Source: an uncultured Pseudomonadota bacterium | Lineage (GTDB): Bacteria > Pseudomonadota > Gammaproteobacteria > Steroidobacterales > Steroidobacteraceae | Direction of reading: 5' to 3' | Assembly (NCBI GenBank): GCA_903879335.1 | Contig: CAIRLC010000016.1 | Span: forward strand, 1-36,552 | Length of the DNA: 36,552 nt | Notes under the pieces: generated by a model | The model's input: the letters and a program-made list of their open reading frames with translations, nothing else | The model's database searches: none | Told to the model about the DNA's origin: nothing | Made by a program: the position numbers and the translations under genes | Shown here: positions 1 through 36,552 of the stretch, one piece after another | How positions within the stretch are numbered: the first letter of the stretch is position 1 | Layout of the letters: each line of letters starts with the position of its first letter

Positions 1-386
<386 letters not shown>

Positions 387-523
387 ATAGCCCCAAGCTG
401 TCTGACAGCCTGGTGGCGGTTTCTAGACTGTGACACCATTAGACTTTCGTCTTCACAAACATCCAGATTGCGATGGGTTGCGTTGAATCGCTAGAACGAT
501 TCACGCCACGCATCGAACAGTTT

Positions 524-642
524 TCCCTGGCGGCCATAGCGAGTGGGAACCACCCGATCCCTTTCCGAACTCGGAAGTGAAAACGCTCTGCGCCGATGGT
601 AGTGTGCCCTTCGGGCATGTGAGAGTAGGTCGCTGCCAGGGT
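524..642 (+). rRNA. rrf: 5S ribosomal RNA
   Basis: About 119 nt, starting near CCCTGGCGGCC and ending near GCTGCCAGGG, which pair to form the 5S terminal helix. Internal landmarks are present: CCGAACTCGGAAGTGAAA and the CGCCGATGGTAGTGTG loop. It lies about 137 nt after the 23S end with no gene between, the usual bacterial rrn order. Ends are estimated by comparison with E. coli 5S and could be off by one or two bases. Confidence 0.97.
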
Positions 643-650
643 CCCAATAG

Positions 651-685
651 AAAGCCCCGGAGACAATGTCTCCGGGGCTTTTTTC
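651..685 (+). terminator. Intrinsic terminator of the rRNA operon
   Basis: A long GC-rich hairpin: AAGCCCCGGAGACA pairs with TGTCTCCGGGGCTT around a minimal loop and is followed by a run of six T. It sits right after 5S rRNA and 50 bp before the hemH start, so it ends rrn transcription; hemH then needs its own promoter or read-through. Confidence 0.95.
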
Positions 686-735
686 TTTTCCGCGTTATCA
701 TTTGTCTTGGCAACTCGCCGAGGATGGAGAATTCG

Positions 736-1749
736 ATGGCCTGGTTTCGCGGCTCTGACCCTAATCTCGTACCCTCGGTGGATACTGCGGTTCTACTCGT
801 AAACCTCGGCACGCCGGATGCGCCAGAGCCGGGGCCAATCCGCCGATATTTGGCACAGTTTCTCGGTGACCTGCGGGTGGTCGAGGCTTGTCCTTGGTAT
901 TGGCTGCCGATTCTTCACGGTCCGATACTCACGTTTCGGCCACGCAAGACCGCCCACCTATATCGTTCCATTTGGACAGAGGCCGGCTCGCCATTACGTG
1001 TGCACTCCGTGGCTTTAGCCGAGGCACTTGCTCAGCACTACACCCTGGACGCCTCCATTCGGATCGAATTAGCGATGACCTATGGACAGCCGTCGATTGC
1101 TCAGGCGATTGAACGTCTGCAGGGTTTCGGCGTGCGTCGAATTATCGTATTGCCGTTGTATCCACAATATTCAGGCACCACGTCGGGCGCGGTGTTTGAT
1201 GCCGTAGCCAAGGTGCTCATGAAGTGGCGGAAGGTTCCGCATCTCTCCTTTATCGCGGATTACCATGCTCATCCGGCCTATATCGCCGCCTTGGCCGAGT
1301 CAGTCCGTGAGACTTGGTCCCGGGAAGGCCGCGGCCACCTCGTATTTTCGAATCATGGGATCCCGGTCAAATATGTCACCGCTGGTGACCCTTATCGCCG
1401 ACAGGTTCAAGAGACCACACGTTTGCTAGTCGCAGAGCTTGGACTTGGCGCAGACGACTATTCGGAGTGTTTCCAATCTCGATTCGGCCCAACCGAATGG
1501 CTGCAGCCCTACACGGATGATCGCTTGGCAGAGTTGGCGGCCCGAGGTGTCCGGGAAGTGACTGTCGTGACGCCGTCCTTCGCCGTTGATTGCCTTGAAA
1601 CACTCGAGGAAATCGGCACCGCCTCCCGCGAAAAATTCTTGGAGGCAGGTGGCACACGTTTCAGTCTCGTGCCTGCGCTGAACGCTTCGCACGGTCATGT
1701 GGCCGCTCTAGCCGCGGTTCTCGGTGATCAAGGGCTTCCTCGCCGATAA
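736..1749 (+). CDS. hemH: Ferrochelatase
   Basis: Inserts Fe2+ into protoporphyrin IX, the last step of protoheme synthesis, at the inner face of the cytoplasmic membrane. The 337-residue product has the family opening LLVNLGTPD, a catalytic-histidine segment FSNHGIP, FQSRFGPTEWLQP, and near the end PSFAVDCLETLEEI with the conserved acidic residues. The start at 736 is chosen because GGAG lies six bases upstream. An in-frame ATG at 724 has its purine run too close, and longer readings would run back through the rrn terminator and 5S gene. Length is normal for bacterial HemH. It is the first gene of a + strand run (plsY, birA, coaX). Heme supply is relevant to the 75-heme cytochrome cluster downstream, but the gene probably belongs to the housekeeping neighbourhood. 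Confidence 0.95.
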   Translation: MAWFRGSDPNLVPSVDTAVLLVNLGTPDAPEPGPIRRYLAQFLGDLRVVEACPWYWLPILHGPILTFRPRKTAHLYRSIWTEAGSPLRVHSVALAEALAQHYTLDASIRIELAMTYGQPSIAQAIERLQGFGVRRIIVLPLYPQYSGTTSGAVFDAVAKVLMKWRKVPHLSFIADYHAHPAYIAALAESVRETWSREGRGHLVFSNHGIPVKYVTAGDPYRRQVQETTRLLVAELGLGADDYSECFQSRFGPTEWLQPYTDDRLAELAARGVREVTVVTPSFAVDCLETLEEIGTASREKFLEAGGTRFSLVPALNASHGHVAALAAVLGDQGLPRR

Positions 1750-1795
1750 GACTTGGGTGCGATGGCGTCAGTACGGTGACGAATAGGGGGCGACA

Positions 1796-2449
1796 ATGTT
1801 GGAACTTGCGCTAAAACTGCTCGTTTCGTATTTGCTGGGCTCCTTAATGGGCGCGCTCATCCTTGGTTACCTGCGTGGCGTCGATATTCGTCTCCTCGGG
1901 AGCGGCAATGCGGGTGGTACGAATGCGTTGCGCACACAAGGGAAGTGGTTCGCGCTAGGCGTCGTCTTGATTGATGTCGCGAAGGGGTGGTTGGTTGTAG
2001 CAGTGTTGGCGAACTGGGCGTTCCCGGCGATACAAAATGACCCGAATTTGCCGCGTGATGGACTGATTTTTGGCTGCGCAATTGCGGCAACGCTCGGCCA
2101 TGTCTATCCAGTCTGGTGGGAATTTCGTGGTGGCAAGGGCGCTGCGACCCTCATCGGGGTACTGCTGGGCGCCGTTCCAACCGCCCTGCCATGGGTATTG
2201 GCGGTCTGGCTATGCGCCGTCATATTGAGTGGCTATGTGGGTCTCTCCACGATGCTCGCTGTGGGCGTATTGCCGTTAGTGCTTTGGTTGCAGGGCGTTG
2301 ACTCTCTGAATGCTAGGTTATTCGCGGTACTCATGGCGCTGTTCGTGACCTACACCCATCGAAGCAACATCCAGAGGATGCGTGACGGCACAGAGAGTCG
2401 AGCCCGCCGCCTGTGGATTCGGTCCTATTTTGGGAGCGGAGGCAATTGA
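1796..2449 (+). CDS. plsY: Glycerol-3-phosphate acyltransferase PlsY
   Basis: Membrane acyltransferase that transfers an acyl group from acyl phosphate to glycerol-3-phosphate, the first step of phospholipid synthesis. The 217-residue, strongly hydrophobic protein shows the three PlsY signatures: an N-terminal YLLGSLMGALILG helix, then GSGNAGGTNALRTQGK, and GHVYPVWWEFRGGKGAAT. DVAKG follows the second motif as expected. The ATG is preceded by GGGGGCGACA, a good ribosome-binding site. The C-terminal tail after the last helix is basic. The stop codon overlaps the likely TTG start of birA, so the two are probably translationally coupled. Confidence 0.95.
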   Translation: MLELALKLLVSYLLGSLMGALILGYLRGVDIRLLGSGNAGGTNALRTQGKWFALGVVLIDVAKGWLVVAVLANWAFPAIQNDPNLPRDGLIFGCAIAATLGHVYPVWWEFRGGKGAATLIGVLLGAVPTALPWVLAVWLCAVILSGYVGLSTMLAVGVLPLVLWLQGVDSLNARLFAVLMALFVTYTHRSNIQRMRDGTESRARRLWIRSYFGSGGN

Positions 2450-3255
2450 CACCGCCTGCCTCTCAGGCCGAGCTGCGCGTCGCGCTGACACCGGACGCAG
2501 ATCGCCAGGTCGTGAGCCTGGACGTCTTTGAATCCTTAGACTCTACGAACGCTTGGTTGCTGGATAAGCCCCCCGTTGAGCGCGGGCGGGCCGCGGTCTG
2601 TGTAGCGAAAACACAGACCGCCGGCCGTGGGCGACGTGGTCGTCAGTGGCTGAGTCCACCGGATGCAGGCATCTATCTTTCGTTCGGATGGAGTTTTCCC
2701 GAGCTCCGCCAAGACCTACCGACGCTCGCCTTGGTCGTCGGCGTGACGGTCAAGCAGACGCTCGAGCGTCTCGGCGCGACTGCGATTCAGCTGAAATGGC
2801 CGAACGACCTCATCGTCCACGGCGGAAAACTCGGCGGCATACTCATCGAACTTCGATCTGCCCCCCACTGCGTTTACGTGGTCATCGGCATTGGGATCAA
2901 CCTGAGGAATCCACTAAACTTCGATACGACTATCCATACCATGGGTGGGCAGCCGCCGAGGGACCTGATCGCTGCAGGCATCGATTCACCGGAGTTGACC
3001 CGTACGACTGCGGCGTTAATTTCGGCACTCTGCACAACCCTGCCGATCTTCGAGCGAAGTGGGCTCATGCCATTCCGCGAAGAATGGTCTCAGGCTGATA
3101 GTCTGCGTGACCGCCACATCCAGTGGCAGGAGAACGACGATTTGCGCTCTGGTATTGCGCGTGGCCTTGCCGACGATGGGGCGTTGCTCGTTGATTGCCA
3201 TGGCGTACTCGTACGACTGGTCGCGGGAGAAGTGACGGTGAGGGTCACGGCATGA
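2446..3255 (+). CDS. birA: Biotin--[acetyl-CoA-carboxylase] ligase, short form
   Basis: Activates biotin with ATP and attaches it to the carrier-protein lysine of acetyl-CoA carboxylase. Visible motifs are ESLDSTN, TAGRGRRGRQW (biotinyl-AMP loop), LKWPNDL and KLGGILIE, followed by an SH3-like C-terminal domain. The N-terminal winged-helix DNA-binding domain of E. coli BirA is absent, so this is the non-regulatory class. Start choice: TTG at 2446 has GGAGG four bases upstream and overlaps the plsY stop. A GTG at 2413 would add eleven residues but has no clear binding site. The stop lies just beyond the coaX start at 3252 (4-bp overlap). Confidence 0.93.
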   Translation: MTPPASQAELRVALTPDADRQVVSLDVFESLDSTNAWLLDKPPVERGRAAVCVAKTQTAGRGRRGRQWLSPPDAGIYLSFGWSFPELRQDLPTLALVVGVTVKQTLERLGATAIQLKWPNDLIVHGGKLGGILIELRSAPHCVYVVIGIGINLRNPLNFDTTIHTMGGQPPRDLIAAGIDSPELTRTTAALISALCTTLPIFERSGLMPFREEWSQADSLRDRHIQWQENDDLRSGIARGLADDGALLVDCHGVLVRLVAGEVTVRVTA

Positions 3256-3974
3256 CGTTATTGATTGAAACTGGATTGACCCGCTTCAAATATGGCCGCC
3301 TTGTAGACCGAGAACTCACCCAAGTTGATACCCTAATCGGCGGATCTAGTGCCGCCGAGCCCCCTTGGGCTTCGAGTTTGGCGCGTTTAGCGCCAACGCC
3401 GCGCGCAGTCTTTATCGCCAACGGAGCCTCGCCATCCCTTCGGCCCAGACTCGCTGAATGGATCCGACGCGCGTGGCACATCGACCCCACATTCATTAAG
3501 CCCGATCGTGGCGAATTGAAAGCGATGCCGATCGAGCGATACCTCGCGCTGGTTGCCGCGCGCGCTCGACGTTTAAATCCTTGTCTGATTGTCACGGCCG
3601 ACGTCACGATTGGCATTGATCTCATTTCGGCGGATGGCCGCCGCGCCGGTGCGTGGACGCTACCGGGTGATCGACCAATGCGCGAAGCACTCTATGCTCA
3701 GACCAGCGGGATCGCAGCCGCAGCACTGCTCGACGCGCCGGTTGTCGAAGGTGGGTTTGGCGTCAACACCGCCGGCGCCGTACAAGAAGGGGCTCGGCTT
3801 TCGATCGCTTCTCTCATTGTTGCCATTGTGCAGCGTCAGGATGCCGCGCTACCTGTAATCGCGACCGGTCGTTACGCGATCGATGCGGTGCGTTTCGTCG
3901 AATCTGAGACACAAATTGCCGAGCACTTATCGCTTGAGGGCCTAGCTCACTTAGTCAATGAGGGTCTGGTATGA
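3252..3974 (+). CDS. coaX: Type III pantothenate kinase-like protein with degenerate active-site motifs
   Basis: By position (right after birA, where many proteobacteria carry coaX) and by its actin/ASKHA-type layout, this is a CoaX homologue, which would phosphorylate pantothenate in CoA synthesis. The usual signatures are altered. The N-terminal DxGNT/S phosphate motif reads ETGLTRFKYG, the GxDR segment with the catalytic Asp reads PIERYLAL, and the GTAxTxD motif reads TADVTIGID. The later PGDRPMREAL and the C-terminal hydrophobic segment resemble the family. The reading frame is intact over 240 residues, without stops or frameshifts. It overlaps birA by 4 bp at the start and the SPOR gene by 4 bp at the end. 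It may be a divergent enzyme or a pseudo-enzyme; kinase activity should not be assumed. Confidence 0.75.
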   Translation: MTLLIETGLTRFKYGRLVDRELTQVDTLIGGSSAAEPPWASSLARLAPTPRAVFIANGASPSLRPRLAEWIRRAWHIDPTFIKPDRGELKAMPIERYLALVAARARRLNPCLIVTADVTIGIDLISADGRRAGAWTLPGDRPMREALYAQTSGIAAAALLDAPVVEGGFGVNTAGAVQEGARLSIASLIVAIVQRQDAALPVIATGRYAIDAVRFVESETQIAEHLSLEGLAHLVNEGLV

Positions 3975-4699
3975 AGCGAATCGCGCTACTGCTGGTCCTC
4001 GCAAATTGCAGCGTGTTTCTGTACTGGCGATACGGTGACCTTGCCGCGACGGATGCGCCTGCCCCCTCGGTACTGCCGACGTCAGCGGCGGCGCCTATTC
4101 TTCTCGTCAGTGAGCGCCCCCCGCCGAAACCGCAGTGTCAAAGTTTAGGACCTGTGGCGAACCGACTGATACTGACAGCGGTAGAACGATGGCTTGGGGA
4201 TCGGTTCGGCGCGTTGAGTGAGCGGGAAGCCATGGCGCCGGCAAGCCCGGTATTTCGTGTGCAGGTGACAACGCCAAGTGCGGATTTGGCCACGCGCCTT
4301 GCCCAACGGTTAAAGGCCTCAGGCGTGAATGATGTGGCTGTCCTAGCGCCGGATCCGGGAGAGACTGCGGTCATTATTGCGCTCGGGATTTTTAGTGATC
4401 GAGCCAATGCGGACCGACGTGTAATTGATCTGCGCCGGCATGGGGTTGATCCGGCGATATCGACCATTGAGCGTCAGACCAGTCAATGGTGGCTCGACTT
4501 TACCTCGCTCGAATCACCGGACCGGGACGCCCTAGTTCATGCGGTTCCAACAGCGCCGGCGGTCACTTTGGCGCCCTGCGAATTGGCTGGCGGAAACGAC
4601 GACGCCCCAGCAGCGCCAGAGTCCTCTACCCCGCCCGATAATGGTAAAGGGCTCACGACGCCTAGTCCGGCCTCCGGCCGCGCCGGAGCCGCAGCTTAG
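3971..4699 (+). CDS. Membrane-anchored SPOR-domain-like protein
   Basis: The 242-residue protein begins with a short basic stretch and one hydrophobic helix (residues 3-20), so it is probably inner-membrane anchored with the rest in the periplasm. Residues about 90-175 (VQVTTPSADLATRLAQRLKA, then IIALGIFSDRANADRRVIDL) look like a SPOR fold, the domain that binds glycan strands lacking stem peptides at septa. The tail after about 200 is Pro/Ala/Ser-rich and low complexity. Its start overlaps the coaX stop (ATGA), so it is the last gene of the plsY-birA-coaX operon. A SPOR protein after coaX is common in related genomes. No specific role can be assigned. Confidence 0.75.
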   Translation: MKRIALLLVLANCSVFLYWRYGDLAATDAPAPSVLPTSAAAPILLVSERPPPKPQCQSLGPVANRLILTAVERWLGDRFGALSEREAMAPASPVFRVQVTTPSADLATRLAQRLKASGVNDVAVLAPDPGETAVIIALGIFSDRANADRRVIDLRRHGVDPAISTIERQTSQWWLDFTSLESPDRDALVHAVPTAPAVTLAPCELAGGNDDAPAAPESSTPPDNGKGLTTPSPASGRAGAAA

Positions 4700-4731
4700 T
4701 CAAACGGCCGTTGCCTGAACGCGGCGATCGC

Positions 4732-6114
4732 TCAGATGGTAGGCGTTGCGTCCACCCGTGTTCGCCGACGCATATTGATGTAGAAGGGAATAATCCCGAT
4801 CGCAATTCCGCCGATGCCGATGACGTCAGTCAGCCAGTCGAATGTCGGAATGCTGTAGCAGGCCACGAACACCAGGAAGGCAGCCGCAAGGCTCGGCCAG
4901 AGAATCAGAAAGATGAATTGGTGCCAAGATTGGAGAGCAGTGCGCCTAAAGTGCCAAGCACACGCGAAACCCGACAAGCTGTAGTAGCAGCACACCTGAA
5001 AACCAATCGCGTTGACGGAAGTGCGGATCAGGTCTGTGACAGTCGGTATCAACGACGAGAGAAAGATCAGCACAAAACCGATGCCCGTCACGACAGCGGT
5101 GGCGACCCAAGGGGTCTGCCACGTCGGGTGTAGGGTCGCGTAACGAGGGTGAAGCGCGCCGTCGCGCCCCTTGGCGAACATGGTGCGACTGAACTGCAAA
5201 ATCTGAGTTTCTAGCGTACCCACGGTACTGACCATCACCGCCACAATCGCCAGATAGCTCCACGGTCTTGGCAGAATTTTCTCCGCCAGCGTGAACATGA
5301 TGTTCGTGCTGGATTGGCTGATTTCGTCATCCGTGAGTACGTACTGACAAGCGACCACAAAAAACACAAACAGTAATGCCACGATAATCATCGCGGCGAC
5401 GGCGCTACGGCCTGGCGCCTCGTTGGCGTTTTCGGTTTCTTCGGTCAGATTTAGAGTGACGTCCCAGCCCCAGAAGAAAAACAGGGCGGTCAGCGACCCC
5501 GTCGCGAATAGCGTTGGGGTGAATTGAGCGAGCGAAAATGTACGCCAGGCGACCTCGTGAACCGGGTGGCTTGCGTACTCAATGAACGCGGCCACAATTA
5601 AGATGATTAATACACCGACCTCAATGACCGTCATTAATATTTGCAGATAACTCGTGGGCTTGATTCCCTTCACCACGACGGCGCCCACCAAAGCCAACCA
5701 AGCGGCGGCAACCCAAGCTATTGCGGTGGTGTCGTTGGCGTGTGCCGGGCTCACCAGCAGTAGGGTCGCGGTCGCTGCGGGCGTCGTACCCGAGACCATA
5801 AAGACGGCCGAAGCGACCAAAAGCGACCATCCCGCGATAAATCCGGCTGCCGGACCGAACACTTGGCCTACCCAACTATATGACGCCCCGGCATTTGCGA
5901 TGACCCGGTTCAGATGCATAAAGGCAAAGGTCACGCCGAACATGATCAGGCCGCAGTAGACGAGTGTGCTGGCCGATAACAGACCGACGGCGGCGATTAA
6001 AGTAGCCGTGGTTGCAGCCAAACTGAATGCCGGCGCGGTTCCCGCGACGCCCATGATCACCGACTCTCCGACCCCGAGAGCGCCACGCTGCAGTTCAACT
6101 TTTGGCTGGGGCAT
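4732..6114 (-). CDS. APC-superfamily amino acid/polyamine permease
   Basis: A 460-residue polytopic membrane protein with about twelve hydrophobic segments. The first helix region GVGESVIMGVAGTAPAFS matches the unwound TM1 substrate site of APC transporters (G-x-G-type turn after a Gly/Ser-rich stretch). Other family-like parts are a GASYSWVGQVFG loop after TM2 and a WGWDVTLNLTEETEN segment in the TM6 region. Substrate cannot be told from the sequence; amino acid or amine uptake is likely. It is convergent with the SPOR gene (33-bp gap) and divergent from the M20 peptidase, so the two outward genes could share a control region at 6115-6246. Confidence 0.85.
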   Translation of the reverse strand: MPQPKVELQRGALGVGESVIMGVAGTAPAFSLAATTATLIAAVGLLSASTLVYCGLIMFGVTFAFMHLNRVIANAGASYSWVGQVFGPAAGFIAGWSLLVASAVFMVSGTTPAATATLLLVSPAHANDTTAIAWVAAAWLALVGAVVVKGIKPTSYLQILMTVIEVGVLIILIVAAFIEYASHPVHEVAWRTFSLAQFTPTLFATGSLTALFFFWGWDVTLNLTEETENANEAPGRSAVAAMIIVALLFVFFVVACQYVLTDDEISQSSTNIMFTLAEKILPRPWSYLAIVAVMVSTVGTLETQILQFSRTMFAKGRDGALHPRYATLHPTWQTPWVATAVVTGIGFVLIFLSSLIPTVTDLIRTSVNAIGFQVCCYYSLSGFACAWHFRRTALQSWHQFIFLILWPSLAAAFLVFVACYSIPTFDWLTDVIGIGGIAIGIIPFYINMRRRTRVDATPTI

Positions 6115-6246
6115 TAGTTCTCGGATTCCAAAGTGGGGGTGGGTGAAGTGCTCGTCTGGCGGAGCCGCAGTTTACTGGTGAAGCCAGCCTGACCGCTACC
6201 GCCAATGCGCATAGAATTGACGACTCCAAAACGGGGCGAGGTTGCG

Positions 6247-7758
6247 ATGAATACATTCCATCGACTGGGCGTCGTCGGGCTTGGGCTGGTTGCCCTCGCG
6301 TCGTTGGCGAGCACCCCGAACCTGCAATCCGTTCGTGAACGCCGACTCGACGAATATTGCGAATTCTTGTCGATTCCGAACGTCGCCGCGGATCCGGACG
6401 GCTTGCGGCGAAACGCGGAATTCATTTTAAAAATGATGCGTGATCGAGGGCTGAACGGCCGCCTTCTTGACGGCGACAACCCCGATACGGTTCCGGCGGT
6501 GTTCGGCGAAGTTATTACCCCAGGCGCTACGCACACGTTGTTGTTTTATGCCCATTACGACGGGCAACCCGTGAATCCGACCAAATGGGCGAAGGGTCTG
6601 GCCCCCTTCGCACCGGTCTTGTTGGACGTGCCGATCGAGAGTGGTGGCCGTGTGATGGGCCCATGCGCTGGAACCGCAGAGAATAGTGAATTGCGTATCG
6701 CCGCACGTGGAGCGGCCGATGATCGCGCGGGGGTCATGGCCTTACTCAATGCCTATGAGTCCATCGTGCTGTCCGGCAAGACGCCGCAAGCCAATTTGAA
6801 ATTTCTGTTTGAGGGCGAAGAAGAGGCGGGATCGCCCCACCTGGCCGAGATTTTGCGCCGGCACCGGGGAGACTTGCAGAGCGATCTGTGGGTGATCGTG
6901 GATGGCCCGAGGCCCGCCGCGGGGTACCCGGTGGTCGAGTTTGGTGTGCGCGGTGATGTGAACGTCTCAATCACGGCATACGGACCGAAACGGCCGCTGC
7001 ACAGTGGCAACTATGGCAATTGGGCGCCTAATCCGGCGCAGCGACTGGTGTCGTTACTGGCGGCAATGAAAGACGACGAGGGGCGTATCACAATCCCCCA
7101 TTTTAATGACGACGCTATCCCGCTCACACCGACCGAGTTGGCAGCGCTGGCCGCAGTGCCGGATTCAGCGCCGGCCCTTGCGACTGAGTTGCTCATCCCG
7201 AGGCCCGATGGTGGCGGACTGCCCCTCTCGCAGTTGCTGACGCAGCCGACACTCAACATCAATGGAATCGCAAGTGGGGACGTTGGTGCGGCAGCGAGCA
7301 ATCAAATTCCAACAAAGGCTGAAGTGATGTTGGACCTGCGCCTTGCGCCTGGAAACACCGTGCCTCGTCAGGTGTCGAAGATCGTTGATTTTGCGATTTC
7401 GAAAGGTTTCCATGTCGTCGACCATGAACCCTCGCCCGATGAGCGCGCCACCTACGATCGATTGGTGAAAATCACGTCAACCGATGGCTACGCTGCCCAA
7501 AGAACTCCTCTGGACTTGGCGCTTGCCACGGAGGTCGTTGACGCCGTGTCGAAGGCTACGGCAATGACGACGGTACGCGTCGTATCCGTCGGCGGTAGTT
7601 TGCCCTTGAGCATTATCGAGCACGAATTGGGCGCGCCACTGCTGACCATTCCGATCGTGAATTACGACAATAACCAGCACGCGGAAAACGAGAACGTCCG
7701 CATCGATTATCTGTGGTCTGGCATCGAAGTGTTAACCGCCGTGTTGGCTGTGCACTGA
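6247..7758 (+). CDS. Exported M20-family metallopeptidase
   Basis: A zinc-dependent exo/dipeptidase of the M20 family. The 503-residue product starts with a plausible signal peptide (MNTFHRLGVVGLGLVALASLAS). It carries the metal-site motifs in order: AHYDGQ near residue 101 (His plus catalytic Asp), GAADDRAG near 155 (bridging Asp) and FEGEEEAGSPH near 187 (catalytic and metal Glu). A typical dimerisation domain interrupts the catalytic domain, and a C-terminal NQHAENENV segment supplies the last metal His. The start at 6247 is preferred because GGCGAGG lies just upstream; an ATG at 6205 would prepend a non-signal-like stretch. The likely role is periplasmic peptide trimming. The divergent amino-acid permease would suit uptake of the products (inference). 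Confidence 0.88.
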   Translation: MNTFHRLGVVGLGLVALASLASTPNLQSVRERRLDEYCEFLSIPNVAADPDGLRRNAEFILKMMRDRGLNGRLLDGDNPDTVPAVFGEVITPGATHTLLFYAHYDGQPVNPTKWAKGLAPFAPVLLDVPIESGGRVMGPCAGTAENSELRIAARGAADDRAGVMALLNAYESIVLSGKTPQANLKFLFEGEEEAGSPHLAEILRRHRGDLQSDLWVIVDGPRPAAGYPVVEFGVRGDVNVSITAYGPKRPLHSGNYGNWAPNPAQRLVSLLAAMKDDEGRITIPHFNDDAIPLTPTELAALAAVPDSAPALATELLIPRPDGGGLPLSQLLTQPTLNINGIASGDVGAAASNQIPTKAEVMLDLRLAPGNTVPRQVSKIVDFAISKGFHVVDHEPSPDERATYDRLVKITSTDGYAAQRTPLDLALATEVVDAVSKATAMTTVRVVSVGGSLPLSIIEHELGAPLLTIPIVNYDNNQHAENENVRIDYLWSGIEVLTAVLAVH

Positions 7759-8012
7759 GGCTAGCGTTTGCTCGGGCTTGATAAACGAGCGGAGGCATAC
7801 TGGCCTCACGAGGTTTTCTGGCCGCCGGATTCGCCGGTGAGAGTCGCTGGCGACAACACATGAGCCGGCGCGCGCCCTGTGATGGCTGATACGGCCGCTG
7901 CATTGGGGAACTTGTGCCGCGATCAAACGAGAATCAGGCGCAATACGCTACGGCTGTATGGCCCGAGCCATCAAAGTCTAAGGTCTCGGTAGGCTCAGAC
8001 CACACAAATCGG

Positions 8013-8018
8013 TAGAAT
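8013..8018 (+). promoter_or_regulatory. Candidate -10 element of tRNA-Thr(UGU)
   Basis: TAGAAT lies 10 bp before the mature tRNA 5' end and is followed by the GC-rich stretch CCCGACCGC, typical of a stringently controlled tRNA promoter. The -35 region is poor. Assignment rests on position and the -10 match only. Confidence 0.4.
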
Positions 8019-8028
8019 CCCGACCGCG

Positions 8029-8104
8029 GCCGGCGTAGCTCAGATGGTAGAGCAACTGATTTGTAATCAGAAGGTCGGGGGTTCGATTCCCTCCGCCGGC
8101 ACCA
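8029..8104 (+). tRNA. thrU: tRNA-Thr (anticodon UGU)
   Basis: A 76-nt cloverleaf with encoded CCA. The acceptor stem GCCGGCG pairs with CGCCGGC, the D-arm is GCTCAGATGGTAGAGC, the anticodon loop TTTGTAA carries TGT, and the T-arm is GGGGGTTCGATTCCC. In E. coli the orthologous thrU is followed directly by tyrU; here tRNA-Tyr is almost 28 kb away. The 3' 44 nt of this gene are duplicated at 9958-10001, so its 3' half acted as an integration site. The outermost anticodon-stem position seems to be an A-A apposition. Confidence 0.97.
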
Positions 8105-8105
8105 A
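8062..8105 (+). repeat. 44-bp direct repeat, copy 1 (att-like, inside tRNA-Thr)
   Basis: Runs from the anticodon to the base after CCA of tRNA-Thr and is identical to 9958-10001. The flanking bases differ (T versus A before, G versus T after). A perfect tRNA 3'-end duplication is the classic footprint of tyrosine-recombinase integration. Confidence 0.95.
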
Positions 8106-8170
8106 GCCTAGAGGCCTCCCGTTTGTTGCGAACCTCGGTGCGCAGTCCGGCACACAGACGCATTGCCTGC

Positions 8171-9268
8171 TTACTGAATTACGGTGACTTCGGAGCCGGA
8201 GACTGCGCGCCGCACGGCCAGAGCGGCAGCCGGCTCAAGCCGGTCGGACCCAATCCGGTAGTAACCCACCAGAATCTGATTCGACTCGTTCCAGCCGTAT
8301 CCGGCATAGCCCACGCCGACGGCGTAGTCGATGTGGTCGATCGAGGTCGTGTAGTAGCGAAAGCCCGTTGGTGAAAAGGTGTGATCGTAGTCGTCCGCCG
8401 GCGGCCGGTCGAATACAGGCCAGGCAGTCACAGCGAGATATTCCCGGCCTTCGCCTTGGGCGGAACGCAACGCGTCCCAATAGCCGAGCGCCGTCGCCGA
8501 CGCGGCGGGGCCCGCACGCGGCCCGGAGCGAAAGGCCTCCTGCCGATGGAATCCGTTCGCTCGATACGTGACATAGGCCGATACAAGCTCCGTCGCGGCG
8601 GATTCGAACGGCCGGCAGTCGACACCGATCGGGCAATTGGATTCGGCGAGTCGTAATACGTGCGCGTGCTTTACCGAAACCGCACAGGGCTTTCCCCAAC
8701 CAGTGCCGTTCCAAGGGATGAGATCGTATTCCTCCTCGTCCCCCTCCGGACCGCTAGGGCCATATTCCACGTAGACAGCGGTGCCGAAGGCACGTGCCAG
8801 TCGTCCCTCCACACCGTCACACAGAGAGCGGGTATGCGTTATGACGGGCGCAGACACGGGCCGCGCCTCACCCTTTCGACTGCTCTGGACAAAAGTCAGC
8901 ATCTCGCAGTGCGCTGTTCCGCCTATATCGTAGAGCTCGTAAAGATCGCCTGCGCGATCCATCGCCGGGCCGGTCCCGAGGCCCAGGCTGGGCATCATGG
9001 TGATGGCCTGGACCTGCGGGAGCTCGCTCAGTTGCTGATACTTTTTGCTTGCGGCGTGGTCGGATGCGAAACGAAGGGAGGGCCACGCAGCACCCTCTTC
9101 ATGCAGCGGCTGAGTCCACGCCGAGGGCTTTCGATGTCGAAGTTCGACCGCAAGTCGATCGCAGATCGATGGCGACGCGGTCGCAGATAGCGACGCGCAG
9201 ATGAACGCCATGACGGCGGCAAAACACGATCCCCGAGTCGTCTTGGCTGTGCGAAGCAGGACCAGCAT
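8171..9268 (-). CDS. Exported protein of unknown function
   Basis: Not recognised. The 365-residue product begins with a basic region and a hydrophobic stretch (FAAVMAFICASLSATASP), a probable signal peptide, so it should be exported. After it come several cysteines (CDRL, HCEML, LCDG, PCAV, NCPIGVDC) that could form disulfides. Charged and Tyr/Gly-rich stretches follow, and a C-terminal half containing YYTTSIDHIDYAVGVGYAGYG. No enzyme motif is apparent. It lies inside the tRNA-Thr islet, directly downstream of the toxin gene on the same strand (9-bp gap), so it may be cotranscribed with the toxin-antitoxin operon as a third gene. The position suggests horizontally acquired cargo. Confidence 0.65.
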   Translation of the reverse strand: MLVLLRTAKTTRGSCFAAVMAFICASLSATASPSICDRLAVELRHRKPSAWTQPLHEEGAAWPSLRFASDHAASKKYQQLSELPQVQAITMMPSLGLGTGPAMDRAGDLYELYDIGGTAHCEMLTFVQSSRKGEARPVSAPVITHTRSLCDGVEGRLARAFGTAVYVEYGPSGPEGDEEEYDLIPWNGTGWGKPCAVSVKHAHVLRLAESNCPIGVDCRPFESAATELVSAYVTYRANGFHRQEAFRSGPRAGPAASATALGYWDALRSAQGEGREYLAVTAWPVFDRPPADDYDHTFSPTGFRYYTTSIDHIDYAVGVGYAGYGWNESNQILVGYYRIGSDRLEPAAALAVRRAVSGSEVTVIQ

Positions 9269-9277
9269 GGCAACCCT

Positions 9278-9580
9278 CTAGCGCACTGGGAGCCTAGATT
9301 TGCGCAGTGTGCGCTCGCTGCGCATGACGTGCACGATGAACAGCCGCTTACCCTCCTGTCGATAGAAAACTCGGCAAGGTGGCTCGACGATCTGCCGATA
9401 GCGCTTGGTCTTCAACTCGGCAGGGTAGGACCCCATGCGCGGGTGATCGGCTAGATGGTCGATATGCCGGAAGATTGCTTGAACCAACGCCGCGGCGGCG
9501 ACTGTATTCCGAAGCGCAATGTAATCAGCAATTGCGTCCAGATCATTAAGAGCCGGTTCCGTCCAGACTACTTCAACCAT
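9278..9580 (-). CDS. ParE/RelE-superfamily toxin
   Basis: A 100-residue protein with the ParE/RelE fold pattern: WTEPALNDLDAIADYIA (helices 1-2), LADHPRMGSYPAELK, then the beta-strand series YRQIVEPPCRVFYRQEGKRLFIVHVMRSER. ParE members poison DNA gyrase and RelE members cut ribosome-bound mRNA; sequence alone does not decide, but the layout looks more ParE-like. The gene overlaps the antitoxin by 13 bp, the usual antitoxin-first order, giving translational coupling. It lies inside the tRNA-Thr islet. Confidence 0.85.
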   Translation of the reverse strand: MVEVVWTEPALNDLDAIADYIALRNTVAAAALVQAIFRHIDHLADHPRMGSYPAELKTKRYRQIVEPPCRVFYRQEGKRLFIVHVMRSERTLRKSRLPVR

Positions 9581-9825
9581 CGCTTCATGCGCGCTTTCGC
9601 AGCGTCATGCGACAAGACACGATTATCCTCGATCGCGCGTTCGCCGCGCGCGATGCCCTCAAGAAGGTTGACGTGTTCCTGGAGGGCCTCGTAGCTTTCG
9701 ACGTCGACGAGGTAAGCTGCCGGCAGTCCATGCTGAGTGATCAGGATGGGGCTCTTGTCCTGGCGAATGTCGTCGAGGAGTTCGGTTGCTTGCCGTTTGA
9801 GGGTGGTGACGAGTTCGGTGCGCAT
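9568..9825 (-). CDS. Phd/YefM-type antitoxin
   Basis: An 85-residue antitoxin starting MRTELVTTLKRQATELL. It continues with the Phd/YefM hallmark PILITQHGLPAAYLVDVESYEALQ, where the N-terminal half folds into the DNA-binding dimer. The C-terminal helix (about residues 50-85, ending MKRWLK) would wrap the toxin. The ATG at 9825 is chosen because longer readings give a family-atypical extension and because a 20-bp palindrome with a -10-like TATAGT lies just upstream. It should neutralise the ParE-like toxin and repress its own operon through that palindrome. Confidence 0.85.
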   Translation of the reverse strand: MRTELVTTLKRQATELLDDIRQDKSPILITQHGLPAAYLVDVESYEALQEHVNLLEGIARGERAIEDNRVLSHDAAKARMKRWLK

Positions 9826-9828
9826 GCG

Positions 9829-9848
9829 AGTGATACTATAGTGCCACT
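9829..9848 (-). promoter_or_regulatory. Palindromic operator/promoter of the toxin-antitoxin operon
   Basis: The 20-bp imperfect palindrome AGTGATACTATAGTGCCACT (16 of 20 positions symmetric) has the central core ACTATAGT. On the - strand it includes TATAGT, a near-consensus -10 element, and ends 3 bp before the antitoxin start codon. A start that close implies a very short leader, or that the true -10 lies further upstream. Operators overlapping the promoter are normal for Phd/YefM autorepression. Confidence 0.55.
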
Positions 9849-9957
9849 GCATCCGCTGCAATGCCGCGGAAACGGCATGCTCCAAAAACGTGCTACAGAC
9901 GCCGAGCGACACGTAAGCTACGGTTTTATAGATGGAAATGCCTGCGGACAAATCCTA

Positions 9958-10001
9958 TGTAATCAGAAGGTCGGGGGTTCGATTCCCTCCGCCGGCACCA
10001 A
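9958..10001 (+). repeat. 44-bp direct repeat, copy 2 (tRNA-Thr 3' fragment)
   Basis: Identical over 44 bp to 8062-8105, including the anticodon TGT, the T-arm and CCA, but without the 5' half of a tRNA, so it is not a functional gene. It marks the far junction of the islet. The sequence beyond it (10002-10138) has no recognisable gene. Confidence 0.95.
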
Positions 10002-10138
10002 TCTTGACCCGTCTATTAGGGGCGGCGCGGTCATCGTGACGCTTGGCAAGATCTCAAGTCCGACGACTACCAAGAGAAGTAGCAGACTCCATCGAAGTGC
10101 CTCAGTGTTTGGAGTCGATCGAAGGGGGTACATTGCCT

Positions 10139-10585
10139 TCAATATGAGGGGAATGCCCCGTGTTTACCGATAGGCGCATCGACTTCAATAAGATCAGTGT
10201 CCCCGTGGGAAGCCGGCGCTACGTTAAGCCACACTAAATCCGAGGATCCCGTGTTGACCAGGCTGTGGACCTCAAAAGGTGTGATGGAGTAAAGGTCCCC
10301 GACTGTTAAATTTTGAACAGTTAAAGCGCCGTTCAATTGCCCGTTCTCGCCTAGGTGACCGGAATGCAATTCACCCCCGCCATGTAAGATCAGAAAAATA
10401 TCTGCGCCTGCCGCATGGTAATGCGGATGTTGCGAGGCGCCGGGCTTCAAGCAGCCGAGTGCGGTCTGGTGATCTGAGCCGACATCGAACAAATCCAAGA
10501 ACGTCATGGGATATAAGGGATTAGGGTCGAGAGACCAGGTCGCCCGGGACCCGAGCGCGGTATTCATATTTTTTATAATTGTCAT
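10139..10585 (-). CDS. Cupin-domain protein
   Basis: A 148-residue single-domain cupin. Motif 1 is seen as HPHYHAAGADIFLILHGGGELHSG (metal-binding His pair, then the Gly-rich turn). Motif 2 is seen as VGDLYSITPFEVHSLVN, with the last metal His. Such proteins may be dioxygenases, isomerases or binding proteins; the substrate cannot be told. The start ATG at 10585 has AAGGGGA upstream, lying in the loop of a small hairpin. It is the first gene past the islet, and its neighbourhood is richer in A+T than the housekeeping part, which hints at transfer. Confidence 0.78.
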   Translation of the reverse strand: MTIIKNMNTALGSRATWSLDPNPLYPMTFLDLFDVGSDHQTALGCLKPGASQHPHYHAAGADIFLILHGGGELHSGHLGENGQLNGALTVQNLTVGDLYSITPFEVHSLVNTGSSDLVWLNVAPASHGDTDLIEVDAPIGKHGAFPSY

Positions 10586-11117
10586 AGCGCAATTTCCCCT
10601 TCGATTGCGATTTTCTTAAGGCCACGAAAATCTAGCAGAAATAGAAAGCACCTGGAATCTCGCTGTCAGTTTTATGACCGACAGCAGGAGTAACTCCACC
10701 GACCGTCGGTGTTTTGCAAACGTAAGTCGACATTTGGCTCGAATCTGTTGGTGATTTCTGCATTCGCCCAGTGATTGCTGATTTCTGAACCTCGTGAACC
10801 TTTCCAAAATAACTTATCCATGCATCGTGCTGAGCCAGACGGCATGCGCAACATGGGCGGCCCATTGCATTGCGACGCATGTCGCAGATACTCGCACGAG
10901 CATCCGCCGGGCAGCGCAGGCAATGAATATCAGGAGGGGACCGTTCGGCACGGTAGAATCAGCGAGTCTCGCGTAGTGGGCAAGCGGCGCTAGGGTGCGA
11001 TTGGTCTCGCTGGCGCCGCATCTCCCCCTTAGGGGTGTTAACGCCGTCTGGAACATCTGCGACAGTCAGTGCGACATCGACGTGCGACGCGATTTCAATC
11101 AGTGCGGGACGATACCT
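10586..11117. other. Intergenic region with inverted repeats, no convincing gene
   Basis: This 532-bp gap separates the divergent cupin and kinase-type genes. Visible structure: CGCAAT/ATTGCG at 10588-10609 enclosing the cupin ribosome-binding site; GCTGTC/GACAGC at 10662-10685; and CACCGA-CCG-TCGGTG followed by TTTT at 10697-10715, which could be an operator or a weak + strand terminator. Short open frames here overlap one another and have no family-like content. Promoters for both neighbours presumably lie here. Confidence 0.5.
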
Positions 11118-11261
11118 ATGGAAAAGGAGAAGGAGGAGACCTTAGACTGGCTGCATGCGCACCAACAGTTCTCGTGGCTCGCCAGAGCAACGCTGGATTG
11201 GCTGCTGCGCTATTTCGGCACCGGTCTAACTCGCCCTTTTAAAACTACAACTATCCTATGA
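11118..11261 (+). CDS. Possible small protein (47 aa) coupled to the STAS-kinase gene
   Basis: A short frame starting MEKEKEETLDWLHAHQQFSW and ending PFKTTTIL. Its TGA stop overlaps the ATG of the following gene (ATGA), the pattern of translational coupling. It has a charged start and a Trp/Leu-rich amphipathic middle. The ribosome-binding site is weak (GGGAC). It may be a real regulatory peptide or only a chance leader frame. No homologue is recognised. Confidence 0.35.
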   Translation: MEKEKEETLDWLHAHQQFSWLARATLDWLLRYFGTGLTRPFKTTTIL

Positions 11262-12412
11262 ACGTCGCTACTCGAATTGACGGCCAATGTTTGATTCTTT
11301 CGGTCACTGGCCGCATCGCGGGCGATACGGTGGCGACTCTAGACCAAGCTTGGCTAACAACTGAGATGCGCCAATGGATCGTTAATTTGGCTGGTTGCGA
11401 CTATGTGTCCAGCGCTGGTCTACGCATCTTCTTAAAGATGGCTCGCGAGGCGAAAGCCAACAACGTTTCGCTATCCTTCATCGACGTCCTTCCGAGCGTT
11501 CAACATATCTTTGATGTGACTGGCTTGAGTCAGCTTCTGAATGTCCAAGCTCGGCCGAGAGAGGTATCAATTGAAGGGCTTGAGTTCCTATCCGCCGGTG
11601 TCTGCGGACAATGTTTTCGACTGGATCAAGAAACCATCGTCAAGCTCTATAACGACGGAGTTGGACGAGAGGTTGCTGAACAAGAAAAAGCTTTTGCAAA
11701 GGCTGCATTTGTGGTGGGTATACCGACGGCTTTGTCGTATGACGTTGTCGTGTGTGGTGAACGGACTGGGGTAGTCTATGAAATGCTCGACGCGAAGTTG
11801 TTCAGTCGGATGATTGCTTCGGATCCTAAGAACGTTTCTAGTTTTGCAGCTGAACTCGCAAAGATCGCGAAAAACTTTCATGCGACGACCGGCAACCCCG
11901 AGGTCTTTCCGGACCTGAAGCTGAAGCTAAGCAGCCACATCAATGCCTTGAGAGGCGAACTGTCGGATGCTGACGTCGATCATCTGCAGGGTCGCCTTCA
12001 GGCCATTCCAGACGCCGAAACTCTCGTGCATTTCGACTTGCATGCCAGCAACATCATGATCCGAGACGGCGAGCCGCTGATCATCGATATGGGTGATGTC
12101 TCCCGAGGCCACCCGCTGTTTGATATCGGCGTGATCGCTATGATCTATGCCTATCCGGAGACCGGAAACTGCGAGTTTGTTACTGGTGTACCTAACCAGC
12201 TTGGCCGTCATTTTTACGAATGCTTCTTAGACGCCTATTTTTCTGATCGGCCACCTGATGAGAGAGCAATCTTCAATCGCAATGAAGCTTTTTTGGCTTC
12301 GCTGCGATTGATTGCCGCCATGGCTTTTCTACCTGCAGCGCGGGCAATGCTGCTGGAAAAAGTGCGCGATTTCTTGATGCCGAGAATCCGCCAAGAAGGT
12401 GCTCCAAATTGA
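11258..12412 (+). CDS. STAS domain fused to an APH-like kinase
   Basis: A 384-residue two-domain protein. Residues 1-100 are a STAS (anti-sigma-factor-antagonist) domain: VTGRIAGDT, then VNLAGCDYVSSAGLRIFLK, where the serines before AGLR correspond to the phosphorylatable site of SpoIIAA-type proteins. Residues about 110-380 resemble the aminoglycoside-phosphotransferase/choline-kinase fold: CGQCFRLDQETIVKLY (nucleotide loop plus Lys), HFDLHASNIMI (catalytic loop with Asp and Asn) and IIDMGDVSRGHPLFD (metal-binding Asp). Catalytic residues look intact. A plausible role is a self-contained switch in which the kinase or a partner alters the STAS domain in cis; the phospho-acceptor is unknown. 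The A+T-richer composition suggests transfer. The upstream gene overlaps by 4 bp. Confidence 0.8.
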   Translation: MNVATRIDGQCLILSVTGRIAGDTVATLDQAWLTTEMRQWIVNLAGCDYVSSAGLRIFLKMAREAKANNVSLSFIDVLPSVQHIFDVTGLSQLLNVQARPREVSIEGLEFLSAGVCGQCFRLDQETIVKLYNDGVGREVAEQEKAFAKAAFVVGIPTALSYDVVVCGERTGVVYEMLDAKLFSRMIASDPKNVSSFAAELAKIAKNFHATTGNPEVFPDLKLKLSSHINALRGELSDADVDHLQGRLQAIPDAETLVHFDLHASNIMIRDGEPLIIDMGDVSRGHPLFDIGVIAMIYAYPETGNCEFVTGVPNQLGRHFYECFLDAYFSDRPPDERAIFNRNEAFLASLRLIAAMAFLPAARAMLLEKVRDFLMPRIRQEGAPN

Positions 12413-12483
12413 TTGGATGGCGAGTGCTAGACACGCCAAACAAAGTTCTTCCGGAGACTAGGCGCCGTCTTTAGCCAGCTGGG

Positions 12484-13485
12484 CTACGGGTGCGAACGCT
12501 CACTATCAAGATGAGCCATTGCATGCGCCGGATAGCGTTCGCCGGCGACACTGCCTATGGGGGCGACGCTGGTCAACCGTTGTTGATCGATGTCGTTCAA
12601 CGTGATGCCGGCGGCCACTAAAGATTCTGCGAGGCGTCTCGTACTGCGTGCCCCGACCAGGGGAACGATATCTGCGCCCTGCGCGCTGACCCAAGCGATC
12701 GCGGCCTGCGCAACGGTCAGGCCGAGTTCTCCGGCCACGGCGCGGAGCGCTTCCACGATTTTTAAGTTACGTGACAAATTCCCTGCCTGAAAGCGTGGTG
12801 TGTGGCTACGAAAGTCGGTGGCCCCGGCCCGATCCGGGCTCCAGTAACCGCTGATTAAACCGCGGCCTAATACGCCGTAGGCCGTGATCGATAGCCCGAG
12901 TTCTCGGCATGTCGGCAGAATGCTCGCTTCGATCCCGCGACTGAGCAGCGAATATTCGATCTGCAGGTCACAAATCGGGTGAACGGCAACCGCGCGGCGG
13001 ATTGTTTGGACGCTCACCTCAGACAGTCCGATGTATCGGACGAAACCCGCCTTAACGAGATCCGCGATAGCTCCGATCGTATCCTCGATGGGGACATGAG
13101 GATCCAGCCGCGCCGGTCGGTAGACGTCAATGTAATCTGTACCGAGGCGCTTGAGCGAGTAAGCGACAAAGTTTCGTATGGCTTCAGGCCTGGCGTCGTA
13201 GCCACTCCAACCACCCAATGGGTCTCTCAGCGCACCGAATTTGACGCTGAGGAGGTATTCCTCGCGGCGTCTACCGGCTAATGCCTCGCGCAATAGCAGC
13301 TCGTTATGCCCCATCCCATAAAAATCGCCCGTGTCGAGCAGGGTGATGCCCGCATCAAGCGCGGCCCGGACGGTCGCTAGGCTCTCGGTCCTGTCGGCGG
13401 GACCGTAGAAATCTGACATGCCCATGCAGCCAAGACCTAACGTTGAGACGACAGGTCCGCAGGTTCCCAGTTGGCGCGACATCAT
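12484..13485 (-). CDS. Aldo/keto reductase
   Basis: A 333-residue NADPH-dependent oxidoreductase with a TIM-barrel fold. It shows the N-terminal LGLGCMGMSDFYGPAD, then LLDTGDFYGMGHNE (catalytic Asp and Tyr) and EYLLSVKFG (catalytic Lys). Then comes YIDVYRPARLDPHVPIEDTIGAI, and near the C-terminus IVPLVGARSTRRLAES for cofactor phosphate. At the place where most family members have a catalytic His (QxHR), this reads RPAR, a variation found in one AKR subgroup, so activity may differ. ATG codons at 13485 and 13482 are adjacent and either may be used. It is divergent from the permease gene at 13728. Confidence 0.88.
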   Translation of the reverse strand: MMSRQLGTCGPVVSTLGLGCMGMSDFYGPADRTESLATVRAALDAGITLLDTGDFYGMGHNELLLREALAGRRREEYLLSVKFGALRDPLGGWSGYDARPEAIRNFVAYSLKRLGTDYIDVYRPARLDPHVPIEDTIGAIADLVKAGFVRYIGLSEVSVQTIRRAVAVHPICDLQIEYSLLSRGIEASILPTCRELGLSITAYGVLGRGLISGYWSPDRAGATDFRSHTPRFQAGNLSRNLKIVEALRAVAGELGLTVAQAAIAWVSAQGADIVPLVGARSTRRLAESLVAAGITLNDIDQQRLTSVAPIGSVAGERYPAHAMAHLDSERSHP

Positions 13486-13659
13486 ATGGAGTGCTCATCT
13501 AAAGCGGCGGTTTCCGGAGTGTACTCGCCGACCCTAGTAGCTGTATCTCTCGGCGTAGCGAAACGGTCTGCCCGATCAATTTGCCAGGGCGGTAGAATTC
13601 TGCCGGCCTTCGGTTCCAGCCTGAGGTGGGCGCGCGTCGTGAGCGACTCCGATATGACT

Positions 13660-13679
13660 TGTCTCGACCGATCGAGACA
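13660..13679. promoter_or_regulatory. Perfect inverted repeat upstream of the NCS2 permease
   Basis: TGTCTCGA-CCGA-TCGAGACA is a perfect 8-bp inverted repeat with a 4-nt centre. It lies 48 bp before the likely GTG start of the permease gene, between divergent genes. It could be a repressor operator or an RNA hairpin in the leader. The bound protein is unknown. Confidence 0.45.
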
Positions 13680-13727
13680 CACGCGCTATCTTCGTCAACT
13701 CAACATGCCTGTGGAAACGTTGTTCCA

Positions 13728-15443
13728 GTGAGCCATCCCAATTATCTCTACGCGTTGGAAGATCGGCCGCCGCTACTCAACACCCTCATTCTCGGCCTAC
13801 AACATGCCGTCTTGGCGCTCGTTTTCATGGTCTACCCGCTTGCGGTGGCTCAAGACCTGAATTTGAGCAGCCAGATGACGTTGGACTTCCTCACGGCGTG
13901 CGTGATCGCCAGCGCAGCGTCCACAGCGTTACATTTTTTTCGCGCGCCGATCGGCAGCGGCTCGTTGGCGGTCGAAATTCCGACCCCGATTTTTCTCTCC
14001 ACGGCAATTCTCGCCGGCACGATGGGCGGCCTCCCGGCCCTATCGGCCGTGGCCTTGATCAGCGGTGTGGTCGAAATCGGGTTCGCTCGATTACTCCGTC
14101 ATGTGCGCGGGCTGTTTCCGGCGGAGGTTTGCGGCGTTGCCGTCATGCTGCTCGGCGTCTCCATCATTAAACCTGGCATGCTGGCCTCGTTCGGGCTCTC
14201 CGGGTCGAACACGGTCTTGCATAGCGCATCACTGATCACCGCCTTAGCCACGCTGGTGACCATGACCTTTATTTCTATATTCGGGAGCAAAAACTTAAAG
14301 CTGATCGCGCTTGCCAGCGGCTTAGTGGTCGGCGTGCTATGCGCTGCCAACCTCGGACTTCTGGGTGCGCGGTATTGGGACAAAATTTTAGCCGCGCCCA
14401 TCGTGGCCTTGCCGGCTGTGAAGCTGAGTTTGCCCCACCTTGATTGGTCGTTGCTCCCATTGAGTATCGTGATGGCCTTGGTTTTGAGTGTGGACAACAT
14501 CGGCATGCTGGTGGGCATTCAGCGCCAACAAAATTTGAACTGGCAAAAAATTGATCTCCAGCATGCGTCTGACGGCATCCAAGTGAGCGGCATTGGCGAC
14601 TTGGTGGCGGGACTCTTTGGCGGAATGCCGACTGGCATATCATCAGCCCACGTTGGGCTCGCTCACGCAACCGGCGCCGTGTCCAGAATGATCGCGTTGG
14701 CCGCTGGCGGCCTCATTCTGATTGCGGCTTTCGCCCCGAAAGTTCTCATTCTGATTTCACTCATGCCGAGGCCAGTGGTTGGGGCGGTCATGGTCTATAC
14801 CGCCATCTATATGGTGGTATCTGGTATGACCTTGATTCTGAACCGAATGCTCAACGAGCGCAGAGTCTTCGTGATCGGATTCGCCTTGGTGCTTGGGCTG
14901 ACATCGGCTCTGTTACCCGGTGTCTACCAAGGCGCCCCGGTGCTGATGCGGCCGATATTGGAGTCCCCTCTAGCGATGGGCACTTTGGCGGCCATGTTGT
15001 TGACGCAACTCTTCCGAATTGGGGCTTCTGTTCGGTCGCACCGTGAACTGCAGTTGAGCTCGACGGCTAATGAGTCTTTGCAAGAGTTTGAGGTGAACCG
15101 GGCCCTCCGTGGGGCTCTGGAATCCATCGGCGCCGAGGTTGGTGCCGCTCGAGCATTCCTTGATCGCGCCATTGATGTGACGTCTGAATTGCTGGCCACC
15201 TTGCGCGCGACCACATCGATGGATGACGTCGTCCTTGTGGCGACTCGCGTTGAGGACTCACGCCTCGAGATTTGCCTCAGTTATGCAGGGGATCCCGTAC
15301 CGTTCACAGAAGTCGCTGGCATCGACGCCGAGTCCGGACCGAGTTTGTTAGCCCAGGTTTCTCGATCCGCCTCCCATGTTGATCGCATCATTAGTTCGAG
15401 TAACGGGCGGTATCAGCGAATCGTATTGATTTACCAAGCCTAA
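13728..15443 (+). CDS. NCS2-type nucleobase permease with C-terminal HATPase-like domain
   Basis: The first about 430 residues are a polytopic NCS2 (xanthine/uracil permease) transporter. They start with NTLILGLQHAVLALVFMVYPLAV, contain SVDNIGMLVGIQRQ in the TM8 substrate-binding region, and then GDLVAGLFGGMPTGISSAHVGLAHATGAVSR, the NCS2 signature segment. After the last helix a soluble region of about 130 residues follows. Its end (LEICLSYAGDPVPF, then SNGRYQRIVLIY) resembles a degenerate GHKL/anti-sigma HATPase domain. The start is uncertain: GTG at 13728 gives a family-like N-terminus (SHPNYLYALEDRPP), while an in-frame ATG at 13626 would add 34 polar residues. Neither has a strong ribosome-binding site. 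Substrate and role of the tail are unknown. Confidence 0.8.
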   Translation: MSHPNYLYALEDRPPLLNTLILGLQHAVLALVFMVYPLAVAQDLNLSSQMTLDFLTACVIASAASTALHFFRAPIGSGSLAVEIPTPIFLSTAILAGTMGGLPALSAVALISGVVEIGFARLLRHVRGLFPAEVCGVAVMLLGVSIIKPGMLASFGLSGSNTVLHSASLITALATLVTMTFISIFGSKNLKLIALASGLVVGVLCAANLGLLGARYWDKILAAPIVALPAVKLSLPHLDWSLLPLSIVMALVLSVDNIGMLVGIQRQQNLNWQKIDLQHASDGIQVSGIGDLVAGLFGGMPTGISSAHVGLAHATGAVSRMIALAAGGLILIAAFAPKVLILISLMPRPVVGAVMVYTAIYMVVSGMTLILNRMLNERRVFVIGFALVLGLTSALLPGVYQGAPVLMRPILESPLAMGTLAAMLLTQLFRIGASVRSHRELQLSSTANESLQEFEVNRALRGALESIGAEVGAARAFLDRAIDVTSELLATLRATTSMDDVVLVATRVEDSRLEICLSYAGDPVPFTEVAGIDAESGPSLLAQVSRSASHVDRIISSSNGRYQRIVLIYQA

Positions 15444-15562
15444 GCGCTGATCGCGGCCGGGAACGATTTGTGCCGGCCACCCACGGAATCCATGTTTTTT
15501 TAACTGTCTGGAGGCTAGACTCCTGCAGGGTCGGTGGTGGGCGACAGTTCGAGGAACAAGGT

Positions 15563-16528
15563 ATGGACGAGATTTTTGCCCGGCGGGATTTGGTGGATCC
15601 GCCGACTCTGAAGGCGTTGTGCCGGCCGTCGGATGTACGTGGCGCCATTCAGACACTGTCTCAAATCGCGGTCCTCGCGGCGACCGGTGCACTGCTCCTG
15701 AAGACCGCCGGGACGCTTTGGGCGGTTCCCTTTTTTATGGCCCATGGCGCCTTGCTGAATTTTTTGTATGCCGGCCAACATGAGCTCAGTCATTGGACGG
15801 TCTTTAAGACGCGGTCGCTGAATGAGTGGGTCGGGCGTATTTTCGGTTTTGTGCTCTTCTATCCCCGAACCTTCGATCAAGTCCAACATGTGGCGCATCA
15901 CCGCTTCACGCAGGACTGGGAACGGGATGGCGAACTGGCTCGGCCCCGCTATACGCTCAGCTCCTATCTGCTTTGGATGAGCGGTGTAACTTATTGGTAT
16001 ACCCGCTGGCGTCGGATCGTGCGTTTTTCAGTCGGTATTGTGTCCGAGCCGTATCTGCCGGTCGCAAGGCACCCGGAATTCGTTCGGGAGGCCCGCTTGC
16101 ATGTCTTGGGATATACGGCGATTGCGGCCACGTCGGTGTACTTTCAGACTTGGGTTGCCGTCGAATTATGGTTGGCGCCAATGGTCGTGATGAAGTTCGT
16201 TCACCAGCTTCAAAATACGATTGAACATTTAGGCTTGCCGCATGAAAACAACGTATTCGCCAACACCCGCAGTACGCGTACCAATGCATTACTGCGATGG
16301 GCTTGTTGGCAAATGCAGTACCATACTGCTCATCATGCATTTCCCGGGGTGCCGTTCCATCGCTTGCGCGAGCTCGACGCCCTGCTGACAGAAAGGCGCG
16401 GTAGTCCGCCGCCCACGATGACTTATTGGGGGTTTCAAAAAGCGGTATTTCTCGCCTTTTTGGGTGGTCGCACAGAAGCCGATTATCCTGACGACCGCGC
16501 ATGGATCGGCAAGTCGACGGCTAACTGA
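15563..16528 (+). CDS. Membrane fatty acid desaturase-like protein
   Basis: A 321-residue integral-membrane di-iron protein. Three histidine clusters typical of the desaturase/hydroxylase superfamily are present: HELSHW near residue 73, HVAHHRF near 110 and HTAHHAF near 254, with an extra HQLQNTIEHLG before the last. Hydrophobic helices lie between them. The ATG at 15563 has CGAGGAACAAGG upstream, a good ribosome-binding site. Substrate could be an acyl chain, a carotenoid or another lipid; the sequence does not decide. It follows the permease by 119 bp on the same strand and may be transcribed separately. Confidence 0.85.
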   Translation: MDEIFARRDLVDPPTLKALCRPSDVRGAIQTLSQIAVLAATGALLLKTAGTLWAVPFFMAHGALLNFLYAGQHELSHWTVFKTRSLNEWVGRIFGFVLFYPRTFDQVQHVAHHRFTQDWERDGELARPRYTLSSYLLWMSGVTYWYTRWRRIVRFSVGIVSEPYLPVARHPEFVREARLHVLGYTAIAATSVYFQTWVAVELWLAPMVVMKFVHQLQNTIEHLGLPHENNVFANTRSTRTNALLRWACWQMQYHTAHHAFPGVPFHRLRELDALLTERRGSPPPTMTYWGFQKAVFLAFLGGRTEADYPDDRAWIGKSTAN

Positions 16529-16604
16529 CTGGCCGGTATGCCATCTCCATCATGACGGTTAGTGGGTCCAAATCGGGGTTGTCACGCTGTCAGCAATGTT
16601 CGAG

Positions 16605-16624
16605 CCAGTCTCCCGGCAGACTGG
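16605..16624. promoter_or_regulatory. Inverted repeat upstream of the CDF transporter
   Basis: CCAGTCT-CCCGGC-AGACTGG is a perfect 7-bp inverted repeat, 49 bp before the GTG start of the transporter. There is no T-run after it, so it is not an ordinary terminator. It may be an operator (for example for a metal-responsive regulator) or a leader hairpin. Confidence 0.35.
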
Positions 16625-16672
16625 TGTTGGCGAGAGCATTCAGTTCGGCAATTCGTGTCACGGGAGTAATCA

Positions 16673-17563
16673 GTGTCCGGCTCTAAGACGATTGAAAACC
16701 TGACATTGGTGGCCGTGGTGACCTGCGCCATTGAGTTCTTGGCCAGCGCCGGCATCGCCACCATCAGCCATTCATTGCTGATGGTGGCCGACATGTTTAA
16801 TTCGATCATTGAGTTTGCGTCTGCTCTGGTGGCGTATCTGGTCTTCCGCCTACTGCGTCAGAATCGCCGCGGTCTTTTTGATTATGGATTGGGTAAAGCC
16901 GAGAATATTGCGAGCTTGCTGATCGGTTTGTTCATGCTGGCGAGCACCATCCTGTTAGTCTTGCTCGCGCTGTATCGATTTGCTCATCCTGCTCATATTG
17001 ACGGGCTGGGTGCGTGGCTCGCCTTAGGCTTGGCTGGATTTTTCCTGTTCGTCAATGCGAAATTGCTGCTCTCGAATATTCAGCACCATCGCGCGGCTCC
17101 ATCCTGTGCGTTGTCTGCGCAATGCCGACTCTTCGGCATCAAGGTAGTGATGGATCTCATGGTCGTCGCCACATTTGCGATGACGCTGGCCGTCAAGGCA
17201 TCTTGGGTTGACTACATGGACACCCTTGCATCGCTGATTGTGGTCGCCACTTTGATCCATTCAGCGTGGAATATCATTCGCAATGCGCTGCCTGATCTGC
17301 TCGATCAGTCGTTAAGCGAGCCCTTGCAAATGATCATCAATCAAGCGTTGGTTAAACACTTTGATTCGTATCTGAGTCTTGATCGCGTGCGCTCCCGCAC
17401 AGCGGGTAACGCGGTATTCATTGATATCTTTCTCGGTTTCGCGCCTGACTTTCGAATGTCAGACGTTCAGCCGGTGATCGACGATATGTGCGATACGTTG
17501 CGCCGAGAGATTCCAAACGCCGAAGTGACGGTGATTAGCCGGGCCGTATCCAATCAATCTTGA
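16673..17563 (+). CDS. Cation diffusion facilitator (CDF) family transporter
   Basis: A 296-residue transporter with six hydrophobic segments and a C-terminal soluble domain (PDLLDQSLSEPLQMIINQAL onward, ending in a ferredoxin-like fold as in YiiP). The GTG start has GGGAG about seven bases upstream. It exports divalent metal in exchange for protons. The transport-site residues differ from the usual pattern. The TM2 region reads VADMFNSIIEF, with Asn and Glu where Zn-CDFs have Asp/His and Asp. The TM5 region reads KVVMDLM, with Lys replacing the usual first ligand. Metal preference therefore cannot be guessed and transport could be impaired. It overlaps the convergent amidase gene by 10 bp. 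Confidence 0.82.
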   Translation: MSGSKTIENLTLVAVVTCAIEFLASAGIATISHSLLMVADMFNSIIEFASALVAYLVFRLLRQNRRGLFDYGLGKAENIASLLIGLFMLASTILLVLLALYRFAHPAHIDGLGAWLALGLAGFFLFVNAKLLLSNIQHHRAAPSCALSAQCRLFGIKVVMDLMVVATFAMTLAVKASWVDYMDTLASLIVVATLIHSAWNIIRNALPDLLDQSLSEPLQMIINQALVKHFDSYLSLDRVRSRTAGNAVFIDIFLGFAPDFRMSDVQPVIDDMCDTLRREIPNAEVTVISRAVSNQS

Positions 17564-18429
17564 TGACAGTGCGGATGCGCCGGTCGATTGGCTGTGAATG
17601 GGCGCCAGTGGCCATGGCCGTCTGACAGGCGCGTGCCGTCCGGAGTTGTCAGCGCAGCCAGTATCGCCATCGTCTCCAAGTCAGGGTAGCCGTTGACTTG
17701 CGCTTGACGATAGCGTCCCTGAAAGACCTCGAGAACATGGGTTGTGTCGTCGTCGAGCACACCAGAGCAAGGCACGCGATAACCGTGTTCGCTGAGTTTG
17801 TCTTGCGCCCACTGCACGGACGGTAAACCTGCGGCGAATAGCCGGCTGAACTTGTCGACTGTGGCGGAGTCCGGCGCCGGAACCAAGCCGCTCTCGGCTA
17901 ATTGTTGCCATGGGAATAGCCGCCCCGGGTCGGTCCGTCCGGTCGGTTGTATTTCGCCATGTCCGACAATGCGATCGGGACGCACCTGATGACGCTCAGC
18001 AATATCTGCAATTAATCGCTCAACCGCGCGAATCTGCAGGTCGGGAAAAGGCAGTTGAGTGCCCTCGGGCATGCCCAGCGGCACGCTGACAATTTCGATG
18101 CCGATTGAGCTTGGATTAAGCGGCGTGGTTCCTTGCCAGTAGCTAGGCCCTGCATGCCAGGCGCGTTGATGTTCCGGAACCAACCCATAGATGTGCCCAT
18201 CCCGGTCTACCAGGTAGTGACTGCTCACGTCCCCCTGCGTGAGAACTCGTAGCGACGTGGGAAAGTCAATTTCCGTGGCGTGGACGACGATAAATTGCAC
18301 GCGACTATCGTGGTTGCGCGATGGGTGTTGCCAATCAATCGCGGGGCCATGCGTGCAGGCTGCCAAGACAATCACCAGAAGTAGGGCGCCCAGGCGTAGG
18401 CCGTGTCGGGTCTTTGCATCCATGCGCAC
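17554..18429 (-). CDS. Lipoprotein N-acetylmuramoyl-L-alanine amidase, AmiD-like
   Basis: Cleaves the amide bond between N-acetylmuramic acid and the stem peptide, probably for muropeptide recycling at the outer membrane. The 291-residue product has a signal peptide with lipobox VLAAC (Cys near residue 25), then an amidase_2 domain. Zn ligands and active-site landmarks are FIVVHATEI, RAWHAGPS and IVGHGEIQPTGRTDPG. A C-terminal peptidoglycan-binding-like repeat follows (VQWAQDKLSEHGYRVPCSGVLDDDTTHVLEVFQGRY). Both GTG at 18429 and ATG at 18423 are usable after the binding site AGGA. The last residues are His-rich (HPHCHQD). It is convergent with the CDF gene. Confidence 0.9.
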   Translation of the reverse strand: MRMDAKTRHGLRLGALLLVIVLAACTHGPAIDWQHPSRNHDSRVQFIVVHATEIDFPTSLRVLTQGDVSSHYLVDRDGHIYGLVPEHQRAWHAGPSYWQGTTPLNPSSIGIEIVSVPLGMPEGTQLPFPDLQIRAVERLIADIAERHQVRPDRIVGHGEIQPTGRTDPGRLFPWQQLAESGLVPAPDSATVDKFSRLFAAGLPSVQWAQDKLSEHGYRVPCSGVLDDDTTHVLEVFQGRYRQAQVNGYPDLETMAILAALTTPDGTRLSDGHGHWRPFTANRPAHPHCHQD

Positions 18430-18487
18430 ATCCTGACCGAGGCGTTATGCTGTGGCAATAGTTCGGTCTGGCGAGTAGGGCATCAAT

Positions 18488-18889
18488 ATGTTGATCGGGG
18501 GTTGCTTGTGTGGGGCTGTGCGCTATTCGGCCGACGCACCGATATATCCTCCGACACTGTGCCACTGCAAGTCGTGTCGGCGCGCCAGTGGCGCCCATGC
18601 CGTAGGCTGGTACACGGTACCGCCATCTGGTCTTCGTTATCTTGCCGCGACGCCGGTAGAGCGTGAGTCATCGCCTGGCGTGTTTCGCGCCTATTGCCCC
18701 GGGTGTTTTAGCCCACTGACCTATAGAAACGTGCAGCGTGCCAATGAAATCGACGTCACGATCGCGTCGTTGGATGATCCGGCTGAAGCGCCACCGGCGG
18801 ATCACATCTACATGAGTGATTCCGCCGGTTGGGACAGTCCAGCAGACGGATTACCCCAACACCGCGGTACTAGGCCCCCCAACGGTTGA
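18488..18889 (+). CDS. GFA/CENP-V-fold zinc protein
   Basis: A 133-residue protein of the glutathione-dependent formaldehyde-activating (GFA) family. It begins GGCLCGAVRYSAD, then CHCKSCRRASGAHAVGWYTVP and later FRAYCPGCFSPLTYRN, the three cysteine clusters that hold two zinc ions, ending with the HIYMSDSAGWD segment. Some members add formaldehyde to glutathione; most are uncharacterised. The C-terminal tail is short and Pro-rich. The gene stop abuts the convergent transporter gene. Confidence 0.88.
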   Translation: MLIGGCLCGAVRYSADAPIYPPTLCHCKSCRRASGAHAVGWYTVPPSGLRYLAATPVERESSPGVFRAYCPGCFSPLTYRNVQRANEIDVTIASLDDPAEAPPADHIYMSDSAGWDSPADGLPQHRGTRPPNG

Positions 18890-19591
18890 TTAAGTCCGCA
18901 GCGTGAAGGGCGTGAAGTTTGTTGTGTGATCGTAATAGTCTTCGCTTTCAACCTTTTTGAGCCAATTGACGAGCCGATAGGTGAGCGGAGTCGACAATAC
19001 TTCCCACAGCACTTTGAGTACATATTGGGTAATCGCGAGGCCAATCAGCTCCATATTTGGAATATTTCCGTAGAAAGCGACCGCATAGAAAATTGCTGAA
19101 TCCACGGCTTCGCCGCACATCGTGGAGCCGATGGTTCGGGTCCAGAGCCAACGCCCCTTGGTCAGGATTTTGAGTTTTGCGAGAACAAAGCTATTCACGA
19201 ACGAGCCGCACCAAAACGCACTGATTGAGCCGGCAATGATGCGAGGCGTCGAGCCGAAGATCGCGACCACCGCCGACTGCTTGTCGACCCAATGGGGGGC
19301 AGGCGGCAGCGCAACCACGGTCGCTGCCATGAAGCTCGCGAAAATGAGCGCACCAAATCCCGCCCATACCACGCGACGGTCGCGACCATAGCCATAGACT
19401 TCCGTGAAAATGTCACCGAAGAAGTAGGAGATGGGGAAGAACAGCACGCCCGCTAAAAACGTCACTGGCCCGATGATCGGCAGGGTGATGGTCGTTGCCT
19501 TCGCGGGGCCAATCAGGTTAGCGCACAGTAAAATGCAGACAAACGCTGCCATACAGAAGTCGTAATACTTGTACGTGCGGCCGTGCGACAT
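18890..19591 (-). CDS. Queuosine precursor transporter, YhhQ/VUT family
   Basis: A 233-residue polytopic membrane protein of the YhhQ (DUF165) family, which imports 7-cyano-7-deazaguanine for queuosine tRNA modification in E. coli. Supporting features are LCANLIGPAKATTITLPIIGP in the first helix region, FFPISYFFGDIFTEVYGYGRDRRVVWAGF, and GSTMCGEAVDSAIFYAVAFYGN with the family's conserved polar residues inside helices. Length is typical. It has GAGGACT upstream of the ATG. No preQ1 riboswitch is evident in the short upstream gap. Confidence 0.88.
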   Translation of the reverse strand: MSHGRTYKYYDFCMAAFVCILLCANLIGPAKATTITLPIIGPVTFLAGVLFFPISYFFGDIFTEVYGYGRDRRVVWAGFGALIFASFMAATVVALPPAPHWVDKQSAVVAIFGSTPRIIAGSISAFWCGSFVNSFVLAKLKILTKGRWLWTRTIGSTMCGEAVDSAIFYAVAFYGNIPNMELIGLAITQYVLKVLWEVLSTPLTYRLVNWLKKVESEDYYDHTTNFTPFTLRT

Positions 19592-19660
19592 GGAGAGTCC
19601 TCAAGTTCGAATATCCGCTGACTGTGTCAGGCTCCGGTCGACTTGGGAAGCGCGATCGAC

Positions 19661-19936
19661 TTATTTGGCGGCGAGCGACTCCATCCGCAGGCCTGTGCCC
19701 CCATGCGTGACGTGCGCGACCACCGCCGTGCGGCGGTGGATTCGAGTGACTTTACCTTCAGTCACTGCAAAGGCGATCTCGATCAGGGTGCCCTTGCGTA
19801 GGCCCAAGTTTTCCGTTTCGACAAAGGCGCCGTTGGCGCTCAGATTTCGGGCACGACAGACTTTGCCTCCGCTGCCTGGAATCTGAATGTAAACGGTGGT
19901 TTGGGCGCCGTGCCGTGAATGTTGCCGCCGTTCCAT
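19661..19936 (-). CDS. Single-domain PilZ protein (c-di-GMP receptor)
   Basis: A 91-residue PilZ domain. Both c-di-GMP-binding motifs are present: RRQHSR at the N-terminus (RxxxR) and NLSANGAFVE (D/NxSxxG). A short beta-barrel core follows (GTLIEIAFAV, RRTAVVAHVTHGGTGLRMESL). It should bind cyclic di-GMP and act on a partner, commonly in motility, attachment or exopolysaccharide control. It is preceded (on its strand) by a lipoprotein gene and followed by the YhhQ gene. No direct link with the cytochrome cluster can be shown, though it is only about 1 kb away. Confidence 0.88.
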   Translation of the reverse strand: MERRQHSRHGAQTTVYIQIPGSGGKVCRARNLSANGAFVETENLGLRKGTLIEIAFAVTEGKVTRIHRRTAVVAHVTHGGTGLRMESLAAK

Positions 19937-20048
19937 CGTCCGAATGCTCCACCTAAAACCTGATCAGGGTGGGGGAGTATCCGGCGGCTAGCGGCGATAA
20001 AAGGTGTTCGAATCCACAGATTCAGCGAGTCAGTGGCGTCCTGCTGAA

Positions 20049-20684
20049 TTACGGCCCAACGTGACGCCGTCGCCCGCGTGCCGGTGCCATGTCGACCGGT
20101 AAATTGGACGCAAACTCATTGAGCGCAGCGTCACCACGCCGCCAAAGCGTATAGCGCTGAGGGGCTCCATCCACCACGACGTCGATCGAATCCGGCGGGT
20201 TCAGTGCCAAGGCACGAATTTCACTCGGCTTGAATTCAACCCAGCTATCCCCGAGGCGTCCTGCGGGAGGCTCCAAGATGGGTTCGCCTGCACCGAGGTC
20301 ACGCGGCGTATGAGAACTGACTCGCCATTCCTTCGTGGCGGCGCCGGTCGTGATGAGGAGGCGCTCAGGGAGCGCAGGGGGCTTGGCGCCGATACGCGCC
20401 CGATCGATGGTGCTCCAGGACACCAAGGCTAGAAACAGTCGGTGCTGCCCCATGTTGTCCAGTTCAACGGCGCCCATGGAAACGAAGTCCCGAGCGTTCA
20501 CGGCCAACTCAGGCACGTCCCGGCCATAGATGAATGGCTCTGCGACCGTACGAACCGTCATCGCGGTCTGTGGGTCTAGGTACTCTTTAATCAGGCTGAT
20601 GTCGGGGCGTGGTGCCGTATGCGTGCACCCGCCGCAGACCAACAGTAGGGCGGCCAACGCGCCGCGGCGTATAGGATGTATCAA
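20049..20684 (-). CDS. Putative lipoprotein of unknown function
   Basis: A 211-residue protein whose N-terminus (MIHPIRRGALAALLLVCGGC) is a signal peptide ending in a lipobox-like CGGC, so it is probably lipid-anchored at Cys20. The remainder is a soluble beta-rich sequence without cysteines and without a recognised motif (EPFIYGRDVPELAVNARDFV, KEWRVSSHTP). It faces away from the giant cytochrome gene and shares the 260-bp intergenic region 20685-20944 with it, so the two could be co-regulated. Function is not assigned. Confidence 0.65.
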   Translation of the reverse strand: MIHPIRRGALAALLLVCGGCTHTAPRPDISLIKEYLDPQTAMTVRTVAEPFIYGRDVPELAVNARDFVSMGAVELDNMGQHRLFLALVSWSTIDRARIGAKPPALPERLLITTGAATKEWRVSSHTPRDLGAGEPILEPPAGRLGDSWVEFKPSEIRALALNPPDSIDVVVDGAPQRYTLWRRGDAALNEFASNLPVDMAPARGRRRHVGP

Positions 20685-20767
20685 GTTACCAGCCTTTCCA
20701 GTTCACGCCCTTGCGGGCACACAGTGTGTCACGAACGAATAGGGCGGACATCAAATCGGCCTGAAAT

Positions 20768-20783
20768 TGTGACTCAGATCAGG
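20768..20783. promoter_or_regulatory. CRP-like half-conserved site upstream of the giant cytochrome
   Basis: TGTGA-CTCAGA-TCAGG has the first half of the CRP consensus (TGTGA-N6-TCACA) intact and three of five bases in the second half, at the right spacing. It lies 177 bp before the cytochrome start in the divergent intergenic region. An FNR reading (TTGAT-N4-ATCAA) fits less well. Confidence 0.25.
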
Positions 20784-20831
20784 TTTCGAGAAGTCGGTTG
20801 CGCCTGTCGCATGAAAGCGACGATCCATGCG

Positions 20832-20859
20832 TTGCCTTTTTGCCAAGCCGAAATAAGAT
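20832..20859 (+). promoter_or_regulatory. Candidate promoter of the giant cytochrome operon
   Basis: TTGCCT and TAAGAT are separated by 16 bp (each four of six consensus bases). The predicted transcript would begin near 20866 and enter the leader hairpin at 20880. This is a weak match found by eye. Confidence 0.3.
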
Positions 20860-20879
20860 TCGATCCAAGAGAATCCATG

Positions 20880-20915
20880 AGCTGCGGGCGTCACCTTGAC
20901 CCCAGCAGCTTTTTT
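20880..20915 (+). terminator. Terminator-like hairpin in the cytochrome leader (possible attenuator)
   Basis: AGCTGC-GGG pairs with CCC-(CA)-GCAGCT around an 11-nt loop and is directly followed by a run of T (20910-20915). It lies about 30 bp before the cytochrome start codon. The upstream gene runs the other way, so no + strand gene needs terminating here; a regulated leader is the natural reading. Confidence 0.5.
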
Positions 20916-20944
20916 GCTCGCTACACGACTTGCCAAGAGACACT

Positions 20945-23900
20945 ATGCATCGGATGGGCCCGCGTTCGATCGTGCGTATTCTGGGGATAGTGCTTGCCCT
21001 CCTGTTGGCGTCGATGACGGCTCAGGCGGCAACCAGTTCTTTTGACCATTACACGACCGGCTTTGAACTGGTGGGACTGCATCGGTCCGTGGCCTGCGAG
21101 AGCTGCCACGTCGGCGGCGTGTTTAAGGGCACCCCAAAAGACTGCTTTTCCTGCCATGCGGCGGGTTCGCGGCTCGGCGCAACGGCCAAGCCGACCAATC
21201 ACATTTTGTCGTCCAATGATTGCCAGACCTGCCACACGCCATACGGCTGGAAGCCGGTTTCAAAATTCAACCATATCAATGTTTTAGGCACTTGCAGCTC
21301 GTGCCATAACAACGTCCAGTCAGTAGGTAAGGGGCCGCGACACATTCCGACCACTGCGGAGTGCAGCACCTGCCATTTGGTGTCCTTGCCCTGGAGTGCG
21401 GCGCACTACGATCACGCGGGCATCCACGACAACTGCGCGCGCTGCCACGACAACATTCACGCCCCGGGCAAGCCACTCACGCACGTGCCGAGCGCGGAAG
21501 CTTGCGAAGTGTGTCACTCGCCCAGCAACTTCGTGACCTTTGCCGGCACGCAGATGAACCACGTCGGCATTACCAACAACTGCCAGTCCTGCCACGAGAC
21601 GGGAATGCAGTGGTACGGGCTGAATATGGTCGACCGCCCCACGTTGGCGGCTGACCCTTACCATCCGACGGCCACCTCGCCGGGCGGCGCCGACTGCGCG
21701 AATTGCCACGTTGGCTTCAACGTGGGCGACTTCGCCAAGTTGGTAAAGCCCGCCAATCACATTCCGGTCGCCCAAGTGCCGTGTGCGAACTGCCATGTCC
21801 TGACCGATATGAGCATCATGGCCTCGTTGTCGACGATCCACCGGAATACCCAGTCCACGACGACCAATTGCCAGCAATGCCACGGCTCAAATGCGGGCTA
21901 CTTCTCGCTGCCGGCGATTAATTTCCAGATCGTGGGCATTCCGGCCAACCACATGCCAACGACGTTGTCCTGTGAGGTCTGCCACGTTGGGGCAAGCTCC
22001 AGCATGGCCTCGTTGCCTGTGCCTGACGGCGCCAAATTCACCCACTCGCTGATGAATCATGCGGGGTCGACGACCTGCGCGGCCTGCCACGGACCAGGCG
22101 TGACCACCTTCGTGGGCGTCCAGAACATCATCGTGATGCCGGGAACGTCTCCGGCCGGCTCGCCGTCGGCACACATCCCGGTCAGCACCGACTGCGCCAG
22201 CTGTCACCAGGCTACAACGCCTAAGGGCCTGATTGCGCCGAACTCGAGTAGTTCGGTGCCGGGATCCTTGTTCCTCACGCCAGCGCCGACCACGAACCAG
22301 ATTCACAGCGGGGTGACCTCGGGTTGCCAGTCGTGCCACGAGGGTGGCTACGCATGGATGTCCATGTCGCAGTATCCCTTGGTCCCCGGTACGGTCACCG
22401 GGCTCAAGACGACGCAGTACATGGGCTTCCAGGCGCGTCCGGGCGCCGTGCCGAGTACGTACACCCTATTGGACGCCGGCCATCCAACGGAAGGCGACTG
22501 TGTCACGTGCCACGGATCGTCATTCCAGTATTTTTCGGCGTTGGCGTTGCCTAAGGGCCATATCCCGGTCGCCTCAACCGCGAATTGCACGGATTGCCAT
22601 AAAGGGGCTGACTTTTCAGTGATGCCGAGCATCGCTGACATCCATGCCTATGCGCCAAGCAAGACCACGAATTGCACGCAGTGTCACTCGGGAACCAGCA
22701 CGAAGGCGGGTCCGTTTGTTGGCGGTGGCGGGACCTTATCGATCGTAGGAACACCGATCGGGCACATTCCGACCACGCAGTCTTGCGAGGTATGCCACGC
22801 GGGATCGGGTTCCAGCTTCACGAGCCTCCCGGTTCAAAACGGTGCGAAGTTCAGTAACTCGGCGATGAACCACGCCGGCATCACGACCTGTAATGAGTGC
22901 CATGGCCGTCAGGTGACGGGCACGACCTTCTATGGCATCGCGAAAATCATCGCGTTGCCTGCGGCGACGCCGGCGGGGGCGTCATCCGCGCATATCCCCG
23001 TGGCCGGTGAGTGCGCGAGCTGCCATCAGGCCTCCATGCCTGCCGGCCTGATCGCCGCGAATAGCAACAAGTCACTGCCAGGGTCGCTCTTTATGACGCC
23101 TGCCCCGACCACGGGCCAGATTCACAGCGGGATCACCGGAAACTGTCAGAGTTGCCACGAAGGCGGCTACGCGTGGATGTCGATGGGCCAATACCCCATC
23201 AGTCCAACCACCTTTATCAGCGGCTCGCATTACACCGGCTTCCAGACCCGCCCGGGTGCGTCTGCCGGGACCTTTGTCGTGAAGGACACGGCGCACCCCG
23301 CCAGCGGGGATTGCTTGGCCTGTCACGGCACGAACTTCGACTACTTCGACAGTGTCGTGAAGCCGTCGAACCATATCCCTTATTTGGCTTCGGCGACCTG
23401 TGCCAACTGCCATAAAGGCAGCGACTACTCCGTGCTGCCGGCGCTCATTGATATCCATACCTACGCACCGAGCAAGACCACCAATTGCGCGCAGTGCCAT
23501 GGCGCCAACGCGGATTCGTTCTCGATACCGTCGGCAAACTTCAAGATTGTTGGGCTGCCATCCAATCACCTGCCGACCACGCAAGCCTGCGAGGTCTGCC
23601 ACGTGGGCGCCGGCTCGAGCGTCGCGGTAACACCGGTCCCGAATGGGGCGAAATTCTCCGGCTCGAAGATGAGCCATGCCGGTGTCACGACCTGCGTGGA
23701 ATGCCACGGTCCCAATATCACTGGATTTGCGGGGATCACTAAAATTGTGGTCATGCCATCGACGACACCGGCTGGTGCGTCCACGGCGCATATCCCGTCC
23801 GGAACGAATTGTGAGCAGTGCCACCAAGGCTCATTGCCGGCAGGCCTCATTGCGGCGAATGCGACCACGCTTGCGCCAGGGTCTTTGTTCCTGAATCCAG

Positions 23901-26900
23901 CACCGACCACCAACCAGATTCATAGCGGTGTGACGGGTAACTGCTCGAGCTGTCATGAAAGCGGTTATGCCTGGATGTCCATGGGTAAGTACCCGCTGAA
24001 TCCAGCCACGATGTCGACGAATCCAGCCGCGCAGTACATGGGCTTCCAGACTCGACCCAGTGCGGTCGGCGGCAAATTCATGATTCAGGATGCGAAGCAC
24101 CCGGCGACCGGCGAGTGTGTCAACTGCCACAGCACCAATTTTGCTTATTTCGCAGCACCGGAAAAGCCGGCGAACCATATCCCAGTGGCCTCGAGTTCGA
24201 GTTGCACGAGCTGCCATAAGGACCCGAGCGGTGACTTCTCGGTCATGCCGACGATGTTGGATATCCACACCTACGCGCCGAGCCAGACGACCAATTGCGC
24301 GCAATGCCACGGGTCGACTGCGGCGTCCTATGCGATTCCGTCGATTAACTTCAAGGTGACCGGTCTTCCGTCGAACCATATTCCGGTGACGCAGTCCTGC
24401 GAGGTGTGCCATGTCGGTTCCGGCTCCAGCGTTGCCGTGACGCCGGTGCCCAATGGCGCCTTGTTCTCCGGCTCGAAGATGAATCACGCGGGGATCGCCA
24501 CCTGCGCGGGTTGCCATGGACCGACGATTTCGTCGACCTCGTTTGTCGGCATTTCAAAGATCGTGGTCATGCCGCCGGTGACGCCGGCCGGTAGCCCGTC
24601 GGCGCATATTGCGTCGGGAACGAACTGTGAGCAGTGCCATCTGTCGACGATGCCGTCAGGCATGATCGCCGCTAACGCAACGCTATCGGCGCCAGGTTCT
24701 CTGTTCTTAACGCCAGCGCCTAACACGACGCAGATCCACACCGGCGTCACGTCGAACTGCCAGAGCTGCCACGAAGGCGGCTATGCGTGGATGTCGATGA
24801 GCCAATACCCGATTATCCCGTCGACCTACAGCGCCAATGCGCAGTACACGGGTTTCCAGGCGCGTCCGAGCGCAAGTGGTGGAACCTACCAGATTAAAGA
24901 TGCTGCCCATCCGACGACGGGCGACTGCGTCAGCTGTCACGGCACCAACTTCAACTATTTTGCGAGCCAGGTGAAGCCGTCAAACCACATTCCGGTAGCG
25001 GCGACGTCGGCGTGCGGTGACTGCCATAAGGTGGCGGATTACTCGGTGACGCCGGCGCTCGTCGATATCCATACTTATGCGCCGAGCCAGACCACGAACT
25101 GCACGCAATGCCATGCGACGCCCGGTACCACGGTTGGTCCGTTTGCGGGTCCTCCCGGCTTCAAGATCATGGCGGCGCCATCGAACCACATCCCAACCAC
25201 GCAATCGTGCGAGGTGTGCCACGTCGGCGCGGGTTCCAGCATTGCGGCGACCCCGGTGCCGAACGGCGCCTTGTTCGCCGGTTCGAAGATGAATCATGCG
25301 GGCATCAGCACCTGTGTGTCGTGCCACGGGCCCACGATCAGCGGCAGCTCTTTCGTCGGCATTTCGAAGATCGTTGTGATGCCGTCGACTGCTCCGGCCG
25401 GCAGTGCGAACGCCCATATCCCGAGCGGCACGAACTGTGAGCAGTGCCATCTGTCGACGATGCCGTCAGGCATGATCGCCGCTAATGCAACGCTATCGGC
25501 GCCAGGTTCTCTGTTCTTAACGCCAGCGCCTAACACGACGCAGATCCACACGGGCGTGACGACGAACTGCCAGAGCTGCCACGAAGGCGGCTATGCCTGG
25601 ATGTCGATGTCGCAGTATCCAATCACGCCGGCCACGCTGTCGGCCAACAGCTCGACGCAGTACATGGGTTTCCAGACCCGACCCAATGCGACGGGTGGTA
25701 CCTACCAGATCAAGGATGCGGCCCATCCGGCATCGGGTGATTGCGTCAGTTGTCACGGTACCAGCTTTGCGTACTTCTCTGGGACGGCGCTGCCAGCCAA
25801 TCACATTCCGATCAATCAGGGCGCGGCCTGCTCCACCTGCCACACGACGGCGGGTAATTACGCGGTCTACACGACGAACCTGACGCAGTTGCATAGCGCC
25901 GTGTCGACCGCCTGCAGCACCTGTCATGCGGACGGGAAGGGTCCATTTGCCGGCGCTACGGGTTTTGCGATCGTGCAAATGTCCACCCGTGGCTTGCACA
26001 TTCCCATCACCAATGCGGGCGTACCGGTGGAGTGTTCTGGGTGCCATAAAGTGGTCACCACGTTCTCCGGCACGATCATGAGTCACGGGGCGATCGGCGA
26101 TGTGGGCAGCTCGGCGGCTGGCAATGCCTGTGACGCCTGCCATGAGTACAATTTCCGGAACAAGTTCTACGGCTTGTCGATCTGGCAGCGAGATAAAGCG
26201 AACCACTACATCTGTGGTGCCGCAGGCACCCCAACCGCACCGAATACCCAGGTGTGCAGTGGTGGTGGCTCGGATTGCACGACCGGCTGTCACCAACACA
26301 GTATTTCGAGCCGTTACAAGGCAGCGCCACGCCCGCGTCCCACACCCACCCCGACCGCACCCGCGGCGAGTGTGCGCGGCGGTCATGGGTTGGGCCTCTC
26401 GGCCACCACCGTCAGCGGTGAGCGGCCGGAGCGTGATGCTGCCCGCATCGGCGCGCTCACCGGCTTGCCGATGGCTGCGCTGCGTGAGAACGGGCGCTTT
26501 GACCATAGCCAGGCGATTGGTCGCAACTGCGTCAGTTGCCATGATGGCGCAACCGCCGCAGGTAAAGCCGCGACCCACCCGAGAACCACCAATACCTGTG
26601 CCGATTGCCACGGCACGATTGCTTGGACGCCAGTGATCCGAATTGATCACGCCGATGTTCTGGGCGCTTGTGTCTCGTGCCACGACGGGCACAAGGCGAC
26701 GGGCAAGCCCTCGACCCACTTGCCGAGTGGTAACGGCTGCGACAGCTGTCATACGACGAGCGCCTGGAAACCCGCGGCGTTTGACCACGCGGGCGTGCTG
26801 CAAGGGACCTGCATCACCTGCCATAACGGTGTGTCGGCACAGGGTAAATCCTCGAACCATCCGCTCACGGTCGCGTCCTGCGACACCTGTCACTACGAAC

Positions 26901-27022
26901 TCGGATGGGTGCCGGTGAAGCCGCAGGCGGTCGCACCGATCATGCGCACCAAGCCGGTCGTGCCAAGGATTCCGGTCTTGCCACCGCGTAACCGGCTGTT
27001 GTCTGGAGCGCCCAGTCGGTGA
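20945..27022 (+). CDS. Giant exported multiheme cytochrome c (54 CXXCH + one CX3CH)
   Basis: A 2025-residue protein with a signal peptide (MHRMGPRSIVRILGIVLALLLASMTAQA) and no lipobox. I count 54 CXXCH c-heme sites plus CTTGCH at residue 1778, a possible CX3CH site. Architecture: residues 51-217 hold eight hemes in short-spaced units; 251-1599 hold five seven-heme modules (first Cys at 251, 519, 790, 1058, 1328), each with a CEVCHxGxGSS site and ending CxSCHExGYAWMSM; from 1600 a partial sixth module holds five hemes. A Pro-rich linker near 1790-1805 leads to a six-heme tail (1862-1983) of FDH-type units. It presumably carries electrons over a long distance outside the inner membrane. The ATG at 20945 has AAGAGA upstream and gives a clean signal peptide. 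It overlaps the barrel gene by 4 bp. Confidence 0.93.
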   Translation: MHRMGPRSIVRILGIVLALLLASMTAQAATSSFDHYTTGFELVGLHRSVACESCHVGGVFKGTPKDCFSCHAAGSRLGATAKPTNHILSSNDCQTCHTPYGWKPVSKFNHINVLGTCSSCHNNVQSVGKGPRHIPTTAECSTCHLVSLPWSAAHYDHAGIHDNCARCHDNIHAPGKPLTHVPSAEACEVCHSPSNFVTFAGTQMNHVGITNNCQSCHETGMQWYGLNMVDRPTLAADPYHPTATSPGGADCANCHVGFNVGDFAKLVKPANHIPVAQVPCANCHVLTDMSIMASLSTIHRNTQSTTTNCQQCHGSNAGYFSLPAINFQIVGIPANHMPTTLSCEVCHVGASSSMASLPVPDGAKFTHSLMNHAGSTTCAACHGPGVTTFVGVQNIIVMPGTSPAGSPSAHIPVSTDCASCHQATTPKGLIAPNSSSSVPGSLFLTPAPTTNQIHSGVTSGCQSCHEGGYAWMSMSQYPLVPGTVTGLKTTQYMGFQARPGAVPSTYTLLDAGHPTEGDCVTCHGSSFQYFSALALPKGHIPVASTANCTDCHKGADFSVMPSIADIHAYAPSKTTNCTQCHSGTSTKAGPFVGGGGTLSIVGTPIGHIPTTQSCEVCHAGSGSSFTSLPVQNGAKFSNSAMNHAGITTCNECHGRQVTGTTFYGIAKIIALPAATPAGASSAHIPVAGECASCHQASMPAGLIAANSNKSLPGSLFMTPAPTTGQIHSGITGNCQSCHEGGYAWMSMGQYPISPTTFISGSHYTGFQTRPGASAGTFVVKDTAHPASGDCLACHGTNFDYFDSVVKPSNHIPYLASATCANCHKGSDYSVLPALIDIHTYAPSKTTNCAQCHGANADSFSIPSANFKIVGLPSNHLPTTQACEVCHVGAGSSVAVTPVPNGAKFSGSKMSHAGVTTCVECHGPNITGFAGITKIVVMPSTTPAGASTAHIPSGTNCEQCHQGSLPAGLIAANATTLAPGSLFLNPAPTTNQIHSGVTGNCSSCHESGYAWMSMGKYPLNPATMSTNPAAQYMGFQTRPSAVGGKFMIQDAKHPATGECVNCHSTNFAYFAAPEKPANHIPVASSSSCTSCHKDPSGDFSVMPTMLDIHTYAPSQTTNCAQCHGSTAASYAIPSINFKVTGLPSNHIPVTQSCEVCHVGSGSSVAVTPVPNGALFSGSKMNHAGIATCAGCHGPTISSTSFVGISKIVVMPPVTPAGSPSAHIASGTNCEQCHLSTMPSGMIAANATLSAPGSLFLTPAPNTTQIHTGVTSNCQSCHEGGYAWMSMSQYPIIPSTYSANAQYTGFQARPSASGGTYQIKDAAHPTTGDCVSCHGTNFNYFASQVKPSNHIPVAATSACGDCHKVADYSVTPALVDIHTYAPSQTTNCTQCHATPGTTVGPFAGPPGFKIMAAPSNHIPTTQSCEVCHVGAGSSIAATPVPNGALFAGSKMNHAGISTCVSCHGPTISGSSFVGISKIVVMPSTAPAGSANAHIPSGTNCEQCHLSTMPSGMIAANATLSAPGSLFLTPAPNTTQIHTGVTTNCQSCHEGGYAWMSMSQYPITPATLSANSSTQYMGFQTRPNATGGTYQIKDAAHPASGDCVSCHGTSFAYFSGTALPANHIPINQGAACSTCHTTAGNYAVYTTNLTQLHSAVSTACSTCHADGKGPFAGATGFAIVQMSTRGLHIPITNAGVPVECSGCHKVVTTFSGTIMSHGAIGDVGSSAAGNACDACHEYNFRNKFYGLSIWQRDKANHYICGAAGTPTAPNTQVCSGGGSDCTTGCHQHSISSRYKAAPRPRPTPTPTAPAASVRGGHGLGLSATTVSGERPERDAARIGALTGLPMAALRENGRFDHSQAIGRNCVSCHDGATAAGKAATHPRTTNTCADCHGTIAWTPVIRIDHADVLGACVSCHDGHKATGKPSTHLPSGNGCDSCHTTSAWKPAAFDHAGVLQGTCITCHNGVSAQGKSSNHPLTVASCDTCHYELGWVPVKPQAVAPIMRTKPVVPRIPVLPPRNRLLSGAPSR
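24621..24741 (+). repeat. Near-identical 121-bp segment, copy in module 4
   Basis: Matches 25431-25551 base for base except one C/T difference (24676 versus 25486), offset 810 bp. Other stretches of these modules differ at many silent positions, so this patch suggests recent gene conversion or unequal crossing-over. Confidence 0.9.
25431..25551 (+). repeat. Near-identical 121-bp segment, copy in module 5
   Basis: Partner of 24621-24741 with a single base difference. It encodes the stretch from CEQCHLSTMPSG to APNTTQIHT in module 5. Confidence 0.9.
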
Positions 27023-29187
27023 GCGCTCCAGTGAGGAAACTGCCGTCACGCCATTTTTCGGCGCTGACGTTCGCCATCGCAGCGGCCTTGGCCAGCCCCG
27101 CCAGCCGAGCGGCTGATCGAACCTTGGACCAGATTTCTGCCGAGGCAGGATCGGTGGTGGTTCAGTTCAATTGCCCGATGAGCTTTGTCTCCAACTTCCC
27201 GCTGCGCACCGGCGATGAGTTGCGTATCGAGTTGCAGCCGCTTCCGGGTTGTGCGCCGATGACCGGTTTCGGTGAAAGCTTGCCGGTCGCTGCGGATAAT
27301 GCGGCGGGACTTTTGGATATCCGCCTGGAGCCGTCGCTCGGCTCGCGTCGGTCCTTGACGCTGCATTTCGCGCGGAATGTCGAATTTTTGATTCGTCCGA
27401 AACCTGGACTGACCGGCATTGAGGTGGTCCTGTCGCGGCGTGCCGGACGCGTGACGGTTGAGGCCACGAACGACGCCCCACCGAAGCCATCCCGCGAGGT
27501 GGCTCGTGCGCTCCCGGCGTCGGCGGAGGACATGGAAAAGCTGCTCGCCGACGCGCGTACGGCCATGCAGGACCGCGACTACGACGGGGCGATTCGGATC
27601 TATACCAAGATCTTGGAGTCGCCGGAAAGCGCAGCTCGCCCACAAGCGCAAGAATTCTTGGGGCTTGCACGCGAGCGCAAGGGCCAGCTTGCGCAAGCCA
27701 AGAAAGAGTACGAAGAGTATTTGCATCGCTATCCGGAGGGTGCGGACGCGGATGCGGTTCAGCAGCGCTTAGCGGCTCTGGTGACCTTGGACGGCGCCAC
27801 TCGACCCACCAAGGGCGCACTTGATGCCTCTCGGTGGCAGATTGATGGCGCATTGGCGCAGGAGTATCGCCACGATAAGAACGACGTTCTGTCCAACGGC
27901 GTGACCGCCAATGGCGTTGGGCAGACCGCCTTGGATTCAGAGGCTGACCTGCAGATCCGCCATCGCGGCGATCGCTATGACTTCAAGAGTCGCGTGTTCG
28001 TCGGTTATGTCCGAGATATGTTGAGCGGCGCGGGCGGCTCACCGAACATTATTCGGTTGCCCCAGGCTTTTGTCGAGATTGACGATCATCGCTCCAATTG
28101 GGTCGCGCGCCTCGGCCGTCAGTCCCAGACGAATGGCGGCGTGTACGGCAGCTATGACGGCGCTTACGCCAGTTGGCAGCCGCGCACCGGATTCCGCGTG
28201 TCTGCGGCCGCCGGCGCGACGCTGCAAAGTTATGATGCGAGCGTGCAGCACGACCGTACCTTTGCGAATCTTGCTGTCGAGTGGTTGGGCGTCATTCCTG
28301 GTCTTGATCTCACCGGCTTTGCCTTCGAGCAGAAAGCCGGCGGGTATCTCGATGCGCGCCAACTTGGCGTGGAGAGTCGGTATTACCGCGATGGTAAGTC
28401 CCTGATCGGACAGATCGACTACGACGTCTATTTCAAAGAACTGAACTCAGCAACCTTGTTGGGTAGTTTTTCATTGCCGAACCGTTGGGTCATCACCGGC
28501 GTGCTTGACCATCGCCATTCACCCTTTCTCGGCGTGTTTAACGCATTGATCGGTCAGCCGACCACGTCGATTGGGTCGTTGATCGAAACCACTGGATTGC
28601 AGGGTGCGAAGCAACTGGCTGTCGATCGGACCGCGATCGCCGATATGGGCACGATCGGCGTCCAGCATCCCTTAACTGAACAATTGCAGTGGGGCGCTGA
28701 TCTTTCTTTCAGTCGGGTCGGCGGTACCGTCGCGTCTGGCGGCGTGCCGGCCACGCCGGCTTCCGGTAACGCGATCGCGGTGTCCACGCAACTCCTCGGT
28801 GGGAGCTGGCTGGTGGATGGTGACGTCGACACGGTCGGCGTGGGCTACACCACGCGCCAAGGCACCCGATCGATTTCCGTGTTTTCAACCGCGCGATATC
28901 CGATCACCGATTCAATTCGTATCGGCCCACGGGTACAAGTGAGCCACACCAGCGGCAACGATCCGCGCACAGGGACGAGCTCCGGTTGGTCCGCCAGCCC
29001 ATCACTGCTATTGGATTGGCGCTTTAGACGGGGCGTTGTGCAGTTTGAATCCGGCTATGAGCAGGCCGCACTGAATGCCAGTCTGTCGCCTGGTGTGCCG
29101 CTCGATCCGAACTTGCCGTCCGCGAACCTACTGACCCAGAAGACGAAACGCTTCTGGTTTGGTCTCGGGTATACCGTCAGCTTCTAA
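27019..29187 (+). CDS. Outer-membrane beta-barrel protein with N-terminal domain and TPR region
   Basis: A 722-residue exported protein, GTG start overlapping the cytochrome stop (GTGA). A signal peptide ends near residue 31 (SPASRA). Residues about 34-150 form a beta-rich periplasmic-type domain with two cysteines (FNCPM, PGCAP). About 165-255 is a TPR pair (MQDRDYDGAIRIYTKILE, GQLAQAKKEYEEYLHRYPEGA). From about 265 to the end are alternating amphipathic strands typical of a porin-like barrel, finishing with FWFGLGYTVSF, whose terminal Phe is the usual outer-membrane assembly signal. It has no CXXCH and no MtrB-type CXXC. Coupling to the giant cytochrome suggests a porin-like partner that exports, anchors or sheathes it, analogous in role but not obviously homologous to MtrB/PioB. 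Confidence 0.82.
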   Translation: MSAPVRKLPSRHFSALTFAIAAALASPASRAADRTLDQISAEAGSVVVQFNCPMSFVSNFPLRTGDELRIELQPLPGCAPMTGFGESLPVAADNAAGLLDIRLEPSLGSRRSLTLHFARNVEFLIRPKPGLTGIEVVLSRRAGRVTVEATNDAPPKPSREVARALPASAEDMEKLLADARTAMQDRDYDGAIRIYTKILESPESAARPQAQEFLGLARERKGQLAQAKKEYEEYLHRYPEGADADAVQQRLAALVTLDGATRPTKGALDASRWQIDGALAQEYRHDKNDVLSNGVTANGVGQTALDSEADLQIRHRGDRYDFKSRVFVGYVRDMLSGAGGSPNIIRLPQAFVEIDDHRSNWVARLGRQSQTNGGVYGSYDGAYASWQPRTGFRVSAAAGATLQSYDASVQHDRTFANLAVEWLGVIPGLDLTGFAFEQKAGGYLDARQLGVESRYYRDGKSLIGQIDYDVYFKELNSATLLGSFSLPNRWVITGVLDHRHSPFLGVFNALIGQPTTSIGSLIETTGLQGAKQLAVDRTAIADMGTIGVQHPLTEQLQWGADLSFSRVGGTVASGGVPATPASGNAIAVSTQLLGGSWLVDGDVDTVGVGYTTRQGTRSISVFSTARYPITDSIRIGPRVQVSHTSGNDPRTGTSSGWSASPSLLLDWRFRRGVVQFESGYEQAALNASLSPGVPLDPNLPSANLLTQKTKRFWFGLGYTVSF

Positions 29188-29204
29188 TGGGAACTGAAGA
29201 TCTC

Positions 29205-29231
29205 TGAGGCGCCCACGTTTTGGGCGCCTCA
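29205..29231. terminator. Bidirectional terminator between the two cytochrome operons
   Basis: TGAGGCGCCCA-CGTTT-TGGGCGCCTCA is a perfect 11-bp stem with a 5-nt loop, placed between convergent genes ending at 29187 and 29242. U-runs are short on both sides, so efficiency may be moderate, but position and stem strength make a two-way terminator likely. Confidence 0.75.
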
Positions 29232-29241
29232 GCCTTCGCTC

Positions 29242-30804
29242 TTATCGCCTGACGCCGGCACCTTTCCAACTGATGCTGGTATGGCAGCGGGCGCAGTCTC
29301 GGCCAAAGCCGCCATGATGCACGTCATCGCGTGCATGGCAGTCGCCGCAATCCTTCGGCAACTTCACTTCATCCGGCGGCTTCACGTGACAGGTCTCGCA
29401 CGTGATCTTGGCATGCGCGCCCTCGAGCGCAAAATGGGTGGCCTTGCCATGGTCAAACTGCCAGAACTTCCACCCATTCGGGTTGTGGCATGTGGCGCAG
29501 GCCTTGCCTAAGTTGCCTTTGTGAACATCGTCACTCTTGTGGCAACTGATGCAATCCCGAGCGGTGTTGCGATAGGCGCGCGTGGCGTGGCATTCCTCGC
29601 AGCCGACACTCGCGTGTAGGCCCACCAGCGGGAAGCGCGTCATATCGTGATCGAATCGCACCTTCTCGCGCCATCCGGACTCGACATGGCATGAGCCGCA
29701 CTGCGTGCCCATGGAGCCGTGATGAACATCGTCGGCCTTGTGACAGCCCGCGCAGTCGGTCGGCAGCTTGCCGCTGGTGATCGGCGTCGTATGGCAGGCC
29801 TGGCAGTCGACCTTTGCATGCTTGCCCTTCAGCGCCCAGTGACCTTGCTTCTCGTGGTCATACCGAGCGTCTTTCCACTTCTCTTCGCTATGGCACTGTT
29901 TGCAATCATCGCCAAACCGCCCGCCATGACGGTCGTTCGCTGCATGGCAGCCGGCGCATTGATCAGGGATCTTGGCTTTAGTATCCCCCGAACGATGGCA
30001 GGCATCGCAGGCTACCTTCGCATGTGCGCCGTTCAGGGCGAAGTGGGCGATCTTCTCGTGATCGTAGAATGCGGTTTTCCACTTGTCGGTGTTGTGGCAC
30101 GAGCCGCATTGGGGGCCGCGCCCACCTTTGTGCGAGTCGTCGCGCGCATGACAGGCAACGCACTCCATCGGCGTGTTCTTATACGAGGGATCTCGATGGC
30201 AATCCGAGCATCCCGCGCGCGCATGCGCATCTTTCAAGGGGAAATGCGTTTTCGAGTGATCGAAATCGGTCTTCTTGAAACTGACTTGGTTATGGCACTG
30301 GGCGCAGTCCTTGCCCAATTTGCCTTGGTGAACGTCTTGCTTTTCATGGCAACCAAAGCATGTGGTCGCGGCTTCGCGGAATTTTTTCCCGGTCACGTGG
30401 CAGCTGGCGCAGGCCACGGTCTGGTGCCGGCCTTCTAGCTTATAGCCGCTGACAGCATGCTCAAATGACTCGCGGTCAAACCGCACGATGTCGGCCGCAC
30501 GACCCTTATGCTCGTTATGGCAAGCGATGCACTCGGTGCCCGCCTTGACCGAGTTGCCGTGAAAACCACGCTTCGTGCGCAGATCGCTCGCGATATCTTT
30601 GTGACAGTCTAGGCACAGTGTGGACTGACGTTCGCGGTGCGAACGATCGTGGCACTTGACGCACTCGGTCTCGTATTTGGCGTGAGCTTTCGACACCTCG
30701 CCCGGCATCAGGATCTTTTCGATCGCCGTGGCGCCGGCGACGGACGCGCAGGCAACGCACCAGATTGCCAGCATCAATTGAGCGAAAAGACGAAGCGAGC
30801 GCAT
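29242..30804 (-). CDS. 21-heme exported cytochrome c
   Basis: A 520-residue protein with a signal peptide (MRSLRLFAQLMLAIWCVACASVAGATA) and 21 CXXCH sites by my count. The first three hemes form an N-terminal unit (CVKCH, CLDCH, CIACHNEHKGR). Six tandem three-heme units of about 66 residues follow, each with the pattern FDHxKxxFxLxGxHAKVxCxxCH, LPxDCxxCHxxDDVHxGxxGxxCxxCHxxxxWK. This is an elongated cytochrome c7/c3-like chain. It is probably periplasmic, carrying electrons from the inner-membrane partner encoded just upstream to the outer membrane. The start at 30804 is chosen for GAGGG upstream and a clean signal peptide. It is the last gene of the operon and lies 8 bp after the b-type membrane protein stop. 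Confidence 0.92.
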   Translation of the reverse strand: MRSLRLFAQLMLAIWCVACASVAGATAIEKILMPGEVSKAHAKYETECVKCHDRSHRERQSTLCLDCHKDIASDLRTKRGFHGNSVKAGTECIACHNEHKGRAADIVRFDRESFEHAVSGYKLEGRHQTVACASCHVTGKKFREAATTCFGCHEKQDVHQGKLGKDCAQCHNQVSFKKTDFDHSKTHFPLKDAHARAGCSDCHRDPSYKNTPMECVACHARDDSHKGGRGPQCGSCHNTDKWKTAFYDHEKIAHFALNGAHAKVACDACHRSGDTKAKIPDQCAGCHAANDRHGGRFGDDCKQCHSEEKWKDARYDHEKQGHWALKGKHAKVDCQACHTTPITSGKLPTDCAGCHKADDVHHGSMGTQCGSCHVESGWREKVRFDHDMTRFPLVGLHASVGCEECHATRAYRNTARDCISCHKSDDVHKGNLGKACATCHNPNGWKFWQFDHGKATHFALEGAHAKITCETCHVKPPDEVKLPKDCGDCHARDDVHHGGFGRDCARCHTSISWKGAGVRR

Positions 30805-30812
30805 GTCTGCCC

Positions 30813-31679
30813 TCAGTACAAGTTGACTGCGATGACGTGCGCGATGCCGGCGACAAGCAGCATGCCGAACAAGGGCAGGTGCAGGACGTGCCACAAGCCA
30901 AACAGGCGCTCGCAACTTTGGAACTCTGCGACTCGACGGGCAGCCGCCAGACGTGCCTCAGCATATCGAAGCGCTGCAGACTTGAGTTTTTGCTTCTGAT
31001 CCGCAATGGTCTTGGAGCTCTGGGCCGCTTTGTTCAGGGAGCTCTGAATGAAGAAACGAATGCGGATTTTCGCGCTCATCCAAAGTATCAGAGCCGAGGC
31101 GGCTTTTGGGACGGCAGGCAGGCTGAAAAAAATGGATTTTTCGGCAGAATCTAAGCGTTCAGCAAAGCCGGGCAATAGTCGCCCTGCGCCCGTGCCTTCT
31201 AATCGAATTTTGCTGGCTTGATAATGGATCTCATCCAGATTGGCGCGGCTGCCGTATAGGCCAAAGTGGATGCGGCTGTACAGATAGCGCCCCACCAGTC
31301 CGCTGCCTGACACGATGATCATTGACCACAGCGCCACATTCGAATTGGTGGCGCCCATCCGATAGGTGCAGTGGTACAAGATGGCCAAGGGCCCGGCGAC
31401 ACCCAAAATCATGTGAATTTGGAACCAGATTCGCGCAGAACCCAGAAAGGCAAAGGCGCGCACGCGCTTGCGCAGCGGATAGATCAGCAGCAACACCATT
31501 AGTGAGCCACCAATGATGCCGAGCCAGTAGCCGAGTCCTGCGCGCGGTGTGATGTAGTCGCGCAGCGGCAGCATCCAACCCGTGACGAGGATCACTGTGG
31601 TCAGTAGCATCCCCAGCGTCGTGGAGCTGATGCCTTTGGACTGTGCGGGCTCAAATGTGTTTATCGCTTCTGCGCTCAT
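30813..31679 (-). CDS. Inner-membrane cytochrome-b-like protein
   Basis: A 288-residue membrane protein with about five hydrophobic helices and a long basic cytoplasmic or periplasmic middle region (residues about 145-255, helical, Lys/Arg/Ala-rich). Candidate heme-b ligands occur in helices: IHMILGVAGPLAILYHCTY (two His 14 residues apart) and LWHVLHLPLFGMLLVAGIAHVIAVNLY (His near both ends). This pattern fits a di-heme b-type quinol-oxidising or ferric-reductase-like protein, but no named family is certain. It lies between the CcmI-like gene (4-bp overlap, ATGA) and the 21-heme cytochrome (8-bp gap), so it likely hands electrons from the quinone pool to that cytochrome. Confidence 0.7.
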   Translation of the reverse strand: MSAEAINTFEPAQSKGISSTTLGMLLTTVILVTGWMLPLRDYITPRAGLGYWLGIIGGSLMVLLLIYPLRKRVRAFAFLGSARIWFQIHMILGVAGPLAILYHCTYRMGATNSNVALWSMIIVSGSGLVGRYLYSRIHFGLYGSRANLDEIHYQASKIRLEGTGAGRLLPGFAERLDSAEKSIFFSLPAVPKAASALILWMSAKIRIRFFIQSSLNKAAQSSKTIADQKQKLKSAALRYAEARLAAARRVAEFQSCERLFGLWHVLHLPLFGMLLVAGIAHVIAVNLY

Positions 31680-32389
31680 CGTTTCGCTCCCGCTGATCCG
31701 GCCAGGCGTTCAGACTCATCGAGGTTGGATTGAACGATTTTCGCATCGCTCGAATCCGTCGGTAGAACCCTCAGCAGTCGACGCCATAAGTCGGCCGCTG
31801 CTGCAAAGTGTTTGGACTCAAGTTCGGCGCTCGCTTTCAGCCAGAGCGCTTTCGGATGTGTTGGATCCAGCTCTAAAGCACGGTCGATGGCCGCTTGGCC
31901 TGCGCTCAGGTTGCCCCCGGCAGCAGCGGCTTGCGCATCGCCCAAGTCGGCCCAACCATCCGGATCAAACGGCGCCGCTTGCGTGACTTCGCGGAAGCGA
32001 GCAGTCGCTTCCACGTAGTTTTTCGCGCGGCGAGCGTCTTCGGCTTTGGCGCGCAATTCTGCGACCCGCCCACCGCCAGTGCTCGCGGCTGGAGAGGCTA
32101 CGGTTGCCGGTTCGTTGAGCGCGGCTGCGCTGCTGGTCGCGCCGGTCGGCTCGATCGCCGTAGCCTTAATCGATGGCGTTGCGAGCAGCCCAACCGCCAC
32201 ATAGGTGCTCGCCACGATGAGCGGCGTTGCCACGATGAGGCCCAGTGCGAGTCGAGCATATTCGCGGCGGATCGCCCAGTAACTGGCGAACAGCGTGGCT
32301 GGCAGGGCGAGGATTGCGAGAGGCAGCTGCAGGCTCAAGTCCGTGTTCCGTATGGTCGAGAGTTGCCCCGAATCGGGGTTGAGTGACAA
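31676..32389 (-). CDS. CcmI-like TPR membrane protein
   Basis: A 237-residue protein with two N-terminal hydrophobic helices (LPLAILALPATLFASYWAI and LALGLIVATPLIVASTYVAVGLL), an Ala/Thr-rich linker, and C-terminal TPRs (residues about 110-225). The TPRs read AKNYVEATARFREVTQAAPFDPDGWADLGDA, AIDRALELDPTHPKALWLKA and AAADLWRRLLRVLPTDSSDAK. Two helices plus these repeats and the LLxxLPxDSxDA ending resemble CcmI/CycH, which holds apocytochrome c for heme ligation. A dedicated copy here would serve the 75-heme cluster. The only available start is a TTG at 32389 without a strong binding site, so the N-terminus is uncertain. It is first in the operon with the b-type protein and the 21-heme cytochrome. 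Confidence 0.7.
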   Translation of the reverse strand: MSLNPDSGQLSTIRNTDLSLQLPLAILALPATLFASYWAIRREYARLALGLIVATPLIVASTYVAVGLLATPSIKATAIEPTGATSSAAALNEPATVASPAASTGGGRVAELRAKAEDARRAKNYVEATARFREVTQAAPFDPDGWADLGDAQAAAAGGNLSAGQAAIDRALELDPTHPKALWLKASAELESKHFAAAADLWRRLLRVLPTDSSDAKIVQSNLDESERLAGSAGAKR

Positions 32390-32582
32390 TTCGGACCGAG
32401 GATATCAGCCCAAAGCGAGCCTCTGACAAGCTCCAGCGTCTCTGTGTCGCGACATGTGAAGTGGATGCGGAACTGGGTCACGTTTTGGCACTCTCGCCCT
32501 AGTCACTCAATCAGGATTAAGCCAACTTGCGCGTCGGAACGCTTCAACCCGACTGACATTTTGACGGCAAGCTAAAGAACCC

Positions 32583-33881
32583 ATGGAATACCTGATCTAC
32601 TCAGCGCCCCTCGCGATTTACGTCATCTGGTACTTCATGAGCCGATCGCGACTGAAGCGCCAGAGCTTCATAGCGCAGAAAGAGGCTTTGGAAGCCGGAC
32701 TCACTGAGCCGGCTTCTTTGCATCCCTTGATTGATTACACGAAATGCATCGGTTGCGGATCCTGCGTCAATGCCTGTCCTGAACAGGACCACCACACGGT
32801 GCTCGGCATTATCGATGGCAAGGCGGACCTCGTGGGGCCAACGAACTGCATTGGTCACGGGGCTTGTGCGCCGGCCTGCCCGGTTGACGCGATCACCTTG
32901 GTGTTCGGTACGGCGCGACGCGGCGTGGACTTGCCGCGGGTAAGCCCGTGGTTTGAGACCAACGTGCCTGGTGTTTTTGTCGCTGGCGAACTTGGCGGCA
33001 TGGGTCTCATTCGTAACGCGGTGGAACAAGGTCGCCAGGCGATGGCGGAAATCATTGCCCGCCGACCACGAGGCGAGGGCGATGAGTTGGATGTGTTGAT
33101 CGTTGGCGCCGGGCCTGCCGGTTTCTCAGCCTCTTTAGCGGCCCTAGAAGCAAAACTGCGCTTCATAACGGTTGAGCAGGAGTCGCTCGGTGGCTGCGTA
33201 TTCCAATACCCACGCGGCAAGATCGTGATGACCCAGCCGGCGGTTTTGCCGATCATTGGCAAGATCAAGGTGTCGTTGACGACTAAAGAAGAACTGCTCC
33301 AGGTTTGGCTTGATGCGCAAAAGCAGGCGGGCCTTGAAATCAACACCAATGAGCGGGTTGAGAGCGTCACCCCGGTGGGTGATGGTTTTATCGTGAAAAC
33401 GGCCAAAGGCGAATACCGGGCGCGTTCGGTCTTGCTATCCGTGGGTCGGCGCGGTACCCCACGCAAGCTTGGCGTCAAGGGTGAAGAGCAGTCGAAAGTC
33501 GTATACCGCCTGATCGATCCCGAGCAATACGTGGGTCAGCGAGTGATCGTGGTTGGCGGTGGTGATAGCGCCTTGGAGGCGGCCGCCAGTTTGGCGGAGG
33601 CCGGTGCGAGCACCACCTTATCCTATCGAGGCGATGCCTTCGGTCGCGCCAAACAGCGCAATCGGGAACGCGTCAATGCGGCGGTTGCCGCTGGCTCGTT
33701 GACGCTCCTTCTGAAGTCTCAAATCGAAGAAATCGGACCCGACAGTGTGCGCATGCGGCACGACGGCAACACCATGGACATTCCTAACGACGCCGTTATC
33801 GTAAATGCCGGCGGCGTGTTGCCCACGGACTTCCTGAAGGGGATTGGTATCACCGTCGAAACCAAGTGGGGCACCGCATGA
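32583..33881 (+). CDS. Membrane-anchored 4Fe-4S / FAD-NAD(P) oxidoreductase
   Basis: A 432-residue protein. Residues 1-20 are an N-terminal membrane helix (YLIYSAPLAIYVIWYFM). Residues 50-105 are a two-cluster ferredoxin: CIGCGSCVNACPE, then CIGHGACAPACPVDA, where the second Cys of the usual pattern is His. A stretch PGVFVAGELGGMGLIRNAVEQG follows, resembling the C-terminal FAD segment of thioredoxin-reductase-type enzymes but placed before the main flavin domain. Then come DVLIVGAGPAGFSAS (FAD) and VIVVGGGDSALEAAASLAEAG (NAD(P)). No CxxC redox pair is seen in the flavoprotein part. It probably moves electrons between NAD(P)H, flavin, Fe-S and the membrane or cytochromes. It is divergent from the CcmI-like operon; the following gene overlaps by 4 bp. 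Confidence 0.83.
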   Translation: MEYLIYSAPLAIYVIWYFMSRSRLKRQSFIAQKEALEAGLTEPASLHPLIDYTKCIGCGSCVNACPEQDHHTVLGIIDGKADLVGPTNCIGHGACAPACPVDAITLVFGTARRGVDLPRVSPWFETNVPGVFVAGELGGMGLIRNAVEQGRQAMAEIIARRPRGEGDELDVLIVGAGPAGFSASLAALEAKLRFITVEQESLGGCVFQYPRGKIVMTQPAVLPIIGKIKVSLTTKEELLQVWLDAQKQAGLEINTNERVESVTPVGDGFIVKTAKGEYRARSVLLSVGRRGTPRKLGVKGEEQSKVVYRLIDPEQYVGQRVIVVGGGDSALEAAASLAEAGASTTLSYRGDAFGRAKQRNRERVNAAVAAGSLTLLLKSQIEEIGPDSVRMRHDGNTMDIPNDAVIVNAGGVLPTDFLKGIGITVETKWGTA

Positions 33882-35794
33882 GTGCAGCGTTATGGTTGGC
33901 CGCCACATTGACATTGGCCGCTCCATCGGCGAGCCCGGAGCTGGAGCCCGCCCGCGACGCGTTGCGCCGGCATGACTACGCGCGTAGCGCCGAGCTGCTG
34001 TCCGCCCTCGTTGCAAACGGTAACGCCGAGGCGGCTTATCAATTAGCCCTGATGTATTTGCCGCGTAGCAATGATATCGGCTTGCCGCCTGACGCCGCGC
34101 GCGCGTGTGGCCTCTTGGTTCAAGCCGCAAACCAAGGCTGGGCAAAAGCGTCGTATACCTTGGCGTCGCAGGTGGAATCGGGCGTTTGCAAGGATACAGG
34201 CCGAAGCGCTGAACAGTGGGCAGCGTCTGCTGAAAGCGGAGGCTTTAAGTCGCACGCAGCAACCGTCGAGCCGACCACAGCGGCCGTCGTCGCTGAGCCC
34301 GCAACGCTCTTACGCCGCGCAGCCCATGACGGTGATTTGGCCAAACTTGAATCCTTACTCGCTAAAGTCTCTGCGGATTCCGCGTCAGTCGATCGTCGCG
34401 TGGCACTACATGACGCGGCCGAGTTCGATCAGCCGGAGGCCGCTCGGGTGCTGTTGGCGCACGGCGCATCGGTTGATCTGCGTGATGTCGCCGGCGACAC
34501 GCCGCTATTAATTGCGGCTCGACGCGGTGCCGCGCAAGTGGTCCGGCGCTTGCTGGCGGCAGGCGCTGATCCCAGCGCCGTCGATAGTCGGGGCGGTAGC
34601 GCCCTGATGCTGGCGGCGGCCGCCGGATCAAAAGACGCGGTAGCGGCGTTACTCGCGCAAGGCGCGGATGCCAATGCGCGCAATCCCCAAGGCCTCGCGG
34701 CTTTTGATCTTGCTGAGCGTGCTCCTAAAACGGCCGATTCTGCCGCCATTCTGAGCGCCTTAAAGGCGGCCGGCGCAACAGGGGTTGCCAGAGCGATCAT
34801 TCGGGAAGTTCGCCAGGACGATCGCTTTGCCGGATGGTCGCCATTGCTGATTGCTAGCGAGCGCGGCGACGTCGCCGGGGTAAAAGCTGCGCTGGCGGCT
34901 GGCGCGGCCGCCAATTCCATTGAGCCGGGCGGAACACCCGCGTTAGCCATCGCAGCCCGCAACGGGCACGTTGCCGTCGTACAAGCACTCCTTGCGGCTG
35001 GGGCCCGAGTCGATGCCAAAACGAACGATGGCGACACCGCGTTGGGTGTCGCGGTACGGCGCCGTCAAATCGGCACGGTGGACGCATTATTGGCGGCTCA
35101 TGCGGACTGCAACATGCGTCAAGCCCGCGGCGTCCTGCCGTTGGGGCTCGCCGCCGAGCTTGGGGTTAAAGAGCTTGTGCAGCCCCTGATTTCAGCGGGG
35201 GCCAAGGTTGGAGCCGCAGATGCGCAAGGCCGCACGGCCTTGATGCAAGCGGCCGAGCATGACGACACAGCAATCGTTCAGGTGCTGCTCAGCGCCGGAT
35301 CGGATGCCAAGCAAAGGGATACGGCGGGGCGTACCGCCCTTGCGGTAGCCGCCGCCGCTGGCGCGAATGGCTCTGCGTCGGTGCTGGTCTCGGCCGGTGG
35401 TCTTGATCTCGCCGACGCTGACGGACTAACCCCGCTTGCCCTGGCCGCCCAGCGCGGCGCAAACCCACTGATCGTGCAACTCCTAAAGGCGGGGGCTTCG
35501 CGCGAGGTGCGCTCAAAATCAGGAAATACACCCCTGATCGTCGCCGCAGGCGCTGGCCGCGTCGACGCCATCCAAGCACTGGTTGGCGCTGGTGCAAAGT
35601 TGGAAACGCGAAACGATTTGGGTAACACGCCGCTGCTCGCGGCCGTGGCGGCGCGGCAATTCGAGGCGGCTAAACTATTGATTTCGATGGGTTCTGATCT
35701 GAGGATCCGAAACTCGGCGGCGCAAACCGCGGCCGATATTGCCGGTCAGGCTGGCGATCCAAAGCTCGTCGCGCTGTTCGCCGTCAAGCGCTGA
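33878..35794 (+). CDS. Exported Sel1-like/ankyrin-repeat protein
   Basis: A 638-residue protein with a short hydrophobic N-terminus (MSAALWLAATLTLAAPSAS), a likely signal peptide. Residues about 25-125 resemble Sel1 repeats (AEAAYQLALMYLPRSNDIGLPPDAARACGLLVQAANQGWAKASYTLAS). From about 140 to the end are some twelve to thirteen ankyrin repeats of about 33 residues (GDTPLLIAARRGAAQVVRRLLAAGADPSAVDSRG and similar). Repeats near 270-310 are irregular. It is a scaffold for protein binding, probably in the periplasm. The ATG at 33878 overlaps the oxidoreductase stop (ATGA). It could organise the electron-transfer proteins, but no partner can be named. It is the last protein gene before the tRNA operon. 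Confidence 0.85.
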   Translation: MSAALWLAATLTLAAPSASPELEPARDALRRHDYARSAELLSALVANGNAEAAYQLALMYLPRSNDIGLPPDAARACGLLVQAANQGWAKASYTLASQVESGVCKDTGRSAEQWAASAESGGFKSHAATVEPTTAAVVAEPATLLRRAAHDGDLAKLESLLAKVSADSASVDRRVALHDAAEFDQPEAARVLLAHGASVDLRDVAGDTPLLIAARRGAAQVVRRLLAAGADPSAVDSRGGSALMLAAAAGSKDAVAALLAQGADANARNPQGLAAFDLAERAPKTADSAAILSALKAAGATGVARAIIREVRQDDRFAGWSPLLIASERGDVAGVKAALAAGAAANSIEPGGTPALAIAARNGHVAVVQALLAAGARVDAKTNDGDTALGVAVRRRQIGTVDALLAAHADCNMRQARGVLPLGLAAELGVKELVQPLISAGAKVGAADAQGRTALMQAAEHDDTAIVQVLLSAGSDAKQRDTAGRTALAVAAAAGANGSASVLVSAGGLDLADADGLTPLALAAQRGANPLIVQLLKAGASREVRSKSGNTPLIVAAGAGRVDAIQALVGAGAKLETRNDLGNTPLLAAVAARQFEAAKLLISMGSDLRIRNSAAQTAADIAGQAGDPKLVALFAVKR

Positions 35795-35851
35795 TGCGCG
35801 TTGCAACACACCCGCAACGTAACCGTCATAGAATCTTTTCGAAGGGACCCG

Positions 35852-35880
35852 TTGACAGGACGGGTTTCGAAGCCGAAAAT
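35852..35880 (+). promoter_or_regulatory. Promoter of the tRNA-Tyr-Gly-Thr-tuf operon
   Basis: A perfect -35 (TTGACA, 35852-35857) and GAAAAT at 35875-35880 are spaced by exactly 17 bp, followed by a GC-rich discriminator (GCGCGGC). tRNA-Tyr begins 17 bp after the -10, so the leader would be about 10 nt. The discriminator is typical of stringently controlled stable-RNA promoters. Confidence 0.65.
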
Positions 35881-35896
35881 GCGCGGCTCATTTGCC

Positions 35897-35982
<86 letters not shown>

Positions 35983-36070
35983 CGTCACCGGTGTTCCGGT
36001 GGCGGGCGGCGGAGAGACAAAGCGGTTGACGCAGCGGCTTTCGGCTCAGGCGGATCGTCGGATTGGTCGG

Positions 36071-36144
<74 letters not shown>

Positions 36145-36191
36145 AACCGGTGATCGGTCGATTGGACTTTGGTGAATGAGGTTTTGATTCG

Positions 36192-36210
36192 AAAGGGTTT
36201 TTTGCCCTTT
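36192..36210 (+). other. Small hairpin in the tRNA-Gly/tRNA-Thr spacer
   Basis: AAAGGG pairs with CCCTTT across a T-rich loop. It lies inside the tRNA transcript, so it is more likely a processing or pausing structure than a terminator. Confidence 0.3.
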
Positions 36211-36227
36211 TGAGCAGAGTAGATCGG

Positions 36228-36303
<76 letters not shown>

Positions 36304-36415
36304 GATGCCGCCGGCGAGTGCTGGCGGATGGGTGTAGGTAGTTTTGTTTAACGTCGTCCTGCGGTGCAGGGCGGAGTCGAAAACGGGGCGATTGCCCCTG
36401 AAAGGAGAGAGCGCC

Positions 36416-36552
36416 GTGTCGAAGGAAAAGTTCCAGCGTACAAAGCCTCACGTGAACGTGGGCACGATCGGTCACGTTGACCATGGCAAGACGACGCTGA
36501 CGGCGGCGCTGACCAAGGTTATGGCCGAGAAGCACGGCGGTGAGTTCAAGGC
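36416..36552 (+). CDS. tuf: Elongation factor Tu, N-terminal fragment (runs off the window)
   Basis: EF-Tu delivers aminoacyl-tRNA to the ribosome as a GTP complex. The first 45 residues are visible: [30 protein letters not shown], which includes the G1/P-loop GHVDHGKT. The start is GTG at 36416 with AAAGGAGAGA upstream. The hairpin GGGGC-GATT-GCCCC lies 15-30 bases upstream of the start, in the leader. It is the last gene of the tRNA-Tyr-Gly-Thr-tuf transcript, so its order corresponds to tufB of E. coli. The rest of the gene is outside the window. Confidence 0.97.

Follow-up and report, generated by a model that had tools for sequence, protein, structure and literature searches.

The locus analysed here raises the question of which class of electron conduit it encodes, where its two multiheme cytochromes would sit, and which cellular electron pool would be joined to the outside. 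The window, a 36,552-nucleotide stretch of DNA from an uncultured member of the Steroidobacteraceae, held 75 CXXCH heme motifs at this locus by script count, 54 in a plus-strand open reading frame and 21 in a minus-strand one. The other window reading frames of at least 80 codons contained at most one each, and 1000 residue shuffles of each cytochrome yielded 0.4 CXXCH on average and 3 at most. The giant cytochrome gene overlapped the gene for a TPR/barrel protein, and the pair converged with a minus-strand set encoding a TPR protein, a b-type protein, and the 21-heme cytochrome; an FAD/4Fe-4S gene was divergent from this set and overlapped an ankyrin gene. An earlier note on this DNA had counted 54 and 21 heme motifs and described this gene order; the script found the same motifs in the same places, and the convergent and divergent arrangement was confirmed. 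The features were as follows.

20049..20684, minus strand: small protein; in many related members of the order its gene follows that of the barrel; outside the coordinates of the earlier note
20945..27022, plus strand: giant, putatively outer cytochrome (the PCC3 "extracellular MHC"), 2025 aa, 54 CXXCH; start codon at 20945, stop codon ending at 27022
21095..21595, plus strand: N-terminal eight hemes of the giant, a conserved five-heme head plus three hemes at 23-26-residue spacing (from spacing)
21635..26236, plus strand: five seven-heme repeats of ~270 aa and a partial sixth with five hemes (from repeat comparison)
26276..26293, plus strand: single non-canonical CX3CH after the repeats, like the cap motif of relatives (from motif scan)
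26528..26893, plus strand: C-terminal six hemes, 23/24 residues apart and preceded by a proline-rich linker (from spacing)
27019..29187, plus strand: predicted outer-membrane beta-barrel protein, 722 aa, with N-terminal beta domain, TPR domain, and C-terminal barrel
29242..30804, minus strand: 21-heme, putatively periplasmic cytochrome, 520 aa, 21 CXXCH; spacing pattern conserved
30813..31679, minus strand: predicted diheme b-type inner-membrane protein (PCC3 IMP), 288 aa
31676..32389, minus strand: TPR protein, N-terminal segments hydrophobic, with a weak CcmI-like profile match; possible assembly factor
32583..33881, plus strand: FAD/NAD(P) oxidoreductase (profile matches), with a hydrophobic segment at the N terminus and a pair of 4Fe-4S motifs, the second of which contains an invariant His92
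33866..35794, plus strand: accessory ankyrin-repeat protein (profile match) that seems, by eye, to carry an export signal

By signature, heme numbers, and gene set, the locus matches a predicted PCC3-type porin-cytochrome conduit. PCC3 comprises a porin, a giant outer cytochrome, a 21-heme periplasmic cytochrome, and a five-helix inner-membrane protein with two WX3HX13H motifs and one SGXXG (He et al., 2017, PMC5566968; Hoover et al., 2023, PMC10734462). In the main text of He et al. (2017), the periplasmic cytochrome has a median of 21 hemes, the giant outer cytochrome has a median of 34 and a maximum of 85 with 22-39 aa per heme, and the inner-membrane protein has ~300 aa, with SGXXG on TM4 and WX3HX13H on TM3 and TM5. 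The 288-aa inner-membrane protein, the 21-heme protein (24.8 aa per heme), the giant (37.5 aa per heme, its 54 hemes inside the published range), and the predicted barrel each conformed to this description. W85-x3-H89-x13-H103, S126-G-x2-G130, and W263-x3-H267-x13-H281 were invariant in a 69-row alignment of the b protein, and the helices of its model lay at the expected places; the b protein carries the published signature in every residue, and this signature is common to PCC3 and PCC4. No Pfam match to the b protein was found, and Foldseek of its model returned nothing from the PDB at E 0.001 or better, which is uninformative either way. PCC4 and the porin-less clusters likewise place an inner-membrane protein with the same histidine pairs beside other redox proteins, as the main text of He et al. 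(2017) notes; in contrast to the window, PCC4 has three periplasmic cytochromes and no outer one, and the other clusters mostly lack a porin.

The barrel protein was modeled by AlphaFold2 with a pLDDT of 84.6 and 23 listed strands in residues 273-721. The structure prediction that the earlier note had proposed as a check thus returned a barrel fold, and its Foldseek matches included porins, ushers, and AlgE; MtrB was absent among the best 50. Pfam detected neither the barrel part nor an MtrB-type match. MtrCAB, MtoAB, and PioAB share the working principle of a barrel with multiheme cytochromes across the outer membrane, and the window repeats match MtrC/MtrF domain II/IV; however, the window has 21 + 54 hemes where these systems have 10 + 10, and a b-type protein in place of CymA, the inner-membrane partner on the Mtr side. 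Searches with TIGR03508 and Pfam found no decaheme MtrA homologue with an MtrB-type barrel among the window proteins: TIGR03508 did not match the 21-heme protein and matched the giant only partially (101.6 bits against a cut-off of 192.2). At E 0.001 no solved relative of the 21-heme protein was found, and one weak one of the giant. The earlier note had proposed a conduit of a type that it did not recognize, with a giant wire replacing the MtrA/MtrC pair. A predicted porin/multiheme conduit with an inner-membrane b-type step is retained, but its features match PCC3, in print since 2017; the 21-heme protein would take the MtrA-like periplasmic part, and the giant alone would then be no substitute for the pair.

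The gene set recurred in other genomes; such a survey of co-occurrence was among the checks suggested in the earlier note. Among relative loci with room to show them, 116 of 119 had a 21-heme-type gene, and of the 72 that showed 9 kb of downstream sequence, 70 had the barrel gene. The genes for the inner-membrane protein, periplasmic cytochrome, outer cytochrome, and porin were adjacent in the window. The organisation of these four genes is described as largely conserved in PCC3; in the window, the outer cytochrome and the barrel lay on the opposite strand, an arrangement shared by just 2 of the 115 other loci; these two genes look inverted in place in this copy, and an assembly error is possible. 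A phase-variable inversion of the pair was considered. Of 119 inverted-repeat pairs, none was proposed as a switch among the best 25 inspected by length; the longest (74 nt, 70%) links homologous cytochrome modules within the two convergent genes, off the borders of the inverted segment, and was for that reason not taken as one.

The heme numbers of the two cytochromes followed different regularities. Of 115 copies of the periplasmic wire, 106 had 21 hemes and the rest 24 or 18. On the other hand, the outer cytochromes of relatives carried 5-133 motifs; their heme number was odd in 76 of 87, and they start with a conserved five-heme head, whose 16-26-24-23 spacing in the giant was common to 77 of the 119 outer-cytochrome frames tallied. 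Stand-alone five-heme relatives were 36-49% identical to the N-terminal eight-heme part of the giant. The five seven-heme repeats were 55-76% identical to one another and the partial sixth 33-46%, and Pfam MtrC/MtrF domain II/IV scored above cut-off at two places, each roughly as long as one repeat; PCC3 as published differs in that the outer wire of the window consists mostly of such MtrC-like repeats. One relative held the 133-motif copy. Leu et al. (2020, PMC7082337) name 113 hemes as the highest number recorded, and a literature search found no newer record, which is no proof of absence. A near-constant 21 hemes against 5-133 fits one protein that spans the periplasm and one that is free outside; the surface location of the giant is a prediction. 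These lengths, together with the near-constant barrel gene, speak against the idea that the multiheme proteins stay periplasmic as an electron store, or capacitor, with the barrel otherwise employed. Charge storage for PCC3 is discussed in the text of Hoover et al. (2023), but for this locus we regard it as very improbable.

The cytoplasmic end of the conduit is suggested by the flavoprotein. In a class sample of 369 genomes, the b protein occurred in 42 and the flavoprotein in 44, with both in 41, the b protein alone in 1, and the flavoprotein alone in 3 (Fisher test 1e-49, which ignores kinship and shared operons). The 42 genomes were spread over 33 numbered families by hand count. Furthermore, 106 loci showed 3.5 kb of sequence upstream of the b gene, and 96 of them carried the flavoprotein. 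In G147 and G414 (one genus) and in G137, it was encoded on a contig other than that of the b protein; this unlinked-gene argument omits G231, in which both contigs end inside the cluster, and G330, in which they possibly do likewise. On plasmid pEMTOL02 of Emticicia (Bacteroidota), an uninterrupted run of genes on one strand encoded the b protein and two cytochromes (23 and 40 motifs), with the flavoprotein gene lying between the b gene and the cytochrome genes. Also in favour of a partnership, both proteins were missing together from two genomes in the window's genus. On the other side, the flavoprotein of G335 was only a fragment, and the copy in G179 was interrupted by a stop. The flavoprotein is not strictly required, because G121 and G113 (one genus; 98% and 100% complete), whose outer cytochromes have 5 and 9 hemes, keep the cluster and gave no flavoprotein match anywhere in the genome.

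Two such genomes would fit a reading in which the b protein exchanged electrons with the quinone pool, as PCC3 was published, with the flavoprotein a mere neighbour or separate. He et al. (2017) suggest in their main text that the b protein is possibly quinone-active, comparing it with bc1 and hydrogenase cytochrome b; however, they also note that HX13H pairs occur in NAD(P)H oxidases and ferric reductases. This reading, in which the flavoprotein has no part, appears rather unlikely, given that among the 42 class genomes encoding the b protein 41 also have the flavoprotein, including those in which it is unlinked, and that its gene is placed inside the Emticicia operon; quinone exchange by the b protein as such is compatible with the observations. 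The earlier note had named NAD(P)H or quinol for the cytoplasmic end, and the NAD(P)H option was strengthened by the co-occurrence. The flavoprotein is a near-constant partner beyond the published four-gene set, and it is proposed as a cytoplasmic NAD(P)H or ferredoxin port. A flavin on the cytoplasmic side that serves two b hemes on HX13H pairs would resemble the mode of NADPH oxidases and ferric reductases (NOX/FRE), although no homology is claimed, and the flavin domain of the window is of thioredoxin-reductase type and resides in a separate protein.

This relatedness to thioredoxin reductases allows another reading, in which the flavoprotein supplies reductant for making cytochromes, keeping CXXCH cysteines or heme reduced, and does not serve respiration. 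Proteins with up to 133 motifs demand reduced cysteines, the cluster includes the TPR gene, and a ccsA gene accompanies the Emticicia operon. The resemblance to CcmI that the earlier note had reported was weak: TPR_CcmH_CycH scored 23.9 bits, below its cut-off of 42. Thioredoxin reductases carry a reference CxxC motif, but none of that type was read by eye in the flavin domain. Moreover, in locus L062 a FAD/4Fe-4S protein adjoined a related b-like protein and a cytochrome of a mere 10 motifs. A role in assembly is thus considered improbable.

We consider it probable that the locus encodes a PCC3-type conduit with the flavoprotein as the redox partner of the b protein. In either direction, electrons would pass between NAD(P)H or ferredoxin and the FAD and 4Fe-4S clusters of a membrane-anchored cytoplasmic flavoprotein, and from there to two b hemes in the inner membrane. 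The b hemes would exchange electrons with the 21-heme wire spanning the periplasm, and this wire with the conserved five-heme head of the giant, which may be held in the barrel. The head would then connect to the outer wire, here extended by the MtrC-like seven-heme repeats. A broader proposal, which we put forward tentatively as nearly as likely to hold as to fail, is that the two wires obey separate length rules: the periplasmic wire would change in three-heme steps and be held at 21 as a periplasm ruler, and the outer wire, with its conserved head and usually a conserved cap, would change mainly in two-heme steps with no evident limit (5 to 133). As part of the same proposal, PCC3 would in most lineages be a five-component machine, in which a NOX-like port (flavoprotein and b protein) links the NAD(P)H or ferredoxin pool, and not quinone alone, to the outside.

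The window also adds the flavoprotein, the ankyrin protein, and the small protein to the four PCC3 genes described in the published text. The main text of He et al. (2017) has no mention of ankyrin, ferredoxin, pyridine nucleotide, FAD, tetratricopeptide, or lipoprotein; ferredoxin in the text of Hoover et al. (2023) concerns other genes, and the literature searched contained no paper joining a PCC3 cytochrome with ankyrin. Of 57 loci that showed 6.5 kb of sequence before the b gene on its upstream side, 29 had the ankyrin gene; with 5 kb shown, 57 of 98 had it. A defence or effector function was rejected for its product: NCBIfam scores were far below cut-off, and the PADLOC matches (no cut-offs) were to ankyrin-bearing models and were read as repeat cross-hits. 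The small protein had no Pfam or NCBIfam match. It occurred in 33 of the 68 loci that showed 9.9 kb of downstream sequence, whereas in the class sample the figure was only 2 of 27. Signal peptides at the locus were judged by eye only.

The window's own genome (96.8% complete) contained two heme-copper oxidases and a cytochrome assembly family, and no RuBisCO was detected in it. With two oxidases and no RuBisCO detected, the genome agrees better with export of surplus electrons, or with energy uptake that involves no carbon fixation, than with iron-driven autotrophy. PCC3 has been predicted since 2017 and is termed "functionally unverified" in a 2025 paper; published expression data show lower levels on Fe(II) for the two PCC3 clusters of Sideroxydans ES-1 and leave a role in iron oxidation unsettled. 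The length regularities provide a genomic argument for which cytochrome spans the periplasm and which sits outside. The near-constant flavoprotein offers a concrete point of electron entry or exit to test and a candidate marker gene, and the cross-phylum operon on the plasmid of a DSM-numbered strain provides material for testing this port.

The window is one entire contig (C16) of a genome of 3.14 Mb in 46 contigs (96.8% completeness), and carries the following genes of a predicted electron conduit:

20049-20684, minus strand, small protein
20945-27022, plus strand, giant outer cytochrome
27019-29187, plus strand, barrel protein
29242-30804, minus strand, 21-heme periplasmic cytochrome
30813-31679, minus strand, inner-membrane diheme b-type protein (b protein)
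31676-32389, minus strand, TPR protein
32583-33881, plus strand, flavoprotein (FAD/4Fe-4S)
33866-35794, plus strand, ankyrin protein

The heme content claimed in the earlier note was confirmed, with 54 CXXCH motifs in the plus-strand ORF from 20945 and 21 in the minus-strand ORF at 29242-30804, against at most three in residue-shuffled controls. The same note had regarded the cluster as an unrecognised type, which did not stand: the machine matches PCC3, a known kind of conduit. No Pfam family matched the 288-aa b protein. W85-x3-H89-x13-H103, S126-G-x2-G130 and W263-x3-H267-x13-H281 were invariant in its alignments (31 and 69 relatives), and in a structure model helices 82-104 and 229-287 carry the His pairs, with SGxxG located on helix 111-137. 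This motif set is the inner-membrane signature given in the PCC3 passages of He et al. (2017; PMC5566968). The cluster shares with PCC3, as described there, the b-protein signature, a cytochrome of 21 hemes, a second one of giant size and a predicted barrel; the agreement is one of signature, heme numbers and gene set. Genes for tRNA-Tyr, -Gly and -Thr (35897-36303) lie directly past the ankyrin gene and may be where the cluster inserted. At the contig edge, positions 1-641 hold a 5S rRNA gene and the 3' end of a 23S one. The ORF listed at 577-1749 resembles ferrochelatase by eye; its overlap with the 5S gene means that the real start is further inward.

The expectation that these genes co-occur in other genomes was borne out in 128 distinct b-protein loci from a genome scan and fetched neighbourhoods. 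Among loci with enough flank to show the gene, a 21-heme-type gene was found in 116/119, an outer cytochrome in 98/101 and a barrel in 70/72, one of the two misses (L161) having a barrel farther away. From the genomes of 84,980 species, one pattern-limited scan contributed 75 loci, and the b protein matched in 43 of 147 genomes of the order at E 0.001, some matches being weak. The 722-aa partner, taken for a barrel in the earlier note, was indeed modelled as one, preceded by beta and TPR domains (pLDDT 84.6). With this model, Foldseek matched porins, ushers and AlgE (E from 2e-10), with TM-scores by query of 0.34 or less among the 50 listed matches. The family profile matches CpoB TPRs, and a SPOR domain was matched in 30 of the 40 members scanned, the window member being without one; these matches suggest cell-wall anchoring of the family.

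In the flavoprotein, a hydrophobic segment at the N-terminus is combined with FAD and NAD(P) domains and two 4Fe-4S motifs, of which the second (CxGHGxC) has an invariant His; mean column identity is 57% across 36 sequences including that of the window. The protein was present in 96 of 106 loci with 3.5 kb upstream of the b gene in view; an ankyrin gene was found in 29 of 57 with 6.5 kb in view. Of the ten loci with no flavoprotein in view, five (L043, L049, L052, L054, L061) have minimal 5-/9-heme outer cytochromes and are possibly a simpler subtype; three of these five genomes encode the flavoprotein elsewhere, and the other two (G121, G113), with short outer cytochromes in the cluster, gave no match genome-wide. 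Among 369 genomes sampled from the class, 42 carried the b protein (E 1e-20), 44 the flavoprotein (E 1e-60) and 41 both (Fisher 1e-49, uncorrected for kinship). Both genes were lacking in two genomes of the genus to which the window belongs. Flavoprotein and b protein lie on different contigs in G147 and G414 (one genus) and G137, and the clusters of G231 and G330 appear to be cut by contig ends. Elsewhere the flavoprotein is a fragment adjoining the b protein (G335), is broken by a stop (G179), or adjoins barrel and outer cytochrome (G322, 72% complete) or cytochrome fragments (G243, 3.5 kb contig); G284 gave a partial, weak match with no cytochromes in view. A phylum-wide sample yielded the flavoprotein in 8 of 398 genomes, six of them strong matches, of which G000 and G231 were already in the set. 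Among the four new genomes, b protein and cytochromes adjoin it in three (one, G641, of another class), and a barrel and a 10-motif cytochrome in G857, where the b protein was absent from the fetched stretch. In the text of the PCC3-related literature searched, the flavoprotein was not found described as a PCC3 partner.

Among 72,556 plasmid records, one matched the b protein (limit E 1e-5; 27.5% identity) and the same one the flavoprotein (limit E 1e-50; 44.3%), namely pEMTOL02 of Emticicia oligotrophica DSM 17448 (Bacteroidota; L209, 10037-22621). Consecutive same-strand genes there encode CcsA, the b protein, the flavoprotein, 23-motif and 40-motif cytochromes and a 538-aa protein that the barrel profile did not match, together a PCC3-like operon with ccsA. 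A related three-gene system (L062, 4562-9852; L205, 9857-13262 onwards) comprises an FAD/NAD protein, a b-like protein and a 10-motif cytochrome; in L062 a single frame encodes the first together with cyclic-nucleotide and 4Fe-4S domains, and the cytochrome carries an FHA domain.

The outer cytochrome opens with a five-heme head, spaced 16-26-24-23 in 77 of 119 distinct frames (those beginning with a 16-residue gap, two being fragments of the other cytochrome); almost all the other frames listed show close variants. Beyond it, hemes are mostly 23-24 residues apart, up to a cap in which spacings of about 31-37 and 22 lead to a CX3-6CH motif. Counting frames off the locus edges that have more than nine motifs, 69 of 82 show the cap spacing. 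Caps end in non-canonical CX3CH, CX4CH or CX6CH (e.g., L040, L082, L127; window 26276-26293), possibly a further heme site. Motif numbers ranged from 5 to 69 and were odd in 76 of 87 copies, which are related to each other and lie away from locus edges with a barrel in view. Gallionellaceae outer cytochromes include even numbers in the PCC3 passages of Hoover et al. (2023; PMC10734462), where CX3CH and CX4CH are also counted; the odd pattern may therefore depend on lineage and counting. Nine of the 87 are head-only, and at four such loci (L050, L051, L053, L134) a separate 26-heme gene lies close by, possibly a split outer wire. L182 combines one 21-heme gene with three different neighbouring cytochromes of the outer type, which have 39 (cut short by the locus edge), 33 and 23 motifs. 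One uninterrupted frame (L199/L200; G357, C17 42976-55233) has 4086 codons and 133 CXXCH motifs, in a PCC3-type cluster with b protein, 24-heme cytochrome, a 1361-codon barrel-profile frame, flavoprotein and ankyrin; the highest number found in print, in the part of Leu et al. (2020; PMC7082337) consulted, is 113.

In the window, five 7-heme repeats (55-76% identical) replace most of the 23/24 wire, and two stretches, each about one repeat, matched MtrC/MtrF domain II/IV above cut-off; two plain wires scanned gave no match, and the 21-heme protein a weak one under cut-off. Repeats and variable heme numbers are described for PCC3 cytochromes in those passages of He et al. Outer cytochrome and barrel oppose the b-protein operon, an orientation that the outer cytochrome has in just two of 115 further loci (L053, L188). 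Relatives of gene 20049-20684 lie 3' of the barrel on the b-protein strand in many relatives of the order (33/68 loci overall, 2/27 in the class sample); as this gene keeps that strand here, the cytochrome and barrel genes look inverted in place. The literature comparison made for the length pattern, and for the inverted form built of repeats, covered PCC3 passages.

The periplasmic cytochrome consists of three hemes plus modules that each hold three hemes in about 68 residues; among the commonest patterns, the spacings stay constant to a few residues. Away from locus edges it has 21 motifs in 106 of 115 copies, 24 in six and 18 in three, after filters that dropped a 27-motif copy (locus edge) and a 30-motif copy (distant locus); Gallionellaceae have 21, 24 and 27 hemes in the passages of Hoover et al. 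Furthermore, the giant's head (residues 33-175) is 35% identical to residues 384-515 of the 21-heme protein (E 9e-19), a likeness from which the two wires may have a common origin.

The published data, in the portions consulted, do not fix the direction of electron flow. PCC3 was lower on Fe(II) in Sideroxydans ES-1, whose proteomes give 0 for the outer cytochrome Slit_1448 in 8/8 columns and 0 to 63 for the other PCC3 proteins; in CL21, PCC3 expression was above the mean without tracking iron oxidation, save for one copy's inner-membrane gene. RuBisCO was not detected in the window's genome, and two heme-copper oxidases were. The arrangement proposed is NOX-like, leading from a cytoplasmic flavin and iron-sulfur protein over two b hemes to c-heme wires through the barrel, with electrons moving either way.
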